Source of the DNA: Rubritalea squalenifaciens DSM 18772
Lineage (GTDB): Bacteria; Verrucomicrobiota; Verrucomicrobiia; Verrucomicrobiales; Akkermansiaceae
NCBI RefSeq assembly: GCF_900141815.1
Contig: NZ_FQYR01000002.1
Location: 349,091 to 413,090, forward strand
DNA length: 64,000 bases
Direction: 5' to 3'
In this document: positions 1 to 64,000 of the stretch, piece after piece
Numbering within the stretch: position 1 is the stretch's first letter
Layout of the letters: the number at the start of each line of letters is the position of its first letter
Notes under the pieces: generated by a model
Told to the model about the DNA's origin: nothing
Databases searched by the model: none
Seen by the model: only the letters and a program-made list of their open reading frames with translations
Position numbers and translations under genes: made by a program

Positions 1-642
1 GTAGACCACTAGCCAGGAGACGAGAGAGGAGTAGAAACGGAAAGGAGAGTAGGCGCGCGTGATGGTTTCCCCTTTATCCGTCATCTTGCCTGTGAAGAGG
101 CTTTCCAGGATGAAGCCTGATAGAAAATAGCAGAAGAAGCCCGGGATGAGTAGATAGAACCAGGAGAATTGGTGGATCACCGCTGCGGCGATGACCACAC
201 CCACGACTGGGAAATAGAGTAGGCCGAAAGCGACTGGGTGGCAGAAAGGCACGTGGAGGGTGGAGCGGTAGCGCGGCCTGTCATCGGCTAGGTAGTCCTC
301 ATCCGTGATTTCCACTTTTGGTTCGTTGCTGAGCAAGCCACTCAGCAGGCCGATCCTGAGATCCATCTCGCCGCACTTTGGGCACTGGATGGTGATTCTG
401 GACTGGTGGATGCCCAGCACCTCACTGTGGGCGCGGCATGTCGGGCAGCCCAGCCCCATCTTCCCGAAGGTCATCAGGAGGCACACGATCCCCCCGGCGA
501 CAAATACCAGCCCCCCCCAGAGCAGGGCCAGGTAGGCCAGCCAGATCAGCGGATGATCCGGAAAAACCCAATAGGCTACGAGAGCGGGAAACATCAGGTA
601 TCCGCTGAGACAAAGCTTATGCCAGGTGCGTGCGTTGAGCAT
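1..642 (-). CDS. Membrane protein with a zinc ribbon, partial (3' end outside window)
   Basis: The minus-strand frame from an ATG at 642 stays open to the window edge, giving 214 residues without a stop. Hydrophobic segments lie at about residues 12-27 and 32-58. A zinc-ribbon-like pair of CxxC knuckles follows at C66-C69 (CPTC) and C87-C90 (CPKC), then further hydrophobic segments at about 137-155 and 160-182. The layout suggests an integral membrane protein with a small cytoplasmic metal-binding knuckle. I do not recognise the family. The C-terminus is missing because the gene runs off the window. Confidence 0.75.
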   Translation of the reverse strand, partial: MLNARTWHKLCLSGYLMFPALVAYWVFPDHPLIWLAYLALLWGGLVFVAGGIVCLLMTFGKMGLGCPTCRAHSEVLGIHQSRITIQCPKCGEMDLRIGLLSGLLSNEPKVEITDEDYLADDRPRYRSTLHVPFCHPVAFGLLYFPVVGVVIAAAVIHQFSWFYLLIPGFFCYFLSGFILESLFTGKMTDKGETITRAYSPFRFYSSLVSWLVVY

Positions 643-725
643 GGGTGGAGATCTAATGTTAGGTGGTTTGGGTTGCGGCCATAGAAATGCGTGAGGGGCT
701 GAAAGCGGAAGGAATAGAGCTTTTC

Positions 726-1235
726 TTACTCACTTCTGACCTCCTCTAAGCGATGGTAAACATTGACATAGCAGTCGTGATCGACAGTTAGAGTGTCATC
801 GTCTAGGTCATGGATGAACAGCATTCCTCCCAGTTCATAAGCCACTGCATTGGCCCTACGCACGTTCTTGAGGTTGGGTGGCTCCTTAGCGACTTGACGG
901 ACCTCGGACCTCAAGGGGATCTCCGCAATGCCGTCATAGACAAAGGCATCAACCTTCTTCCACTTGTCCTTGGAGAGACTATAATCTTTGCCCTCGCTAA
1001 CGGTAATCAGCTCTACGGTGGAATCTTCCTTGAAGGTGTATATGACGACGTTGTCCGAGGGCTTTTCTAGAAGTGGCCTCCAGATGCCGATGATACTTTT
1101 ATTTCTGGGTTTTGCGGGGGATTCCGCGATTGCCGTATCCGGATCTTCTGCTGGCGGCTCTACATCCCCCAAGGTCTGGCGCTGCTTGCAGGCGAGCAGA
1201 AGGGGCAGGGACAAAAGAAGTAGAATCGCTTTCAT
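726..1235 (-). CDS. Putative lipoprotein, unknown function
   Basis: This 169-residue protein starts with a classic lipoprotein signal: Lys2, a leucine-rich core and a lipobox ending LLAC with the lipidated cysteine at 16. The mature part begins with a Pro/Glu/Ala-rich linker (about 24-45) and then a small globular domain containing IIGIWRP near 48-54. That start resembles lipocalin-like or copper-resistance NlpE-like folds in which a GIW motif opens the barrel, but this is only a hint. It is probably anchored in the inner or outer membrane. It is a stand-alone gene followed by nonad repeats upstream. Confidence 0.75.
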   Translation of the reverse strand: MKAILLLLSLPLLLACKQRQTLGDVEPPAEDPDTAIAESPAKPRNKSIIGIWRPLLEKPSDNVVIYTFKEDSTVELITVSEGKDYSLSKDKWKKVDAFVYDGIAEIPLRSEVRQVAKEPPNLKNVRRANAVAYELGGMLFIHDLDDDTLTVDHDCYVNVYHRLEEVRSE

Positions 1236-1483
1236 GGCTTTGGCAAAACGGTGACGCCGTCAGGCTAGCCCGCCGCGCCTATGGGTCAATCATGGAGTTG
1301 GAGGCCGAGCACGATGGAGCGTTTCTAACCACGAATTGGACGAATCTCACGAATGGGGGCATGATGGAGCCGGGCTAGATGGAACTTTTCTAACCGCGGA
1401 ATACACGGAAGGGGCAGAAAGTGGATTCATCAGAGAGCTGTGCTTTGAGCTAAGATCATTTGGGCAAGGAACGTTGTTAAGTC
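1236..1483. repeat. Nonad repeat stretch
   Basis: This gap holds a CACGAAT-type 9-bp array near 1329-1357 and a CGGAATACA-type array near 1393-1420, each preceded by the GATGGA linker word. No coding signal is seen apart from the start of the next gene. Confidence 0.6.
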
Positions 1484-1951
1484 ATGAAGCTGCGTTGGTT
1501 TGCCCTGGTTTTTTTGTGCTGTCTTTTCTTGGGTGGAGGGGCGTTCAGTTTTTGGGAGAATGAAGTGCTGTATGAGCGCACTCGGGGAGGGACTTATATG
1601 TCTGCAAATTGGGAAGCTTTTCCAAAAGGCGAGGCGGAGAGAAGAGCGATGATAGAGCTGGGGAGCGATGCGTATCACAAAAAGATGCGCAAGGTGCTCA
1701 GGGAGGAGCTGAGCCGCTATATCACGGAGCTGAGTGGCGAGGTGGCCAAAGAAGTGATCGTGAGTTACGAGGGGGATGCCTCTGGGTTTCTTTTCACCTA
1801 TTCCTACAAGGCGGCTCTGAGCCAGCGTGAGGAGCGTGGTCTGGATGGCCTGCAGCAGGCCTTGTATCTGGCTGTGGTAAAGGATCAAAGTGCCCATGTT
1901 GAACGTGGGCGGGTACAAGACCTCCAAAACCCGATGGAAGACACAGATTGA
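1484..1951 (+). CDS. Small exported protein, unknown function
   Basis: A 155-residue protein with a clear N-terminal signal or anchor: MKLRW, then a hydrophobic stretch with two cysteines, LFLGGGAFSFW. The rest is a soluble mixed alpha/beta domain rich in charged residues, with a helical middle (about 50-90). I do not recognise a family. A long reading frame exists on the opposite strand (1430-1927), but it lacks a signal or plausible composition, whereas this frame has a typical export sequence and normal codon use. It lies between two repeat stretches with no operon partner. Confidence 0.65.
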   Translation: MKLRWFALVFLCCLFLGGGAFSFWENEVLYERTRGGTYMSANWEAFPKGEAERRAMIELGSDAYHKKMRKVLREELSRYITELSGEVAKEVIVSYEGDASGFLFTYSYKAALSQREERGLDGLQQALYLAVVKDQSAHVERGRVQDLQNPMEDTD

Positions 1952-2156
1952 GGGGCTGATGGAACCTCTGCTAGATGGAACTTCCGCGACCCGCGTTGGG
2001 GTAGGCCCCTGCGGGGCATTACTGATTGGTGATTACTGATGACTGATGCAGGTTCCCGGGGTAGCGAACCTGCGGTTCGCAACCGCCGGGCTAAGGTCCG
2101 GAACCCCGTTGGGGTTCGCCCCTGCGGGTTTATCAGGAGGCAATGGAGGGTAGGGT

Positions 2157-2292
2157 CCGTAGCAGGTAGGGAGTAGCGAGTAGCGGAAATTTCCTCGGGA
2201 AATTTCATCCATGCTTTATTCCTCTGACCTGTATGTGTGACTGATCTCCGGTTTATCCGGAGAGGCTACTAGCTACTTCCTACTGGCTACGG
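2157..2292 (+). repeat. Type I inverted-repeat element, copy 1
   Basis: It begins CCGTAGCAGGTAGGGAGTAG and ends with the imperfect inverse CTACTTCCTACTGGCTACGG. Internal dyads lie around GGAAATTTCC and around CTCCGGTTTATCCGGAG. MITE-like, no coding capacity. Confidence 0.8.
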
Positions 2293-2593
2293 TACCGAAT
2301 GAACTAAGCGGAAACTCAATCCCAATGACTTGTGACCCTTGACTGATGACAAGCGACTGCTGGGCGCTTCATCCCGTAGGGATGTTGGAACGAAGCGCGG
2401 TGGTAAGCTTGCCCCGGCAAGCGCAACCCCGGGAACCAGGTCCCAAACAAATAACCACCCCGGAGGGGTGGTGGAACAGGTTTCATCGTGCCGGGCTTCA
2501 TCATGCCCCCATTCGTGAGATTCGTGCAGATTCGTGGTGGGAACGCTTCATCGTGTTGGGCTCCCCAATGACTCTTGACCAATGACTCATGAC

Positions 2594-2608
2594 AAGCCCG
2601 CAGGGCTT
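2594..2608 (-). terminator. Hairpin next to a stop codon
   Basis: AAGCCC (2594-2599), a 3-nt loop and GGGCTT (2603-2608) end 5 nt from the stop codon of the minus-strand gene at 2614. It is part of the TGAC-heptad repeat module and probably marks the transcript end. There is no strong T-tract, so it could be a 3' stability element instead. Confidence 0.5.
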
Positions 2609-2613
2609 CCACC

Positions 2614-2979
2614 CTACTCCTCCCAGCTCTGGTAGGTCTTGCTGGCGAAGTCCCACTCGCCGACGCCTTTGATGCGGGCGCCTCCACGGGTCCATACCAG
2701 GTCATTGGCCTGGCTGAGCATGAAGAGGGGGAGCTCGCCGTAGCTCTCACCGGCGGCATCGATGATGCGGATGTGGCCGGCCTTGTCCCCACCTCCACCG
2801 GGTAAGGCCGGGAGGGCGGTGGCGTAGCGGGGAGAGCTCACGATGGCGGTGTAGCGGCCGTCCGGCGAGGGCAGGCGCTTGTATTCCTGATCCATCATCA
2901 GCCAGCCACAGACCGCGGCGAGCAAGGCCAGGCAGATCCCCGCAGCGAGCCAGGCGCGTTTGTGTATCGAGTCTAACAT
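2614..2979 (-). CDS. Membrane-anchored small protein, unknown function
   Basis: The start chosen is the ATG at 2979, giving 121 residues (MLDSIHKRAW...), because it places a good transmembrane anchor (about 8-26, rich in Ala/Leu) at the N-terminus. A longer open frame upstream overlaps the neighbouring gene. After the anchor comes a sequence with a SPDGRYTAIV stretch typical of small beta-propeller-like or DUF-type exported domains, a Gly-rich loop (GGGG near 61) and a Trp-rich C-terminus. It follows the next gene by 7 nt, so the two are likely co-transcribed. Confidence 0.65.
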   Translation of the reverse strand: MLDSIHKRAWLAAGICLALLAAVCGWLMMDQEYKRLPSPDGRYTAIVSSPRYATALPALPGGGGDKAGHIRIIDAAGESYGELPLFMLSQANDLVWTRGGARIKGVGEWDFASKTYQSWEE

Positions 2980-2986
2980 GCTTGGT

Positions 2987-3394
2987 CTATTTGGTGATGG
3001 ATCCGTGCACGATGATGTGGAACTTCTTGGTTTTCTGCTCCTCAAAGAGACGTCGGAGCTCATCGCCCTTCTTGTTGTCCAGGTCCACGTGGGTAGAGAT
3101 TTCCTCTAGTAAATTTACTGAGTGGAATACCATCTCTTCTCTGAAGATGCTATTCTTGAGGCGAGTCTTCTGGCTGACGGGTTTGTCATTCTGCATGATG
3201 GTGTAGTTGACCTGCAGAAAGTTTTTGACCGGTGAGTAGATGGCCAGTTGGTAGCCTTTCTTCTTGTCGGTAGATTTTTCGATGAAGAAGACCAGCTCGT
3301 TCATGGCTTTCCCGTTCTCGTCAGAGACGGGGATGCGCAACATGTTTCCCATGCAAGGTAGGGACATCAGAATGAGGAAGAGGTACTTGTACAT
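2987..3394 (-). CDS. Small exported protein, unknown function
   Basis: Using the ATG at 3394 (MYKYLFLILMSLPCMGN) gives 135 residues with a standard signal peptide. The longer frame upstream runs into repeat DNA and is unlikely to be translated. The mature part is a lysine-rich, beta-strand-like domain (YQLAIYSPVKNFLQVNYTI) and ends in a polar helix with KKGDEL. I see no recognised motif. It is the first gene of a probable two-gene transcript with 2614-2979. Confidence 0.65.
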   Translation of the reverse strand: MYKYLFLILMSLPCMGNMLRIPVSDENGKAMNELVFFIEKSTDKKKGYQLAIYSPVKNFLQVNYTIMQNDKPVSQKTRLKNSIFREEMVFHSVNLLEEISTHVDLDNKKGDELRRLFEEQKTKKFHIIVHGSITK

Positions 3395-3501
3395 GGCTAG
3401 TGGTGTGGCTTGTCTGCAGCTTACTAACACAATCTTTAGAATAAAGAACCTAGATTGCGTTTCAGTGAAATCCCAATGACTTGTGACCATTGACTAATGA
3501 T

Positions 3502-3516
3502 AAGCCCGCAGGGCTT
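3502..3516 (-). terminator. Hairpin beside stop of helical-repeat gene
   Basis: AAGCCC/GGGCTT with a 3-nt loop ends 3 nt from the stop codon at 3520-3522. It is the same TGAC-heptad-linked module as at 2594-2608. Confidence 0.5.
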
Positions 3517-3519
3517 TAC

Positions 3520-4674
3520 TCATTCTATCTTGGTGCCGAAGTCTCTAGCGTCTCTTCTTTCACGGATGCGTTCATGGGCCTCGATGGCCTTGAAGGCGGC
3601 GGCGCGCCGTTCGGGATCGCTGATACCTTCTGCGATGATGCGGGAGAGGACGGGGTCTGCGTTTAGGCCGCGGGCGACGATGTAGCGGGCTTGCTCGGCG
3701 GTGGCTTCGTCCTGGATGCTATCCAGCCATTGCACGATCTCTTGCGAATCCTTTCTCTGATAGACGCTGGTGGCGAGCTCTTTGATGTAGGTCTCTGCGG
3801 CGGAGATTTTCTGCGCGTGCTCCAGCGCGGCCTGGGGATCTTTTGAGGACCAGAAACTGTAGAGCTTGGTGAGGACGATGTCTCTGGAAGGGGAGTTTTC
3901 TTCCTTATCGGCAGTCAAGGTGTGGACCTGGTCGATCACTTGTTCATAGGGAATGTTACGGCCGGCCCAGGAGAGTTGGTAAGTCAGCTGTTCTGCCTCG
4001 TAGCTGGCGAACTGTGTATCGTTTTCCCAGTCTAGCAGCTTAAAGCCTTCCATGAAATGTTTCTCTGGGTTCTCTCTCATGTGGTGCTTGTAGTAATAGA
4101 ACTGAGCCTGGTTCTGATAGGTGGCGCTGTACTTCCCGAGGCTGGTCTTTAGCTTCTTAAAGTCCTCGTCCGGCAGGTTAAAGATCGCCATCTCAAGGAA
4201 GAGGTAAGAATAGCTGAAATGGCTGATCGTAGCCGGGTGCTCCATGAGCGAGGCGAGGGCCTCTGCCTTGATGTTGTCGTCATGAATGTCGGATAAAGTA
4301 TCGATGAGTGGAGACCGCATCATCTCGATGATTCGCGTCATCCCCCTGCGCTCCATCTCGCTGAGCAGCTGGTCCATTTCCGGGCTGAAGAGCAGCTCGC
4401 GGCAGACTTGCTCCGCCAGCGTTTTCTTTTCTTCATGACTAGCCGAGCTTTCCTGCAGCTTATGGAAGCGGTCTATCAGTTTCAGGATCCTAGCTTCGCG
4501 TTGGGCAGCGGGGTTCTTGGCGCTTACCACTCCGCTCATCGATCTCTGGGCCTGTGAACCAGCCTTGTCGTCTGCAGGCATGTCACCGTGTTCGAGGTCG
4601 CGATTCATCAGCACGACCAGCCCCGCTGCACAGAGGGCAGAGCCAGCAATCAGCCATGGAAGACGAGGGTTCAC
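3520..4674 (-). CDS. Membrane-anchored helical-repeat protein
   Basis: 384 residues with an N-terminal anchor (about 7-24) and then an all-helical region. Repeated short motifs of the form W-x-S-K-D-P-x-A-A-L-E-H-A (about 276-289) and A-x-x-I-V-A-R-G-L appear. This repeat style occurs in large paralogous families of Verrucomicrobiota and Planctomycetota (established from general knowledge, family not named). A second member lies at 21025-22155. It probably sits outside the inner membrane as a protein-interaction scaffold; no catalytic residues are evident. The stop codon follows a repeat hairpin (3502-3516) by a few bases. Confidence 0.7.
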   Translation of the reverse strand: MNPRLPWLIAGSALCAAGLVVLMNRDLEHGDMPADDKAGSQAQRSMSGVVSAKNPAAQREARILKLIDRFHKLQESSASHEEKKTLAEQVCRELLFSPEMDQLLSEMERRGMTRIIEMMRSPLIDTLSDIHDDNIKAEALASLMEHPATISHFSYSYLFLEMAIFNLPDEDFKKLKTSLGKYSATYQNQAQFYYYKHHMRENPEKHFMEGFKLLDWENDTQFASYEAEQLTYQLSWAGRNIPYEQVIDQVHTLTADKEENSPSRDIVLTKLYSFWSSKDPQAALEHAQKISAAETYIKELATSVYQRKDSQEIVQWLDSIQDEATAEQARYIVARGLNADPVLSRIIAEGISDPERRAAAFKAIEAHERIRERRDARDFGTKIE

Positions 4675-6147
4675 GATACGCTTAGACTACACACGGGGTG
4701 AAAAGAGAGCCCACATTAAACACCTTCCAGCTCCCGTATGTCAAGTAGGCAGCCCAGTGGGCAGGGGGGAGGAGAAAGGATAAAGGCTGGCATGATGGAA
4801 CCCAGCACGATGAAGCTTTTCTACCACGGAACACACGGAAGGGACGGAAAGCGGGACTAGATGGAGCCCGGGACGATGGAACGTTTTCCACCACGAATCT
4901 GCACGAATCTCACGAATGGGGGCTAGATGAAACCCAGCTAGGTGGAACCTACGCGACCCGCGTTGGGGTAGGCCCCTGCGGGGAATGACTGATTACCAAT
5001 TACAGATTACTGATCCGACCTAGATGGAACGGCTGATGGTGGGTAGATTTTTTCTACCACGAATAACGCGAATCTCACGAATCGGGCTAGATGGAGCCTG
5101 GCTAGATGGAACCTACGCGACCCGCGTTGGGGTCGTGTTCTATTTTTAATCCCATACCCGGGGTAGCGACCCTTCGGCTCGCAACCGCCGGGCTAAGGTC
5201 CGGAACCCCGTTGGGGTAGGCCCCTTCGGGGAGTGGGAAGGATAGAGGAGAAAGGAAAAAGGTTGGTGAGATAAAACCCTAATGACTCATGACCAACCAA
5301 CAGCCCGCAGGGCTTCGTTCCATCGTCCCAGGCTTGATTCTGTATTCTTGATTCTCAATTCTCCCCGCCGGGGCCCCATCCAGCCTCGCGATCCTGTAGA
5401 AGCTTCCGATTAGATGATTCGGTACCGTAGCCAGTAGGAAGTAGCTAGTAGCCTCTCCGGATAAACCGGAGATCAGTCACACATACAGGTCAGAGGGATA
5501 AAGAATGGATGAAATTTCCCGAGGAAATTTCCGCTACTCGCTACTCCCTACCTGCTACGGCCCATACCCTCCATTGCCTCCTGATAAACCCGCATGGGCG
5601 AACCCCAACGTGGGTTCCGTACCTTAGCCCGGCGGTTGCGGGCCGAAGGGTCGCTACCCCGGGAATAGGATTTAATAAAAACACGACCCCAACGCGGGTC
5701 GCGTATTGGTTTCATCTAGCCAGCCTCTATCCTTTCTCCTCAATCCTTCCCACTCTCCACAGGAGTTCCATTCGTGAGATTCGTGCAATTCGTGGTGGAA
5801 AAAATCTACCCACCGACAGCCGATCCAACCAGCCCAGCAATCAATCTCAATCTGCGTAATCTGTGGTTAGAAACGTTTCATCAAGCCCGGTTCCATCTAT
5901 TCAGCCTTTCTGTCCCTTCCGTGTATTCCGTGGTGGAAAACGTTCCATCGTCCCGGACTTGATACTGTATTCATGATTCTCGATTCTACCCGCAGGGGGG
6001 ATGCTCTAACTGCGTGATAGTAATTTTATGTTGACGTGTAGTACAGGTAATAGTATCCACTCTATTCCTTTGTTCTCATTCCGCATGGATGTGTGGGGCG
6101 TGCTCTATGCGCCTGCATCCGCATTCAAACCTAGACAACAACAGAGA
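4675..6147. repeat. Long repeat mosaic
   Basis: No gene is supported here. Modules in order: nonads CACGGAA near 4820-4850, CACGAAT 4890-4918, partial G with TACTGAT heptads 4950-5015, CACGAAT 5056-5082, full module G 5114-5215, GGATAGA heptads 5228-5262, TGAC words 5280-5300, ATTCTTG heptads 5335-5365, type I element 5425-5560, inverted module G 5590-5705, GGATAGA heptads 5725-5760, then reversed CACGAAT, CACAGATTA and CACGGAATA arrays (5767-5940) and ATTCTTG heptads near 5960-5990. The last 150 bases (6000-6147) are repeat-free and probably hold the lyase promoter. Confidence 0.8.
5425..5560 (-). repeat. Type I inverted-repeat element, copy 2
   Basis: Inverted copy bounded by CCGTAGCCAGTAGGAAGTAG and CTACTCCCTACCTGCTACGG, with the central AAATTTCC dyad and the CCGG-loop dyad. 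Confidence 0.8.
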
Positions 6148-9100
6148 ATGAAACAAAAACCCCTACGGTGGAGTGAGCTCACCCACCGCTTGTTGGTTCA
6201 CTCAGGCAGTGACACCAAGGATGCATCGGGCAAGTGTGCCGGGCCATCACCGCAGCATGAATCATGTTTGTTAGAAAAGAATCAGGCTGATCGTCGGCCT
6301 GTCTATAACTCACGCAGCTGGAGCATCGCGCTGGCGTGTTCGTTTGGTCTGCTGGCCCATACGGGCTTGCTGGCCACTCCGGCCTATGACTGGGATTTCC
6401 AGACCCACTATGCCCATGCGAATGCGCAGCCCGCCTCGCTGACGAGTACGCAGCTCAGCGCTATCCAGCAGGTGGATGCCAGCTATCCGGGCGGCTTCAC
6501 CTACTACAATGGTACTGGCCTGAGCCAGGCCCAGATGGATGCGGTGGATGCCATCCGCAGCAAGTTTGCGCTGGTGCGTGACTCCGGTACCGGGGTGGTG
6601 ACTGGACGCGGCATCGTGATGGATGGTGAGGGCAGTGGTTCACAGACGAACTTGAGCCTGCCCGCCAGCTTTAATGGCGACTTCCTGCCTTCTGTTAGAG
6701 CGCTGGCAGACTACTACAAGAATGCCTCCGCAGCCCAGGCACCCACGCTGGAGCAGCTCTACTACGATCTGGTAGAGCATTTCCTGGATCAGAATTATCT
6801 GCCCGGAGGCCAGTCTGTACCGGGGATAGGCAATGGCTACACCTGGCGGAACAATGCCCCTCAGGTCTACCGCATGGCTCACTCCCTGCCGGCGGCCGAG
6901 CGTGATCTGCTGGGCCTGAGCATGTTCTATGTGTCTTATGGCAGGAGCTTGCTGAATGATCATGCCAGTGCTTCTACAGATATTTATCTGAACTACTTCC
7001 CGACGGCCTTCAAGGGGCTGGCACTGATCGGGGATAACGAGGCGAAGTGGCAGCTGTTAGGACTGGTGCGGCGCGGGCTGGATGTCTCGATCACAGGGAA
7101 GGAAGGGAACCACAAGGCGCAGCTGGTGCCGCTGGATGGCGCGGTGATCCATCATGACGGTCACCACATTTCCTATGCCCAGTATTCCTTTGGGTCGATG
7201 GTTTCCTACCACAAGGTGATGACTCAGGCGGGCTTCACCTCAGACTTCACGGCGGAGGCGGTGGAGAGATTCCGCAGTGCCGCGCTGGCCTGGGACTTTT
7301 CCACGACGGGGGACTACAACCCGCTGCACATGCAGATGCGGGCGGGCCTGCGTTCGGGATCTTCGCCGACCAGTAGCGGATTCGGCAGGACGGTGTATTT
7401 CCCTACGGAGGTGGCGCGCCTCAGTGCCGCCTTCAAGGGCCAGACCATCACGGAGGAGACCGAGCTGGCCTATGCCGCCATTTCCAAGGCGGGCGCTGGC
7501 AGTACCTCCCTGCCCGTGGAGTGGCAGAGCATGAGCATTCCGTCTAACATAAGCAGTGATTCACCGCTCTACACAGCGGCGCTGAAAGGGCACTACTCGC
7601 ATACGACCAATGGGGTCTCTGTCCATCGTGGCGATGGCGGGGACGACTGGCTGGTCACGCTGCGCGGCCAGCATGGCCACTGGCGTGGTGGCGAAGCCTA
7701 TGATGCGATGGGGCTGCCGGATCATTTTAATGTGAAAAGCATGCACGGCGCGCTGATGGTGATGCCGGTGGGGAACAATGGCCGCAAGCCGAACGAGGTG
7801 GACTCCGGCTTCCAGTACGAAGGCTGGGACTATTCCTACTACCCGAATGTCACCACCAAGGACATTCCCTATGCGGACTTTCTATACTGGCGTACTCCGG
7901 CTTACTTCGGCGGTGAGAGTAATCTGATGGGCAGTGCAAATCTGCGTAAGGGCGGCATCTGGATGTACCACGCCGGGCACGCGGACAAGAGCGCCTTTTT
8001 CATGGGCAAGCGCATCGTGCTGGTGACGAATAACATCACCTCCAGCGACACCCTGCACACCGGACTGATCCAGCAGGCACACAGCGATCCTGGCAACCAG
8101 GGAATTGATCTGGATGGCACGGTGCAGACGGGGACGGGTTCCTGGTCCCTGCCGGCAGGTGGCGGCCATGAGATCACGGATGCCAATGGCACCGGCTACT
8201 ACGTGCACCCGCTGGCTGGCAATCCGCCGGTGGTGGCGGAGCGCGGCGCTCAGCAGTGGACCTATTCTCTGCCCGCCTACTACAATGGCACTGGCTCGGC
8301 GCCGAGCTACACCTACGCCAGCGACTGGCTCAATAACATGCAGCAGTTTGATCCGACCTCGGGCTTCTTTTCCAAGGTCTGGTTTGATCACGGGGCCGCG
8401 CCTCAGGACCAGTTCGTGGAGTACTCCGTGCTGGTGAAGCCGCAGCCCGGTGAGCTGGCGGCCTATGCCACGGCCATGGAAAATCCTGCCACCGCGCCGG
8501 TGACCATCAACCGCAGCTCGAAGGTGCACCGTTTCTACGACAAGGCGAGCCGCACCTACGCTGCCGCCGTCTTTGATGCTACCGAGCAAATCAATGAAGG
8601 CGAGCTCGTCTCCGTTAGCCGTCCGGGCGCCTACATCTGGCGCAAGGAAGCAGGCACGCTGTGGCTCAGCTGCAGTTCCTCGGAGACCTCGGACAAGTCG
8701 GACTTCCAGATCGTGCTAGATGGCCAGTGGCTGCTGCAGGCTGAGGAGCACACCTATCAGGTGAGTGTGGCCCCCTATGGTGGTGATACCTTGGTCTCGC
8801 TGTCCTACCGTCAGGCCGCACCGCAGCGCATCGCACTACGCAAGGTGGTGCCAGATACCCTGGTGGCTCATTGGGATTTCAATGACGCATCGGACCCTAA
8901 CAGATCCTGTGACGTGGAGAACAATACGCTGGCTGCCTTTGAGGGTGGCGCGGCCTACTCGGCGGATGCCGGCGGCAGGACTTCTTCTGCCGGGGACCGT
9001 GCGCTCGACTTGGGCACTAGCTCCAGCGGTCAGACTGCGCGAGTCGCAGCCGTGCAGTTCCTGAAAGAAGCGGCCCAGAATGACAAGCTGACCATCAGCT

Positions 9101-10656
9101 ACTGGCAAAAGCAGAGCCAGACAGGCTACAAGAACTCTTCCTTCTGGGCGGTGTCTCCGAGCAGCAGTGCGGGTCAGCGCGGCATTCAGGCCCACAGCCC
9201 CTGGAGCAATGACCGCATCTACTTTGACTGCGGCGGCACTTCCTCGTCTAACAGAATATGGGTAAATGCTTCCTCCGTTCTCTGGACCAGCTGGACCCAC
9301 GTGGCCTATGTGAAGGATGGTGGCACCGCTAGCATTTACGTGAATGGCAGCCTGCTGTCCTCCGCCTCCGGAAAAAGCCCGCTGGTGACAGATTTTACCG
9401 AGCTCTTCATCGGTTCGGCACAGGATGGCGGAAATAGCCTGCGAGGTCTGTTAGATGACTTTGCGATCTACAATACCGCGCTGGATGCCAGCCAGGTGAG
9501 CGCGCTGGCACAAGGTACGGCGCCGGACCAGATCATCGTGAATCAAGCCCCGTCCGCCAGTGGTGCTACGCTGAGCGTGCCGGAAAATACCGCAGGCGGA
9601 GTCGTGCTCACCACCGTGAGTGCTACGGATACGGATGGCGGGGATGCGCTGCGCTACGAGATCCTCTCAGGCAATGCGCAGGGCCAGTTTACGATCGACT
9701 ACATCACCGGAGAGATATCCACCACCAGCCTGCTGGACTACGAGAGCCTGGCCAATCCTGTCTTCTCGCTCAGCGTGCAAGTCACCGACCTGTCTGGTGC
9801 CACGGACACCGCCGTGATCGCCATCACCGTGACGGACATTGCCAATGATGATTCGGATGCCGACGGTCTGACCGATGAATGGGAAGTCGTCCATTTCGGC
9901 TTCGTAGCCGTTACCACCGGCGCAGCAGATAGCGACGGCGATGGCCTAAGCAATGAAGACGAGGAGCTCTACGCTATGGATCCCAATAACCCGGATGAAG
10001 ATTCGGATGGACTGTTAGATGGCGAGGAAATCCTGCTTGGAACTGACCCCTACGATCCTGATACCGATGACGATACTCTGCCGGATGGTGACGAGATTCT
10101 CTTTGGCACGGACCCGCTGGTGCCGGATCGTGAGTTGGCTAGCCCGGCGGTCTTCTTCCTGGACAGCTTTGATGATGACGCCACGGCTTCCACTCCGGTA
10201 GAGGGTGGCATCAGCTGGACCAAGACGGATATCCTTGGCGCAGGTGATCATGGATCGGTAGGCGTACGCCCGCACAATGACGGCTCCGGTGGCATGACCG
10301 TGCCTACCATGAGCGGCAGCGGGAAATTCCTCAATGGCGGGCGCTCCACCGCCTTCTCCTACCCGGTGACGGATGGCATGGTGGAGGGCTACACCTATCA
10401 ACTCAGCGTCTGGGGTCGCCGGGCGGGGAGTTCCTATCCAGTGGCGCGCTGCTACTTCGGCACCGCACCCACCACCCCCGTGGCGGGTAGCCCGGGGAAT
10501 ATCTGGCCGGGCAGCAGTTGGGTAGAATACACCACCAGCTACACCGCCACTGCGGCGGATGCCGGCCAGCCACTCTGGCTGGTACTAGAGGGCCGCAGGG
10601 ATGCCAGCACAGGCGTCACCGCCTGGGACGATGCCAAAGTCACCGTCACTCCCTAA
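6148..10656 (+). CDS. Secreted multidomain polysaccharide lyase, PL8 (chondroitin/hyaluronate lyase-like)
   Basis: A very large exported enzyme, 1502 residues from the ATG at 6148 (the frame is open from 6028). The N-terminus has about 65 polar residues before a hydrophobic export segment ending LLATP, an unusually long leader. The lyase part (about 100-900) has the PL8 active-site pattern DGAVIHHDGHHISYAQYSF at about residues 329-348, matching the family DGTxxRHEGNYxGYSF region where His and Tyr are catalytic. After it come a LamG/concanavalin-like domain (about 905-1130, LVAHWDFND start), a cadherin-like domain (about 1134-1232, NQAPSASGATLSVPENTAGG start), acidic thrombospondin type 3-like calcium repeats (about 1235-1327, DSDxDGLxDxxE) and a C-terminal beta-sandwich probably binding carbohydrate. 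It would cleave uronic-acid glycans by beta-elimination outside the cell. No PEP-CTERM tail is present. Exact substrate is not predictable. Confidence 0.85.
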   Translation: MKQKPLRWSELTHRLLVHSGSDTKDASGKCAGPSPQHESCLLEKNQADRRPVYNSRSWSIALACSFGLLAHTGLLATPAYDWDFQTHYAHANAQPASLTSTQLSAIQQVDASYPGGFTYYNGTGLSQAQMDAVDAIRSKFALVRDSGTGVVTGRGIVMDGEGSGSQTNLSLPASFNGDFLPSVRALADYYKNASAAQAPTLEQLYYDLVEHFLDQNYLPGGQSVPGIGNGYTWRNNAPQVYRMAHSLPAAERDLLGLSMFYVSYGRSLLNDHASASTDIYLNYFPTAFKGLALIGDNEAKWQLLGLVRRGLDVSITGKEGNHKAQLVPLDGAVIHHDGHHISYAQYSFGSMVSYHKVMTQAGFTSDFTAEAVERFRSAALAWDFSTTGDYNPLHMQMRAGLRSGSSPTSSGFGRTVYFPTEVARLSAAFKGQTITEETELAYAAISKAGAGSTSLPVEWQSMSIPSNISSDSPLYTAALKGHYSHTTNGVSVHRGDGGDDWLVTLRGQHGHWRGGEAYDAMGLPDHFNVKSMHGALMVMPVGNNGRKPNEVDSGFQYEGWDYSYYPNVTTKDIPYADFLYWRTPAYFGGESNLMGSANLRKGGIWMYHAGHADKSAFFMGKRIVLVTNNITSSDTLHTGLIQQAHSDPGNQGIDLDGTVQTGTGSWSLPAGGGHEITDANGTGYYVHPLAGNPPVVAERGAQQWTYSLPAYYNGTGSAPSYTYASDWLNNMQQFDPTSGFFSKVWFDHGAAPQDQFVEYSVLVKPQPGELAAYATAMENPATAPVTINRSSKVHRFYDKASRTYAAAVFDATEQINEGELVSVSRPGAYIWRKEAGTLWLSCSSSETSDKSDFQIVLDGQWLLQAEEHTYQVSVAPYGGDTLVSLSYRQAAPQRIALRKVVPDTLVAHWDFNDASDPNRSCDVENNTLAAFEGGAAYSADAGGRTSSAGDRALDLGTSSSGQTARVAAVQFLKEAAQNDKLTISYWQKQSQTGYKNSSFWAVSPSSSAGQRGIQAHSPWSNDRIYFDCGGTSSSNRIWVNASSVLWTSWTHVAYVKDGGTASIYVNGSLLSSASGKSPLVTDFTELFIGSAQDGGNSLRGLLDDFAIYNTALDASQVSALAQGTAPDQIIVNQAPSASGATLSVPENTAGGVVLTTVSATDTDGGDALRYEILSGNAQGQFTIDYITGEISTTSLLDYESLANPVFSLSVQVTDLSGATDTAVIAITVTDIANDDSDADGLTDEWEVVHFGFVAVTTGAADSDGDGLSNEDEELYAMDPNNPDEDSDGLLDGEEILLGTDPYDPDTDDDTLPDGDEILFGTDPLVPDRELASPAVFFLDSFDDDATASTPVEGGISWTKTDILGAGDHGSVGVRPHNDGSGGMTVPTMSGSGKFLNGGRSTAFSYPVTDGMVEGYTYQLSVWGRRAGSSYPVARCYFGTAPTTPVAGSPGNIWPGSSWVEYTTSYTATAADAGQPLWLVLEGRRDASTGVTAWDDAKVTVTP

Positions 10657-12266
10657 CAAGAAAGAGTAAGCATTTGCGTGTGCGCATCGGGATCAGTGCC
10701 TCCAGGCCTGGTCCCGGTGTTGTTGGGCCCCTGCGGGGCATTACTGATTACAAATTACTGATGACTGATCCTGGTATGATGGAACCCGGCATGATGAAGC
10801 TTTTCTAACCACGGAATACACGGAAGATACAGAAAGGCTGGCTGGATGGAACCGGGCTTGATGAAGCGTTTCTAGCCACAGATTACTCAGATTGGAATGG
10901 ATTTCCTGCTTGATGATGCCCGGGATGATGGAACGTTTTCCACCACGAATCTGCACGAATCTCACGAATGGGGCATGATGAAGTCCTGCTAGATGGAACG
11001 GCTGTTGGTGGGTAGTTTTCTTTGACCACGAATTACGCGAATCTCACGAATCGGGCTAGATGGAGCCTGACTAGATGGAGCCTACGCGACCCGCGTTGGG
11101 GTCGTGTTCTATTTTTAATGCAGGTTCCCGGGGTAGCGACCCTTAGGCTCGCAACCGCCGGGCTAAGGTCCGGAACCCCTTGGGGTTCGCCCATGCGGGG
11201 AGTGGGAAGGATAAAGGGGAAAGGAAAAAGGCTGGTGAGATGGAGCCCTAATGGCTCATGACCAACCAACAGCCCTCAGGGCTTCGTTCCATCGTTCTGG
11301 ACTTGATTCTATATTCATGATTCTCGATTCTCCCCGCAGGGGCAATGACGAGCGCCCAGTGGGCGCTACATCCCGGAGGGATGAGGGAACGAAGCGCGGC
11401 GGTAAGCTTGCCCCGGCAAGCGCAACCCCGGGAACCGGGCCCACAAACAAAAACCACCCCGGAGGGGTGGAGGAAGGATGTTATCTCCTGTTGCTAAGTA
11501 GTCCGATGACCAGCCCGCAGGGCTACGTTCCATCGTCCCAGGCTTGATTCTGTATTCATGATTCTCAATTCTTCCCGCAGGGGCCCCATCCAGCCTCGCG
11601 ATCCTGTACAAGCTTCCGATTAGATGATTCGTTACCGTAGCCAGTAGGAAGTAGCGAGTAGCCTCTCCGGATAAACCGGAGATCAGCCACACATGCAGGC
11701 CAGAGGGATAAAGCATGGATGAAATTTTCCTCGAGGAAATTTCCGCTACTCGCTACTCCCTACCTGCTACGGATCCTACCCTCCATTGCCTCCTGATAAA
11801 CCCGCATGGACGAACCCCAACGTGGGTTCCGTACCTTAGCCCGGCGGTTGCGAGCCGAAGGGTCGCTACCCCGCAGGGGGCTCCATCAAGCAGGAATCAG
11901 TCATTAGTAATCACCAATCAGTAATGCCCCGCAGGGGCCTACCCCAACGCGGGTCGCGGATATTCCATCTAGCAGGGTTACAATTAGCCCCCATTCGTGA
12001 GATTCGTGAGATTCGTGGTGGAAACGTTCCATCGAGCCGGGTTCCATATAGCCAGAATCAGTCATCAGTAATCACCAATCAGTAATCGCCCCGCAGGGGC
12101 TCCATCCAGCCCAGCAATCAGTCCCAATCTGCGTAATCTGTGGCTAGATACGTTTCATCAAGCCAGCCTTTCTGTAGCTTCTGTGTATTCCGTGGTGGAA
12201 AACGTTCCATCAAGCAGGCCCCAATGACTCCTGACTATTGACCAATGACAAGCGCCCGCAGGGCGC
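10657..12266. repeat. Long repeat mosaic between lyase and gap genes
   Basis: No gene is supported. Order: TACTGAT heptads 10738-10770, CACGGAATA 10806-10835, CACAGATTA 10873-10895, CACGAAT 10942-10970 and 11027-11057, module G 11088-11190, GGATAGA heptads 11205-11235, ATTCTTG heptads about 11303-11333, module H 11345-11480, ATTCTTG 11540-11572, type I element 11635-11772, inverted G 11800-11875, TACTGAT heptads 11893-11925, reversed nonads 11993-12205 interrupted by TACTGAT heptads 12055-12090, then TGAC heptads leading into the hairpin 12250-12268. Confidence 0.8.
11635..11772 (-). repeat. Type I inverted-repeat element, copy 3
   Basis: Inverted copy with the same ends as the copies at 2157 and 5425; the internal CCGGATAAACCGG and GAGGAAATTTCC dyads are intact. 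Confidence 0.8.
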
Positions 12267-12268
12267 TT
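12250..12268 (-). terminator. Perfect hairpin overlapping the gap stop codon
   Basis: AAGCGCCC (12250-12257), loop GCA, GGGCGCTT (12261-12268). The stop codon of the minus-strand gap gene occupies 12267-12269, so the stem includes the last coding bases. The heptad module TGACCAA lies directly downstream of the gene. A termination or 3'-end processing role is inferred. Confidence 0.6.
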
Positions 12269-13712
12269 AGTACACCGGGCGGAGCACGTGGGAGACGTAC
12301 TTGGCGAGGCGGGTTACCTGCATGGTGTAGCCGTGTTCGTTGTCGTACCAGATGTAGAGGACTACGTTGTTAGAGTCCGGGGAGGCGATGGTGGCATTGG
12401 AGTCGAAGACGGAGCAGCAGTCGCTGCCGATGATGTCTGTGGACACCAGGTCGGGCTCGGTGGCGTACTTGATCTGGTTGGCCAGCGGGCCTTCCTGGGC
12501 GGCCTCGCGGATGGTCTGGTTGACCTCCTCCACGGTGACGCTGGATTCCAGGTCGAGATTGAGAATGGCGAGCGAGCCGTTCGGGGTGGGTACCCGCACG
12601 GCATTGGAAGTGAGCTTGCCAGCCAGGCAGGGGATGGCCTGCGCCACGGCGGTGCCGGCACGGGTGGAGGTGATCACCATATTCACGGCAGCAGAGCGGC
12701 CGCGGCGGTGCTTCTTGTGCATGTTGTCCAGCAGGTTCTGGTCGTTCGTGTAGGCGTGGATGGACTCGATGTGGCCTTTGACGATGCCGAACTTCTTCTG
12801 CATGACATCCAGCACCGGAGAGATGGCATTGGTAGTGCAGGAGGCGGCGGAGAAAATGGTTTCCTTCTCCAGATCGAGCAGGTCCTGGTTGACCCCGAAG
12901 ACGGTGTTGTTGAAGTCCTCTCCCGGTGCGGTGAGGATCACCTTGGCCACTCCGGCGGCCTCCAGGTGGCGGGACAGCTCGGCCTGGGTGGTGTAGGCGC
13001 CGGTGTTGTCGATCACCAGGGCATCCGAGATACCGTACTGGTGGTAGTTCACCTCATCCGGGCTGTTGGCCTCGATGAACTGCACCCTCTGCCCGTTGAT
13101 GGTAAGGGTATTGTCCCTGGTCTCCATGGTGATGGTGGCATCAAAGGTGCCGTGGGTGGAGTCATTGCCCAGCAGGGCGGCGCGTGTCTTGAGAGATTCC
13201 TCGTCCAGCGAGCGCACCACCACGGCGCGCAGCCTGAGCTGGTGGCCGTTGCCCGCCTGCTTGATCAGCTCCCGGCAGAGCAGCCTGCCGATACGGCCGA
13301 AGCCGTAGAGCACCACATCCTTCGGCGGTGTGTTCTGCCGCGGACCACCGGCGAAGTCCGCCAGCTCCCGCTTCAGAAAGGCCGCCAGCGCATCATCCAG
13401 ATAGCCTTCCTCCTCTTCCTCCCATTTCACGGCGAGCTTGCCGATATCGATGGTGCAGGGCTCCAGCTCCAGTCCCTCGATCAACTGGGCGATCTTGGCC
13501 GTTAGGTGGATGGCCACCTCCGGGTGCACCAGATTTTCGGAATGAAGCTTGAGCAGCTTGGCCGGGCTGATGTTCAGGATGTGATTCCGGAACAGCACCA
13601 GTTCGATCGACTGGCGGCGTGCCAGATGATTGATGCTGCTCGTCAGCTCGATGGACGTGTCGTGCTCGTCCAGATGCTGAGAAAATCGCTGCTCGTATAA
13701 TAGAGATGTCAT
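12267..13712 (-). CDS. gap: Glyceraldehyde-3-phosphate dehydrogenase, N-terminally extended form
   Basis: Catalyses the NAD(P)-dependent oxidation and phosphorylation of glyceraldehyde 3-phosphate in glycolysis, or the reverse step in gluconeogenesis, in the cytosol. From the ATG at 13712 the protein has 481 residues. The Rossmann motif YGFGRIGR is at about 136-143 and the catalytic cysteine C292 sits in ASCTTNAISP; the conserved C-terminal WYDNEHGY is also present. Classical GAPDH is about 335 residues; here about 130 residues of mostly helical, acidic sequence precede the nucleotide fold, as in the longer GAPDH class of about 480 residues known from other bacteria. The frame extends further upstream to 13796 but the first in-context Met is at 13712. 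Confidence 0.93.
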   Translation of the reverse strand: MTSLLYEQRFSQHLDEHDTSIELTSSINHLARRQSIELVLFRNHILNISPAKLLKLHSENLVHPEVAIHLTAKIAQLIEGLELEPCTIDIGKLAVKWEEEEEGYLDDALAAFLKRELADFAGGPRQNTPPKDVVLYGFGRIGRLLCRELIKQAGNGHQLRLRAVVVRSLDEESLKTRAALLGNDSTHGTFDATITMETRDNTLTINGQRVQFIEANSPDEVNYHQYGISDALVIDNTGAYTTQAELSRHLEAAGVAKVILTAPGEDFNNTVFGVNQDLLDLEKETIFSAASCTTNAISPVLDVMQKKFGIVKGHIESIHAYTNDQNLLDNMHKKHRRGRSAAVNMVITSTRAGTAVAQAIPCLAGKLTSNAVRVPTPNGSLAILNLDLESSVTVEEVNQTIREAAQEGPLANQIKYATEPDLVSTDIIGSDCCSVFDSNATIASPDSNNVVLYIWYDNEHGYTMQVTRLAKYVSHVLRPVY

Positions 13713-14285
13713 GGCCAGTGATGGGTGCGTGGTGAATGAACCCGGGTACTTCGAAAGATGTGTACACGACCAATGATTTCGAGCGGGCTCTGGCAATCAA
13801 AATGCGGATTCTATGCCAAATCTGGGAATCGTTCCTCCGCTCTACGACAATTGGACGATTGGCCAATGTTGCCACGCCGCCCCCCACAGCACAATGACGG
13901 AAGAGCCCGAGGTATGTCATGATCCCCAGCGGGGCAGGGCCCCCGCTGGGGCATTACAAATTACTGATGACTGATTCCGGCTATATGGAACCCGGCTTGA
14001 TGAAGCATTTCCACCACGAATCTGCACGAATCTCACGAATGGGGGCTAGATGAAACCCAGCATGATGAAGCGTTTCTCACCACGAATCCGCACGAATCTC
14101 ACGAATGGAGCTAGATGAAACTCAACCCTCCGGGATGCATGCTAGAGAACCCCAACGTGGGTTCCGTACGTTAGCCCGGTGGTTGCGAGCCGCAGGATCG
14201 CTACCCCGGGTATCGGATAGAAAAAACAACACGACCCCAACGCGGGTCGCGCAGATTTCATCTAGCAGGCCTATGAATGGGCATC
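13713..14285. repeat. Upstream region of gap and repeat mosaic
   Basis: 13713-13920 is non-repetitive and probably holds the gap promoter. Beyond it are TACTGAT heptads 13950-13975, CACGAAT arrays 14011-14040 and 14080-14107, and an inverted module G 14145-14258 ending in the linker word. No gene is seen. Confidence 0.65.
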
Positions 14286-14786
14286 TTATTGGCTTATGCC
14301 TGAATTCTTGAGATCTTCTTCAATGGAGTGCATGAGAAGGATGTAGAGCTTGTTGTAGTTGTTCTCATCAAGCTCCTGATTTTTCTCTGGAATGATTTTC
14401 CAATTTCTCACATCCAGCAAAGTGCTGCTCAGCGGGACGATGCCATCCTTGCTCTGTTCCAAGACCTTCCATTTTTTTACCTGTACCGCGCACTCTTTCT
14501 GGTCGGCCAGATAGAGTAACTTCCATTCGAAGTAGAAGCCTTCATGATTCATGTGAGCCTCGATATCGAGGAGCTGCTTGTTCGCCCCGAGTGTGTAGAT
14601 CACGTGCGTTCCCTTTCCTTGGTAAAGGGACTCTACCTTACATTCATGCACTTCAAAATTCGCAAAGAGCTCACCATCGATCGTTAGTTTGTCTTTTTGA
14701 ATCAGGCTGTCTCCCTCATCACAAATTGCGATGTTAGAGGAGGCGAGTAGATAGAGAGTAAGGCCAATGGTGCAGGATGTTTTCAT
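14286..14786 (-). CDS. Exported protein, unknown function
   Basis: 166 residues with a signal peptide (MKTSCTIGLTLYLLASSNIA, likely cut near residue 20). The mature part looks like a small beta-rich domain (FANFEVHECKVESLYQGKG, HVIYTLG, FYFEWKLLYL) with Cys pairs, and ends in an acidic helix. No family is recognised. It is monocistronic between repeat stretches. Its base composition is more AT-rich than neighbouring genes. Confidence 0.65.
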   Translation of the reverse strand: MKTSCTIGLTLYLLASSNIAICDEGDSLIQKDKLTIDGELFANFEVHECKVESLYQGKGTHVIYTLGANKQLLDIEAHMNHEGFYFEWKLLYLADQKECAVQVKKWKVLEQSKDGIVPLSSTLLDVRNWKIIPEKNQELDENNYNKLYILLMHSIEEDLKNSGISQ

Positions 14787-15043
14787 AAGTTGCTAGTGAC
14801 CGTTGATCCTCCTACTTCAACAATCATTTGTAAACCAAGAAGATCCTCCGTGACCAATAACAAGCGCCCAGCGGGCGCTGACATCCCGGAGGGATGATGG
14901 AACAAAGCACGGTGGTAAGCTTGCCCCGGCAAGCGCAACCCCGAGAGCCGGCCCCCAAAATAAAAACCCACCCCGGAGGGGTGGTGGAACAGGTTTCATC
15001 TAGTAAGGTCACCAGATTTGGAGCAAGTCTCCGGCCTAGCGCA
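14787..15043. repeat. Module H copy and linker
   Basis: The hairpin GCGCCC/GGGCGC (about 14864-14879) is followed by module H with the CATCCCGGAGGGATG dyad, the GCTTGCCCCGGCAAGC dyad and the ACCCCGGAGGGGT hairpin up to about 14985. No gene. Confidence 0.7.
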
Positions 15044-15505
15044 TCACTCGGAAGGTGCAGAGGAAATTATTGGTCTAACGGGAAGCTGGTCGTCCCGCAG
15101 GCGCTGCAGCAGGATCTCGTAGTCCACGATGTCTTTTCCGCTGAAGGATCTGTCCTGGACGCGCTTGAGCACGATGAGCAGCTGCTTCTCGGAGTTAGAC
15201 ATTTCTTCCTGGAATCTTTCTGCATCGTCAGGCCAGGTGGATGCGTAGGCTGTCAGGTTGCTTACGATCTTGGCGTCGGCCATTTGCCGGAGGTTATCGT
15301 AATCTTTTGCCGCAAGAAGGTTCTCCAGCCAAATGGCCTCATTCAGATTCGCTACCGCCTCGCGTTTATCAGGAAACCCGGAAGCTGTCTTGGACTCTTG
15401 AGAACCCTCAATCCGCGCCTCCGCCCGCTGCACGCCGAATTGGAAGGAGAGCACGGAGACGAGCGCCAGACCCGCCGCATAAAGAACACCTTTCATCATC
15501 GCCAA
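15044..15505 (-). CDS. Membrane-anchored or exported small protein
   Basis: 153 residues starting MAMMKGVLYAAGLALVSVLS; the real start may be the ATG three codons in (15496), which gives a cleaner signal. After the anchor the sequence is helical and polar, with an Asp/Asn-rich centre (LLAAKDYDNLRQMADAKIV) and a basic helix near the end. No family is recognised. Its stop lies close to a module H copy. Confidence 0.65.
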   Translation of the reverse strand: MAMMKGVLYAAGLALVSVLSFQFGVQRAEARIEGSQESKTASGFPDKREAVANLNEAIWLENLLAAKDYDNLRQMADAKIVSNLTAYASTWPDDAERFQEEMSNSEKQLLIVLKRVQDRSFSGKDIVDYEILLQRLRDDQLPVRPIISSAPSE

Positions 15506-15758
15506 GGACTCTAGCCAGTATGCTCAGGCTGGATCAATCATGGAATCATCCCAAAGAACCCCAACAGGGTTCCGGACCTTAGCCCGGCTGTTGCGAGCCG
15601 CAGGATCGCTACCCCGGGTATGGGATTAAAAATAGAACACGACCCCAACGAGGGTCGCGCAGGTTTCATTTAGCAGGAACTCGATTCTTGATTCTCGATT
15701 CTTAATACTAAATTCTCCCCGCAGGGGCTAGACCAATAACAAGCGCCCAGCGGGCGCT
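15506..15758. repeat. Inverted module G and heptads
   Basis: An inverted module G (about 15548-15660) is followed by ATTCTTG heptads 15671-15715 and the TGAC word leading into a hairpin at 15741-15759. No gene. Confidence 0.7.
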
Positions 15759-15759
15759 T
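15741..15759 (-). terminator. Hairpin overlapping a stop codon
   Basis: AAGCGCCC (15741-15748), loop AGC, GGGCGCTT (15752-15759); the stop codon of the minus-strand gene is 15759-15761. Same arrangement as at the gap gene. Confidence 0.6.
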
Positions 15760-16244
15760 CACTCAGCCCATGCCGTGCCGGTGACGGCTGCTTCCTTGCT
15801 GGGCATGAGGCGGGAGACGGCCTGGCCGCCCCAGCCGAATTCCACGATGCGGCCGCCTTGCAGGATGAAATGTTTGTCGGGCTTTCCATCCAGCAGCACC
15901 TGGATCTTGTCACCTTCGCGGATGAAGCTCGCCTCGCCGCTGATCTCTCCACTGCCTTCATTGATCACGGGGAGACGCAGGTCATCGCCCGTGCAAATTT
16001 TGTCGAGAAAAAGCATCAGCGCGGAGGAGGGCACGGCCTCGCTATCTCCTGGCAGAGAGACATAGTCCCCGTTGCCAGACTTGTAGGCAGAGATGGTCGT
16101 GCCCAGGTACTTTACCCAGAAGGGGAATTCCTGCCGCTCGCCGTTCACCGCCAAGCAAGCCCGCTGGTAGAGGATGCCGTCCCGATCCTCATACTCGAAG
16201 TAGCCGACCTTCACGCCATCGATCTCAAAGCTGTAGTAATTCAT
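15759..16244 (-). CDS. Small soluble protein, unknown function
   Basis: 161 residues with no signal peptide: it begins MNYYSFEIDGVKVGYFEYED. The sequence alternates short beta strands with loops and ends with a Gly/Trp motif (EFGWGGQAV). It reads like a compact beta-barrel or sandwich protein and is likely cytosolic. No family is recognised. It is the last gene of a minus-strand run with 16282-16650 and 16666-17067, separated by 37 and 15 nt. Confidence 0.65.
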   Translation of the reverse strand: MNYYSFEIDGVKVGYFEYEDRDGILYQRACLAVNGERQEFPFWVKYLGTTISAYKSGNGDYVSLPGDSEAVPSSALMLFLDKICTGDDLRLPVINEGSGEISGEASFIREGDKIQVLLDGKPDKHFILQGGRIVEFGWGGQAVSRLMPSKEAAVTGTAWAE

Positions 16245-16281
16245 GCTTGGGAATGCTTTCTAACAAAATAGATGAATGCCT

Positions 16282-16650
16282 TCATTTCTTCATCGAGAGG
16301 CTGACGCAGCCCATGATGGTTCCGACGAGGGCGATGTAGAGATAGTTGGCTCGGTTGAGGTAGTTGTAGGCCTCTGTCAGGGCCATCAGGCTGGGGTCTA
16401 TAGCGGTTTCCTGGCTGGTATACCAGCTGAGGTCACGCAGGGTGAAATCCCGGTGGACCCAGTAGGAGAGAAGACAGACTCCCAGCGCGCAGCCCAGTGC
16501 TCCGAGGCGATGATAGTAGCTGGCAGATGCACTGCGGGCGGCGAGGATTGCTCTCACGCCAGTGATCAGTGTCACGCAGATGCAGAGGATCGTCAGCGCA
16601 AAGTGTACGCCTGACTGGAACTCGATGATGGGGATTTCGGTGGCTGCCAT
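16282..16650 (-). CDS. Small integral membrane protein
   Basis: 122 residues with hydrophobic helices at about 15-36 (ALTILCICVTLITGVRAIL), 48-64 and 98-117, consistent with three or four membrane passes; a basic cluster separates the first two. It probably resides in the inner membrane. No family is recognised. Co-transcription with the lipoprotein gene upstream (16666-17067) is likely because only 15 nt separate them. Confidence 0.65.
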   Translation of the reverse strand: MAATEIPIIEFQSGVHFALTILCICVTLITGVRAILAARSASASYYHRLGALGCALGVCLLSYWVHRDFTLRDLSWYTSQETAIDPSLMALTEAYNYLNRANYLYIALVGTIMGCVSLSMKK

Positions 16651-16665
16651 CTTAGGTGTTTTGGT

Positions 16666-17067
16666 TTATTCGCCCTGGTACTTGACGTGGGAGAAGTGGA
16701 CTCTCATAGGCAGCCATTTGGTTTTGTCCTGGGTCAGGGTGAAGGTTTTTTTTAGGCTCAGCTGCTCACTTGGGATTTTATAAAATTTCTCGCGTACGCT
16801 GAAGTAGTCGTAGTCGTCCCGGCTGCCCATGTAGAGGTGCTTGTAGCCGGACTCGTCCCCCGGGTTCGCGACCAGCTCCTTCTCTACAAATGCAAAGCGA
16901 TTCACCTCCTCAGCCGTGATCTCTTTTTCTTCAGCGCTCGCCGTGTCTGCCGCCGGGGTGGATACCTTTGGTTCCACCTGCACCGCATCGCTCGTACCGG
17001 CTGCTTCCTTGCAGCAGGGCAGTGTAATACAGAGTAGCGGTACACACAGACACGTGATGATTTTCAT
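16666..17067 (-). CDS. Putative lipoprotein, unknown function
   Basis: From the ATG at 17067 the protein has 133 residues. The N-terminus MKIITCLCVPLLCITLPCCK is an atypical lipoprotein signal with the candidate cysteine at 18 or 19; two upstream Met codons (17094, 17076) would lengthen it without a better signal. A Thr/Ala/Glu-rich linker (about 21-50) is followed by a small domain with YKHLYMGSRDDYDYF. It starts the short run through 15759. Confidence 0.6.
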   Translation of the reverse strand: MKIITCLCVPLLCITLPCCKEAAGTSDAVQVEPKVSTPAADTASAEEKEITAEEVNRFAFVEKELVANPGDESGYKHLYMGSRDDYDYFSVREKFYKIPSEQLSLKKTFTLTQDKTKWLPMRVHFSHVKYQGE

Positions 17068-17541
17068 ACCTATCATCCTAAACGCCTCTGCCACTCAGTG
17101 AAAAGAAGAAAGGAGCCCCGGAGGGGAGTGGAAAGGATAGAGATGGGTATGGGCCGTAGCAGGTAGGGAGTAGCAAGTAGCGGAAATTTCCTCGAGGAAA
17201 ATTTCATCCATGCTTTATCTACCCAGTCAGCATGTGTGGCTGATCTCCGGTTTATCCGGAGAGGCTACTAGCTACTTCCTACTGGCTACGGTTTCGAATG
17301 AACTAAGCGGAAACTCATGACCATTGACCCATGACCCTTGACCGATGACAAGCGCCCGTAGGGCGCTACATCCCGTAGGGATGTTGGAACGAAGCGCGGC
17401 GGTAAGCTTGCCGGGGCAAGCGCAACCCCGGGAACCAGGCCTCCAAACAAAAACCACCCCGGAGGGGTGGGGGAACATGTTTCATCTAGCAAGCCCATCA
17501 ACGATTAACCAATAACAAAATTCCCGCAGGGGCCTCCCCCT
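17068..17541. repeat. Repeat mosaic (type I, heptads, module H)
   Basis: A type I element at 17154-17291 is followed by TGAC heptads 17315-17348, the AAGCGCCCGTAGGGCGCT hairpin and module H up to 17470, then ATTAACC heptads near 17490-17518. No gene is supported. Confidence 0.75.
17154..17291 (+). repeat. Type I inverted-repeat element, copy 4
   Basis: Same terminal inverted repeat and central GAAATTTCCTCGAGGAAAAT dyad as the other type I copies. Confidence 0.8.
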
Positions 17542-17856
17542 TCACACGCGCATGATGGCATCCACGGCCCGGGAGCCGTTGACCAGCAGGATGAGCAGGC
17601 CGGCGCCCGCGAGGTTGGCCAGCAGCAGCCTGAGACGGATGATGGCCCGCGCCACCGGGACGAAGAGCAGGATCAGGCAGGTTGGGATGGTGAATGCGAT
17701 GCTGACCATCGCCCAGATCAAGGGGAAGAAGGCCAGTGCCATGAGATCCGGGGCGCGCAGATCCGAGTAGAATAGGTCGCCTATCAAGACCGCCAGCAGC
17801 GCAGCAACGGTGATGCCGAAGCTGACCTGGTAAGTCAGCCTGGAAAAAATCTTCAT
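17542..17856 (-). CDS. Small integral membrane protein
   Basis: 104 residues, three hydrophobic segments at about 10-27, 37-66 and 73-92, with a basic stretch (ARAIIRLRLL) between the last two. Likely inner membrane. No recognised family. It is the last gene of a tight minus-strand cluster with 17861-18307 (4 nt away) and 18304-18702, so the three may act together at the envelope. Confidence 0.65.
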   Translation of the reverse strand: MKIFSRLTYQVSFGITVAALLAVLIGDLFYSDLRAPDLMALAFFPLIWAMVSIAFTIPTCLILLFVPVARAIIRLRLLLANLAGAGLLILLVNGSRAVDAIMRV

Positions 17857-17860
17857 CGTT

Positions 17861-18307
17861 TTATCTCGTGTCCCGTAGTTGCTTCATGGTTTTCACCACA
17901 CCCAGAATTTTGTCGTCTTCGATCGAGTCCAGTTCGGCCTCCAGTTGCCGGCAAAGCTCTGCGTCCCTGCTGAGCATATCGATCAGTTCTCCATTGAAGT
18001 AGGCATAGACCTTCTCTTTCTTTTCAGAAAAATCCTTTCCGTCGATAATGAGGCGTCCATAGGATATCTCGGTCTTGTGCTGGGTTACTGACCCGTCACT
18101 CACTAGGATGGCGACAAGCTCATCCTCATTATGGGTTACCAGGTCTACTGTGTACGTCACACCGTCAGAGTTTATGACCTCCCAGGTTTGGGCCTTCTTG
18201 GGTGTTGAGTCAGGCCCAGCCTCTACGACTGGCTTCTCCCCACAAGAGCTGAGAGCCAGCAGCCCGAGCGCGGCGAGAAAGGAGGTGATGAGTTGGTGAA
18301 GTTTCAT
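17861..18307 (-). CDS. Putative lipoprotein, unknown function
   Basis: The start at 18307 is preferred: it gives 148 residues beginning MKLHQLITSFLAALGLLALS with a perfect lipobox LSSC (C22). A longer upstream frame overlaps the next gene in another frame and has poor composition. The mature domain is small, beta-rich and acidic (YTVDLVTHNEDELVAILV) and ends in a charged helix. Its ATG overlaps the stop of the upstream gene (18304-18307), indicating translational coupling. Confidence 0.7.
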   Translation of the reverse strand: MKLHQLITSFLAALGLLALSSCGEKPVVEAGPDSTPKKAQTWEVINSDGVTYTVDLVTHNEDELVAILVSDGSVTQHKTEISYGRLIIDGKDFSEKKEKVYAYFNGELIDMLSRDAELCRQLEAELDSIEDDKILGVVKTMKQLRDTR

Positions 18308-18702
18308 GGGGTCGTGAGTGGTTTGGCGAATCTGGACTGGAGCTGGATGCAGGCGAGGATGGGGTAGCTCATCACGGCGGTGAGCAGGAAGGCCTGGTTG
18401 GAATTCTTGGCAATGGCTATGAGGAAGAGTCCGCCCTGCCCCGTGTAGACAAAGCATAGCACCAGCCCGAGCGCGATCAGACAGCCGGCCCATAGGCTGC
18501 TGCGCCTGCAGACCAGCGCGCGCAGCAGAGCCACCACCAGCAGGGCATTGGCGGCATGGTAGAGGTAGAAGACCAGGCGCGCGTTCTCACGGTCCCATCC
18601 ATTGTAGATCACCCCGATGACCGCCAGGACAAAATAAACCCAGAGGAACCATTTCAGAAAGGAATGGTAGGCACGGTTCAGTTTGTTCACTTGCTGGTCC
18701 AT
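18304..18702 (-). CDS. Small integral membrane protein
   Basis: 132 residues with four likely membrane helices (about 14-35, 43-62, 68-90 and 99-118) and short loops. It is the first gene of a three-gene cluster of membrane, lipo- and membrane proteins. The stop overlaps the start of the lipoprotein gene by 4 nt (ATGA type). No recognised family. Confidence 0.65.
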   Translation of the reverse strand: MDQQVNKLNRAYHSFLKWFLWVYFVLAVIGVIYNGWDRENARLVFYLYHAANALLVVALLRALVCRRSSLWAGCLIALGLVLCFVYTGQGGLFLIAIAKNSNQAFLLTAVMSYPILACIQLQSRFAKPLTTP

Positions 18703-19014
18703 GGTATGTCAGCCGATCAGTCCAGACTAACAGAAACGAATCGGCTGGAATAGGGAAAAGGACATCAAATTCAATCTGTATAATCTGTGGTAGGGCGTTT
18801 TAGGTTAACGGTGTTACGTTTGCACATCGAGTCCCATCTAGCTGGGTTTCATCATGCATCCATTCGTGAGATTCGTGAGATTCGTGGTGGAAATGCTTCA
18901 TCAAGCCGGGCTTCAACAACCAGGCCTTTCTGTCCCTTCCGTGTATTCTGTGGTAGGAAAAGTTTCATCATGCTGGGCTTTCTCCTTTCTCCTCCATACT
19001 CCCCACTTGCGCCC
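18703..19014. repeat. Reversed nonad arrays and heptads
   Basis: The stretch has a reversed CACAGATT-type word near 18768-18792, a reversed CACGAAT array 18862-18890, a reversed CACGGAATA array 18925-18955 and GGATAGA-type heptads 18982-19005. The first 60 bases may hold a promoter for the minus-strand cluster. No gene. Confidence 0.6.
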
Positions 19015-19704
19015 CTACTTCAGCTCGAACTTCACGGTGATGGTGGCACTGTAGGAGAGTTTCTCCATCTCTGTTGGGGTGGCGAAAGTGGGAGCTGCGA
19101 TGCTGTTACTCCTGATGTAGAGACCGGGTAGGTAGGAGGGTGAACCCTGCTGGATGGTGAGTACCTGGCCCAGCTCTGCGCCCAGCGCGGCTGCCAGGTC
19201 GCCGGCCTTGGACTTGGCCGTAGCAGTGGCATTGAGCAGGACTTTTCTTTGGTGAGCATCGTGCTGGCTGGAGAGGGTGCTGACTTTGCTGATCTCGATG
19301 CGGTTGTCGCTCAGCAGGAGGCTTTCGATCTGCTGGCGCTGCTGCAGGTCTTTGAGCTCGATCTCGGCTTTACGTTCGGCATAGTAACCAGCGAAGACCT
19401 TGTTCTCATCCTCGCCAGTGTAGTGGCGGCCGGAAGAAATGGCGCTGAGGCGGATGGTGGTGTCTGGGAACTTGGCTTCCTTGAGCGCCTTCTGCAGCGC
19501 CTGGGTGGACTCGTCCAGCTGCTGGGAGGCACCGGAGACAGAGTCGGCCTCGCCACGGATGGCGATGGACCAGACAGCGCGGTCAGGCTCCACCTGGAGC
19601 TCCGCAGTGCCGGAGACCTCGATGTGACGTCTGGTATCGATCTCCGCCTGTGCGGCGCTGAGAGAGAGGATGAGGGAGGCGGCTGTTAGGATGATGGATT
19701 TCAT
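19015..19704 (-). CDS. SIMPL-domain (DUF541) periplasmic protein
   Basis: 229 residues with a cleavable signal ending AAQA (about residue 20). The rest matches the SIMPL/DUF541 pattern: I-x-V-S-G-x-A-E-L-x-V-x-P-D near 28-41, a conserved AxxxAxxKAxxLAxxLG block near 165-180 and a C-terminal VKFEL strand. Members are periplasmic or envelope proteins of poorly defined role, sometimes linked to oxidative stress. The length is typical of the family. The neighbouring minus-strand membrane gene 19743-20105 lies 38 nt upstream and may be co-transcribed. Confidence 0.85.
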   Translation of the reverse strand: MKSIILTAASLILSLSAAQAEIDTRRHIEVSGTAELQVEPDRAVWSIAIRGEADSVSGASQQLDESTQALQKALKEAKFPDTTIRLSAISSGRHYTGEDENKVFAGYYAERKAEIELKDLQQRQQIESLLLSDNRIEISKVSTLSSQHDAHQRKVLLNATATAKSKAGDLAAALGAELGQVLTIQQGSPSYLPGLYIRSNSIAAPTFATPTEMEKLSYSATITVKFELK

Positions 19705-19742
19705 GTGGTTTTATCGGTGTTTGGGTAAAAGGGTGAAATGCT

Positions 19743-20105
19743 CTAGGCATCGGGGGAGTCATTCTCGCTAGTTTTTGCGGTGAAGTAGGTGATGAAGCTT
19801 CGGGCTTTATTTGAGGCGAAGTAGAGGAAGCTGGCAATCGCGAGCATCAGAATGAGGAAGGGAAGAGAAAAGGTAATGTCGGTAGCAATCAATCCCACGG
19901 TGATGAGCAAGGCCCTGAGATTCCACCACAACAGCCCGCTGATGATTGCTAGCAGGACACAGGAAATGATACTGCCCGTGAACATGGCGTAGACCATTAG
20001 CTCAGGATTAGGATCCCTGAAGGCATAGATGCTCAATGTGGCTGCGATAAAGAGGACAAATCCCAGCAGCAGCTGGAGCATAAAGTTATACCATGACCAT
20101 TTCAT
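19743..20105 (-). CDS. Small integral membrane protein
   Basis: 120 residues with four hydrophobic helices (about 7-28, 36-58, 60-80 and 83-100) and a polar C-terminal tail. Inner-membrane location is likely. No recognised family. It lies just upstream of the SIMPL gene. Confidence 0.65.
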   Translation of the reverse strand: MKWSWYNFMLQLLLGFVLFIAATLSIYAFRDPNPELMVYAMFTGSIISCVLLAIISGLLWWNLRALLITVGLIATDITFSLPFLILMLAIASFLYFASNKARSFITYFTAKTSENDSPDA

Positions 20106-20139
20106 ACGTAGGATCTCTGAGTAGTTGAATGAATACTTG

Positions 20140-20217
20140 TTAGTTCTTCCGGCTGAAGACGCCGGTGGTGATCCCGCTGAGGAAGAGGGCCGAAAGTATA
20201 AGCGGGATGATCTTCAT
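20140..20217 (-). CDS. Candidate 25-residue membrane peptide
   Basis: An ATG at 20217 opens 25 codons to a stop at 20140: MKIIPLILSALFLSGITTGV followed by FSRKN. It has a hydrophobic core flanked by basic ends, the usual layout of small membrane peptides, and lies 34 nt upstream of the next minus-strand gene. No clear Shine-Dalgarno is visible, so a chance ORF or a truncated signal peptide is possible. Confidence 0.35.
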   Translation of the reverse strand: MKIIPLILSALFLSGITTGVFSRKN

Positions 20218-21024
20218 AGACACAAGCAAAACGATAGACACCCAAGCTAGTGAACCAGCCGCCCGGGTCAATCTCTGAGTTGGAGCCCGCCTTGCGGGTA
20301 GTGGGAAGGATAGAGGAGAAAGGAAAAAGGCCGATAAGATGAAACCAATACGCGACCCGCGTTGGGATAGGCCCCTACGGGGAATTACTGATTACAGATT
20401 ACTGATCCTGGCTAGATGGAACCGGGCTTGATGAAAACGTATCTAGCCACAGATTAAGCAGATTGGGACTGATTGCTGGGCTGGATGGAACGGCTGTCGA
20501 TGGGTAGATTTTTTCTACCACGAATCTCACGAATAGGTTCTGGATGAAACCCTGCTAGATGGAACATCCGCGACCCGCGTTGGGGTCGTCTTCTTTTTTT
20601 ATCCAATTCCCGGGGTAGCGACCCTGCGGCTCGCAACCGCCGGGCTAAGGTACGGAACCCCGTTGGGGTTCGCCCCTGCGGGGCATTACTGATTACAAAT
20701 TACAGATTACTGATCCCGGCTAGATGGAACCCCAATGACTCATGACTCTTGACCAATGACAAGCGCCCAGAGGGCGCTTCATCCCGGAGGGATGTTGGAA
20801 CGAAGAGCGGTGGTAAGCTTGCCGGGGCAAGCGCAACCCCGGGAACCGGCCCTCCCAATAAAAACCACCCCGGAGGGGTGGAGGAACAGGTTCCATCAAG
20901 CAGGGCTCCAACGTGCCTGGGCTCGATTCTTGATTCTTGATACTAAATTCTCCCCGCAGGGGCCGGCCCATTAACGAATAACGATTCACCAATAACAAAA
21001 GTACGATTCACCAATAACAAACGT
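20218..21024. repeat. Repeat mosaic
   Basis: Contents in order: GGATAGA heptads 20305-20330, partial G and TACTGAT heptads 20345-20405, CACAGATTA word 20450-20475, CACGAAT word 20518-20535, module G 20570-20682, TACTGAT heptads 20685-20715, TGAC heptads 20733-20760, hairpin 20761-20780, module H 20785-20890, ATTCTTG heptads 20925-20952 and ATTAACG heptads 20970-21020. No gene. Confidence 0.75.
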
Positions 21025-22155
21025 TCACCTACTGTACTTGTTTTCAAAGGCTTGGATCAGCTCGTAGAGTTTGGCCTGGGTGTCCTGGGAGGGGATGGTG
21101 GCGGTGATCTTCCGGGCGTCTTCCGGACGACTTTGGGCGATCTGATAGACGATGGATTCCGCGGCCTTGGAGTAGGTACGTTCGTCATCGAATTGCTTCA
21201 GCCAGTCGATTGCTTGCTCGGTATTCTGCCTGGCTACCTTTTCCATCACCGTGCCCAGCATCCTGTCGCTCCACTCGCCGGGTTCCTGGCTGAGGACAAA
21301 GCTGGCGGCGGCCAGCGCATCCTGGTCTGTCCAGGCGCGGTAGAAATCCTCGGCCCCGCGTCGCCAGGCATCGTCCGTGGAGGGGGAGTCGAAGAAGCTC
21401 TCGGCCAGTTGCAGGTAGTTGGCATCCTCTGGCAGGGCGGAGACCGCATCGCGCACGCTGTCGCTGCGTGTGGCGGAGGGAGTACCGGCGGCATTGACCT
21501 CCCGCAGCAGTGCCAGGGCGGCATCGGGATCCCGGGCGGCCAGGCCTTTGGCCATGCCGTAGCGTAGCTGCTGGCGTAGCCGGGGTGAGAGCTGCTCGGT
21601 CTCCAGGGCATCCTCCGGCAGCTGGATCTGCGCACCAGCATAGCTGATCCACTTCTGCAGGTGCAGCGAGTTCATGGAATTGTCCGGCTCCTCGACCCGC
21701 TGGGCGAAGTCCACGGCGGCCTCCGGGTGCTGGAGGAAGTGCGCTTTCACCGCGTTGTCGATCAAGGTCACGGCGCTAGGATAACCGGAGCGTCCCAGCA
21801 GGGTGACCAGCTCCGCGAGTTCGGCAGAGACTCCTAGCCGGGCCACTGTTTCATTGGCAAACTCCCGGTGCTTGCTGCCTAACATGAATTTGTCGTTCTC
21901 TTTGAAAAATTCCACCCACTCGCCGTGGAGTTCCTCCCGCAGGACCTGGCGGGACGCGCTGTCGTCAGGTCTGGCAGGCGTCGAGTGCTGGACTGGCTGC
22001 ACGGCTTGCAGGTTATCCGGCTCTCTCTCTCTGGCGGCTTGTGTCGGTGCCGGCTGCTCAGCCGTGGTGGGAGATCCCTCACGTGGCGGCGACATGGCAC
22101 GCCACGCGACAAACACAGACAAGAGGACGACGGAGAGAAGAAGGAACGTTTTCAT
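21025..22155 (-). CDS. Membrane-anchored helical-repeat protein, second paralogue
   Basis: 376 residues with an N-terminal signal or anchor (MKTFLLLSVVLLSVFVAWRA). A Pro/Ala/Glu-rich linker (about 25-70) is followed by an all-helical region with repeats of the style DPDAALALLREV, TDQDALAAASFVL and ARKITATIPSQDTQAKLYEL. This is the same architecture as 3520-4674, though sequence similarity is limited to short motifs. It probably has a structural or interaction role at the envelope; no catalytic motif is seen. Confidence 0.7.
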   Translation of the reverse strand: MKTFLLLSVVLLSVFVAWRAMSPPREGSPTTAEQPAPTQAAREREPDNLQAVQPVQHSTPARPDDSASRQVLREELHGEWVEFFKENDKFMLGSKHREFANETVARLGVSAELAELVTLLGRSGYPSAVTLIDNAVKAHFLQHPEAAVDFAQRVEEPDNSMNSLHLQKWISYAGAQIQLPEDALETEQLSPRLRQQLRYGMAKGLAARDPDAALALLREVNAAGTPSATRSDSVRDAVSALPEDANYLQLAESFFDSPSTDDAWRRGAEDFYRAWTDQDALAAASFVLSQEPGEWSDRMLGTVMEKVARQNTEQAIDWLKQFDDERTYSKAAESIVYQIAQSRPEDARKITATIPSQDTQAKLYELIQAFENKYSR

Positions 22156-22418
22156 AGCAAGGGCAGACGACTACACAGCCCCTATCCATAGCCCAGCACC
22201 AGCCCCCCGTCGAGCTGGTAGTTTGGAACCCCCTGCGGGGAGAATTGAGAATCAAGAATCAAGAATAGAGCCCAGCCACGTTGGAGCCCTGCTAGATGAA
22301 GCGTTTTCCACCACGGAATACACGGAAGACGCAGAAAGGCCGATAAGATGAAACCAATACGCGACCCGCGTTGGGGTAGGCCCCTGCGGGTTTGTCAGGG
22401 GGCAATGGAGGGTAGGAA

Positions 22419-22556
22419 CCGTAGCAGGTAGGGAGTAGCGAGTAGCGGAAATTTCCCCGAGGAAAATTTCATCCATGTTTTATCTACCCAGTCTGCATGT
22501 GTGGCTGATCTCCGGTTTATCCGGAGAGGCTACTCGCTACTTCCTACTGGCTACGG
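22419..22556 (+). repeat. Type I inverted-repeat element, copy 5
   Basis: Same ends and internal dyads as copy 4 at 17154, including the CCCGAGGAAAATTTC variant. Confidence 0.8.
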
Positions 22557-22800
22557 TTCCGAATGAACTAAGCGGAAACTCAAGCCCAATGACTCATGAC
22601 CAGCCCGCAGGGCTTACATCCCGTAGGGATGAGGGAACGAAGCGCGGCGGTAAGCTTGCTCCGGCAAGCGCAACCCCGGGAACCGGCCCTCCAAACAAAA
22701 CCACCCCGGAGGGGTGGAGGAACGTTTCATCTAGTAGGGCTTCATCATGCCCGCATTCGTGAGATTCGTGCAATTCGTGGTAGAAATGCTAGCTCTAGCA

Positions 22801-22814
22801 GGGTAATCGTTTTC
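22801..22814 (+). promoter_or_regulatory. Leader motif shared with the gene at 23491
   Basis: GGGTAATCGTTTTC occurs here and at 23458-23471, in both cases starting exactly 33 nt before the ATG of the next gene, and both genes begin ATGGCC. It may be a promoter or leader element. Confidence 0.4.
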
Positions 22815-22833
22815 TCTAGCACCACTGATTCCT

Positions 22834-23298
22834 ATGGCCTTCACCATTCCTGAACACCTCATCGTCCACCGGGCAAAGCACTGGACCATCAATCACCGCG
22901 TGGACACGGACATGCCGGGCTACCTCATGATCGGGGCCGCCGATAGCCAGGTGGAGCGCTTCCAGGACATCAGCGAGGAAGCATCGCTGGAGCTTGGCAC
23001 GCTGATCGTGCAGGCCACCAGGTACGTGGAGGAAGAGCTGCAGCCGAAGAGGGTCTTCTGCAGCCGCTACGGTTACGACGACGGGCATTCGGTGCATTTC
23101 CACGTGATCCCCATCTATGCCTGGCTGGAGGAGGCATTCCTGCAGGACCCAGAGTACTCCAAACTCTTCTGCGATGGCTCCAGCCTCACCCTCTTCCTCT
23201 GGAGGGAATACATTGAAGCGGAAAACAAGAGACCCATCCACGGCCCCAGCGTGCAGGAAGCCATCGCGCGGGTGAAAACCCGGTTTGAGCCAAGGTGA
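22834..23298 (+). CDS. HIT-family-like protein with a degenerate histidine triad
   Basis: 154 residues. The fold context matches the HIT superfamily of nucleotide hydrolases/transferases: an N-terminal PGYLMIGA strand (family GHLLVVP-like), an acidic helix DISEEASLELGTLI and a C-terminal active-site strand GHSVHFHVIPIY at about 88-99. The canonical triad H-x-H-x-H before P appears as S-V-H-F-H, so the first histidine is replaced by serine while the last two, including the nucleophile-position histidine, remain. Activity on a dinucleotide or AMP-linked substrate is plausible but uncertain. It is likely cytosolic. It shares its leader motif with 23491. Confidence 0.7.
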   Translation: MAFTIPEHLIVHRAKHWTINHRVDTDMPGYLMIGAADSQVERFQDISEEASLELGTLIVQATRYVEEELQPKRVFCSRYGYDDGHSVHFHVIPIYAWLEEAFLQDPEYSKLFCDGSSLTLFLWREYIEAENKRPIHGPSVQEAIARVKTRFEPR

Positions 23299-23490
23299 GA
23301 TGCGTCGCAGGGCGTTGTAGGTGCAAGCAGGGTTCCATCTAGCCCGATTCGTCAAATTCGTGCAATCCGTGGTGGAAATGCTTCATAGTGCCGGGTTCCA
23401 ACTAGCCAGCCTTCCGTCACTTCCGTGTATTCTGTGGTAGGAAAGTTCCATCAAGTAGGGTAATCGTTTTCCCTCACACCTTTCACTTCG
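23299..23490. repeat. Short repeat stretch
   Basis: A reversed CACGAAT-type array near 23348-23375 and a reversed CACGGAATA-type array near 23412-23440, then the GGGTAATCGTTTTC leader motif at 23458-23471. Confidence 0.6.
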
Positions 23491-23985
23491 ATGGCCAAAG
23501 ACCCATACGAGAAATTCCCATCCCCTCGCCGGACAGCGCCGCTTCCCACGGAAAAGGATTTTGATCCATGCGGTGGTCATCTGGATGCGCAATGTGCCTG
23601 GCAGAACTTTGGCGGCCTCAGCCTGGAGCAGGCCTACGAGCTGTTCCTCACGCATTCCGCATACTACCAAGAGGACTTCATGTTCATGGGGGTGAAGGCA
23701 TTCGACTACTACTTCCCGGTCATCGATCGATACATGCGTGAGGTGACAGGAGATGAGGAGGGCTACGACTGCGAGCTGTCCATACTAGGCTGCGGAGTCG
23801 CCGCGCAGCTGGAGTACAGCGGCTCAGGCATCAGCGACCGCCTGCTCGGCGAGATCGAACGGATTTCGGAATACGTCCTGTCGCATCTGGGGCAGTACTC
23901 CCCGGCCCCCAAGGACCAGCGCCGCATCGCACGCGAATGGAAACGCGTGGACGAGCAAATCGCCGCCCACAAAAGCAAAGGCTAG
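23491..23985 (+). CDS. Soluble protein, unknown function
   Basis: 164 residues, no signal peptide. The sequence is rich in aromatic residues: GGHLDAQCAW, AYELFLTHSAYYQEDFMFM, AFDYYFPVIDRYM, and ends in a charged helix. The aromatic and acidic pattern resembles small immunity-type proteins of polymorphic toxin systems, but I cannot assign a family. The following gene begins 6 nt after its stop, so the two form a likely bicistronic unit. Context with 22834 is a shared leader motif. Confidence 0.65.
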   Translation: MAKDPYEKFPSPRRTAPLPTEKDFDPCGGHLDAQCAWQNFGGLSLEQAYELFLTHSAYYQEDFMFMGVKAFDYYFPVIDRYMREVTGDEEGYDCELSILGCGVAAQLEYSGSGISDRLLGEIERISEYVLSHLGQYSPAPKDQRRIAREWKRVDEQIAAHKSKG

Positions 23986-23991
23986 TAGAGG

Positions 23992-24381
23992 ATGAATATT
24001 ACCGAGATATTTTCACCAACCAAAGGGAAAGCGACAGACTTTTTGCCAAAAGATTTGTCTGTGGCTGATAAGAAGAAAATCATAGAAAACACAATGTATG
24101 TCAGCGGTAGCATGTTCGTGACTATGGTAGGCGCGAGTATTGCCCTCCTTGAGGAAGAGGGAGGGGAAGCGTTCTACAAAGACGATTCCACATATCATTT
24201 TTTGTCGAGGCTTAGCTATGATGATGAATCTTCAGTAACAGATTACAAAGCATGGTTTAATTTAGATCAGGCTAGTTATATACTAAATTGGATTCAAACC
24301 AGTAAATGCGTTAAAAGTTGGTCATCAGAAATGTCCTCTTTAATTAGCGTGTGGACAGAAATCGTGGAAAGTAAGCAATAA
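23992..24381 (+). CDS. Soluble protein, unknown function
   Basis: 129 residues, more AT-rich than its neighbours. It has a lysine-rich N-terminus (about 10-30), then an amphipathic region with a Val/Gly/Ala-rich helix (MFVTMVGASIALLEEEGG) that may be buried or membrane-associated, and a polar C-terminus with tryptophans. No recognised family. It is translationally linked to 23491-23985 and may be its partner, for example a small immunity or regulatory protein; this is inference. Confidence 0.6.
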   Translation: MNITEIFSPTKGKATDFLPKDLSVADKKKIIENTMYVSGSMFVTMVGASIALLEEEGGEAFYKDDSTYHFLSRLSYDDESSVTDYKAWFNLDQASYILNWIQTSKCVKSWSSEMSSLISVWTEIVESKQ

Positions 24382-24417
24382 CCATTCACGCATAACGCGT
24401 GCTCAGGTGGGGGAACC

Positions 24418-24828
24418 TTATTCAACGAGCATGGACGGGTTTTTGGAATAGTACTCATCCAGCATGCGGGCGAATAGGGTTCGCTGGCGCTCATCGAGAT
24501 AGTGGTGTTTCCGGTTGCCATTCATCACGCCCTCGAGGTGAATGTGGGTGTACTGATTGGATAAATCATGCTCGATGATGAAGTCCGAGAGATCATGGAT
24601 CGCCTCTAGATTACGCTTTTGGGCCAGAGCTTGTCGCTCTGGTACCAATGCAGGGTCTTTCTCCTCGTGGCACATGTAGAGGATCACAAACTTGCTGAGA
24701 TCACTCGTGATCCTGTTTTCCATGGTATCGTTCTTCGCGCGCTCGGTAGAGTAGCCATAGCCCAGATACACGCAGAAGATAGCTAGGAGCACGGTGATCG
24801 TTGTGTGGATTCTTGTGGAGATTTTCAT
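24418..24828 (-). CDS. Membrane-anchored protein, unknown function
   Basis: From the ATG at 24828 the protein has 136 residues: MKISTRIHTTITVLLAIFC gives a signal anchor (about 8-26), and the frame upstream is not convincing. The C-terminal part is a helical, charged domain with EKDPALVPERQALAQKRN and EHDLSNQY. It is probably attached to the inner membrane, facing out. No recognised family; monocistronic between repeats. Confidence 0.6.
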   Translation of the reverse strand: MKISTRIHTTITVLLAIFCVYLGYGYSTERAKNDTMENRITSDLSKFVILYMCHEEKDPALVPERQALAQKRNLEAIHDLSDFIIEHDLSNQYTHIHLEGVMNGNRKHHYLDERQRTLFARMLDEYYSKNPSMLVE

Positions 24829-25049
24829 GAGTGGATGTTTTTCAATGTAGTCTAACAGGTCATCATAAACCACACCTAGTTTCATGAGGCCATCCCACAG
24901 GGATGCTCACTAGAGAACCCCAACGTGGGTTCCGTATCTTAGCCCGGCGGTTGCGAGCCGCAGGATCGCTACCCCGGGTATGTGGCAAAAAAACAACACG
25001 ACCCCAACGCGGGTCGCGCAAATTCATCTAGCAGGGCTTCATTATGCCC
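24829..25049. repeat. Inverted module G
   Basis: An inverted module G covers about 24912-25020 and ends with the linker word. No other signal. Confidence 0.7.
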
Positions 25050-25490
25050 CTATTCTTCGGTATAGCGGATCTTGAAGTGGAATAGGTTCAGGAGCGATTC
25101 TTTCTCGATAACGACCAACTCCATCACAAAGCTCTCGGTGCCATGGGTCCCTTTCATGATGAGTTTGTCGCCTTTTGAGTCGCTCAAGTTTTGAGTGATG
25201 GTGTAGCCGCTGTCTACAAAGCTATCTGTGATGTGATGGCAGACGCTCCCCAATGGGTCACCAAGAATGATTTTTCCTCTCACTCCGAGGGATAGTTTGG
25301 ACTCATGCTTGTTATCGGCTCCACGGATACTCATCTCCTCGACTTCACTTTCCATCACCATAAACGGGCAGTCATCGAATAGAAAACTGTACAGCCCCAC
25401 CTCCTGAACCGGAGTGAGCGGCTGGGTCTTCTCGCCACAGGCACAGAGAAGGGTGCAGAGAAGCAGTAAAAGGAATGATTTGAAGCGCAT
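25050..25490 (-). CDS. Putative lipoprotein, unknown function
   Basis: 146 residues. MRFKSFLLLLLCTLLCAC gives a lipoprotein signal with the lipidated cysteine at 18 (LCAC). The mature part is small and beta-rich (YSFLFDDCPFMVMES, GKIILGDPLGS, VMELVVIEKESLLNLF). No recognised family. Monocistronic. Confidence 0.7.
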   Translation of the reverse strand: MRFKSFLLLLLCTLLCACGEKTQPLTPVQEVGLYSFLFDDCPFMVMESEVEEMSIRGADNKHESKLSLGVRGKIILGDPLGSVCHHITDSFVDSGYTITQNLSDSKGDKLIMKGTHGTESFVMELVVIEKESLLNLFHFKIRYTEE

Positions 25491-25919
25491 GGGGTGGGTA
25501 CGTGATGTAAAACGACGGGGTTGTGCGACCTTGGGATGCTAGGGGCTTGGTGGATTAAGCCAAGGAGGTTTTTCAGCATTTTGGATTGAGAAAACCGGCG
25601 ATCCTCAAGCTATCGGCAACCTTTGTATGATCAGAGGTAGATGCCAAGTCGTCTCTGAAAACCGGCGATCTTTCCGGCGATGTTTTGAAGCGGCTACGAG
25701 ACGCTTGTTATTGGTCAAGGGTCAGGAGCCTTTGGACCTGCTTGATGAAACCAATACGGAACCCGCGTTGGGGTAGGCCCCTGTGGGGCATTACTGATTG
25801 GTGATTACTGATGACTGATGGATGTTCCCGGGGTAGCGACCCTTTGGCTCGCAACCGCCGGGCTAAGGTACGGAACCCCGTTGGGGTTCGCCCCTGCGGG
25901 GTGGGGGGAGGTGGTCTCC
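25491..25919. repeat. Direct repeat, unique DNA and module G
   Basis: 25491-25700 is mostly unique; GAAAACCGGCGATC occurs twice, at 25590-25603 and 25657-25670, 67 nt apart. TGAC word 25711-25728, partial G and TACTGAT heptads 25760-25820, and module G 25827-25892 follow. No gene. Confidence 0.55.
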
Positions 25920-26606
25920 TTAGACGGTCGGGCAGAGGCTTTGGACGATGGAGGTGAGGGCGGGGCTGAGTAGCTGTGCGCGGAGATCGATGGGGGCGAG
26001 TTGGCCGTCTTCCATGGCGATGATGTTTCCCTGGTGGGTGTCTGAGACTACGATTTCCCTGCTGGGGTCGTAGTAGGCTATGTTGCCGTCGACCTTGAAG
26101 GGGAGCCAACCGGAGCTCTGGAAGAACTCGTGGATTTGTTCCTGGCTGGCTACTGCGCCCTCGATGGCGGGTTGGGTAATGAGGAGGCGCATGCCGCGAG
26201 GGGTGTCCAGCACTCCGAGAAATTCCACGGAGTCCCCGAAGAGTTCGTTGTGAAGGTGCCAGCGTTCCAGGTAGTCAATGGGTGAGCACTGGGGCTCCTC
26301 GTCCTGACGGTGGACGACTTTCATGCCAAAGTGGTTTGGCCAAGTGGCCTTGAGAAAGCTTGCCTGCTCTTCGCAGTACCAGACCTGGTGTTCATTACCC
26401 TCCGCAGTGGGCTGGGTGTCTAGGGTGTCTGGTGCTTGGGTGAGGAAGTGCTGGTGCCTGCCTGCGTAGGCTCGAAAGATCCCGACTTCCTCGGTGTAAT
26501 AGGTTGTGCCGCCATAAAGGCGCGCACTTGCTTCACAGCTTTCACTGAGCTGCGCAACAAGTGGCGGGAGCGGGACTCCCTCAGTTTTTTGGCGTCGATC
26601 ACGCAT
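25920..26606 (-). CDS. Kinase-like protein of the PolyVal type
   Basis: 228 residues, no signal peptide. The C-terminal half has the layout of a small protein-kinase-like domain: a strand motif with VSDTHQGNIIAMEDGQLAPI at about 187-206, carrying catalytic-loop D189 and N194 and, after it, the metal-binding Asp in PIDLRA (about 207). A lysine in SFLKATWP (about 86) could be the ATP-binding lysine. This matches the kinase fold found in phage polyvalent proteins (Kinase-PolyVal), described from phages and mobile elements. Here it is stand-alone, next to a phage-derived module. A toxin or signalling role is possible; substrate unknown. Confidence 0.65.
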   Translation of the reverse strand: MRDRRQKTEGVPLPPLVAQLSESCEASARLYGGTTYYTEEVGIFRAYAGRHQHFLTQAPDTLDTQPTAEGNEHQVWYCEEQASFLKATWPNHFGMKVVHRQDEEPQCSPIDYLERWHLHNELFGDSVEFLGVLDTPRGMRLLITQPAIEGAVASQEQIHEFFQSSGWLPFKVDGNIAYYDPSREIVVSDTHQGNIIAMEDGQLAPIDLRAQLLSPALTSIVQSLCPTV

Positions 26607-26833
26607 TTAAGCTACAATCTGTTGTGGATTTGAAAAGTAGATTTTTCGAGCCCAAGTGGCAAGCCGGGCTTCGCTCCATCAAGCCACGATTCGTCAAATT
26701 CGTGCAATTCGTGGTGGAAAAAAGTTTCATCAAGCAGGCCTTTATCCTTTCTCCTATATCCTTCTGACTCCCCGCAGGGGCTTCATCTAGCCGGCCCATT
26801 AACCAATAACCATTAACGATTAACAAATCATCA
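26607..26833. repeat. Short repeat stretch
   Basis: Reversed CACGAAT array 26691-26720, GGATAGA heptads 26745-26775 and ATTAACC heptads 26796-26830. No gene. Confidence 0.6.
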
Positions 26834-27742
26834 TCAACAAATGTCCACGAAGAGGGCCTGGATGATGGAGTCGTCGAGGGGTTGGTACTCGGGGTACTTG
26901 GGGTTGGTGCTGTGGAGGTACCATTGGCCGGACTTGCTGATCAGGCGCTTGAGCACCATGCCGCCGCCCTCGCAGACGGCGTAGATCTTGCCCTCGGTTT
27001 CCTCGCCGGGGTGGACGCGTTTCATGACGATGAGGGAGGAGTCCGGGATTCCGGGTTCCATGCTGTCTCCGCAGACCTGCACGGCGAAGTGGTCGTCCGG
27101 GTAGCTGCGGTCCACGCGGATGAACTGCTTGGGTTCGTCCTCCCAGCGGAAGGGTTCGGTATAGAGGGCGGAGCCGGCGGAGAGGGAGCCGATGCAGGGC
27201 AGCAGGTGATGGCCGCTGGCGGGGGGGCTGGCCGTGGTGGTGGCGGAGGCGCGGCGGGTTTCCTGGCGCTTGGCCTCGCTGAGCTTTTCCAGGATGCTGG
27301 CGATGTAGACCACGCCGATGCGGCCCACCTTGCCGGGTTTGCCCGGGTCCTCGTGGGCGGCGCGCACCATTTCCTGGCCGAAGGCGATGAGGTCCTCGGT
27401 GGGGATGTAGGGCAGGGTGTAGGAGGAATGGTGGTCCTCCGTGTAGCGGGCCAGGTGGTCCAGCGCCATGGCCAGGTGCTCGTTCTCCTCCATGGCCTTG
27501 CCCAGCTGCAGGGCGAGCGGGGATACTGGTTCCCCGGAAGAGGTAACTTTTGTCAGGGTGATGCCCAGATACTCGCAGATTTTATCCACATTTTCCTCGC
27601 TCAGGGTCTTCAGGGTGCCGTTGAAAAGGCGCGTGGCCCAGTTCTTCTGGAAGCCCAGGTGGGCCGCTAGATCGGACTGGTTGATCCCCTTGTTCCTTAT
27701 GCCAGAAAGGATGGAGGCGCGTACTGAGTTCGTGATTTTCAT
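26834..27742 (-). CDS. Phage-type repressor: HTH plus S24/LexA-like autoprotease
   Basis: 302 residues. An N-terminal helix-turn-helix of the XRE/CI type is at about 8-62 (NQSDLAAHLGFQKNWATRLF). A long Ala/Pro/Ser linker follows. The C-terminal S24 (LexA/CI) domain has the SAG cleavage-site region near 188-190, the catalytic serine in GDSMEPG (S227) and the catalytic lysine in MVLKRL (K265). Such repressors cleave themselves when RecA filaments form on damaged DNA, releasing a prophage or SOS-type promoter. It is divergent from 27832-28029, and two GTTAC-N7-GTAAC sites lie in the shared intergenic region. It is the regulator of the phage-derived module. Confidence 0.9.
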   Translation of the reverse strand: MKITNSVRASILSGIRNKGINQSDLAAHLGFQKNWATRLFNGTLKTLSEENVDKICEYLGITLTKVTSSGEPVSPLALQLGKAMEENEHLAMALDHLARYTEDHHSSYTLPYIPTEDLIAFGQEMVRAAHEDPGKPGKVGRIGVVYIASILEKLSEAKRQETRRASATTTASPPASGHHLLPCIGSLSAGSALYTEPFRWEDEPKQFIRVDRSYPDDHFAVQVCGDSMEPGIPDSSLIVMKRVHPGEETEGKIYAVCEGGGMVLKRLISKSGQWYLHSTNPKYPEYQPLDDSIIQALFVDIC

Positions 27743-27765
27743 GCCGGGGGGAGTGTAGCCTAAAG

Positions 27766-27788
27766 AAAGTTACCTGAGAAGTAACTTT
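27766..27788. promoter_or_regulatory. Putative repressor operator O1
   Basis: An 8-bp perfect inverted repeat AAAGTTAC-N7-GTAACTTT (spacer CTGAGAA) in the divergent promoter between the repressor and the small early genes. Confidence 0.65.
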
Positions 27789-27802
27789 TTACTTGTCGCC
27801 GG

Positions 27803-27819
27803 GTTACATGTTAGGTAAC
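27803..27819. promoter_or_regulatory. Putative repressor operator O2
   Basis: GTTAC-N7-GTAAC (spacer ATGTTAG), the same half-sites and spacing as O1, 34 bp centre to centre. It lies just before the start of the rightward gene and may overlap its promoter. Confidence 0.65.
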
Positions 27820-27831
27820 TATATACCTGTG

Positions 27832-28029
27832 ATGAGTGGAAAGTCAGTACTGGAAGTTCCGGAGGAACAGAAAATACGGATACGGAGTTTGGCGGATGGT
27901 GCAAACACGACAATCAAGGATGCCACCAAGGTGATCCTGGGGTGGGCGCTGGATCAGTTCGAGGGTGAGCAGGTGCGCCTGCAGGGTGTGTGTGTGGCTG
28001 AGCCAGTGGTGAAGGGAGGTTTGTCGTGA
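27832..28029 (+). CDS. Small regulatory protein, Cro-position
   Basis: 65 residues from the ATG at 27832 (a longer frame starts at 27793 within the operator region). The region VPEEQKIRIRSLADGANTTI looks like a short DNA-binding strand-helix pair, possibly a ribbon-helix-helix or small HTH, as expected for a Cro- or Arc-like protein. Its position, first rightward gene facing the CI-like repressor with two operators between them, supports a lytic-switch or early-regulator role. The stop overlaps the next start (TGA/GTG at 28026-28029). Confidence 0.6.
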   Translation: MSGKSVLEVPEEQKIRIRSLADGANTTIKDATKVILGWALDQFEGEQVRLQGVCVAEPVVKGGLS

Positions 28030-28286
28030 GTGGCTGCCGTGAACTGGAGCGCTTGCGCCAGGCGGTGGACACTGCGCCGGCGCCCCGCGGCTGGACCAAG
28101 TACCGGGCGGAGTTCTTCCGCCTGGTCAATGGGCTGGGCTATGGGGTGAAGGAGGCGGCGGATTTCGTCTCAGACGTGCTCGGGCACGGTGCGGACGAGA
28201 GACGCCGCTTCTACCTGGCGGCGCGCTGCTGGAGGAATCCGGAGCAGGAGAAAAGCAGAACAGTGGAAATGGAGAAGCAAGGATGA
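28026..28286 (+). CDS. Small phage-module protein
   Basis: 86 residues beginning with GTG at 28026, preceded by a strong Shine-Dalgarno AAGGGAGGT (28012-28020). The sequence is helical and basic, with a KYRAEFFRLVNGLGYGVKEA stretch and a C-terminal EKQG tail. No recognised family. It overlaps the previous and following genes by 4 nt each, so it is part of a tightly coupled early operon. Confidence 0.65.
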   Translation: MSGCRELERLRQAVDTAPAPRGWTKYRAEFFRLVNGLGYGVKEAADFVSDVLGHGADERRRFYLAARCWRNPEQEKSRTVEMEKQG

Positions 28287-28573
28287 GAGGCAGGACGATA
28301 CCGGATATTTACGATGCCATGGTGGCGATGGAGCAGGTGGGGCTGAGGCCGCAGTGCATGGCCATCCGCTGCCAGTGCGAGGGCTGTGGGGAGGAAATCC
28401 AGATCGATACCGGCGAGGCGCTCGCGGTGGATGCCTACATGGCGGACTGCTGCGGGGTCTACGGCTGGTGTGATGAGGAATACCTCTGTCCCGAGCATGC
28501 GCGCAGGCAGCGCGCGGCCCTGGCGGCGGATGAGGCCATGCTGGCCTGCAGTGGCAGGGAGGACGCGGCATGA
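28283..28573 (+). CDS. Small cysteine-rich zinc-binding protein
   Basis: 96 residues. The cysteines are arranged in pairs along the chain: CxCxGC near residues 30-35 (CQCEGC), CC near 56-57 and C near 69 with His at 72 (CPEHARR), a likely zinc-binding fold. Small zinc proteins are common in phage early regions. No named family assigned. It overlaps its neighbours by 4 nt (ATGA junctions) on both sides. Confidence 0.6.
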   Translation: MRGRTIPDIYDAMVAMEQVGLRPQCMAIRCQCEGCGEEIQIDTGEALAVDAYMADCCGVYGWCDEEYLCPEHARRQRAALAADEAMLACSGREDAA

Positions 28574-28755
28574 GGCGCAGTACGGAGGAGCGCGAGCGGC
28601 TGGGCCTGGCGCCGGCACCGCAGCGCAATGAGCACCGCGGGTCTGAGCTGCAGCTGGGCCCCAGGCCCGTGCGCTCAGGCAGGCTGCTGAGCTGGGTGGC
28701 CTACGGGGGCACGGCAGCGGCCATGGCGGGGGTCCTGCGCTACCTGCTGGGCTAG
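28570..28755 (+). CDS. Small basic protein with a C-terminal membrane segment
   Basis: 61 residues; the first half is strongly basic and glutamate-rich, and the second (LLSWVAYGGTAAAMAGVLRY) is hydrophobic, likely a single membrane helix. It overlaps the previous gene by 4 nt. No recognised family; possibly a small membrane-associated phage protein. Confidence 0.55.
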   Translation: MRRSTEERERLGLAPAPQRNEHRGSELQLGPRPVRSGRLLSWVAYGGTAAAMAGVLRYLLG

Positions 28756-28770
28756 CGCGGGCATAGCAAA

Positions 28771-28875
28771 GCCCCGGACCTTCTTCCCCGCTTAGAGAGA
28801 GAATCGTGTGTGTGTGACCAGTGTGTGTGTCGGCAGATCGGTTTCTCTAACAGGAAGGGCGGAGAGGTCCGGGGA
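28771..28875. other. Nested inverted repeat with GT-rich loop
   Basis: CCCCGGACCT (28772-28781) and its perfect inverse AGGTCCGGGG (28865-28874) enclose TTAGAGA (28792-28798) and its inverse TCTCTAA (28844-28850). The loop is alternating GT (TGTGTGTGTG and GTGTGTGTGT). It could be a structured RNA, a hairpin replication site or an attenuator. It lies between 28570-28755 and 29017-29292. Confidence 0.5.
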
Positions 28876-29016
28876 ATAACCCCCGAATAAAACCGAGAGG
28901 AGAGGGCTGGCCGTGTGTGTGCCGGCGTGTGGGCGCTGATGCGCGAGAGGAAGCATTTCCAGCTACCAGGAAACATTTTCAAACGATCTAACAGAATTAG
29001 TAAATAGAAAAAACCA

Positions 29017-29292
29017 ATGATGATCAACCAAGGATGGATGAGTGAGAGAGAGGAGCCGCTGGATGTGGCTGAGGCTTGTGTGGCGAGTGTGAACTATCGC
29101 GTACGGCGCGGGGGATCGGTGCAGCGCATGGAGTTCCGCGCGCGTTCCACTCCGCTGGCCCTGCACAAGGCACGCCAGGCCATGGAGCGCCGCCAGGTGC
29201 ATTCCTATGAGGTGGAGAATGTGAAGCGCCACGTGCGCCGCGCTTGCACCCAGCAGGACTCCGACGAGGAAGTGATGAAGGTGCTTATCTAA
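29017..29292 (+). CDS. Small phage-module protein
   Basis: 91 residues. It contains a basic patch (NYRVRRGGSVQRMEFRAR) and a helical C-terminus with KRHVRRACTQQDSD. No Shine-Dalgarno is obvious before 29017, and internal Met codons at 29020 and 29038 are possible starts. No recognised family; the basic nature suggests nucleic-acid binding. Confidence 0.55.
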   Translation: MMINQGWMSEREEPLDVAEACVASVNYRVRRGGSVQRMEFRARSTPLALHKARQAMERRQVHSYEVENVKRHVRRACTQQDSDEEVMKVLI

Positions 29293-29572
29293 CAGTATTA
29301 TTCAAAGGTAAGTAAGTGAGTCGGTAACTAGGTGAGTAAGTAAGTAAGAAAGTAAGAAAAATTTTTCATAACGCGGAAGCTTGGTCCGCAGGAGTCGCTA
29401 CCGCGGGGTGGTGGGGACCCCGGGTGGCGAGCAGCGATGCCGAGGTGGGTACTTGAGGGGAGTAGGGGCATCGCAGGTGGGGAGCGCATACCAGATCACG
29501 CTCATTTCTAACAAACTTATGTAGAAGAGAAAATGGCTTCCGCAGAACCAAAGCAAACATTCAAGCAGAGCA
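29293..29572. repeat. GTAA-type tetranucleotide array and unique GC-rich DNA
   Basis: 29307-29356 is a degenerate array of GTAA/GTGA words (AAGTAAGTGAG, GTGAGTAAGTAAGTAAG). 29380-29475 is GC-rich with a CCCCGGGTGG core. No gene. Confidence 0.6.
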
Positions 29573-30004
29573 ATGATGAAGTACGTGTGTGTCAGTACTG
29601 CCGAGGAGAGTCCCGTGTGTCCCAGTGACGCGCGGGGCTTGTCTCCCCACGGGCAGGTAAAGAATCAGGAGAAGGGGGTGAAGGCCCCAGTGGATGCGCG
29701 GGTGCAACGGGAGCTGCTGCTGGCGCTGTGTGTGGCCAGCCGCTTCACCGGCCTGCCGGATGCCCGCACCCTGCTGGAGGGCGCGCGGGAGAACCTGGAC
29801 TACCGCGTGCGCAAGGCCCTCTGGGTAAGCTGCTGGCTGCTAGACCGGCGTGGCTGCCCGCACGCCATCATCCGCCGCGCCCTCAAGCTGGACAGCGACC
29901 AGGCCGTAGCCACCTGCGCCGCCACCGCCGAAAAAATGTGCGAGTTCCGCGCGCTAGAGCGCGCGCTCGATTCCCTCGCGGAAGCGAGGGAGGAAAAAGG
30001 ATAG
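29573..30004 (+). CDS. Phage-module protein, possible DNA-binding
   Basis: 143 residues. The second half has helices with LPDARTLLEGARENLDYRV and a recognition-like segment CPHAIIRRALKLDSDQAV, similar in style to the helix-turn-helix of DnaA domain IV or of small phage regulators, but not diagnostic. The cysteine-rich C-terminus (CAATAEKMCEF) may be a helix. It is between the early operon and the DUF1376/DnaC pair. Confidence 0.55.
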   Translation: MMKYVCVSTAEESPVCPSDARGLSPHGQVKNQEKGVKAPVDARVQRELLLALCVASRFTGLPDARTLLEGARENLDYRVRKALWVSCWLLDRRGCPHAIIRRALKLDSDQAVATCAATAEKMCEFRALERALDSLAEAREEKG

Positions 30005-30672
30005 AGGAAAAAGGAGAAAGCCCTGCTTGATGGAACCCGGCACGATGAAGCGAAGCCCTGTGGGCTGTCATGGGTCAATGGTCAGGAGTCATTGGGCTTG
30101 AGTTTCCGCTTAGATCATTCGGTACCGTAGCCAGTAGCGAGTAGGAAGTAGCCACTCCGGATAAACCGGAGATCAGCCACACATGCAGACTGGATAGATA
30201 AAGCATGGATGAAATTTTCCTCGGGGAAATTTCCGCTACTTGCTACTCCCTACCTGCTACGGATCCTACCCACCATTGCCCCCTGACAAACCCGAAGGGG
30301 CGAACCCCAACGGGGTTCCGGATGTTAGCCCGGCGGTTGCGATCCGCAGGATCGCTACCCCGGGAACATCCATCAGTAATCACTAATCAGTCATGCCCCG
30401 CAGGGGCCTACCCCAACGCGGGTCGCGCAGGTTTCATCGTGCAAGGCTCATCAAGAAGCTCCCTATGACTCCTGACCAATGACAAGCGCCCAGCAGCGCT
30501 TCACCCCGGAGGGGTGGAAGAACAGGTTCCATCAAGCCGGCCCATTAACAAATAACCATTAACCAACAACGCACGCTCAGGTGGAGGAAGGTTACGCAAC
30601 TACCCAGCCTTTATCCTTTTTCCTTTATCCTGATCACTTCCCCAACCGGGGAATCTAACCATTAACAAAACA
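30005..30672. repeat. Repeat mosaic inside the phage-derived module
   Basis: Reversed TGAC word with hairpin 30055-30100, type I element 30125-30262, inverted module G 30300-30425 with TACTGAT heptads, TGAC heptads 30462-30482, partial module H 30505-30530, ATTAACC heptads 30543-30575, GGATAGA heptads 30608-30640. These host-type repeats interrupt the phage genes. No gene. Confidence 0.7.
30125..30262 (-). repeat. Type I inverted-repeat element, copy 6
   Basis: Inverted copy; nearly identical over more than 200 bp (including flanking sequence) to copy 7 at 51042-51179. Confidence 0.8.
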
Positions 30673-31563
30673 ATGCCTAAGAAGAAATCACCCGCATTCC
30701 AGTTTTACCCGAAGGACTACCTCTGCTCAGACAGCGTCATGCAAATGAGCATGCAGGCCCAGGGCGCGTACATGCGCATGCTCTGCAAGTGCTGGCTCAG
30801 CGGCACCCTCCCGGCGGATGCCAAGAAGATCGCCGTCCTGATCGGCTTCCCCACCATGACCCGCGCAGTGAGAGAGGCCATGCAGCTCTTCACCGTGGAC
30901 CCGGATGACCCGGAAAGACTGCGTCACGATCGCCTGGATGAGGAGCGCGAGAAGCAAAAGAAGAACTCGCGAGCGCGTGCCGTCGCCGCGAAACTGCGCT
31001 GGGTAGAAAATAATGACTCCGAGCAAGTCGAGACAAAGTCTGAAACACTTTCTGAGGAAAACCCCTCTACTACGGGGGATACAGAGGATCAGGGGGATGC
31101 AATTGCATCCGTTTTGCATCCGCAAATCGATGCAAACGCGGAGCAAATGGTATGCACTACTACTACATCTTCATCTCCAACTACGGTAGTAGTTGAGAGA
31201 GAGAAGAAAAAAAGGCGACGGCGTGCGCCGAAGGAATCCGATTGCGAGGTCTATGCACGCAGTCGTGCCCCGGACGAGTGGAAGGAATTTGCAGGCAGCG
31301 TAGGCAGGGAGTTCTACGGCGTCTACGCCGGGCAGGATTGGTACAAGCAGACAGGAGAGGATCTCCTCTCTAACAAAAAATGGAAATACGTGCTCCAGGT
31401 CAGGCTGGAGGCAGAACTCAGAAAGGAAAACGAACGTGGCAAACGCTATACGCAAAGAAAAAAACATGCAGCAGGTGATCGAAAAACTGGAGGCAGCGGC
31501 AGCACAGACAAGCAGCCGCAGAGGGACAAGGCAGGGGCAGGCATCAGCGTCCGCTCGCTATAG
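30673..31563 (+). CDS. DUF1376 phage replication-associated protein
   Basis: 296 residues. The N-terminus matches the DUF1376 pattern seen in phage and prophage replication genes: PAFQFYPKDYL, then MSMQAQGAYMRMLCKCW and SGTLPADAKKIAVLIG (about 7-70). The rest is a lysine/arginine-rich, low-complexity region with acidic stretches. The family is commonly placed next to a DnaC/DnaB-type helicase or loader, as here, and is thought to help initiate phage DNA replication. The next gene overlaps its 3' end by 128 nt in another frame. Confidence 0.85.
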   Translation: MPKKKSPAFQFYPKDYLCSDSVMQMSMQAQGAYMRMLCKCWLSGTLPADAKKIAVLIGFPTMTRAVREAMQLFTVDPDDPERLRHDRLDEEREKQKKNSRARAVAAKLRWVENNDSEQVETKSETLSEENPSTTGDTEDQGDAIASVLHPQIDANAEQMVCTTTTSSSPTTVVVEREKKKRRRRAPKESDCEVYARSRAPDEWKEFAGSVGREFYGVYAGQDWYKQTGEDLLSNKKWKYVLQVRLEAELRKENERGKRYTQRKKHAAGDRKTGGSGSTDKQPQRDKAGAGISVRSL

Positions 31564-32128
31564 GGGGCCGGAGAGCTGCCGGCATGAGCTGGTGGAGCAT
31601 CGCTTCCCGCTGCGCCACATCGCCGCGCTCGAGCAGCAGGGCGGAGCCTCGCATGAGAAGATGCTCTCCCTCAGTGACCGCGTGGCCGCCGGGGATGCCC
31701 TCCTCATCCTCTGTGGAGACCGCGGCGGCGGCAAGACCCAGATGGCCACCTGGTGGGCACACCAGCGCCAGCGCGCCGGACATCCCTGCGGCTGGTACTA
31801 CAAGGCTCATGACCTGTTAGAACTGATCCGCCAGCAGTACGAGGGCGGCCAGACCGCCGTGGAGGCCCGCAAGACCCTGGAGCGCACCCGCCGCACCGGC
31901 TACCTCGTCATCGATGAATTCAGCGAACTCGCTGGCTCCGAATGGGAGCGCCGCACCCTCACCAATCTCGTCGACCACCGCTATGACGCCCTCAAAACCA
32001 CCGTCATCATCACCAACCACCCCCCGCAGGACATCCCCGCCGCCCTAGGCCGCTCCATTTGGTCCCGCGCCGAAGAAACCGGCGGCATCGTCAACTGCGA
32101 CTGGGGCAGCTACCGTGCCCGCCCGTAA
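31436..32128 (+). CDS. DnaC/IstB-like AAA+ helicase loader
   Basis: 230 residues. The GTG at 31436 has a Shine-Dalgarno AAAGGA 8 nt upstream; an ATG ten codons later is an alternative. The P-loop is GDRGGGKT at about 94-101 and the Walker B is YLVIDEF (about 157-163), as in DnaC/IstB ATPases; a sensor-type VIITNH follows. It would load a replicative helicase at an origin in phage replication. The gene lies partly inside the DUF1376 gene in a different frame. The stop codon is in the loop of a perfect hairpin (32118-32135). Confidence 0.87.
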   Translation: MANAIRKEKNMQQVIEKLEAAAAQTSSRRGTRQGQASASARYRGPESCRHELVEHRFPLRHIAALEQQGGASHEKMLSLSDRVAAGDALLILCGDRGGGKTQMATWWAHQRQRAGHPCGWYYKAHDLLELIRQQYEGGQTAVEARKTLERTRRTGYLVIDEFSELAGSEWERRTLTNLVDHRYDALKTTVIITNHPPQDIPAALGRSIWSRAEETGGIVNCDWGSYRARP

Positions 32129-32135
32129 GGCGGGC
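32118..32135 (+). terminator. Hairpin with the DnaC stop codon in its loop
   Basis: GCCCGCC (32118-32124) and GGCGGGC (32129-32135) flank a loop holding the stop TAA (32126-32128). No long T-tract follows. Confidence 0.5.
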
Positions 32136-32371
32136 ATGACTGATTACAAATTACTGATACCGTCTAAATGGAACCCCAATGACTCCTGACCATTGACCAA
32201 TGACAAGAGCCCAGAGGGCGCTTTCCTGGCCACAGATTACACAGATTGGGATGGATTACCGGCGAGATGAAACCCGGCCCCTGCGGGGAATGACTGATTA
32301 CTAATTACTGATGACTGATTCCGGCCCGATGAAGCATTTCCACCACGAATGACACGAATCTCACGAATAAG
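32129..32371. repeat. Short repeat stretch
   Basis: TACTGAT word 32140-32160, TGAC heptads 32178-32205, CACAGATTA word 32230-32255, TACTGAT heptads 32292-32322, CACGAAT array 32341-32370. No gene. Confidence 0.65.
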
Positions 32372-32539
32372 CTAATGGCTCCATCGATCTTTTATCCATA
32401 AGCCGATGATGATCAGGGCTACTTGCCATGTTTTACTAAGCACTGTAGAAAGAATCTTTATTAGAATTTCTCTACGGCGTTTTTTCTTATTCGTGATGCG
32501 CTCTAATGCGGAAATTAGTGAACTCTGTTGTCTGCTCAT
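32372..32539 (-). CDS. Small protein with a membrane helix, candidate
   Basis: 55 residues from the ATG at 32539 (a GTG seven codons earlier is an alternative). It is AT-rich, with a basic cluster (NKKKRRREILIK) and a C-terminal hydrophobic helix (TWQVALIIIGLWIK). No recognised family; it lies just downstream of the phage-derived module on the opposite strand. Confidence 0.4.
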   Translation of the reverse strand: MSRQQSSLISALERITNKKKRRREILIKILSTVLSKTWQVALIIIGLWIKDRWSH

Positions 32540-32560
32540 TATGTAATTTTGTGAAATCAC

Positions 32561-33030
32561 ATAATCATTGCTGAGCTTCCATGAATTGACGATTTAAACG
32601 AGTGGTCCCCATGATCGCAGAGCTATCTGGCAAATTTCTCGCACGAGCTACCTCCGTTCCTCCAGCCCATCCGGGATGGTACACGCGTTCCCGTGGTACG
32701 CTGCGCTTTACTCTGGGCTTGTTACTTCATCCCTTCGGGATGCTCACTAGAGAACCCCAACGGGGGTTCCGTACTTTAGCCCGCGGGTTGCGAGCCGCAG
32801 GATCGCTACCCCGGGAATAGGATTAAAAAAACAACACGACCCCAACGCGGGTCGCGTAGGTTTCATCTAGCAGGCTTAATAGGCTGACCAATGACAATCG
32901 CCCAGCGGCGCTTCATCCCGTAGGGATGATGGAACAAAGCCCGGCGGTAAGCTTGCCCTAGCAAGCGCCACCCCGGGTACCCCGACCAAAATAAAAAACC
33001 ACCCCGGAGGGGTGGTGGAAGGTATATCGC
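32561..33030. repeat. Repeat mosaic before the methyltransferase
   Basis: GCTTTACTCTGGGC-type words near 32704-32720, inverted module G 32750-32868, TGAC word 32884-32895, module H 32918-33016 with its terminator hairpin. No gene. Confidence 0.65.
32990..33016 (-). terminator. Intrinsic terminator of the methyltransferase operon (module H)
   Basis: Read on the minus strand, the perfect hairpin ACCACCCC-TCC-GGGGTGGT (33016-32998) is followed by TTTTTAT, a T-tract. It starts 15 nt past the stop codon of the methyltransferase. The hairpin belongs to repeat module H. Confidence 0.7.
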
Positions 33031-34059
33031 CTAGCTGAGGTTGGCTTCCTGAGTTTCCAGGAACTGGCGTATGTGTTCTCCTTGGGCTTTTCCGAGTGGT
33101 GGTGGAAGAGCTTCACCTATCATAGAAGAGATCTTGCCGATACCGAGTGTCGTAGGAAGAATATAGGTCTTAGGAAACCCCTGCAATAGCATGGCCTCGT
33201 ACAAGGTAATCCCACGATTTTCTGAGGGGTGTACGAATCGCCCTTTAGAAGGGTTATGGCTGGCTCTTGTGATGGTGGGCGCTACATCATCCCAACTCAT
33301 ACGTCCGTACACATCACGAAAGCCTTTAGGGTATCTTTTATGGCATGGAAGTTCGTATTCTTCTGGAAGTTCGCTGCGGTTCTTTTTGACCAGTGAAATC
33401 CTTTCTACTACTCGAGCACTTAAATTCTGACGAAGTCGATGAAGAGGTAGCTTGTGTTTCCCATCAGGTGATGGAAGGCCTTTGATTAGGTCCTTCACAA
33501 ATACCTTGTTGTTGCCTTTCTCAGGTAGGCCCGCCTCACCGAAGCGTGTTGCAATAAGAATCATTCTCTTACGGCGCTGAGCTACTCCGTAATCCTGAGC
33601 GTCTAGCACGCCATCAGAGAACTTATACCCATACTTTTTTGAACCCAAGATACGCTTGAATTCTTCCAAACGCTCATCACGTAGAAGTCTAGGTACATTC
33701 TCAATAAGAATGACTTTGGGTAATAGTTCCTTAGCCAAGCGAGCTACATCAAAGATGAGTTCATTACGTGGATCATCCGCAACTTCCTTGTTCTTGGTCC
33801 TCATGGACGAGAATCCCTGGCATGGTGGACATGCGGCCAAGAGGTCAAGCTCCCCTACTTTCAGATTAAAATCTTTCTGTATTTGTGATCCCTCTAATTC
33901 TCTGATGTCTGGATAAATTTTCGTATCAGGGTGATTCTGAGAATAAGTATCTCGAGCCTCAGGACGGATTTCGGCACAGGCCAACATAGTGAAGCCTGCT
34001 TGTCTTAGACCTTCACTGAGACCTCCACATCCAGAAAATAAATCAATCGCCTTCCTCAT
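33031..34059 (-). CDS. DNA cytosine-5 methyltransferase (Dcm family)
   Basis: 342 residues carrying the C5-methyltransferase motifs in order: motif I DLFSGCGGLS (7-16), motif IV PPCQGFSS with the catalytic cysteine (about 78-85), motif VI ENVPRL (about 119-124), motif VIII QRRKRMILIA, a short target-recognition region, motif IX with LYEAMLLQGFP and motif X GEALPPPLGKA. It transfers a methyl group from S-adenosylmethionine to cytosine in a specific site, which cannot be read from sequence. It is the last gene of a three-gene minus-strand operon, 10 nt after the receiver gene. No restriction nuclease is adjacent. The gene and operon are clearly more AT-rich than the surrounding genes, consistent with transfer. 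Confidence 0.93.
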   Translation of the reverse strand: MRKAIDLFSGCGGLSEGLRQAGFTMLACAEIRPEARDTYSQNHPDTKIYPDIRELEGSQIQKDFNLKVGELDLLAACPPCQGFSSMRTKNKEVADDPRNELIFDVARLAKELLPKVILIENVPRLLRDERLEEFKRILGSKKYGYKFSDGVLDAQDYGVAQRRKRMILIATRFGEAGLPEKGNNKVFVKDLIKGLPSPDGKHKLPLHRLRQNLSARVVERISLVKKNRSELPEEYELPCHKRYPKGFRDVYGRMSWDDVAPTITRASHNPSKGRFVHPSENRGITLYEAMLLQGFPKTYILPTTLGIGKISSMIGEALPPPLGKAQGEHIRQFLETQEANLS

Positions 34060-34069
34060 ATCTGTTTAA

Positions 34070-35617
34070 CTATCCTCTTTCGGTACGCCCGTGTCTCAGG
34101 AACATGGGCTGGTTGACACCAACTCTAGTTGCGTGTGACCAATACCTACCAGAGATTCGTGAGATGATAAACTCTCTTATTCTTCCTATTATTATATGAT
34201 CGGCAATCTGCTTAGTTCCTTCTGCATATGATAATCTGTGCAAGTTCTTTGCTCCAGTTTTAATCACATATTCATTTCCTTTGAACCGCAAGAAGGTGTA
34301 GCCATCCTTGTCGTCATAAGTGCCATGAGAACTGACTAGTTCTGCCTCTAAAAATAAAAGATGATCAGACCATGCGCAGTCGCAATTTTCAGATATACAA
34401 ATGAAGATAGAAGGGTGAGGAGTTCTTCTGCCTTCAAAGGCTTGTTGCGCGGCGTTAGTGGTCATGATTGATCCGTGACTATACTTTTGATTAGGGCTAG
34501 GGTTACTTCTGATTTCAGCAAATTCAGAAAACATCAAATTAGCATTCCATAAGTCGTTGATTTTTTGATGTCCGTTTACCAAGTTAAAATTGGTCCTAAT
34601 AGCATTAAGCATTCTCTTGTAGTCACTGATCCCTCTGACTTTGCCGCCTGACGGATTGAGCTTATTAGCATACTTAGCTAAATCTGAGTGTGGATTAGAT
34701 AGATCTTCTGCTCCTTCCGGAGGTGTATAGTCTAGTGCATCAGTTCTCAATTGTGAGATCTCCGAGTTGAAGCCAGTCCTGAATTCGATATCCCAAGCGT
34801 CTAATTTGAGCAAGTCATCAGAGAGGCAATGAAGGGCATCCGGGTCAATTGTTTCTTTTAAATCCTCCAATAAGTTTTCACAAATTGCGTGCCTAACATC
34901 TTCTTGTGAATGGTGCTTTTCTGTGAGTACACCTAAGTCGGTGCCACAAGGTAACGCAGATAATAAAGAGGGGATATTTCGCTTGATTGCAGAGGAAAGC
35001 TCTATGGCCGCCCAGTGTAGGTAGTCTGGATAAACCACGGACAACTGGTTGAAAATTTCTTCGAGGAGCAGACGCCCTTTTTGAACTCGCTCATCATTAT
35101 CTTCTCCATCAAAATCTTGCTTGTGCTTTAGGACTACATTTAATTGACCATTGGTGAACCAATCACCATTTCGCTCGAACTCAGGAAATTCACTTTTAAA
35201 TTCTGAAGTGAGATTCTCTTTTCTAGACAGAATAACTAAAAAGCGGGCACCTCGAAGAGATGCTATTTCTTTAATGATTCTAACTGCTAGTTCAGGGCGG
35301 TCTTCGTAGCCCAAATGCCAATCAAGTATAATTATGTCAGCTTGAGTTGCTAAGTTAGAACATTGCTGTATATCGTTATCTATATCCTCTTCTTCTGAAT
35401 AATCATCTTCTTCTAAGCTTCTAATAGACGGAAAACCTCTGAGGTGACAAATAATACCTTCGTCAGATATTGCTTTGGAGATAGGGTGATAGAATTCTCT
35501 GTACTGAAGTCTCAATGCAGGATCGTCTGACTCCGGGAGTATTTGGTCATCAATCCAGACAAGAGACTTACAAAACTCTTTGATAACTCGTTTTCTGATT
35601 ACGGTATTTGAGGGCAT
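34070..35617 (-). CDS. Receiver-domain protein of a phosphorelay
   Basis: 515 residues. The N-terminal part (about 15-180) is an atypical response-regulator receiver: acidic pair in LVWIDDQ (D23, D24), phospho-acceptor in IIILDWHLG (D99), and S131 with K133 in VILSRKE, a full set of phosphorylation residues. The receiver is interrupted by an acidic insert (EEDDYSEEEDID). The remaining 330 residues have no recognised output domain; near the C-terminus is CISENCDC with a cysteine cluster and a later NEYVIKTGAKNLHRLSYAEG. It is 5 nt downstream of the dual-GHKL kinase gene and 10 nt upstream of the methyltransferase. A phosphorylation-controlled effector or adaptor is inferred. Confidence 0.8.
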   Translation of the reverse strand: MPSNTVIRKRVIKEFCKSLVWIDDQILPESDDPALRLQYREFYHPISKAISDEGIICHLRGFPSIRSLEEDDYSEEEDIDNDIQQCSNLATQADIIILDWHLGYEDRPELAVRIIKEIASLRGARFLVILSRKENLTSEFKSEFPEFERNGDWFTNGQLNVVLKHKQDFDGEDNDERVQKGRLLLEEIFNQLSVVYPDYLHWAAIELSSAIKRNIPSLLSALPCGTDLGVLTEKHHSQEDVRHAICENLLEDLKETIDPDALHCLSDDLLKLDAWDIEFRTGFNSEISQLRTDALDYTPPEGAEDLSNPHSDLAKYANKLNPSGGKVRGISDYKRMLNAIRTNFNLVNGHQKINDLWNANLMFSEFAEIRSNPSPNQKYSHGSIMTTNAAQQAFEGRRTPHPSIFICISENCDCAWSDHLLFLEAELVSSHGTYDDKDGYTFLRFKGNEYVIKTGAKNLHRLSYAEGTKQIADHIIIGRIREFIISRISGRYWSHATRVGVNQPMFLRHGRTERG

Positions 35618-35622
35618 ATTAA

Positions 35623-38574
35623 CTAGTCGTTATTTAAAAATGGAGTAATGGTAAAATTCGCGCCATCAAGGGCTCCCAGTTCAGGTTCTTGAGAGCAGGC
35701 GAGAATGAAGTCGGCGCCACGCAGTGCCTCTTTGGCAATGAACAGTCCTAAACCTCTTCCGTAAGGACGCCTAGAGAATCCTGGGTCAAAAATACGCTCT
35801 CTATCATTCTTTGTTATACCTGGTCCGTCATCGGATACTACAATAGTATTGCCAACCACTGAAAAGCGTATTCTTCCTTTGCTGTTACCTTTATTGGTCC
35901 AGTAGAGCGCATTAGTAAATAGATTGAAAATAGAACCGAGAATGACAGGGGTCTTGACTTTATGCAATTGCAGTTCACAGAATGCTGCGGTGAATTCTAT
36001 TTTGCTGTGAATATCAGGTGTCAGCTTGGCATGGTGGAGGATAAAGTCTTTAATGCTTTTGCCAGATAGTGAAGATCTGTTAGGAGATCTTCTTCTGACA
36101 ATAGGGTCAAACATACGTATTCTGTGATCTATAATTTCAAATGCATCAGCTAAAACTGCGAGAGTTTCTGCCTCTCCATTATGAAGTTTTCTTTTAAGCG
36201 ATCTGATTGAGTTTCTGACCAAGCTGACTTGATTTTCATATTCGTGGGTTGCTGTCTCAAGAATCAGTCCAATCAGGGCAATCTCTGTCAGGTAGTCTAG
36301 GCGTTCTTGAAGTGATTCGATCTTCTTGGAAAGCTCGTTTAACAAAATACTCTTACTGGAGTTATCTGTAAGGTGCTCAAAGTCATTCACGAGTCGTCGT
36401 ACACGAGGGAGTACGACTTCATCGTATGTATCTGTCTGGAGCTGAATTGCCTTTTCAAAAATTTTTGAGCTCTCTCCTGATTTGTCCCGAGCAATCTTCT
36501 CCAAGGTTAAACCGTCCAGCGCCTCATCTCTAATCCTATTGATAAAAGCTATTTCTTTATCCGCAAAATCTTGGATGTCACCCTCAATCGTTTTTGCCTT
36601 GGCAATAGCAGGTTGGAGTTCCTTATGTAAGCTATTGTGTATATAGCTTGATTTGCTGTTTAGCCTTTCTGATAGATTTTTGATGTTATCTTCTTCAGAG
36701 CGGGCTCTTTCTAATAAAGGAGCGAGTTGGGCTACTTGATTGGTGATTTCTTTCTTTAACCTATTAAGGATTCTCTCTCTAGTGCCGATGTAGGTATCGA
36801 CATCATCGAGTATGTCTCCTTCTAGAATAGCGCCATCAGGTGGATCGCAAGGACTGTCACGAAGCTCATTTTCTAGTTCTCGTAACTTATCGATCGATTC
36901 CTCACAATCATCTATGTGTGTGCCTGCTACAGCATTTCTTTCAGCAGCAATGTGTTGTCTGCCTTTTCGTACCTGATCTTTTTCTCTTTGTTCAAATTCT
37001 TTAATCCAAGCTTTATAGATTTTGATGGATTTTAGATATTCTGCGGTTTCTTCAGCTAGTCTATTTTGAGCTGCTTCTCTGGCCTTCTTCTCTTTCCTTT
37101 CTTTTTTGTCCTTTCGATCAGACTTGCTGCCGAAATGTGAATCTGCTAGATCAGTAAATAAATCTTCCAACCACAGTCTTAGGCCTCTGCTGGCTCCATT
37201 TTTAACGAAGCCTTCACGTCCAGCTTTTTCCTTCAGGCCTGTTGCTGTCTTGTTAGGAATGAATACCCCGCCAAACATACGAACGGAGGAGAAATAATAA
37301 CGGCCCGCGTTTTTGGCCCTCCTAGTTTCGAAGCCAGCAAAGTCGGAATCTATCGCCCCATAGGGTTGAATTCTGACATTGTCCATGTAGATCGAAAAGC
37401 CGCCAGCATGCTTCAATCTTGTCTCCATTTCGTTTCGTACTATTTCGGGGAGAAATGAGTCGGATTTTTGACCCTGAATATAGCCTATCTCAACTAAAAA
37501 ATTGCCCGGCGAGTGATGGCTCTTTGGTAAGTTCTTTAACTGCTTTTGGTAAGGCGTTGTTTTTTTGTCATTGTAGTTCTTGAAGAACCCTTTGGCGAAT
37601 CCGTCTTTGGATACTTCAATTTTAATATGATGGTCGCAAAGTTTGAAGTCATCAGGCTCCCAATAGCGATATGATTTATCCAGTGGTTTATCATTTAATG
37701 AAGGGTGGATTTGGAAAGATCTATCTTTTGTCTCGTGGAATGGGTTCCAGAATGTGGAGAAGGCATGGTAGGACTTTAGCCAGTCTGCAGTGCGATCTTC
37801 CCAAGATTTGATTTCATTATTGTCTTTTTCAAACAGTTCTTCGACATGTTCAGAGGGATTGAAGACAATAAAACTAGTGCCTGTTTCCCAGGGTAAATCG
37901 ATCAACTGCCTTAAAGCTGTACAGTCAATATTGATGTCTTCTTGTAGCTCTTTTGAAAGATGTTTGTCTGGAGAAATATCCCATTCGGTATCTTTTAGGA
38001 TTCCCTGAATAGCTGCGTTTTTCTGAAGGGTGGTGAATAGGTACTCGAAGTCAGACAGTGACGGGGATCCTTGTAGTTTCAATATTGGGACGGGGATGTC
38101 TTCGAAAAGTAAGTGAGGATGCTGAAATAAATTCCAGTGAACCAAGCACAAGGTGCCAACTTTATCTACCCCTTTTCCCCAGACCGTCCAGAGCAAGGTC
38201 ATTCTTCCTAACAGGGCAATAGACAAGCGTCCAATTCCCTTCTCACCGTATTTTGGTTTATTGAGCCACTCTTTTTGTTCAGATGTGGCATGTTTTAGCC
38301 AATTATCAGAATCTTCTGAATCTGGTTGGAAGCGTGATTCCGTGGCGAGAACCAACCATTTATCTTTGACGTCACAGGGGCGCATACCAAGGCCGTTATC
38401 GCGGATTTGGAGGAGTTGGTTTTCTTCGTCAAAATTTACCCTGACATCAGTTGCTGCAGCATCTAGAGCGTTTTTGAACAACTCCCCCATAGCAGTTGGG
38501 GCGTCTGCAATTTGCTGTCTACCTAAAAGGTCAACAACACGTGCACGGCTACGAAAAGTGGCTGGTTCGGGCAT
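35623..38574 (-). CDS. Dual-GHKL protein: MutL/MORC-like ATPase fused to a histidine kinase
   Basis: 983 residues. The N-terminal GHKL ATPase has the N-box AMGELFKNALDAAA (E31, N35), the G1-like motif IRDNGLGM (59-64) and the lid motif YGEKGIGRLS (109-118), the arrangement of MutL/MORC/Hsp90-type ATPases. A second-domain region continues to about 480 (SIYMDNVRIQPYG, MFGGVFIPNKTATG). A long charged coiled coil spans about 490-760. The C-terminus is a histidine kinase: phospho-accepting His in ATHEYENQV (about 777), N-box NLFTNALYW (about 884-892), G1 VSDDGPGI and G2 YGRGLGLFIAKEAL. Such an architecture suggests an ATP-driven sensor (DNA or complex clamp) that phosphorylates the receiver encoded 5 nt downstream. 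First gene of the three-gene operon. No membrane segment, so cytosolic. Confidence 0.88.
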   Translation of the reverse strand: MPEPATFRSRARVVDLLGRQQIADAPTAMGELFKNALDAAATDVRVNFDEENQLLQIRDNGLGMRPCDVKDKWLVLATESRFQPDSEDSDNWLKHATSEQKEWLNKPKYGEKGIGRLSIALLGRMTLLWTVWGKGVDKVGTLCLVHWNLFQHPHLLFEDIPVPILKLQGSPSLSDFEYLFTTLQKNAAIQGILKDTEWDISPDKHLSKELQEDINIDCTALRQLIDLPWETGTSFIVFNPSEHVEELFEKDNNEIKSWEDRTADWLKSYHAFSTFWNPFHETKDRSFQIHPSLNDKPLDKSYRYWEPDDFKLCDHHIKIEVSKDGFAKGFFKNYNDKKTTPYQKQLKNLPKSHHSPGNFLVEIGYIQGQKSDSFLPEIVRNEMETRLKHAGGFSIYMDNVRIQPYGAIDSDFAGFETRRAKNAGRYYFSSVRMFGGVFIPNKTATGLKEKAGREGFVKNGASRGLRLWLEDLFTDLADSHFGSKSDRKDKKERKEKKAREAAQNRLAEETAEYLKSIKIYKAWIKEFEQREKDQVRKGRQHIAAERNAVAGTHIDDCEESIDKLRELENELRDSPCDPPDGAILEGDILDDVDTYIGTRERILNRLKKEITNQVAQLAPLLERARSEEDNIKNLSERLNSKSSYIHNSLHKELQPAIAKAKTIEGDIQDFADKEIAFINRIRDEALDGLTLEKIARDKSGESSKIFEKAIQLQTDTYDEVVLPRVRRLVNDFEHLTDNSSKSILLNELSKKIESLQERLDYLTEIALIGLILETATHEYENQVSLVRNSIRSLKRKLHNGEAETLAVLADAFEIIDHRIRMFDPIVRRRSPNRSSLSGKSIKDFILHHAKLTPDIHSKIEFTAAFCELQLHKVKTPVILGSIFNLFTNALYWTNKGNSKGRIRFSVVGNTIVVSDDGPGITKNDRERIFDPGFSRRPYGRGLGLFIAKEALRGADFILACSQEPELGALDGANFTITPFLNND

Positions 38575-38675
38575 AGTTAATGGGAAGTAAATGAGATTTA
38601 TGTAGAAAAATAAACGCTACGCATGGCGTTATACATAAAATCGATTCCAGTGGTAGCATTTAGTGCGCATACCCC
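38575..38675 (-). promoter_or_regulatory. Probable promoter region of the methyltransferase operon
   Basis: AT-rich unique DNA upstream of the kinase gene. A short inverted repeat AACGC-N8-GCGTT lies at 38613-38630 and could be an operator. No exact promoter boxes are assigned. Confidence 0.4.
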
Positions 38676-39152
38676 CTACCCATCCAGCGATCCTGTCAGG
38701 CGCATTTGGGTGAGGAGTTGTTGGCCGAAGAGGTAGAGGGGGCTGAGGGTGTCGCGTTTCTGGGTGAAGGCGGATTCGGGGGCGGTGTAGGTGAATTTGC
38801 CCTCGGGGGTGATGATGTGGAAGCTGGTGTAGCCGGGCTGGGGCAGCGGGCAGCTGTTGCTGGGCTGGCAGTGCTGCAGGGCGATGAAGGCGACGGCCTG
38901 GAATTCCTTGCCGGCGTGGCGGACCTTTTCGTGCTCGCCGAGGCCGAGTGTGAGGCGTCCGTTGGAGAGGTAGAGGCTGGCGGAGCCGTCGGCGGTGGAG
39001 ACGATGCTGGCGACGCCCTGCGCCATGCTCAGCTCCATGATGACGGCGAGAACCGGCTGGTAGCCGAGCTCCGCCATATCCTCCGAAGTGAGCGAGAGTG
39101 CCATCTCCCTGAGATCCAGGTAGGTGGGGTCGAGCTGATAGGGGGTGTCCAC
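38676..39152 (-). CDS. Soluble protein, unknown function
   Basis: 158 residues from a GTG at 39152 (VDTPYQLDPTYLDLREMALS); an ATG at 39104 is an alternative, and a longer frame up to 39215 is translated repeat DNA. The protein is compact, with LGYQPVLAVIMELSMAQGVA, a glycine-rich SLYLSNGRLTLGLGEHEKV and a C-terminal helix with GQQLLTQMRL. No motif recognised. Probably cytosolic. Confidence 0.55.
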   Translation of the reverse strand: MDTPYQLDPTYLDLREMALSLTSEDMAELGYQPVLAVIMELSMAQGVASIVSTADGSASLYLSNGRLTLGLGEHEKVRHAGKEFQAVAFIALQHCQPSNSCPLPQPGYTSFHIITPEGKFTYTAPESAFTQKRDTLSPLYLFGQQLLTQMRLTGSLDG

Positions 39153-39708
39153 TATTTTGTTATTGGTTAAGGGTGATTGGTTAAGGGGCGGGCTTGATGA
39201 AACCTTTCTAACCACAGATTACACAGATTGGAGCAGATTACTGGCTTGATGAAGCATTTCCACCACGAATAACACGAATCTCACGAATGTGGGCTAGATG
39301 AAACCCTGCTAGACGGAACCTCCGCGACCCGCGTTGGGGTCGTATTCTCTTTTTAAATCCTATTCCCGGGGTGGCGTTCCTTTTTGGTCGCTGACCCCGG
39401 GCTGGGTGACGGAACCCCGTTGGGGTTCTTTGCTGCGGCGTGGGTCGAGGAAGGGTAGGGGCTGTAGCAGGTAGGGAGTAGCGGGTAGCGGAAATTTCCG
39501 TGGGAAAATTTCTTTGATGCTGTGTCTAACCGATTTGTCTGCGCAAGTGCCCACCGGTTTATCCGGTGATGCTACTACCTACTCGCTACTGGCTACGGTA
39601 CCGAATGATCCCACAGGCTGTCCTGCTAGCCAGATGGCCCAATGCCTCCTAACCCTCGACTGGATAGGCCGCATCTAAGAAAGGGGTGGGCTGGGGCGTT
39701 ATGGGGGT
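39153..39708. repeat. Repeat mosaic with a type II element
   Basis: ATTGGTTAAG words 39160-39185, CACAGATTA word 39213-39240, CACGAAT array 39260-39287, module G 39325-39432, type II element 39462-39598, then unique DNA 39600-39708 that is duplicated before 46527. No gene. Confidence 0.7.
39462..39598 (+). repeat. Type II inverted-repeat element, copy 1
   Basis: It begins CTGTAGCAGGTAGGGAGTAG and ends CTACTCGCTACTGGCTACGG. It differs from type I in the middle (CCGATTTGTCTGCGCAAG, ACCGGTTTATCCGGT). Confidence 0.8.
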
Positions 39709-40113
39709 ATGGAGAAGAAGTGTCGGATGCGATTGGTGCGGAGGTGCTTGCTGGGGCTGCTGGCGGCGTACTTTGGCTGGTGCCTGTGGCCGGTGACGGA
39801 TGCTGTGACCGTGTGGGACGAGGCGGGGCTGAGCAAGCTGCAGAAGGAAAAGCTGATAGAGTGCGGCTGGAACAAGGGTGCCTTTAACCGGAGTGTGAAG
39901 TGGGGCCTGTGGCGGAATAACTTTTTCAGGCCCTGGAGCAAGGGGGGCTTCATCATGTATGTGGAGGGTACGCCGGAGGAGGTGAGCGTGCGGGCCGGCT
40001 TCTATGGTGGTCCCTTGTATGCGGGAGGGATCTTTTTCTCTGCGAAGTGGGTGAACGGCAAGTGGGTATCGCCGAAAAGAAATCCCGGAAACGAGCTGTT
40101 CTGGTACAGCTGA
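39709..40113 (+). CDS. Exported small protein, duplicated copy A
   Basis: 134 residues, MEKKCRMRLVRRCLLGLLAA start with a signal-anchor segment (about 10-26). The mature domain has aromatic motifs KWGLWRNNFFRPWSKGGFIM and ends GNELFWYS. It is nearly identical to the protein at 46527-46931; the differences are few (for example N60 versus D60). The upstream 109 bp including the type II element match too, so this is a recent segmental duplication or gene conversion. No recognised family. Confidence 0.7.
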   Translation: MEKKCRMRLVRRCLLGLLAAYFGWCLWPVTDAVTVWDEAGLSKLQKEKLIECGWNKGAFNRSVKWGLWRNNFFRPWSKGGFIMYVEGTPEEVSVRAGFYGGPLYAGGIFFSAKWVNGKWVSPKRNPGNELFWYS

Positions 40114-40582
40114 GTGGGGTCCCTGCGGGGAGAATGCTGTATCTAGAATCGGGAATCAAGAATCGGGCTAGATGAAACCCTGCTTGACGGAACCTCCGCG
40201 ACCCGCGTTGGGGTCGTGTTGTTTTTTATCCTATTCCCGGGGTGGCGCTCCCGCTGGTCGCTGACCCCGGGCTAGACGATGGAACCCCGTTGGGGTTCTT
40301 TGCTGCGGCGTGGTTCGAGGGAGGGTAGGGGCCGTAGCAGGTAGGGAGTAGCGGGTAGCGGAAATTTCAGAGGGGAAATTTCTTTGGTGCTGTGACTAAC
40401 CGATTTGTCTGCGCAAGCGCCCACCGGTTTATCCGGTGATGCTACTACCTACTCGCTACTGGCTACGGTACCGAATGATTGCAGAGGGTGTCCTGCTAGC
40501 TGGCAGGCCTCACATCGAATAGCCAGAAACAAGCGGCCGCTGGCCGCTTCTGTCTTGCTAGAGAGGTCGGAGGGAAGATAGG
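40114..40582. repeat. Repeat mosaic with a type II element
   Basis: ATTCTTG-type words 40140-40165, module G 40198-40300, type II element 40332-40468, then a hairpin AAGCGGCC-GCT-GGCCGCTT at about 40530-40548. A Shine-Dalgarno AGGGAAG lies at 40571-40577. No gene. Confidence 0.7.
40332..40468 (+). repeat. Type II inverted-repeat element, copy 2
   Basis: Same ends and middle as copy 1; the GAAATTTCAGAGGGGAAATT dyad is an imperfect variant. Confidence 0.8.
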
Positions 40583-41176
40583 GTGCGGGCTATGAAGATG
40601 GGTCTATGGTGCGGTAGTTTGTTGGCAGCGGCTTTGCTGAGCGGGTGTGACAAGGAGGCGGAGGTGAATGCAGCGCCGCTGGAGATGCGGGTGTATGACG
40701 CTTATCAGTTCGGAGGGCTGCGGGCTTCCGGGGAGGGGGAGATTGGTATGATGGTCTACGAGTTGCTGCCGGAGCGGAGCCTGGATGGTGAGTTCAAGCT
40801 GATGCTGGTGCAGGGCGGCGAGGTGAAGGATGAGCGTGCGCTGAAATTCTCCGGGCTGAGTGAGCGCGGGGCCGTAGCGGTCATTACCACCAAAGAAGGG
40901 CTGGCGCTGGACTATGATTTTAAATGTGAGTCGACCACTCTCGGCACAAGCTTGCTGGCTCTACCCGAGGGAGCAGTGAATGATGGATCTTCCCATACAA
41001 GCGGAGAGTCCCGTGTGACGGAAGGTGAGAGCGTCATCTATGAGACCCATTACTCCATTGGGGGGCAGAAAATTTCCGGAAAGACTATGTTAGGCGGACT
41101 GGAGGACGCACTGCAGCAGACACGGGAGAATCCAAGCCTGGCGATCGTCCTGCTGAGCATGAAGCTGGAACCATAG
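40583..41176 (+). CDS. Putative lipoprotein, unknown function
   Basis: 197 residues from a GTG at 40583, which is 5 nt after the Shine-Dalgarno AGGGAAG; an ATG at 40592 is the alternative. The lipobox is LLSGC (C22). The mature part is beta-rich with repeating hydrophobic strands (MMVYELLPERSLDGEFKLML, AVAVITTKEGLALDYDF, SVIYETHYSIGGQ) and may be a lipid- or ligand-binding beta sandwich. No named family. Confidence 0.7.
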   Translation: MRAMKMGLWCGSLLAAALLSGCDKEAEVNAAPLEMRVYDAYQFGGLRASGEGEIGMMVYELLPERSLDGEFKLMLVQGGEVKDERALKFSGLSERGAVAVITTKEGLALDYDFKCESTTLGTSLLALPEGAVNDGSSHTSGESRVTEGESVIYETHYSIGGQKISGKTMLGGLEDALQQTRENPSLAIVLLSMKLEP

Positions 41177-42049
41177 CCCTTGCGGGCTTGTTAATGGTTA
41201 TTGGTGAATCGTTATTGGGCTAGCTAGATGGAGCCCGGCTAGATGAAACCTGTTTCACCACAGAATACACGGAAGAGACAGAAGGGCTGGCTAGATGGAA
41301 CCTGGCTAGATGGAGCTTTTCTAGCCACAGATTTCACAGATTGGGATGGATTACTGGCTAGATGGAGCCTGGCCCCTGCGGAGCATGACTGATTCGTGAT
41401 GACTAATTACTGATACCAGCTAGATGGAACCCCAATGACTCCTGACTCTTGACCAATGACAAGCGCCCAGAGGGCGCTTCACCCCGGAGGGGTGACGGAA
41501 GGTAGCGCGGGGTCAGCGACCACAGGGAGCGCCACCCCGGGAACTCGGTCCCAAACAAATAACCACCCCGGAGGGGTGGTGGAACCTTGCTCATCTAGCC
41601 GGGCTCCATCAAGCCGACCCCATTAGCCAATAACCATTAACCAATAACGCACGCTCAGGTGGAGGAAGGTTACGCAACTACCCAGCCTTTCTCCTCTATC
41701 CTTCTCACTCCCCGAAGGGGCGAACCCCAACGGGGTTCCGTACGTTAGCCCGGCGGTTGCGAGCCGAAGGATCGCTACCCCGGGAATAGGATAAAATAAC
41801 AACACGACCCCAACGCGGGTCGCGTAAGTTTCATCGTAGAGGATGCCATCAAGCAGGAAACATCCCGTAGGGATGCTATCTGTAATCAGTAATCACGAAT
41901 CAGTCATTCCCCGCAGGGGCCTACCCCAACGTGGGTCGCGTATGTTTCATCTAGCAAGGATCCATCTAGCCCGATTCTTGATACTGAATTCTTGATTCTC
42001 AATTCTCCCCGCATGGGCCATTAACCAATAACAAACGGCCGCCGGCCGT
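41177..42049. repeat. Long repeat mosaic
   Basis: ATTGGTG heptads 41190-41215, CACAGAATA-type nonads 41260-41285, CACAGATT 41335-41345, TACTGAT heptads 41385-41415, TGAC heptads 41433-41460, hairpin, module H variant 41485-41580, ATTAACC heptads 41620-41655, GGATAGA heptads 41682-41710, inverted module G 41715-41826, TACTGAT words 41880-41905, partial G 41922-41940, ATTCTTG heptads 41973-42005, ATTAACC word, and hairpin 42035-42049. No gene. Confidence 0.75.
42035..42049 (-). terminator. Hairpin abutting a stop codon
   Basis: ACGGCC (42035-42040), loop GCC, GGCCGT (42044-42049) ends directly before the stop codon 42050-42052 of the minus-strand gene. Confidence 0.5.
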
Positions 42050-42718
42050 CTAGTGGGTGATTTTTGACTCCGTGGGTGTGAGGGTGAAATCTTTTTCTAT
42101 CTTGGCTGTTACGGTGAACCATCTTTCTCCTTGGGCCAGCGAGTGCGGAAGCTTCGCCTCGGGGAGCTCGAGGGGTATGCATTCTAGGGTGAGGCCTTTC
42201 TCGGTGAAGGTACGGGGAGAGATGGTGTATTGGTGCTTCGGGCTGTAGCCTGGTTGTTTTTTCAGATAGGTCAGGATGTCCTTTGCTAGCTTGTTATGCG
42301 CCAAGACCTTTGTGGTTTCTCCCTGTGTTTCGAGCTTCAGCAGGAGGCTGCGATGGTCCCATTTGTAGCCGTAGTACTGGATGATCAAGTAGGGCTGGCT
42401 GGGGTGGCATTCTATCGAAATGCTGCATCCCGGGGTGGCGCTGAGGTTGTAGCCGAAGTCTCCGGACCATAGGAGCTGCTTCTGCTGGTCCAGGATTTCC
42501 ACGACCATAGTACCGAGCCTATCATCTGAAATAGAGGCGGTGATGGTATCCTTATTCTCTGTTTTCTTGTGTTCATGGATCTTGGATACCTTTGCAGGAA
42601 GCTTGAGCCGCGCGGTAACGGGGAGGTCTTTTCTGAGGTCAAAGGAGGTGTAGTGGAAATCCTCCGCCAGGAGAAGGGGGCTGAGTAACACGGTCGTCAA
42701 TAGGATGAAAGCTTTCAT
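42050..42718 (-). CDS. Exported protein, unknown function
   Basis: 222 residues with a signal peptide (MKAFILLTTVLLSPLLLAED, cut near residue 18). The mature protein is beta-rich with repeated Tyr/Lys strands (LIIQYYGYKWDHRSLLLKLE, KQPGYSPKHQYTISPRTF). The C-terminal strand AKIEKDFTLTPTESKITH looks like the end of a beta barrel or sandwich. No recognised family. Confidence 0.7.
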   Translation of the reverse strand: MKAFILLTTVLLSPLLLAEDFHYTSFDLRKDLPVTARLKLPAKVSKIHEHKKTENKDTITASISDDRLGTMVVEILDQQKQLLWSGDFGYNLSATPGCSISIECHPSQPYLIIQYYGYKWDHRSLLLKLETQGETTKVLAHNKLAKDILTYLKKQPGYSPKHQYTISPRTFTEKGLTLECIPLELPEAKLPHSLAQGERWFTVTAKIEKDFTLTPTESKITH

Positions 42719-43105
42719 GGCACACGTTCACCAGTATTACGTGGCTTGGGTGTCGAGTGTTTCAGGAAAGGTTTTCTGCCACGAATGGAAGCCCTGCACG
42801 TTTGTTAATGGTTTATTGGTTAATTGTTGATGGGCCTGCACGATGAAGCATTTTCCACCACGAATAACACGAATCTCACGAATGGGAATGATGAAACCCA
42901 TCCCTTCGGGATGCTCACTAGAGAACCCCAACGGGGTTCCGTACGTTAGCCCGGCGGTTGCGGGCCGAAGGATCGCTACCCCGGGAATAGGATTAAAAAA
43001 GAACACGACCCCAACGTGGGTCGCGGATGTTCCATCAAGCAGGGTTTCATTAAGTCGGCCCAATAACGAATAAGCATTAACCAATAACAAGCGGCCGCAC
43101 GTTCA
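42719..43105. repeat. Repeat stretch
   Basis: ATTGGTTAAT words 42810-42830, CACGAAT nonads 42858-42885, inverted module G 42914-43024, ATTAACC heptads 43060-43090. No gene. Confidence 0.65.
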
Positions 43106-43570
43106 CTACTCGTCTTTGTAGATTTCGGCTGTTTTCTGGAATCGGTTGGGGCATTTTTTTAGTTGTTTGGCGAAGTCCAGGAAGGTCATGCCCATGTAGG
43201 ATTCAAACTCTTTACCGCTGATGGGTTTGGTGGGGTCTTCGTGGAGGTAGGCGCGGAAGTAGAGGCTGTCTTTACCCTCGCTGTAGACAAAGGAGGTTTT
43301 GTCCTCAGCCGGGAGAAGGACTAGGTCTAACATTTCTGGTTTGCCGGATCGTTTGATGCGCCAGACGCCGGGGCTCTCGGTGAGCCAGCGCATGCCGTCC
43401 TGAGAGGACGAACGGCTGAGGATGCCGCGATAGCTGATGGTGTACTCCTTGTGGTCAGAGCAAAATTCCAGGAACTTGGCGTGCAGGTTCTCCACGGCGT
43501 GCAGGCTCTGTGCCTTCGCAGGCAGGACGAACAGGGAGATGAGGAGGCAAAGCGTGGCGGCGGTTTTCAT
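43106..43570 (-). CDS. Exported protein, unknown function
   Basis: 154 residues with a signal peptide (MKTAATLCLLISLFVLPAKA). The mature part contains LEFCSDHKEYTISYRGIL and a hydrophobic strand MLDLVLLPAEDKTSFVYS, then MTFLDFAKQLKKCPNRFQ. The pattern of alternating strands and a final helix resembles outer-membrane-lipoprotein-carrier-like (LolA-type) folds only superficially. Family not assigned. It is the downstream gene of a minus-strand pair with 43646-44305 (gap 75 nt). Confidence 0.65.
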   Translation of the reverse strand: MKTAATLCLLISLFVLPAKAQSLHAVENLHAKFLEFCSDHKEYTISYRGILSRSSSQDGMRWLTESPGVWRIKRSGKPEMLDLVLLPAEDKTSFVYSEGKDSLYFRAYLHEDPTKPISGKEFESYMGMTFLDFAKQLKKCPNRFQKTAEIYKDE

Positions 43571-43645
43571 AAGGTGCTTTTTGTTATCTTAGTTTTTCTG
43601 CTACAATCGAGTTGTGCATGCTGATGGCTAGGAAGTGGGAGGGTA

Positions 43646-44305
43646 TTATTGGCAGCTTTGGTAATATTTATAAAGAAGCTCATACAGATTCTCATCAACG
43701 TTCACTTTGATAAAATCATCTACCACATAATGACCTTTGTTTTTCGCAAGAGTCCAAACGTAGTCTGCCCGTTCGTAACCATCTCCTTTTATTATTTCTA
43801 CCGGGAAATAGTGCGCCACTGCCTCCAGAGAAGACGCTAGAGATACAGCACCAACAATTTTAGCTGACTCGATGACATTGTAAAAGTCATCACCATTGAT
43901 TGTACACAGATATTCGTGCAATCCCCCACTGCCGAGCTCAGTATCAAATATCATTATATAAAAGAGGATTCTATCTCGATCTGGCATGCGAGCAAGAACC
44001 TCGTTAGGTTGCTCCGCTCTGAAAACGCGATCAATTAATGATGGCATTTTATCTCTGCACCATTTTTCTGTGTCTATTTTCATATCATCCAAGGCTTTGA
44101 GGGTTGTTGTTAGGTGGAGGCGGGGGAAGGTCTGGAGTATGACGACTTGCTCGCCGCACTGGAACTTGAAGGTGGAGCTGGTGGCTTGTGTGGCGCCGGG
44201 GCGCAGTGCATCGGACGCGGTGATGTCCACGGGTGGTGTTCCCGGGAGAGTGTCCGGCAGGGAGCGCAGGGTCTCCTCCGGGATGTCGAGTACGGGTCCG
44301 ATCAT
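43646..44305 (-). CDS. DMP19-like (DUF4375) protein, possibly chimeric
   Basis: 219 residues. The core (about 75-200) matches the DUF4375/DMP19 pattern FDTELGSGGLHEYLCTINGD (about 120-139) and SLASSLEAVAHYF. DMP19 is a DNA-mimic protein of Neisseria that binds a repressor; relatives occur with toxin-immunity loci. The first 70 residues are Pro/Thr-rich and GC-rich, while the core is AT-rich; the shift occurs near nucleotide 44095, so the ORF may be a fusion. Probably cytosolic. Confidence 0.7.
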   Translation of the reverse strand: MIGPVLDIPEETLRSLPDTLPGTPPVDITASDALRPGATQATSSTFKFQCGEQVVILQTFPRLHLTTTLKALDDMKIDTEKWCRDKMPSLIDRVFRAEQPNEVLARMPDRDRILFYIMIFDTELGSGGLHEYLCTINGDDFYNVIESAKIVGAVSLASSLEAVAHYFPVEIIKGDGYERADYVWTLAKNKGHYVVDDFIKVNVDENLYELLYKYYQSCQ

Positions 44306-44319
44306 GGGTATTTGCCTAG

Positions 44320-44715
44320 TTAGAATCTAATCGAGCAGGCGCCGAAGCCTGATTTTTCATCGTATCCACAGTGGAGGTTTGCCGGGATGATTCTGGATTG
44401 TTCGTCAGAAGACTGCTCTAGCCAATCTAGAGTGCTTTGGGCGCGTGCTTGCTCTGAGGACTGACAGTGCTGGCCCCATGATGTGCCGAAGCGAGGGCTA
44501 GCATCGTAGATGAGGATACTGTGGATCGAGTTTCCTAGGAAGCAGAGCTTGAATACGATGCTGTGATCTTTGGATTGTACAGTTGGTAGTGTGTACCAGC
44601 TGAATTCATTATTCATGGTCTCTGCCACAAGTGACAGAGTTGAATTGCGGAGCTGTTCTATGGTCAGGTAACGGTGGATTAGCAGACCGCAGGGGTGGTT
44701 GTATTGAAAGTCCAT
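44320..44715 (-). CDS. Small soluble protein, unknown function
   Basis: 131 residues, no signal peptide. It has HSILIYDASPRFGTSWGQH and ends with cysteine-rich NLHCGYDEKSGFGACSIRF, a possible metal site. Fourteen nucleotides separate it from the DMP19-like gene, so they are probably co-transcribed. No recognised family. Confidence 0.6.
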   Translation of the reverse strand: MDFQYNHPCGLLIHRYLTIEQLRNSTLSLVAETMNNEFSWYTLPTVQSKDHSIVFKLCFLGNSIHSILIYDASPRFGTSWGQHCQSSEQARAQSTLDWLEQSSDEQSRIIPANLHCGYDEKSGFGACSIRF

Positions 44716-44787
44716 CTTAGGGAGCTTACTTCTTTCTGGTGCTGGAGCCGGTCCATTCCCAGACGGTGGTGAGAATGGATAGTGCTT

Positions 44788-45096
44788 TCATTCTTTGGTT
44801 TCGCTGTAAAGTGGGATGGGGAATTCGATTTGTGAGAGGCTTCCGGCGTAGATGTAGACGACTTCATCTTTTTCAGTCACGAAGCAGTAGCCGTGATCGC
44901 CTGTGACTTGGACCAAGTCAGCGTCCTCGGCTGCGTTCAAGTCATGGGAGAGCGAGACGTAGTCACCCGCCAGCTTTTCCCAGCGGGAATCAGCTACGAT
45001 CACGCCGCTGCAAAAGGCCAGAAGCATCAGGAGCAGGACAGTGGCGGCTTTGAGCACCCGGATGATTGTCTTTTTAGTGCGGCTCGGTGGGTTCAT
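44788..45096 (-). CDS. Membrane-anchored small protein
   Basis: 102 residues from the ATG at 45096 (MNPPSRTKKTIIRVLKAATV): a basic N-terminus and a hydrophobic helix (about 13-35, with LLLMLLAFCSGVIVAD). The C-terminal part is a small beta-rich domain (DHGYCFVTEKDEVVYIYAGS). No recognised family. First gene of a minus-strand run with 44320 and 43646. Confidence 0.6.
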   Translation of the reverse strand: MNPPSRTKKTIIRVLKAATVLLLMLLAFCSGVIVADSRWEKLAGDYVSLSHDLNAAEDADLVQVTGDHGYCFVTEKDEVVYIYAGSLSQIEFPIPLYSETKE

Positions 45097-45611
45097 GTGC
45101 GGTGTAGGGTTTCCATTCTTCAAACGACTCCCGACCATCACATAAAAGGGGAGACAGTGCAGCAGGAAAGTTGGTGAAGCCTTGCATGATGAAGCGTTTC
45201 TAACCACGGAAGGCACGGAAGAGACGGAAGGCTGGCCCCTGCGGGGCGTGACTGATGACTAATTACTAATTACTGATACCTGCTAGATGAAGCCTAGCGA
45301 GATGAAGCATTTCCACCACGAATGACACGAATCTCACGAATGGACCCCCTGCGGGGAGTGGGAAGGATAGAGGAGAAAGGATAGAGGCCGATAAGATGAA
45401 ACCCATCCCTTTGGGATGTTCACTTGCGAACCCCAACGGGGTTCCGGAGCTTAGCCCGCGGGTTGCGAGCCGAAGGGTCGCTACCCCGGGAAAGGGATAG
45501 AAAAAACACACGACCCCAACGCGGGTCGCGTAAGTTTCATCGTAGAGGGTGCCATCAAGCAGACTCCCAATGTCTCCTGACCCATGACAAGGGCCGGAAG
45601 GGAGGTGTAGG
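45097..45611. repeat. Repeat mosaic
   Basis: CACGGAAGG nonads 45205-45230, TACTGAT heptads 45250-45282, CACGAAT nonads 45313-45340, GGATAGA heptads 45363-45390, inverted module G 45425-45537, TGAC word 45573-45592. No gene. Confidence 0.7.
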
Positions 45612-46025
45612 CTATTCGTCTAGCTCCAGGATGGTAAAGATTACTTTGTATTTAGTCTTTGGTTTCACATCTGTTAGTTTCATGAAAACTTTGTACTCCG
45701 GTGAGGCGATCGGAATATCGCTCAGGGCATAGAAGTTAAACACGCCATCCCACTCGTATTCCTTGGTGATAAGGGGAAGGTGAGAAGCTCCTAAAATATG
45801 ATAACCATGGATACAAAGTTTGGCTTTCCCCTTCAAATCTTTCGATAGCTTGTTGATGGATACATAGACTCTGGCTGTGCTTGCTGAGGTCGTGAAGACG
45901 TCTGAAGCGATACGAATAGAACCCCATTCGTCAGACTCTATGTCGATATCTTTGGTGACCACTCTAAAATTATCACCCGCAAGGGAGCAGCAGCACATGA
46001 GCATCAGTAGGATAAGGGATTTCAT
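45612..46025 (-). CDS. Exported protein, unknown function
   Basis: 137 residues from the ATG at 46025 (MKSLILLMLMCCCSLAGDNF), which gives a short signal peptide. The rest is an immunoglobulin-like beta sandwich by pattern: RVVTKDIDIESDEWGSIRIA, STARVYVSINKLSKDLKGKA, YKVFMKLTDVKPKTKYKVIF. No recognised family. The longer upstream frame is translated repeat DNA. Confidence 0.65.
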   Translation of the reverse strand: MKSLILLMLMCCCSLAGDNFRVVTKDIDIESDEWGSIRIASDVFTTSASTARVYVSINKLSKDLKGKAKLCIHGYHILGASHLPLITKEYEWDGVFNFYALSDIPIASPEYKVFMKLTDVKPKTKYKVIFTILELDE

Positions 46026-46526
46026 AAGCTTATCCTGATACCATGACTGGATGCGCATGAAAAACCAAAAGGGATCTGTTGGGAATGATTCTTGGCCCCT
46101 GCGAGGAGAATGAAGAATCGAGAACCCGGCTAGATGGAACCTACGCGACCCGCGTTGGGGTCGTGTTGTTTTTTTATCCTCTTCCCGGGGTGGCGCTCCC
46201 GCTGGTCGCTGACCCCGGGCTAGACGACGGAACCCCGTTGGGGTTCTTTGCTGTGGCATGGTTCGAGGGAGGGTAGGGGCCGTAGCAGGTAGGGAGTAGC
46301 GGGTAGCGGAAATTTCCATGGGGAAATTTCTTTGGTGCTGTGACTAACCGATTTGTCTGCGCAAGCGCCCACCGGTTTATCCGGTGATGCTACTACCTAC
46401 CCGCTACTGGCTACGGTACCGAATGATCCCACAGGCTGTCCTGCTAGCCAGATGGCCCAATGCCTCCTAACCCTCGACTGGATAGGCCGCATCTAAGAAA
46501 GGGGTGGGCTGGGGCGTTATGGGGGT
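46026..46526. repeat. Repeat mosaic with a type II element
   Basis: ATTCTTG-type words 46110-46125, module G 46143-46245, type II element 46280-46416, then a segment (46418-46526) duplicated from 39600-39708. No gene. Confidence 0.7.
46280..46416 (+). repeat. Type II inverted-repeat element, copy 3
   Basis: Same ends as copy 1 with the central GGAAATTTCCATGGGGAAAT dyad. Confidence 0.8.
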
Positions 46527-46931
46527 ATGGAGAAGAAGTGTCGGATGCGATTGGTGCGGAGGTGCTTGCTGGGTCTGCTGGTGGCGTACTTTGGCTGGTG
46601 CCTGTGGCCGGTGACGGATGCCGTGACCGTGGTGGACGAGGCGGGGCTGAGCAAGCTGCAGAAGGAGAAGCTGATAGAGTGCGGCTGGAATAAGGGTGCC
46701 TTTGACCGGAGTGTGAAGTGGGGCTTGTGGCGGAATAACTTTTTCAGGCCCTGGAGCAAGGGGGGCTTCATCATGTATGTGGAGGGTACGCCGGAGGAGG
46801 TGAGCGTGCGGGCTGGCTTCTATGGTGGTCCCTTGTATGCGGGAGGGACTCTTTTCTCTGCGAAGTGGGTGAACGGCGAGTGGGTATCGCCGAAAAGAAA
46901 TCCCGGAAACGAGCTATTCTGGTACAGCTGA
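46527..46931 (+). CDS. Exported small protein, duplicated copy B
   Basis: 134 residues, nearly identical to 39709-40113 (see there): same signal anchor, same WGLWRNNFFRPWSKGGFI core and GNELFWYS end. Both copies appear intact. The similarity stops right after the stop codon. Confidence 0.7.
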   Translation: MEKKCRMRLVRRCLLGLLVAYFGWCLWPVTDAVTVVDEAGLSKLQKEKLIECGWNKGAFDRSVKWGLWRNNFFRPWSKGGFIMYVEGTPEEVSVRAGFYGGPLYAGGTLFSAKWVNGEWVSPKRNPGNELFWYS

Positions 46932-47430
46932 ATGGAGCCCCTACGGGGCATGACTGATGACTAATTACTGATACCTGCTAGATGAAGCCTAGCGAGATGA
47001 AGCATTTCCACCACGAATGACACGAATCTCACGAATTCGGTTTGGATGGAACCCGGCTAGATGGAGCTTTTCTAGCCACAGATTTCACAGATTGGGATGG
47101 ATTACCGGCTAGATGGAACCCGGCCCCTGCGGAGCATGACTGATTCGTGATGACTAATTACTGATACCAGCTAGATGGAACCCCAATGACTCCTGACTCG
47201 TGACCAATGACAAGCGCCCAGAGGGCGCTTCACCCCGGAGGGGTGATGGAAAGTAGCGCGGGGTCAGCGACCAGAGGGAGCGCCACCCCGGGAACTGGAT
47301 CCAAAAACAAAACCACCCCGGAGGGGTGGTGGAACCTTACTCATCTAGCCGGGCTGCATCCAGACCGCATTTGTGAGATTCGTGCGATTCGTGGTGGAAA
47401 ACGCTTCATCAAGCAGGGCTTCATGGCCGC
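46932..47430. repeat. Repeat mosaic
   Basis: TACTGAT heptads 46948-46975, CACGAAT nonads 47007-47035, CACAGATT word 47083-47110, TACTGAT word 47140-47168, TGAC heptads 47187-47210, hairpin, module H variant 47235-47335, reversed CACGAAT 47370-47398. No gene. Confidence 0.7.
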
Positions 47431-47949
47431 TTAGGCCTGGGTGATTTGTTCTAGTTCTTGGAAGTTGTTTCTATGGGTCTGGAAGATGACATGGAGCATG
47501 AGGAGGTGCGGGATGAGAAGTAATGTTAGATAGATGATGGTGGGGAGGGTCAGGCACTGGAGGTAGCCTGCGGGGAGGATGCCAAGGCTCTCTAGGGTCA
47601 TCACGCAGTACCAGGGGAGGAGGGTGATGAGGTAGAGCCTCAGCGGGAGGTAGCTGTGGACACATGGCTGGAGCTCACGGATGCTGCGCTGAAGATTGCG
47701 GACATAGTCTTGCGGACAGTGGGTTTTCAGGCTCTGCTCGAGTTGCTTGCTGAGATCGCGGGATACCTTTCTCCGGTTCTCCAGGATGCGGATTCTGCTG
47801 CCATCATGTTTTTGGATGAAAAGGGAGCAGATGCCGGCGACCTCCTGCCACGGGATGGTGGTGGTGTGCTGGGTCTTGAGCGTGGTGACCCGGATGCCTG
47901 AGTCGTCCCAGTGCCAGAGCTGGGTGCTGAACTCCATGTCTCCTTTCAT
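47431..47949 (-). CDS. Integral membrane protein with two helices
   Basis: 172 residues from the ATG at 47949. A soluble N-terminal part (about 1-95) with TTLKTQHTTTIPWQEVAGIC and charged strands precedes two adjacent hydrophobic helices (about 103-122 and 130-155) and a short C-terminal tail. The N-terminal half resembles PH-like membrane-associated domains, but this is a weak impression. No recognised family. Confidence 0.6.
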   Translation of the reverse strand: MKGDMEFSTQLWHWDDSGIRVTTLKTQHTTTIPWQEVAGICSLFIQKHDGSRIRILENRRKVSRDLSKQLEQSLKTHCPQDYVRNLQRSIRELQPCVHSYLPLRLYLITLLPWYCVMTLESLGILPAGYLQCLTLPTIIYLTLLLIPHLLMLHVIFQTHRNNFQELEQITQA

Positions 47950-48199
47950 GCTGCCTATGATAGGCGCGTGACAGGCCGGCGGGTATTGCAATCGGGGGGC
48001 TTGTTTGTAGTGGAGCCCCTGCGAGGAGAATGAAGAATCGAGAACCCGGCTAGATGGAACCTACGCGACCCGCGTTGGGGTCGTGTTGTTTTTTTATCCT
48101 ATTCCCGGGGTGGCGCTCCCGCTGGTCGCTGACCCCGGGCTAGACGATGGAACCCCGTTGGGGTTCTTTGCTGCGGCGTGGTTCGAGGGCGGGTAGGGG

Positions 48200-48336
48200 C
48201 CGTAGCAGGTAGGGAGTAGCGGGTAGCGGAAATTTCCATGGGGAAATTTCATTGATGCAGTGACTAAGCAATTTGTCTGCGCAAGCGCCCACCGGTTTAT
48301 CTGGTGATGCTACTACCTACCCGCTACTGGCTACGG
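48200..48336 (+). repeat. Type II inverted-repeat element, copy 4
   Basis: Full-length; ends as in copy 1, with a TTTATCTGGTG variation at the CCGG dyad. Confidence 0.8.
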
Positions 48337-48387
48337 TATCGAATCAGTACACAGGGTGCTCTACATGCCAGCAACCAGCCGCAAGGG

Positions 48388-48508
48388 GGAGCGGGTAGCG
48401 GAAATTTCCGTGGGGAAATTGCTTTGATGCTGTGTCTAACCGATTTGTCTGCGCAAGCGCCCACTGGTTTATCCGGTGATGCTACTACCTACTCGCTACT
48501 GGCTACGG
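48388..48508 (+). repeat. Type II element, copy 5, 5'-truncated
   Basis: Starts at GGGAGCGGGTAGCGG, so the first terminal repeat is largely missing; the right end is intact. Confidence 0.7.
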
Positions 48509-48578
48509 TACCGAATCAGCGCAAAGGGTGTTCTACACGTTAGCCACTGAAAACTGAAAACTCCCCGGCCGGGTAAAT

Positions 48579-49481
48579 CTACTGGCTGCTTTTTTGGCGG
48601 AGGGTTTTGATGTCTCTGAGGGGTGGGGCGCCGAAGAGGCGGTTGTATTCCCTGCTGAACTGGGAGGGGCTTTCGTAGCCTACCTGGAAGGCGGCGTTGG
48701 CGGCATCGATGCCCTGATTGAGCATGAGGCCGCGTGCGGCATTGAGCCGGAGGTGCTTCTGGTACTGCAGGGGGCTCATGGCGGTGAGGCTTTTGAAATG
48801 GTGGTGCAGGGTGGAGGGGCTCATGCCGTGCTGGCGCGCCAAGTCATCGATGCGCAGTGACTGGGACAGGTCGCTTTTGATGGACTCGATGACCTGCCCG
48901 ATCTGATAGGAGCGCTGGCTGCCGCTGATGGTCTGCAGCAGGCTGGGGCCTGCGGGGCTGGTGAGTGCGCGGTAGAGGATTTCCTGCTGGATGAGTGGAG
49001 CGAGTGCGGAGATGTGCTCTGGCTCGTCGATCAGGTCTAACAGCCTGTGCAGGGCGTTGCGCATGGGGGCGGTGAGCGGGGCGGTGGCCAGCCCGGCGTG
49101 ATCGCTGGGGAGGGGGGCTCTGGGAAGTTTCTCCTGGATGATGTACTGGAGCGCTAGCTTGGGGTCGAGCTGCAGGGCCAGTCCGAGGTAGGGCTGGTCT
49201 GTGCTGGCACGCTGGATCTCTGCAATGGTGGGCAGGTCGATGGGGGTGACGAGGAAGTGGTCGCTATCATAGCTGTAGACATTTTCCCCCAGGTGGATGC
49301 GCTTGGTGCCCTGGAGGATGAAGCAGATGCTGGGCTCTAACAGGTAGCTCTCCGGCTCGGCAGGTTCATCGAAGCGGAAGAAGCTGAGTCCGGGGATGGC
49401 GGGCAGCGGGTGTGCCGGGTCCTCCATGCGCTGCAGGATGCGTCTGGCGTAGCTGGTGCTTTCTGAATCTGGGGACATCAT
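48579..49481 (-). CDS. AraC-family transcriptional regulator
   Basis: 300 residues. The N-terminal part (about 20-190) is a cupin-like ligand domain (ICFILQGTKRIHLGENVYSY). The C-terminal part (about 195-295) has the double helix-turn-helix of AraC/XylS: RIDDLARQHGMSPSTLHHHF and NAAFQVGYESPSQFSREYNR. It binds DNA near promoters to activate or repress transcription in response to a small ligand. It is divergent from the alpha/beta hydrolase 49691-50662, so that gene is the likely target. Confidence 0.9.
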   Translation of the reverse strand: MMSPDSESTSYARRILQRMEDPAHPLPAIPGLSFFRFDEPAEPESYLLEPSICFILQGTKRIHLGENVYSYDSDHFLVTPIDLPTIAEIQRASTDQPYLGLALQLDPKLALQYIIQEKLPRAPLPSDHAGLATAPLTAPMRNALHRLLDLIDEPEHISALAPLIQQEILYRALTSPAGPSLLQTISGSQRSYQIGQVIESIKSDLSQSLRIDDLARQHGMSPSTLHHHFKSLTAMSPLQYQKHLRLNAARGLMLNQGIDAANAAFQVGYESPSQFSREYNRLFGAPPLRDIKTLRQKSSQ

Positions 49482-49690
49482 TTTCTCTTCTGGTGCGGTG
49501 ATGGCTATGTTAAGTTAAGCAGTTCTGTGGTGAAGTCCTTTTGCGCTTATCTGGAGTAATAGGCAATTATACACCATGAATGATCTATTATAAAGCGTAT
49601 CTGTGATGGTATTGTGTAATAATGAATGACGGAGGCCGATTCGGGCAGCGTGTGCCCGCCGGCCGCCAGTCATGGAACCCAAATAAATCG
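49482..49690. promoter_or_regulatory. Divergent promoter region of the AraC regulator and hydrolase
   Basis: 209 bp of non-repetitive, AT-rich DNA between the two divergent genes; the only such intergenic region here without repeat modules. Exact boxes are not assigned. Confidence 0.5.
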
Positions 49691-50662
49691 ATGAGTAGAA
49701 TACCCAAAGAGAGAATGGAGAAGGCTCTGGCGCAGCTTGAGACAATTTCAGAAGAAGACTATGCCAAGGTGCAGGGCCTGGCGAACATCGTGAAACCGCT
49801 GCGCAGTGTGCTGCACAAGACGCCGGACGATTATGGCATGACGGGCTGGAGGGATATTTATTTCCCCTCGGATGACGGCACGCCGCTGGAGGGATGGTAC
49901 ATCCCGGCGAAGGGTGGCCAGAGTGACAAGCTGGTGATTTTCAACCATGCCTTGCCGATGTGCCGCGCCGGTTACCCGGGTCACCTGGGGCTGCCGTGGA
50001 GCGCCTTTGATGCGGTGGAGATCGACTTCGTGATCCAGATGAAGCACCTCACGGATGCCGGCTACAATGTGCTGGCCTATGACATCCGCAACCACGGCAA
50101 CAGCAGCGCTGCGAATGGCGGTCTCAGTGGCATCGGCCGCTGGGAGTGGCGCGACTGTGTAGGGGTCAAAAAGTATGTGGATGGCCACCCCGAGCTGGGC
50201 CAGATGAAGGTGGGCTTGTACAGCCAGTGCATGGGGGGGAACTCCCAGTACGAGGCGATCTACCGCCGGCCTGAGCTGTTTGAGAATGTGAAGTGCATGT
50301 GCAGCCCGATGGTGGTCTCCATGGCGGCTATCTTTGATGCCTTCTCAGAGCTGCAGGGGATCAGCCAGTACCAGGAGCTGATCGATCTGGAGCTGCTGAA
50401 GATGGGGGCCTTTGTGGCTGCGGAGATGACTCCCCACCTCTTTGCGGAGGGGGTCAAGATGCCTGTGCTCATGCTGCAGGTGCTGGATGACGCCTGGACC
50501 CGCAACCCGGAGGATGCCCAGAAAACATTTGACCTGTTAGGAAGCGAGGAGAAGGAGCTGCTGTGGATCGAGGGCACGACCCGCCGCTTCAAGGATGGCT
50601 ACAACTACTTCGGCCGCCACCCGGAGAAGATCCTGCCCTTCTTTGACAGGTACATGAAGTAG
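49691..50662 (+). CDS. Alpha/beta hydrolase with a cysteine at the nucleophile position
   Basis: 323 residues from the ATG at 49691 (frame open from 49622). An alpha/beta-hydrolase fold is indicated by LVIFNHALPMCRAG (the HG-like oxyanion region), NVLAYDIRNHGNS and the nucleophile elbow GLYSQCMGGN, where the residue aligned to the catalytic Ser/Cys/Asp is Cys. This is the elbow type of dienelactone hydrolases (GxCxG). A candidate acid and a late histidine (EKILPFF region, FGRHPEK) complete the set. Substrate unknown. It is next to, and probably regulated by, the AraC protein. Confidence 0.75.
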   Translation: MSRIPKERMEKALAQLETISEEDYAKVQGLANIVKPLRSVLHKTPDDYGMTGWRDIYFPSDDGTPLEGWYIPAKGGQSDKLVIFNHALPMCRAGYPGHLGLPWSAFDAVEIDFVIQMKHLTDAGYNVLAYDIRNHGNSSAANGGLSGIGRWEWRDCVGVKKYVDGHPELGQMKVGLYSQCMGGNSQYEAIYRRPELFENVKCMCSPMVVSMAAIFDAFSELQGISQYQELIDLELLKMGAFVAAEMTPHLFAEGVKMPVLMLQVLDDAWTRNPEDAQKTFDLLGSEEKELLWIEGTTRRFKDGYNYFGRHPEKILPFFDRYMK

Positions 50663-51041
50663 GGTCCCTTGCGGGGCATTACTGATTGGTGATTACTGAT
50701 GACTGATGCCGGCATGATGAAGCCTAGCGAGATGAAGCGTTTCTAACCACGGAATACACGGAAGAGACAGAAGGCTGGCCCCTGCGTGGCATGACTGATG
50801 ACTAATTACTGATTACTGATACCTGCTAGATGAAGCCTAGCGAGATGAAGCATTTCCACCACGAATGACACGAATCTCACGAATGCGGTCTGGATGAAAC
50901 CCGGCCTGATGAAGCTTTTCTAGCCACAGATTACTCAGATTGGGATGGATTACTGGCTAGATGGAACGAAGCCCTGCGGGCTTGTCATGGGTCAAAGGTC
51001 AGGAGTCAATGGGCTTGAGTTTCCGCTTAGATGGTTCGGTA

Positions 51042-51179
51042 CCGTAGCCAGTAGCGAGTAGGAAGTAGCCTCTCCGGATAAACCGGAGATCAGCCACACA
51101 TGCAGACTGGATAGATAAAGCATGGATGAAATTTTCCTTGGGGAAATTTCCGCTACTTGCTACTTCCTACCTGCTACGG
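51042..51179 (-). repeat. Type I inverted-repeat element, copy 7
   Basis: Inverted copy; nearly identical over more than 200 bp to the copy at 30125-30262 including flanks. Confidence 0.8.
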
Positions 51180-51304
51180 ATCCTACCCACCATTGCCCCC
51201 TGACAAACCCGCAGGGGCGAACCCCAAGGGGGGTCCGTACCTTAGCCCGGCGGTTGCGAGCCAAAGGATCGCTACCCCGGGAAAAGGATCAAAAAAAGAA
51301 GACG

Positions 51305-51605
51305 ACCCCAACGCGGGTCGCGTAAGTTTCATCGTAGAGGGTACCATCAAGCAGGAAACATCCCGTAGGGATGCTATCAGTAATCAGTAATTTGTAATCA
51401 GTAATGCCCCGCAGGGGCCTACCCCAACGCGGGTCGCGTAAGTTTCATCGTAGAGGGTACCATCAAGCAGGAAACATCCCGTAGGGATGCTATCAGTAAT
51501 CAGTAATTTGTAATCAGTAATGCCCCGCAGGGGCCTACCCCAACGCGGGTCGCGTAAGTTCCATCGTAGAGGGTGCCATCAAGCAGGAAACATCCCGTAG
51601 GGATG
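51305..51605. repeat. 116-bp tandem repeat, about 2.6 copies
   Basis: The word CGTAAGTTTCATCGTAGAGG recurs at 51321, 51437 and 51553 (the last has CC for TC), a period of 116 bp. Each unit has module G ends, a CATCCCGTAGGGATG dyad and TACTGAT-type heptads. Confidence 0.85.
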
Positions 51606-51730
51606 AGGGAGCAGAGCGCGGGGTCAGCGACCAGCGGGAGCGCAACCCCGGGAATCAGGTCCTCCTAACAAAACCACCCCGGAGGGGTGGTAGAACAAGT
51701 TTCAACTAGCCGGGCTTGTTCCTTTCTCCT

Positions 51731-53194
51731 TTATCCTTCTCCCTCCGCCAGCCGCTCCAGGCCGGGTGCGAGCTGGGTGGCGTAGTGTTTCCATTTTTCG
51801 ATGGAGTGCTGGTGGGGGGCTTGGGAGATTTCCGCGTAGCTGGGGCTGCGCTCGATCTGCGGGCTGGCTTTGGCGGGTTTGTTAGAGGGGAGACCTAGGA
51901 AGGTGGACAGGCGGGTGGCTTCTTCCTGCGGTCGGGTGACGAGGTCCTCGTAGTGGACTTCGGTCCAGAGGCTGGCGGGGAGGAGGCGGCGGAGGTGCTG
52001 CCAGACCTGGCGGGTGTGGTTCATCCACTCGGCGAGGGTGTCCTGCTGCAGCCAGAAGATGCTGATCTCGCTGGGCTGCTCGGGGAAGAGTGCCCAGATG
52101 GAGGAGAAGACGGCGCGGGGATCGCGCTGCGGGTAGATGATGCGGGCGCCGGGGCAGAGCCGGGCGATGAGGAGGGCGGATTCCGAGTAGCCGGGGTTCT
52201 TGTCCAGCACGGGGCGGCCGGCGGTTTTCTGGGGGAGCTGTTTGTCGAGCTCCTGGTAGTAGTGCTTGGTGCCGCTCTTGATGAAGGCGGGGCTGAGGGA
52301 GTCCAGGGTGCTGAGGAAGTGGGCGGCATCCGCCTGCGGATCTGCGGTGGTGGTGATGCGGGTGGAGAGGGGCTCGAAGACGGTGCGGGCGAGGGTGTCC
52401 CGCTCATCCGTGGTGACGATGTCTGCCTGCTGGGAGAGGAGCTTTTCCACGAGGGTGGTGCCGGAGCGCGGCAGGCCCAGGATGAAGCCGTGCGGGGGCT
52501 GGCCGAGCGCGGCGTTCTCACTGATCCAGCGCTCCACGGTCTCTGGCTGGAGCTGCTGCAGGGTGGCCAGCATGACGGCCATGGCGTGGCGCCGCTGGGT
52601 GAGCATGGCGGCGAGCTGGGGCCCCTGCCAGGACTGGCGGATGGTCTGCTTGCACTGCTCCAGGTGGCTCCAGGCTAGCGGGTAGTCTCCTGATTGGTCG
52701 GCGAGCAGGTAGCGCTCGTGCCAAACGCGGGCGGTGAGGGACTCCGGGATGCGGGGGCCCTGGGCGGGGATGGTGCCTAACAATTTCTCGGCTTCCTCCA
52801 CGCGGCCGAGGCGGCGCAGGATGCGGGCGTGGACCAGGCTGCCGTCTGGCTGGGTGGGGATGCCTTCTAGCAGCTCGGCGGCTTTGTCCAGCTGGCTGCG
52901 GCGCTCGTAGCACTCAGCCAGGCCAGTGAGGGCGTGGACTTTGTGCTGGGGGTCCTTGAGCGCCTTGCTGAAGCTGGCGAGGGCGTGGTCCAGCTGCCAG
53001 GATAGGCGGTAGATGCGGCCGCTCTGGCAGTGGAACTGGCTGCGCATGGCGGCGGGGACGAGCGGCAGCGCCTTGCCGAGGGCGATCTGGACTTGCTTGG
53101 TGTAGCCGGCCTTGGCGAGTATGGCGGCGTATTCCATCCAGGCGTTAGGGTTCTTCTTTTGGGATCCTGAGGGGGCTTTGGGTTCGGCGCTCAT
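51731..53194 (-). CDS. TPR-containing sulfotransferase
   Basis: 487 residues from the ATG at 53194; the longer frame upstream overlaps the regulator gene and is unlikely. The N-terminal half (about 18-215) is TPR-like, with AAILAKAGYTKQVQIALGKA and ALASFSKALKDPQHKVHALTG. The sulfotransferase domain follows: the PAPS-binding P-loop ILGLPRSGTTLVEK at about 238-251, and the second PAPS motif YPQRDPRAVFSSIW (about 365). It would transfer sulfate from PAPS to a glycan or protein tyrosine. Located beside the GntR/LacI-type regulator on the same strand, 88 nt away, so the two are probably one unit. Confidence 0.88.
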   Translation of the reverse strand: MSAEPKAPSGSQKKNPNAWMEYAAILAKAGYTKQVQIALGKALPLVPAAMRSQFHCQSGRIYRLSWQLDHALASFSKALKDPQHKVHALTGLAECYERRSQLDKAAELLEGIPTQPDGSLVHARILRRLGRVEEAEKLLGTIPAQGPRIPESLTARVWHERYLLADQSGDYPLAWSHLEQCKQTIRQSWQGPQLAAMLTQRRHAMAVMLATLQQLQPETVERWISENAALGQPPHGFILGLPRSGTTLVEKLLSQQADIVTTDERDTLARTVFEPLSTRITTTADPQADAAHFLSTLDSLSPAFIKSGTKHYYQELDKQLPQKTAGRPVLDKNPGYSESALLIARLCPGARIIYPQRDPRAVFSSIWALFPEQPSEISIFWLQQDTLAEWMNHTRQVWQHLRRLLPASLWTEVHYEDLVTRPQEEATRLSTFLGLPSNKPAKASPQIERSPSYAEISQAPHQHSIEKWKHYATQLAPGLERLAEGEG

Positions 53195-53282
53195 GAAAGT
53201 GTGTTCTTGGTGATGAAAATGTGCTGTGAAAATTCTGTTAGGTGAAGCTCTAACGGCTGGTGAATGATGGCTGGTGCTGGTG

Positions 53283-54347
53283 TTAGATCTTGCTGATGCT
53301 TTCTCCCCAGAGGTGGTCGAGGGGGAAGGTTTTGGAGCCGAGGGGTTTGTAGTGGGTCTCGAACCAGTGCTTGAACTGGGCGAGCATTTTCTGGGTGGGG
53401 ATGACTCCCATGGTGGGGCGGGGGGAGATCCATTCAAGCTTCGGATTGTAGCTGAAGAGGATGACGGAGAGGTCCCGCGGTATCCGGATGCCTGCCTGCT
53501 GGCAGAAGCTGTAGAGGGAGAGCAGGCGCACGTCATCCATGACGATGACGGCGGTGGGCTCCAGGCTGGAGAGTGTGTCTTTCCAGAATTTCTTCCAGGC
53601 GTCCGGGTGGGAGCTGAAGAAGACGGGCAGCAGCAGCTCGATGTCCTCCGGCGGCGGGCTGTCATCATAGGCGGCCTGCAGCCCGCTCAGGCAGATGGGA
53701 TGGGAGGTCTCATCGTAGACGGGGATGAGGATCCTGCGGTGGCCCCACTGGATGAGCAGGCGGGCGAAGCGCTCGATCTCCTCGGCAAATCCGCAGCCTA
53801 CAGTGCTGAGTTTCGGGGTGTCTGGCTTGAGTCCGCCGATCTGGAAGGTGGGGATGCGCTGGTAGCATTCCCCGGAGATGGCCAGCGGGGCATTCAGCAG
53901 CACGGCGGCGTCGGCGGAATGGCGGTGGATAATCTCCGCGATGCGCTTGTCCGCATTGCCCAGGTTCTTGTAGTCGAGCGCCACTTTGGTGGCGGTGCCG
54001 GCGTGGGACTCCCAGTAGGTCTGGATCTCGTGCAGCAGGCTGGCGTGCTCTGCGGTGAGAGGCGCCCGCGAGGTGTGGATGATGATGAGATTGTGCTGCT
54101 GCTGGCTGCGGGCCTGGCTGTCGGCTTTGGTGAGGATCTGGAAGGGCCGGCCACGGGTGGTGGCGGAGATATGGCCGGCGGCCTGCAGGATGGCGAGGGC
54201 GGCGAGGTAGGTTTTGACACTGACCTCGTAGTGCTGGGCCATGACACTGCGGCCGGGCAGCTGGTCTTTCCAGATACCCTGCAGGATGTCCTGCTCCAGC
54301 TGGTCTGCCAGGCGTTTGGCGAGTGAGTCTTTCTTGATGGGGCGCAT
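53283..54347 (-). CDS. GntR-type HTH with a LacI-like effector domain (transcriptional regulator)
   Basis: 354 residues from the ATG at 54347. The N-terminus (about 6-75) is a winged helix of the GntR type: LAKRLADQLEQDILQGIWKD, LPGRSVMAQHYEVSVKTYLA. The rest is a periplasmic-binding-protein-like effector domain as in LacI and AraR proteins (NLIIIHTSRAPLTAEHASLL, VIVMDDVRLLSLYSF, RIPRDLSVILFSY). It would bind an unknown small ligand, likely a sugar. Divergent from the PEP-CTERM gene, and upstream of the TPR-sulfotransferase on the same strand. Confidence 0.88.
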   Translation of the reverse strand: MRPIKKDSLAKRLADQLEQDILQGIWKDQLPGRSVMAQHYEVSVKTYLAALAILQAAGHISATTRGRPFQILTKADSQARSQQQHNLIIIHTSRAPLTAEHASLLHEIQTYWESHAGTATKVALDYKNLGNADKRIAEIIHRHSADAAVLLNAPLAISGECYQRIPTFQIGGLKPDTPKLSTVGCGFAEEIERFARLLIQWGHRRILIPVYDETSHPICLSGLQAAYDDSPPPEDIELLLPVFFSSHPDAWKKFWKDTLSSLEPTAVIVMDDVRLLSLYSFCQQAGIRIPRDLSVILFSYNPKLEWISPRPTMGVIPTQKMLAQFKHWFETHYKPLGSKTFPLDHLWGESISKI

Positions 54348-54527
54348 GAGGAGTCGTGAGTGGGGTGAGTATAGAGCAGGCTCTACGGGCAATGGGTATT
54401 TTCCATCTAGATTCCTCAGGAGTCTAGTGGAAAAGCAGGCGGGAATCTTGTGCGGCTACTGGGGTTCCTTATTCTGGGAATGCCCTGATCTTCTGTTGGT
54501 TAGGGTGAACTCTTGAAAATACACATA

Positions 54528-55208
54528 ATGAAACTCCATACACTCCACACACCCAAGATATTGCTGGCAGGCATGCTGGCTCCGCTACTTCCGCTCACGA
54601 GCTCCGCGGCTACCATCTGGTCAGAGAACTTTGATGGCCTGACCACCGGAAGCCTGGTCAATGACGGTGATGGCACGCTGGATAACTTCGATACCTTCTT
54701 CCGTATCGGCGGCCCGACCAGTATCTCAGTGAATGAGACCAGCCCCGGCTCCTACACGGATGCGAACCACCTCTACCTGGGCTTCCGCTACCAGACAGGT
54801 AATGCGAACATCGTGCTCTCCTCGAACTGGGACTCCGGCAACGACTACTCGCTGAGCTTTGACCTGGACAGCGGCGCTACCCAGAACAGCGGCACCCTGC
54901 CGAGCGTCTCCCTGGGATTCGGTGACGGTACCTCCACCACCGCCACAGGCATCCTGGCCTCCACCACCTACACAATCACCGATGACATTGTCACTTTGAA
55001 TGTGAGTGGTGCGGACATCGCCAATGCCGGGGCCAACGGCCAGAAGATCTATCTCAGGCTGGAGAAGCCGGGCGCCGTGGGCAATGTCTCCGCGCAGTAC
55101 TACTACGATGACTTCGTGCTGGATGCCACCGCCGCTGTCCCTGAGCCGGCATCCACCTCACTGATCGGTCTCGCCGGTCTGGCGCTGCTAGCCAGACGCC
55201 GCCGCTAA
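54528..55208 (+). CDS. PEP-CTERM exported protein
   Basis: 226 residues from the ATG at 54528 (the frame reaches a TTG at 54513). A signal peptide (ILLAGMLAPLLPLTSSA) is followed by a beta-sandwich-like domain with IWSENFDGLTTGSL and NHLYLGFRYQTG, typical of small lectin-like surface proteins. The C-terminus has VPEPAS, a hydrophobic stretch and RRRR, the PEP-CTERM sorting signal recognised by exosortase. The protein is therefore expected to be processed and attached to exopolysaccharide or the surface. Followed by a strong intrinsic terminator. Confidence 0.9.
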   Translation: MKLHTLHTPKILLAGMLAPLLPLTSSAATIWSENFDGLTTGSLVNDGDGTLDNFDTFFRIGGPTSISVNETSPGSYTDANHLYLGFRYQTGNANIVLSSNWDSGNDYSLSFDLDSGATQNSGTLPSVSLGFGDGTSTTATGILASTTYTITDDIVTLNVSGADIANAGANGQKIYLRLEKPGAVGNVSAQYYYDDFVLDATAAVPEPASTSLIGLAGLALLARRRR

Positions 55209-55251
55209 TACGCTATCGTGTTTGTTCTAACATATTAGTTTGTGTAAGTTG

Positions 55252-55287
55252 AGAGTCGTTGGTGATTGGCCAACGGCTCTTTTTTTG
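55252..55287 (+). terminator. Intrinsic terminator of the PEP-CTERM gene
   Basis: AGAGTCGTTGG and CCAACGGCTCT (one mismatch) with a 7-nt loop, followed by TTTTTTT. Confidence 0.85.
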
Positions 55288-55374
55288 ACCCCTGCGGGGA
55301 GAATTGAGTATCAAGAATCGGGAATCGAGAAGCGGGCTAGATGAAACGTATTCCACCACGGAATACACGGAAGG

Positions 55375-55410
55375 GACGGAAAAGACGGAAAAGACGGAAA
55401 AGACGGAAAG
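55375..55410. repeat. 9-bp tandem repeat
   Basis: Four units of GACGGAAAA, an expansion within a CACGGAATA-type nonad module. Confidence 0.8.
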
Positions 55411-55864
55411 GGCTGGCTAGATGGGCCCCTGCGGGAGAGCTCGTATTTTGAACCACGAATTACACGAATCTCACGAATACTGGGCTGATGGAACCCAGCT
55501 TGATGAAGCGTTTCTAACCACAGATATCACAGATTGGGATGGATTACCGGCTAGATGAAACTTGGCCCCTGCGGGGCATTACTGATTCGGCTAGAAGGAA
55601 ACACCCCGGAGGGGTGATAGAAGGTAGCGCGGGGTCAGCGACCAGAGGGAGCGCCACCCCGGGAACCCCGGCCAAAATATAAACCCACCCCGGAGGGGTG
55701 GAAGAACAGGTTTCATCAAGCCGGGCATCATCAAGCATGATTCTCGATTCTTTATTCTTGATACTGAATTCTCCCCGCAGGGTTCCATCATGCTGGCCCA
55801 TTAATGAATAAGCATTAACCAATAACGTAAGCTCAGGTGGAGGAATGGATTTATCACAGCTGGG

Positions 55865-56209
55865 TCATCGATATTGTTTCAGGCGTTGCTGGTTGATGTG
55901 CTCATACCTGCGGTCACGAGAATTGTAGAGATTCACCGGATAGGAGCCAAGCCACTCTCTCATGGGGAAATAGACAGCATAGAGACTGCTGCTAAGCGCC
56001 TCAGAATGGATGTGCTCTGCGAGCTGCGGGCGGATGCGGCATAAGGTGATATCGCGATGCCCAAGTGGGTGCTCGACCTTAAACAGCAGGAAAAAAATCA
56101 GCACGTAGGTGGCGACCACCCAGAAGGTGATGACAGCGAACTTACGCCACTTCGTTTTCCTTTGCTCCTGAAGAGACTCCATCCGGGGCAGGGTAACAGA
56201 AACACGCAT
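55865..56209 (-). CDS. Small membrane protein, unknown function
   Basis: 114 residues with a membrane helix (about 25-45, FAVITFWVVATYVLIFFLLF), preceded by basic residues and followed by a soluble C-terminal part with YFPMREWLGSYPVNLYN. No recognised family. Probably anchored in the inner membrane with the C-terminal part outside. Confidence 0.6.
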   Translation of the reverse strand: MRVSVTLPRMESLQEQRKTKWRKFAVITFWVVATYVLIFFLLFKVEHPLGHRDITLCRIRPQLAEHIHSEALSSSLYAVYFPMREWLGSYPVNLYNSRDRRYEHINQQRLKQYR

Positions 56210-56239
56210 GGCCGTACATCTCCCACTTTGCTCAAAAAA

Positions 56240-56527
56240 TCATGAGCGATGGTGCGTCCTCGCGCGGATCAGCATGCAGCGGATCAGAGCGGCGATGAAG
56301 GTCACAATCACCGCTGCCGCCACGAGTGGGAGGTCGATCCGGATAGGTACGCTTTCCACCGGATACAAGCGGTTTAAAATCACCTCGCGGACCAGGAATA
56401 GGATGATCGCCACGGCTGGGATGAACAGAGGCCAAGACCTCATGGCCTTGTCCAGCTTGAGCGGCAAGATGGAGACAAACGCCAGAGCGACGATGATCCA
56501 GAATAGTACCAAGGCAATAAGGCTCAT
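56240..56527 (-). CDS. Small integral membrane protein
   Basis: 95 residues from the ATG at 56527 (MSLIALVLFWIIVALAFVSI): three membrane helices, about 3-20, 32-50 and 66-86, with a basic C-terminus. It is 30 nt upstream of the membrane gene 55865-56209, which follows on the same strand. No recognised family. Confidence 0.6.
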   Translation of the reverse strand: MSLIALVLFWIIVALAFVSILPLKLDKAMRSWPLFIPAVAIILFLVREVILNRLYPVESVPIRIDLPLVAAAVIVTFIAALIRCMLIRARTHHRS

Positions 56528-56943
56528 AGAAAAACATCCTCCATTTCTACACCTAAACTCTAGCACAGATAGCACATGAGAAAACCGGAAATCACCGCAG
56601 TGATTGCGCCCGCCGGCGCTACATCCCGCAGGGATTCGATCTGTAATCCGTAATCACCAATCAGTAATGCCCCGCAGGGGCCTACCCCAACGGGGTTCCG
56701 TACCTTAGCCCGCGGGTTGCAAGCCGAAGGGTCGCTACCCCGGGAAGAGTATTAAAAATAACACGACCCCAACGCGGGTCGCGTAAGTTTCATCTAGCAG
56801 GGCATCGTCAAGCAGGAGAGCGGTTCCCGATTCTCCCCGCAGGGGTTCCATCATGCCGGCCAATTAACGAATAACCATTAACCAATAACACGTGCTCAGG
56901 TGGAGGAATGGGGTTGTGTGCGGGGGTGTTTCAGGTTTAGGTG
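56528..56943. repeat. Repeat stretch
   Basis: TACTGAT words 56642-56668, inverted module G 56688-56788, ATTAACG heptads 56862-56890. The first 50 bases may be a promoter. No gene. Confidence 0.6.
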
Positions 56944-57888
56944 ATGGGTATGATGAAGTTTGTTGGTTGTTTGCTTGTCTGGGTGATGGCGTTGCTGCCG
57001 GTGGGGGCGGAGGTGGAGCATTTCGCGTTGCGTGCGAAGCATGTGCAGAAGGATCATGGTAAGTATGCCTATGAGATCCGCGAAGTGGATGGAGGCCTGC
57101 TGATAGAGCTAAGGCTGGGCGAGGTGAGGGGAAGTCTGGATACACGCCAGGTGGAGCTGGTTCCGAAGGAGAGCTTAGCTGACCCTATCAAGACAGGAAT
57201 GAAGGCGGATGGCTCCGAGCTCAAGCTGCAGTTCCGCTATGGGGATCCCTTCGGTGGCGGAGAGAATGGGGAGTTCTTTGTCTATTTCCATGTGGAGAAG
57301 GGATTCTCGGTGGAGAGAAATGTGGATGGCCAGACAAAGATCCAGGGGGTGGAGGCGGACAAGAAGGACGATGCTGCGCAAGCGGAACTGCTGGAGGCTA
57401 TGTTAGAAAAGTATTACCTGCCCGCATACCGGTATGCACTGGGAAAGGACAAGTGGGACCTGCGGCGGGAGGGAAACAAGATTGTGGTGGAGGCAAAGTT
57501 TGAGGTGAGCTGGAACCGCTCGGTAAGTCCGGTGGTCCTGAATGGAGAGGTGAAGACACACAAGCTGAAGTACCGCGCGGAGCTGGAATTCCTGCCTGAG
57601 ATGAGTGATGCCGCCTACCGCGAGCTGGTGCTGGAGCATGTCCAGAAAGAGATCAAGGCATATCGGGAGATGAGGTTTAACCCGAAAGGCTCGAAAGGTC
57701 TCAGCTCAAAACGTCATGCTGAGATTGATGCCAATCCGCTGCCCAAATATTGGTCGATGGGGCGGACACCAGTGGTGCTGAGGACGAACGCCAAGTTTTA
57801 CATGGGCTTTGTGGATGATGAGCACTACCGGGAGGTTCTCTTCATGCTGGAGGAGCTGGGTACGGGCATGTCGCCCTTTCTTCCGTAG
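56944..57888 (+). CDS. Exported protein, unknown function
   Basis: 314 residues from the ATG at 56944 (a GTG lies one codon upstream). It has a signal peptide (MKFVGCLLVWVMALLPVGAE). The mature part is rich in Lys/Glu and in short strands (LLIELRLGEVRGSLDTRQVE, KIVVEAKFEVSWNRSVSPVV) and a final helix with EVLFMLEELGTG. No recognised family; a periplasmic or surface location is likely. Confidence 0.65.
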   Translation: MGMMKFVGCLLVWVMALLPVGAEVEHFALRAKHVQKDHGKYAYEIREVDGGLLIELRLGEVRGSLDTRQVELVPKESLADPIKTGMKADGSELKLQFRYGDPFGGGENGEFFVYFHVEKGFSVERNVDGQTKIQGVEADKKDDAAQAELLEAMLEKYYLPAYRYALGKDKWDLRREGNKIVVEAKFEVSWNRSVSPVVLNGEVKTHKLKYRAELEFLPEMSDAAYRELVLEHVQKEIKAYREMRFNPKGSKGLSSKRHAEIDANPLPKYWSMGRTPVVLRTNAKFYMGFVDDEHYREVLFMLEELGTGMSPFLP

Positions 57889-58540
57889 AGGTATGGAGGG
57901 CCCCTGCCGGGGAGAATTAAGAATTGAGAATCAAGAAGCGGGCTAGATGAAGCATACGCGACCCGCGTTGGGGTCGTATTGTTTTTATAATCTTATTCCC
58001 GGGGTGGCGCTCCTTCTGGTCGCTGACCCCGGGCTAGACGACGGAACCCCGTTGGGGTTCGCTGGCTAAACGGAACGAAGCCCTGCGGGCTGGTCATGGG
58101 TCAATGGTCAGGAGTCATTGGGGTACGCCCACGCGAGAAGAAGCCGGCAGGATCATTCGGAACCGTAGCCAGTAGCGGGTAGGAAGTAGCATCACCGGAT
58201 AAACCGGTGAGCGCTTACGCAGACAAGAAGGTTAGACACAGTACCAAAGAAATTTCCCACTGGAAATTTCTGCTACCCGCTACTCCCTACCTGCTACAGC
58301 CCCTACCCTCCCTTGACCCATGACAAGCGGCCGGAGGGCGCTACCCCAACGGGGTTCCGTACCTTAGCCCGGCGGTTGCGAGCCGAAGGATCGCTACCCC
58401 GGGAAAAGGATAGAAAATAGAACACGACCCCAACGCGGGTCGCGTAAGTTTCATCGTAGAGGGTGCCATCAAGCCGGCCCATTAACGAATAACCATTAAC
58501 CAATAACGCACGTTCAAGCGGCCAGAGGGCGCTACATCCC
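57889..58540. repeat. Repeat mosaic with a type II element
   Basis: ATTAAG-type words 57915-57935, module G 57957-58058, reversed TGAC word with hairpin 58080-58125, inverted type II element 58163-58299, module G 58345-58447, ATTAACC heptads 58480-58505. No gene. Confidence 0.7.
58163..58299 (-). repeat. Type II inverted-repeat element, copy 6
   Basis: Inverted copy, CCGTAGCCAGTAGCGGGTAG to CTACTCCCTACCTGCTACAG. Confidence 0.75.
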
Positions 58541-59002
58541 TCACGCCTTCTTCGCTTTGCGGCCTTTGTTGAGCTCGCCGTGGTTGAGAAGCAGGATGAT
58601 GAGAAGGGTGAAGGCGATCAGCAGGAGCTGCGGGAAGGTGACGAAGGCGTATTCAGCCGCATCAGCGGGATCGTGTTTATCGATGGGGAAGAGAATAAAG
58701 TTGTGGAGAGGGCTAGAAGCACCATAGGGATCTTCGAGTCCTTCGGCGTAGATGAGCAAGGAACCGGACTTGAGAAGTTCATGGTATTGGATGCCTAGTG
58801 CCTGATCGATGCCAAGCTGGTCCTCTGAGGAAAAGTCCGTGTGGTCTGCTTTGGCTAGATGAATTCCCCCGGATACCGCTCCGATGATGTAGTCTTTGTC
58901 TCCTTGCTGGTAGTACGCGAAGAGGTGCCACCCGCAGAGGTTGATGACAACCGGGCTGAGCGCGAGCAGGAGCAGGATGATGGAGAAGGCTTTGCGGATC
59001 AT
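58541..59002 (-). CDS. Membrane protein, unknown function
   Basis: 153 residues with an N-terminal membrane helix (about 7-30, FSIILLLLALSPVVINL) and a second near the C-terminus (LLLIAFTLLIILLLNHG, about 124-142). The central part is soluble (DFSSEDQLGIDQALGIQYHE). No recognised family. Its start overlaps the stop of the upstream gene by 4 nt (58999-59002). Confidence 0.65.
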   Translation of the reverse strand: MIRKAFSIILLLLALSPVVINLCGWHLFAYYQQGDKDYIIGAVSGGIHLAKADHTDFSSEDQLGIDQALGIQYHELLKSGSLLIYAEGLEDPYGASSPLHNFILFPIDKHDPADAAEYAFVTFPQLLLIAFTLLIILLLNHGELNKGRKAKKA

Positions 59003-59916
59003 GGCTGCTGGGATTCGTCGAGCACTTGGCGGGCTTGCTGGAGGATGTGGTCGTCGATGGTGGCGAGGGTCATGCCCGCGTGGCTGTCGTAGTTCTGGCC
59101 TTCACTTCTGAGCATGTCGATTGCATCATAGAGCTTTTCCCACTTGTGGAGAATATCGGAGTAGCCGCATTGGGTGCAGGCACGGAGCAGGTAATCCAGG
59201 CCTAGCTGTGGTGTGAGGTGGCCGGCGAGCATTTCCCGGCAGATCTGCTGCTCAAGCCAGGCTGCTTCCTCATCGTCTAATGGTGGAGTGAAGCTACTTT
59301 CCTGCAAGGCTTTGTGAAAGAGGTAACCGATGGTGTCTTCGTCCTCGTGATCCGCGCCGGCGAGCAGGATGGTGGATTCTCCCTCGCAGCCTTCTTCCAG
59401 ACGCGCGACTGCCCACTGGATCATGGCCTTCTCGGCACCAGCCTTGCCTAGCAGCGCAAGCATGTAGACGTGCTCGGTGGTGAATGGAGCGGGGCTTGGC
59501 TGTGGGCGGGGTGGGAAGTGGTCTTGCTCTGCAGCTGGTGCTTTTAACTTGTTAGGGTGAACGGGATTGGGGCTGGTGGGGATCAGGGTGGTGTCCGGGG
59601 TTTCAGGTAGGGGATCGGGCTTGATAAAGTGGCGGTAGACGAGGGAGAGAAGCCAGGCGGCGACAAGGGAGTTGAGCGGCGTGCAGATGGTAAAGGTGAG
59701 CGCCTCCCGGAGTGGGTTGGTGGGGTGGCTGAGTCCCCAGTCATGCAAGGCAGTGAAGATGAGCAGGGGGGTGCTGAGAGTGATGGTGATCGTGCTGAAA
59801 AGGGATTCGCCCACCAGCTCTTGGAGCGGCGGGTCTTCCAGACGGAATAGCAACGTGAACCAGAGAACGCTCAGGCCCAGGTGGATGCGGAAGAGGATGT
59901 GAGTCACGCGGTGCAT
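58999..59916 (-). CDS. Membrane protein with a cytoplasmic helical domain
   Basis: 305 residues from the ATG at 59916. Three membrane helices (about 10-25, 40-58 and 68-90) precede a Pro-rich linker (about 95-125) and a helical soluble C-terminal half (about 130-300) with cysteines. The C-terminal part has TIGYLFHKALQESSFTPPLD and CSDILHKWEKLYDAIDML-like helices, typical of TPR-like arrays. No recognised family. Translationally coupled to 58541-59002. Confidence 0.65.
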   Translation of the reverse strand: MHRVTHILFRIHLGLSVLWFTLLFRLEDPPLQELVGESLFSTITITLSTPLLIFTALHDWGLSHPTNPLREALTFTICTPLNSLVAAWLLSLVYRHFIKPDPLPETPDTTLIPTSPNPVHPNKLKAPAAEQDHFPPRPQPSPAPFTTEHVYMLALLGKAGAEKAMIQWAVARLEEGCEGESTILLAGADHEDEDTIGYLFHKALQESSFTPPLDDEEAAWLEQQICREMLAGHLTPQLGLDYLLRACTQCGYSDILHKWEKLYDAIDMLRSEGQNYDSHAGMTLATIDDHILQQARQVLDESQQP

Positions 59917-60282
59917 ACGACGCCCGCCATGATGGAACCCCTGCCGAGAGTGGGAAGCCAAAAGACCCGATAAGGGGAAGAATTTAGAATCGGGAATCTA
60001 GAACCGAGAATCGGGCTGCTTATAGCCCACCACGGAACACACGGAAAGGACAGAAGGGTGGGCTTGGTGAAGCTCTGCTAGATGAAGCGCGCTGAGTGCT
60101 TCCTTCTCGCGTTCCCTCTAGCAGATTACTGGCCACACGGGGCCGTGGATCAGGGGGTTATGACACGGGGGGAGAGGAGAGGGGTTGACGCTGAGGGCTT
60201 GGGCAGGGTAAAGCTGTCTTATTCGTTTTCGAGGAGCAAAGAATTTTGCACCCGTGTCGTTGCACAGCCTATCCCTGAGATT
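59917..60282. repeat. Promoter region and repeats
   Basis: ATTTAGAATC heptads 59982-60015, CACGGAACA nonads 60030-60055, and about 200 bases of unique DNA before the start of the next gene. No gene. Confidence 0.5.
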
Positions 60283-61425
60283 ATGAGTTACCATGCCAAG
60301 TTAAGTGATGAAGCCTTGAGAGCGCTCGAGGCGGAGAGAAGAAATTCAACGATGATTTCGGTGATGATGGCGCTGTTGTTCTGCGTCTTGCTGGGGCTGG
60401 TGATGGCGGTGATTTTCCTGACGACGGAGGTGAAGGAGACTCCGGAGATCATTACCTTTGCCGGGTCTCAGGATGCGGAGGAGCGGGTGGAAAAGCCGGA
60501 GATTGTGAACCAGGTGGAGCGCAAGCCCTCGGCGCCATCGAAGACGCTCAGCCGCGTGATCGCCTCGACAAGTGTGACGGAACTGGCCGTGCCGGTGACG
60601 AGCGTGGATCTGGATACACCCTCGCTGGATTTTGGAGATTCTGAGGACTTCGGCAGCGGCTGGGGCAATGGCGTGGGCAGCGGTGCTGGCGGCGGAGGTT
60701 TCAGTTCCTTCGGCAGCACGAACCCTAACAGCGGACTGCGTGGGACTTTCTATGATTTCAAGCGTGACCGCTCTGGCAAGCCCACGGGACTGAAGAAGCT
60801 GGACCAGGGACCGTATACAAAGATCATCCAGGCCTTTACCCGGGGCCGTACGTGGAAGGCGCCCGCGCGCTACAAGCACTTCACCTCACCGGTGGAGCTG
60901 TACACATCCTCGATCGTCTTCAAGGGGATTCCGGATGTGGAGGCGGGCCAGGCATTCCAGGCTCCGGAGACAAAGCCCGGGCTGTGGCTGGTGCATTACT
61001 CCGGGGACGTGGTGGCGCAGACATCGGGCACGCACCGGCTGATAGGCTGGGGGGACAATGTGCTGGTGATCGCGATCGATGGAAAGATCGTGCTGGATGC
61101 CTCTGACAAGGGATTCACGGGTGAGAAGCGCACGCGCCGTGGCTCGATCAATGTGCCGGGCAAGCCGGGCGCCGCCTTGTACGAAGGCAAGCCTTTCAGC
61201 CTGAGCCAGGGGCGCTCGTACAAGATCGATGTACTAATCGGCGATATGGGCGGTCTCTTCTCCGCCGGGGCGATGGTGATGCGCAAGAGTAGCGACTACA
61301 AGGACGGCTCGGGCATCCCGCAGCTGCCCGCGCTGGTGGTGAGCCCGCTGACCGAGGAGGACAGGAAGCACCGTAGCTTCGTAAAGCCCCAGTACCTGAA
61401 CCCGGAGATCTTCAAGCTGAAGTAG
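60283..61425 (+). CDS. Membrane-anchored protein with a PA14-like domain
   Basis: 380 residues from the ATG at 60283 (MSYHAKLSDEALRALEAER; the frame is open from 60082). A membrane helix at about 26-48 is followed by a Ser/Gly-rich linker (about 105-150). The C-terminal domain is PA14-like: HYSGDVVAQTSGTHRLIGWG, VLVIAIDGKIVLDASDKG and SYKIDVLIGDMGGLFSAGA. PA14 domains bind carbohydrates or act in extracellular enzymes. The protein is probably anchored in the inner membrane and exposed outside it. No other partner is seen. Confidence 0.75.
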   Translation: MSYHAKLSDEALRALEAERRNSTMISVMMALLFCVLLGLVMAVIFLTTEVKETPEIITFAGSQDAEERVEKPEIVNQVERKPSAPSKTLSRVIASTSVTELAVPVTSVDLDTPSLDFGDSEDFGSGWGNGVGSGAGGGGFSSFGSTNPNSGLRGTFYDFKRDRSGKPTGLKKLDQGPYTKIIQAFTRGRTWKAPARYKHFTSPVELYTSSIVFKGIPDVEAGQAFQAPETKPGLWLVHYSGDVVAQTSGTHRLIGWGDNVLVIAIDGKIVLDASDKGFTGEKRTRRGSINVPGKPGAALYEGKPFSLSQGRSYKIDVLIGDMGGLFSAGAMVMRKSSDYKDGSGIPQLPALVVSPLTEEDRKHRSFVKPQYLNPEIFKLK

Positions 61426-62472
61426 GCCCCCTGCGGGGAGAAGTGGCCCCTGCGGGGAGTAAGAAGGATAGAGGAAAAAGGATAGAGGAAAAAGGATAGA
61501 GGAAAAAGGATAGAGGAAAAAGGATAGAGGCCGATAAGATGGAACCCAGCACGATGGAGCTTTTTCCACCACGAATAGCACGAATCTCACGAATGATCCC
61601 CTGCGGGGAGAATTGAGAGTCAAGACTACAGAATCAAGCCTGGGACGATGGAATGAAGCCCTGAGGGCTGGTCATTGGCTGACTTACCAACAGGCAGTGA
61701 CACCCTTCCTCCACCCCTCCGGGGTGGTATTACAAAAGAGGCGGGTTCCCGGGGTACGCTGCGCTTTACCCCGGGCTCTGTTCCATCATCCCTACGGGAT
61801 GGAGCGCCCTATGGGCGCTTGTCATTGCCCCTACAGGGAGAATTAAGAATCGGGAATGCAGAATCAAGTCTGGGACAATGGAACGAAGCCCTGAGGGCAT
61901 TTGGTTGGTCATGAGTCATTGGGGTTTCATCTAGGCGGAATCAGTCATCCGTAATCACGAATCAGTAATTCCCCGCAGGGGCCTACCCCAACGGGGTTCC
62001 GTACCTTAGCCCGCGGGTTGCGAGCCGAAGGGTCGCTACCCCGGGAATAGGATTAAAAACAGAAGGCGACCCCAACGTGGGTCGCGTAAGTTTCATCGTA
62101 GAGGGTGCCATCAAGCAGGAAACATCCCGGAGGGATGATGGAGCAGAGCGCGGTGGTAAGCTTGCCTTGGCAAGTGCAACCCCGGGAATCCGTCCCTCCT
62201 AACAAAACCACCCTGGAGGGGTGGTGGAACAGGTTTCATCAAGCCGGGCTTGTTCCTCTAACCTCTATCCTTTTTACTCCCCGCAGGGGCCAACCCCAAC
62301 ACGGGTCGCGTAAGTTTCATCTAGCAGGAGATCGATTCTGTATTCTCGATTCTCAATTCTCCGCGTAGGGGCTCCATCAAGCAGACTCCCAAGGCCGGAG
62401 GGCACCACATCCCTAAGGGGTGGAGGTGGCTTTAAACATGGTGCTGTTTTAGCTTTGTTGACATACTCTCTT
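61426..62472. repeat. Long repeat mosaic
   Basis: 14-bp tandem GGATAGAGGAAAAA (61466-61531), CACGAAT nonads 61571-61597, ATTCTTG-type words 61610-61635, reversed module H 61690-61800, TACTGAT words 61935-61965, inverted module G 61990-62088, module H 62120-62230, GGATAGA heptads 62255-62275, ATTCTTG heptads 62332-62360. The final 60 bases are unique. No gene. Confidence 0.75.
61466..61531. repeat. 14-bp tandem repeat
   Basis: Four complete units of GGATAGAGGAAAAA and a partial fifth; it is two fused GGATAGA-type heptads expanded. Confidence 0.85.
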
Positions 62473-62913
62473 CTATTTGGACTTCATCATAAACTTGTCA
62501 AAATTGCTTGGACCTTTGTACTGACTACCTCCGCGAAGAATGGCTTCTTCAAATGTTTTTAGGTCAAGAGTAATGAGTATGGTGAGATCATGATTGCTGT
62601 CAGTGACATCTAACAAGATAATTCCATTGCGTACAGGATACCTCATGACATTTTTATTCGCGTAGTAGATAGCGATCTCTTGCACTTTACTTCTCATGTC
62701 CTTGGCGGAGGCAGTTTTAGCACCGTGATTGACCAACACATGCAATACCTGTTCCTTTCCCTGACTTTCATTTAGATATTCTATCTTCTCAGCAGCTTTG
62801 AATGCTTTAGGTAAAAGCCAAACTTCACCCAATGGTTTTGGCTCCGCAGCTAGGTACATTTGTCCAAGCCAGCATAGAATAAAAACAGGTAAACAGAATT
62901 GATAGGCTTTCAT
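62473..62913 (-). CDS. Exported protein, unknown function
   Basis: 146 residues with a signal peptide (MKAYQFCLPVFILCWLGQMY, likely cut near residue 22). The mature part is mixed alpha/beta with VLHVLVNHGAKTASAKDMRS and IILLDVTDSNHDLTILITLD. No recognised family. Monocistronic. Confidence 0.65.
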   Translation of the reverse strand: MKAYQFCLPVFILCWLGQMYLAAEPKPLGEVWLLPKAFKAAEKIEYLNESQGKEQVLHVLVNHGAKTASAKDMRSKVQEIAIYYANKNVMRYPVRNGIILLDVTDSNHDLTILITLDLKTFEEAILRGGSQYKGPSNFDKFMMKSK

Positions 62914-63005
62914 GGAAATTGTGTGGCTTAATTAGGGTTATATCTTTCAAGAAAGAGTTTACCCAACTATTGGAAGAGTGGGTGGGTCTATCTCCTTGCT
63001 GGGGT

Positions 63006-63389
63006 TTATTGCTTGTCTTTGATTCTTAGACGGTAAGTCCGTAAGGACTTGTCCGTGAAGACGATGGTTTTCTGGACATAGACCTTGTCGGTGAGATCAT
63101 TCCTGATTTTCAGCATGTACCTTCCAGGGGGAATTTTGAGCGTGGAGGTTGCCTTCACATCTTTGATGAATGGGTGTGAGTAAACGAAATACTCTTCTCC
63201 ATTCTTTTCCATTTTGGAAATGGTGATGCTGACCTTGAGGCTATCATCCTTCTGGGTCTCCATGTCGATGACGGTTTGGTCGTCCACCATCTTGATTTTA
63301 GCCACAGAGGATTTCCAGCGAACGGTCTCATTTGAAAACGCTAGATGGGTGAGAAGAAGCCAGATGGCTAGAGCTGTGGGGAGTTTCAT
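63006..63389 (-). CDS. Exported protein, unknown function
   Basis: 127 residues from the ATG at 63389 (MKLPTALAIWLLLTHLAFS), with a signal peptide. The rest is a small beta sandwich with KVSITISKMEKNGEEYFVYS and IPPGRYMLKIRND, similar to small immunoglobulin-like or CARDB-style domains. No family assigned. It follows the gene at 63442 by 52 nt on the same strand. Confidence 0.65.
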   Translation of the reverse strand: MKLPTALAIWLLLTHLAFSNETVRWKSSVAKIKMVDDQTVIDMETQKDDSLKVSITISKMEKNGEEYFVYSHPFIKDVKATSTLKIPPGRYMLKIRNDLTDKVYVQKTIVFTDKSLRTYRLRIKDKQ

Positions 63390-63441
63390 GCTTAAAATAT
63401 TAGAAGTGTATTGGATTAGCTTGCTTAGTGGGAGGTTCACA

Positions 63442-63900
63442 CTAGTCAGTAATCGGTAAAAACAGAATCTCCATCGTTTCTTCGTTGATGAGGTAGGAAT
63501 ACTGCGACTGAATGCAGAGAATGTCTAGCACGTGGTAGAGATCCATATTCTTCACGACTAATGTCAGCTTCTGCTCATCGGCACCATGGACGACAAATTT
63601 CAATTTGAGTTTGCTGTCAAAGCCGCCGATTTGATCATTGTACTTTTTTTCCAGAGGCTTAACAGCGTCCGCCAAGCTCACGTCGACAGCTGAATAGCTG
63701 TCTATAGAAACAGACCTGAAGTGGATCTCTTTGATCGCTTCAGCTAAGGTCGCTAATTCGCCCGGTGTGCTCACCGCCTTCTCCTCATGGCTGGCAGGTT
63801 CGTGGCAGCATGAGGATTTCTCTGCCGTAGGTTCACTTGGCTTGCAGGAGACAGATAGGATGCAAAGCGAAAACCCGCTAAAGATGAGAGAATGTTTCAT
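63442..63900 (-). CDS. Lipoprotein with an STN-like domain
   Basis: 152 residues. MKHSLIFSGFSLCILSVSCK gives a lipoprotein signal (C19). An acidic region with a CCHEP cysteine-histidine cluster follows (about 29-45). The C-terminal part (about 70-150) has the secretin/TonB short N-terminal (STN) pattern: DVSLADAVKPLEKK, LKLKFVVHG, LTLVVKNMDLYHVLDIL and YLINEETMEILFLP. STN domains occur in outer-membrane secretins and TonB receptors, so this may be an envelope adaptor. Upstream of 63006-63389 on the same strand. Confidence 0.7.
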   Translation of the reverse strand: MKHSLIFSGFSLCILSVSCKPSEPTAEKSSCCHEPASHEEKAVSTPGELATLAEAIKEIHFRSVSIDSYSAVDVSLADAVKPLEKKYNDQIGGFDSKLKLKFVVHGADEQKLTLVVKNMDLYHVLDILCIQSQYSYLINEETMEILFLPITD

Positions 63901-64000
63901 GATTTAAGAGTGAAAGGCATGATGGAGACGACGGACAGCATGTGAGTTCATTTTTTCAGGAGCGGTAGCGCTGATTCCTCTGCAATCGATGATAGTAAGA
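63901..64000. other. Short window-end region
   Basis: 100 bases with no supportable gene; a minus-strand frame entering from outside could be the end of another gene, but there is no evidence for it. Confidence 0.3.

Follow-up and report, generated by a model that had tools for sequence, protein, structure and literature searches.

A probable early block of a temperate prophage spread over about 135 kb by repeat-rich cargo in Rubritalea squalenifaciens

The window analysed here is a 64,000-nucleotide stretch of contig C2 of the Rubritalea squalenifaciens DSM 18772 genome, and its positions 26834-32128 carry a control and replication module (Table 1) for which a preliminary description had proposed a phage origin, a proposal that was borne out. 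The CI/LexA-like repressor recognised there has HTH_26 and Peptidase_S24 domains (Pfam) and matches phrog_4, "transcriptional repressor" (PHROGs, E 6.7e-26). When it is aligned with lambda CI (3bdn), Ala189-Gly190 falls on the cleavage site, Ser227 matches the nucleophile and Lys265 the base, roles which we take the corresponding CI residues to have. The small early genes diverge from the repressor and overlap, as had been described; there are four, with successive overlaps of 4 nt. Across the 4.3-Mb genome the pattern GTTAC-N7-GTAAC is found at two sites, and both fall in the gap between the repressor and the early genes. The backwards control pattern is found at 21 places, so the restriction exceeds chance expectation. 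A repressor regulon elsewhere in the genome was set aside, since the exact operator pattern is confined to the repressor locus. A repressor scan of viral contigs gave no confirmed match, and Rfam gave no match in the window. The first small early gene product is weakly suggested to be ribbon-helix-helix-like by position and pattern; two helices are predicted (mean pLDDT 64), and another locus (L055) holds a 21%-identical protein in the equivalent place beside a related repressor, with an RHH_5/Omega_Repress match below the cut-off. The adjoining Kinase-PolyVal protein shares 30% identity over 139 aa with a stretch of the 2580-aa protein of the prophage described below, and is presumably a member of the same element.

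Table 1. Features of the module and its neighbour (positions in the window)
Feature	Position	Strand	Basis or remark
Kinase-PolyVal protein, adjoining repressor	25920-26606	-	Pfam
CI/LexA-like repressor, 302 aa	26834-27742	-	Cro/C1 HTH and S24 peptidase
Operator-like dyad 1, GTTAC-N7-GTAAC	27769-27785		Whole-genome pattern count
Operator-like dyad 2, 34 bp from dyad 1	27803-27819		Whole-genome pattern count
Small early gene 1, 65 aa from ATG	27832-28029	+	TTG start at 27793 possible
Small early gene 2, 86 aa	28026-28286	+	4-nt overlap; no family (Pfam, PHROGs)
Small early gene 3, 96 aa	28283-28573	+	4-nt overlap; no family (Pfam, PHROGs)
Small early gene 4, 61 aa	28570-28755	+	4-nt overlap; no family (Pfam, PHROGs)
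Small gene 5, 91 aa	29017-29292	+	No family (Pfam, PHROGs)
Candidate replication origin (speculative)	29306-29375		GTAA-type direct repeats next to A/T run
Small gene 6, 143 aa	29573-30004	+	All-helical prediction, pLDDT 41, unreliable; no family
Island repeat block, 629 bp	29997-30625		Between small gene 6 and DUF1376 gene
DUF1376 primosomal (replication initiation) protein, 296 aa	30673-31563	+	Pfam; phrog "primosomal protein"
DnaC-like helicase loader, 230 aa	31436-32128	+	Pfam; phrog_50, E 6.1e-23; ATG start possible at 31466

For small gene 5, a single PHROG match at E 0.035 was disregarded. Small gene 6 had been suspected from its position to encode a DnaA domain IV, a candidate dropped with no Pfam family, an hhalign probability of 0.3% and an AlphaFold pLDDT of 41. 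The host repeats reported inside the module are indeed there, making up 92% of 30005-30672, and the rounded repeat share is 0.00 for both 26834-30004 and 30673-32128; the repeat block touches coding sequence only at the last 8 bases of small gene 6. The DUF1376 protein and the DnaC-like loader were both confirmed by Pfam and PHROGs. The loader has a single match in the whole genome; its scan of the genome contig collection matched 25 stretches, with none confirmed, and a scan of viral contigs with the DUF1376 protein gave no confirmed match.

Structural genes of this phage type are absent from the window, in agreement with the preliminary description, but present further along the contig. Within the window, 21 late-gene and L111 protein queries of this phage type (L111 being a compact IMG/VR contig) gave one match, that of the kinase stretch of the 2580-aa protein to the PolyVal kinase gene. 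At C2:439901-446441, 58.7 kb to the right of the early block and on its strand, lies a TerS-TerL-portal-scaffold block, and 42.6 kb beyond it, at C2:489076-510265, a block of capsid, tail and internal virion protein genes, including a lysozyme-like CHAP protein. The three blocks thus lie on one strand of one contig in canonical phage order, and the whole element spans 135,256 bp. PHROGs names TerS, TerL, a head-tail adaptor, a major head protein and two tail proteins among the late genes; "scaffold" is a label by position, PHROGs giving unknown function and a weak protease. The Pfam profiles PF03237 and PF05876 gave no terminase in this genome, yet the L111 TerL query found one match, co-oriented with the loader, a case that cautions against inferring absence from two profiles.

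These blocks bear directly on the suggestion that the module is a phage satellite or a plasmid-like replicon domesticated in the chromosome. The window does hold a repressor and replication genes without structural genes, and the loader is similar to 14 of 72,556 plasmid records, every one below 60% identity. However, phage particle genes stand in line with the module, and scans of ten proteins from the module and its neighbourhood (Pfam, PHROGs) revealed no AlpA or primase family; the combination of integrase, AlpA and primase with dependence on a helper's particle genes, typical of PICIs, is not what lies here, and the element does not look like a plasmid remnant. The orphan module, satellite and plasmid readings were dropped once TerL, portal, capsid and tail had been found in order, and a satellite or plasmid origin now seems most improbable. 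In PMC10111431, HE-PICI satellites likewise place foreign DNA within a prophage late region, but they are integrase-borne and sit inside a late gene, whereas here tens-of-kb inserts lie between genes and the contig has no tyrosine integrase.

The gene set of a temperate prophage of the Caudoviricetes (repressor, replication, terminase, portal, capsid and tail) is complete in one ordered, split element, and no sign of the decay once proposed was seen. A tyrosine integrase and att sites were not found: PF00589 has no match on C2, its five genome matches all being on C3/C4 (one under the cut-off), and the flanks examined share only island repeats and 15-16-bp chance matches in place of the att-like direct repeats that the preliminary description suggested seeking. 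No tRNA target was recognised either: a tRNA-Thr lies at C2:265159-265233, and its 14-mers are absent elsewhere in 250-570 kb. An ordinary prophage had been expected if structural genes and an integrase were both present at the locus; that expectation is half borne out, because the structural genes exist and a tyrosine integrase is absent from the contig. Nor does a span of about 135 kb fit an ordinary prophage.

The blocks homologous to compact phage genomes show how the element departs from its relatives. Seven of the 13 L111 proteins match the present contig, in L111 order and with large gaps, at identities of 60% (TerL), 47% (a 116-aa protein), 50% (portal), 26% (a 91-aa protein), 39% (scaffold), 68% (capsid) and 53% (the next gene). 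Lengths here and in the compact relative are nearly equal (TerL 535/534, portal 553/554, scaffold 311/311 and capsid 313/311 aa). The IMG/VR contigs L109-L111 hold the closest late genes found (capsid 68%, TerL 60%, portal 50%), and in the portal tree L109 and L111 fall in the clade of the own portal (99/100); they differ from the present element in having no large gaps within their 7-13 kb and in carrying different early genes. Pelagibacter phages (HTVC, Skadi and others), which we take to be podoviruses, have portal proteins (27-28%) and tail tubular B proteins (32-37%) homologous to those here among the matches listed, but their records measure 33.6-36.4 kb (one 9.9 kb), against about 135 kb in three blocks here. 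Across named relatives, records are 33.6-43.8 kb long, with one of 9.9 kb, among the matches listed (15 of 176 and 15 of 162). Outside the family, loci with homologous portals keep a compact order, with TerL and portal 0.4-2.1 kb apart in eight loci and portal and capsid 3.0-4.2 kb apart in five, while a ninth (L194, an Akkermansia MAG) has the portal upstream of TerL; this control is small, since only nine of the TerL loci examined, the best 80 of 310, showed a homologous portal. As a side observation, the tail B match in the Pelagibacter phages spans an acetyltransferase gene, and the 129-aa gene after tail B here appears GNAT-like by eye, with no Pfam match.

Repeats reach 32% per 10 kb within the repeat-studded zone, against 0.000 in seven 20-kb control stretches, while the 31 ORFs of the three blocks, 30,717 bases in all, contain 28 bases of repeat. 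The cargo between the blocks is host-type, comprising regulators, secreted small proteins, a methyltransferase/receiver/ATPase trio, and an Rhs protein followed by a small-gene array. Repeat zone and prophage are not co-extensive, because the zone extends about 100 kb left of the leftmost phage gene found and ends before the capsid block. An integron-like reading of the zone was set aside, there being no tyrosine recombinase on C2 (PF00589). A repeat-rich region in a 17-contig assembly could in principle have been misassembled, with repeats joining non-neighbouring pieces, but no repeat matches the module over more than about 450 bp and a stretched layout recurs in another genome of the family (G226) on a 5.8-Mb contig, so that an artefact is very unlikely.

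In the proviruses of G226 and G250, loader, TerL, portal, scaffold, capsid and tail genes are co-linear yet stretched, with gaps of 22 kb in G226 and of 46 and 30 kb in G250; in G250, TerL is matched in its C-terminal part only and the tail gene is two ORFs. Repeats continue beyond the G226 provirus (0.12-0.17 in some flanking bins). G029 is not stretched (portal-capsid distance 4.4 kb), the G202 and G017 proviruses are rearranged, and G044 and G180 were assigned to none of these layouts. These layouts bear on whether the early region and the late blocks are two unrelated remnants, an orphan island early region and a separate, co-oriented prophage to its right. Phage queries had no match between 381 and 440 kb, and the loader differs in type from that of L110 and from that next to TerL in L111; six L111 proteins (primosome, loader, small protein, TerS and those of 177 and 370 aa) went unmatched here. 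As the loader type differs and these six proteins are unmatched, the early block could derive from another phage. However, order, strand, the single loader and TerL matches, and the co-linearity of the same loader and late types in G226 and G250 argue against two remnants, which we regard as improbable; on the same grounds we infer that the early block belongs to the prophage of the late blocks.

Collectively, positions 26834-32128 are probably the early block of a single podovirus-like temperate prophage that repeat-rich cargo has extended to about 135 kb, a reading favoured because the late blocks are in line, loader and TerL have single matches and the nearest relatives are compact. Repeat-studded DNA with host-type cargo would have entered the prophage between genes, separating its blocks by 58.7 and 42.6 kb. 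The repressor would bind the two dyads, and RecA activation would lead to its cleavage and release of the early operon, whereupon the DUF1376 and DnaC-like proteins may bring the host helicase onto an origin nearby. About 135 kb is presumably too long for a head that serves 34-44 kb records in the listed named relatives, so the element would now be fixed in the chromosome, and it is probably an expanded, immobile prophage. On induction the element would replicate in place and might, at the utmost, yield particles carrying pieces of the region.

A related but distinct reading is that the element resembles a gene transfer agent, in which SOS control and the loader would drive run-off replication of the cargo zone and the particle genes would pack pieces of it, as in Bartonella. 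As defined in PMC9662315, such agents have caudoviricete-derived particle proteins, an endogenized genome, often in several loci, that is not fully packageable, mostly vertical inheritance, and random host DNA that is packaged and delivered. The particle proteins here are caudoviricete-derived, the genome is endogenized in three blocks on one contig, the main particle genes are full-length and split over several loci, about 135 kb contrasts with 34-44 kb in the listed named relatives (one listed record 9.9 kb), and the replication module sits inside the cargo zone. Bartonella offers a precedent (PMC2697382): there too, a replication origin of phage descent lies in a plastic zone rich in cargo and is joined with phage-type particle genes, and DNA amplification and packaging were measured in that system.

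Another genus of the family (g3, presumably Akkermansia) has portal and tail genes of this type lying 200-700 kb apart. Portal dN/dS is 0.02-0.10 among eight and 0.26-0.31 against a ninth, with no value in range for a tenth; tail dN/dS is 0.08-0.22 among twelve of 19, and 13 of 20 tail loci have common host neighbours. BLAST queries detected no portal or capsid in the 20 g3 tail stretches, and portals occur elsewhere in many g3 genomes. These scattered genes, with dN/dS mostly under 0.2, appear gene-transfer-agent-like and lend the reading some weight. In contrast, mostly vertical inheritance is not what is seen in R. squalenifaciens: of 11 further species in the genus none carries the tail gene, and the late genes have their nearest relatives among IMG/VR contigs, not family proviruses, so the copy looks acquired, and a gene transfer agent here is unlikely.

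No description of a stretched prophage like this one was found in the PMC literature by title and abstract start, a scope outside which many subscription papers and preprints fall. A prophage extended threefold might escape searches that rely on dense phage-gene clusters, or be taken for unconnected fragments, as happened in the first reading. Three stretched elements in two genera, together with the scattered g3 genes under purifying selection, lay the step from prophage to gene-transfer-agent-like state open to study. We offer, tentatively and as a rather doubtful proposal, that cargo carried by repeats has broken into podovirus-like prophages of the family time and again, and that such prophages can finish as scattered sets of particle genes under selection, the gene transfer agents of Verrucomicrobiota. 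The present element would then be an intermediate that retains an SOS switch and a replication module, and that could amplify the cargo zone where it lies and package parts of it. Stretched elements may thereby suggest where to seek DNA transfer by phage-like particles in Akkermansia-type bacteria.

The window corresponds to C2:349091-413090 of the 4.32-Mb, 17-contig host assembly, and the early block within it (C2:375.9-381.2 kb) carries everything named in the preliminary description: domain and family searches recovered a CI/LexA-like repressor, divergent overlapping small genes, a DUF1376 protein and a DnaC-like loader. The repressor (302 aa) combines a Cro/C1 HTH with an S24 peptidase domain, and its alignment to lambda CI places Ala189-Gly190, Ser227 and Lys265 at what we take to be, from the residue roles in lambda CI, the cleavage site, nucleophile and base, respectively. 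Four small early genes, overlapping by 4 nt, run divergently from the repressor, and two GTTAC-N7-GTAAC dyads lie in the intervening gap at a spacing of 34 bp; this exact pattern has no other site in the whole genome, and a backwards control pattern gave 21 matches. The module also encodes two more small genes, the DUF1376 primosomal protein and the loader, which has a single match in its own genome.

Further phage-like reading frames were first met 108 kb to the right of the module. The capsid gene there is matched at 68% identity in three IMG/VR contigs (L109-L111), and in a fourth (L112) the match covers 17 residues only. L110 and L111 share, by labels assigned by eye, the order primosome, loader, small protein, TerS, TerL, 116-aa protein, portal, 91-aa protein, 177-aa protein, scaffold and capsid within ~10 kb. 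When L111 proteins were used as queries, 7 of 13 matched contig C2, collinearly and on a single strand, and the L111-type TerL has a single match in the genome; the other six L111 queries, namely primosome, loader, small protein, TerS and the proteins of 177 and 370 aa, gave no match at E 1e-4. PHROGs labels cover TerS, TerL, a head-tail adaptor, a major head protein and two tail proteins. For the scaffold-like protein they point to unknown-function and protease families, and the tail block includes a CHAP protein just below the Pfam cut-off. The absence of structural genes proposed earlier holds, for this phage type, in the window but not on the contig, where terminase, portal, capsid and tail genes lie further right, from C2:439901 onward. 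The early block, the TerS-to-scaffold block and the capsid-tail block share one strand, with the early block upstream, and are separated by two inserts, of 58,682 bp (loader end to TerS) and 42,634 bp (scaffold end to capsid); the whole span, from the kinase gene at C2:375010 to the end of a 2580-aa gene, is 135,256 bp. On the strength of their order, common strand and uniqueness, and of parallel genomes, rather than of a contiguous close relative, these blocks most likely constitute one prophage. Further right, two related 563-aa ORFs flank a 118-aa ORF sharing 69% identity with the end of the 2580-aa protein, an arrangement that looks like a duplicated tail-end cassette.

Features of the element and its surroundings, with lengths (own/compact relative) and match to IMG/VR contig L111 (L-numbers other than L111 denote DNA stretches)
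Feature	Position	Length (aa)	To L111	Remark
TerS	C2:439901-440305			PHROGs
TerL	C2:440630-442237	535/534	60%	
116-aa protein, own counterpart			47%	
Portal	C2:443001-444662	553/554	50%	
91-aa protein, own counterpart			26%	
Scaffold	C2:445506-446441	311/311	39%	
Capsid	C2:489076-490017	313/311	68%	
Gene after capsid			53%	
563-aa/118-aa ORF set	C2:510299-514150 (L106:299-4150)			
Repeat examples	window 20384-20406, 25790-25819, 26796-26824, 61464-61530			
Repeat block in module	window 29997-30625			
Y1 transposases, near-identical pair	L012:12252-12710, L012:17229-17687			second read by eye
Y1 transposase, longer	L016:8521-9603			
Methyltransferase/receiver/HATPase run	window 33031-38574			minus strand
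Rhs-repeat protein	L016:285-6020	1911		
Small-gene array	C2:450-487 kb (L016-L017)			mostly co-oriented
Near-identical ORFs	window 39709-40113, 46527-46931	134		
Cas1-like and Cas9-like ORFs	C2:284719-290989 (L010-L011)			by eye
Fic-like gene, G250	L096:1393-2619	~410		Fic by eye
Fic-like gene, G226	L097:12800-14038	~410		Fic by eye

Used as a query against its own genome, the module gave 170 matches including itself, and among those listed all outside it were confined to C2:274-489 kb and contig C9. In a self-comparison of the examined stretches, repeats occupied up to 32% per 10 kb of this zone and 0.000 of seven 20-kb control stretches. Many of these intergenic repeats, which fall into several unlike families, have a 7-bp period (ATTACTG, CCATTAA, GTAGCGA/GCTACTA, CCTTTAT) or a 9-bp period (CACGAATCA), accompanied by palindromic blocks. 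The repeats noted earlier inside the module are indeed there, as a block that fills 92% of the gap between small gene 6 and the DUF1376 gene and touches only the last 8 bases of the former; repeats likewise fill 71% of the 324-bp TerS-TerL gap. The three blocks were assigned 31 ORFs according to place, with homology behind some of them but not all, and repeats account for 28 of the 30,717 bases of these ORFs. The zone also contains two confirmed Y1 (IS200-type) transposase genes, possible movers of the palindromic repeats.

Counting ORFs of 100 aa or longer, a mechanical ORF caller found 57 in the first insert (41 of them minus-strand) and 51 in the second (47 of them plus-strand). Identification of the cargo, and of several genes by label, was partly by eye. 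The first insert includes a run of lower GC (0.41-0.46) encoding a C5-methyltransferase, a Response_reg_2 protein and a 983-aa HATPase/HEF_HK protein, for which PADLOC returned methyltransferase models, no model and a weak LeoA match, respectively; the trio appears defence-like. AraC- and GntR-type regulators are also among the cargo. In the scaffold-capsid gap, an Rhs-repeat protein followed by dozens of small genes suggests a polymorphic toxin and its immunity array; one small gene was SUKH-1, and six of the ten proteins in the same scan had no family. Two nearly identical 134-aa ORFs lie 7 kb apart, each among island repeats, and Cas1-like and Cas9-like ORFs occur at the left edge of the zone.

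Similar layouts occur in other genomes of host family f1. G250 (genus g13) has, collinear on a single strand, the loader, an ORF resembling TerL that was matched over its C-terminal part alone, the portal, scaffold and capsid genes and a tail gene present as two ORFs; the gaps here measure 46 and 30 kb. The same set is collinear on the minus strand of a 5.8-Mb contig in G226, with 22 kb from the gene after TerL to the portal, scaffold and capsid just 1.4 kb apart, and opposite-strand genes inside the gaps. Other members depart from this layout: the portal-capsid distance is 4.4 kb in G029, and G202 and G017 are rearranged. Repeats reach 31% in the G226 provirus region and 17% in its flanks (seven controls, 0-5.2%), and 4-14% over 0-100 kb of the G250 contig (three controls, <=0.1%); heptamer repeats within reading frames look similar by eye in these two genomes. 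Because the portal tree places the gene studied here with the IMG/VR contigs (99/100), apart from a less certain group of G226, G202, G250 and G029 (92/87), stretching seems to have occurred more than once. A Fic-like gene lies near the loader in G250 and G226, and a PolyVal kinase beside the repressor here.

Of 260 family genomes, 71 carry relatives of the tail protein; genus g3 accounts for 62 of these, and the 11 other species of the element's own genus for none. Of three g3 stretches examined, two (L143, L147) hold a lone tail gene amid host genes, and one (L142, genome G152) an adjoining tail-A-like gene; both host neighbours are common to 13 of 20 g3 tail loci. A six-row portal profile matched 59 of 72 g3 genomes, partly through a second, lower-scoring type, with no stops among the matches listed. 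In six g3 genomes with the best portal match and a tail gene on a shared contig, subtraction of match positions put the two apart by 294 kb (G101), 258 kb (G046), 203 kb (G037), ~200 kb (G107), 371 kb (G100) and ~700 kb (G152, nearer of two tails); G046 also carries another, tighter set, with the loader at 2466 kb, the portal at 2461 kb and the tail at 2452 kb. Portal dN/dS was 0.02-0.10 among eight genes and rose to 0.26-0.31 in comparisons with a ninth; no pair involving a tenth fell within the reported range. Tail dN/dS was 0.08-0.22 among twelve of 19. These traits, seen for portal and tail genes in loci that include L143, L147 and L180-L189, may mark a gene-transfer-agent-like system in g3. 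For the Rubritalea element, identity as a gene transfer agent is less likely. The published definition includes caudoviricete proteins, several loci, packaging limits, particle content and vertical inheritance (PMC9662315), of which the first two are found here, whereas vertical inheritance in its own genus is not. Its likeness to the Bartonella arrangement as described in PMC2697382 is on paper only. In helper-embedded satellites, as outlined in PMC10111431, the late genes of a prophage likewise receive foreign DNA, but there an integrase places it within a gene.

Under the prophage reading, the repressor would keep the early operon shut off via the two dyads, with the ribbon-helix-helix-like gene 1 tuning the switch, until DNA damage led RecA to trigger repressor cleavage. 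The DUF1376 protein and the DnaC-like loader would then begin replication near window 29.3-29.4 kb. No tyrosine integrase was found on contig C2 (the preliminary description saw no integrase in the window), and the att-like direct repeats considered there were not found in the flanks examined, so replication would stay in place in the chromosome. Named relatives with a homologous portal or tail are, among the records listed, ~34-44 kb long (bar one of 9.9 kb), and the whole 135-kb element would therefore probably not fit a phage head. Our first choice is that it represents a silent, expanded prophage.
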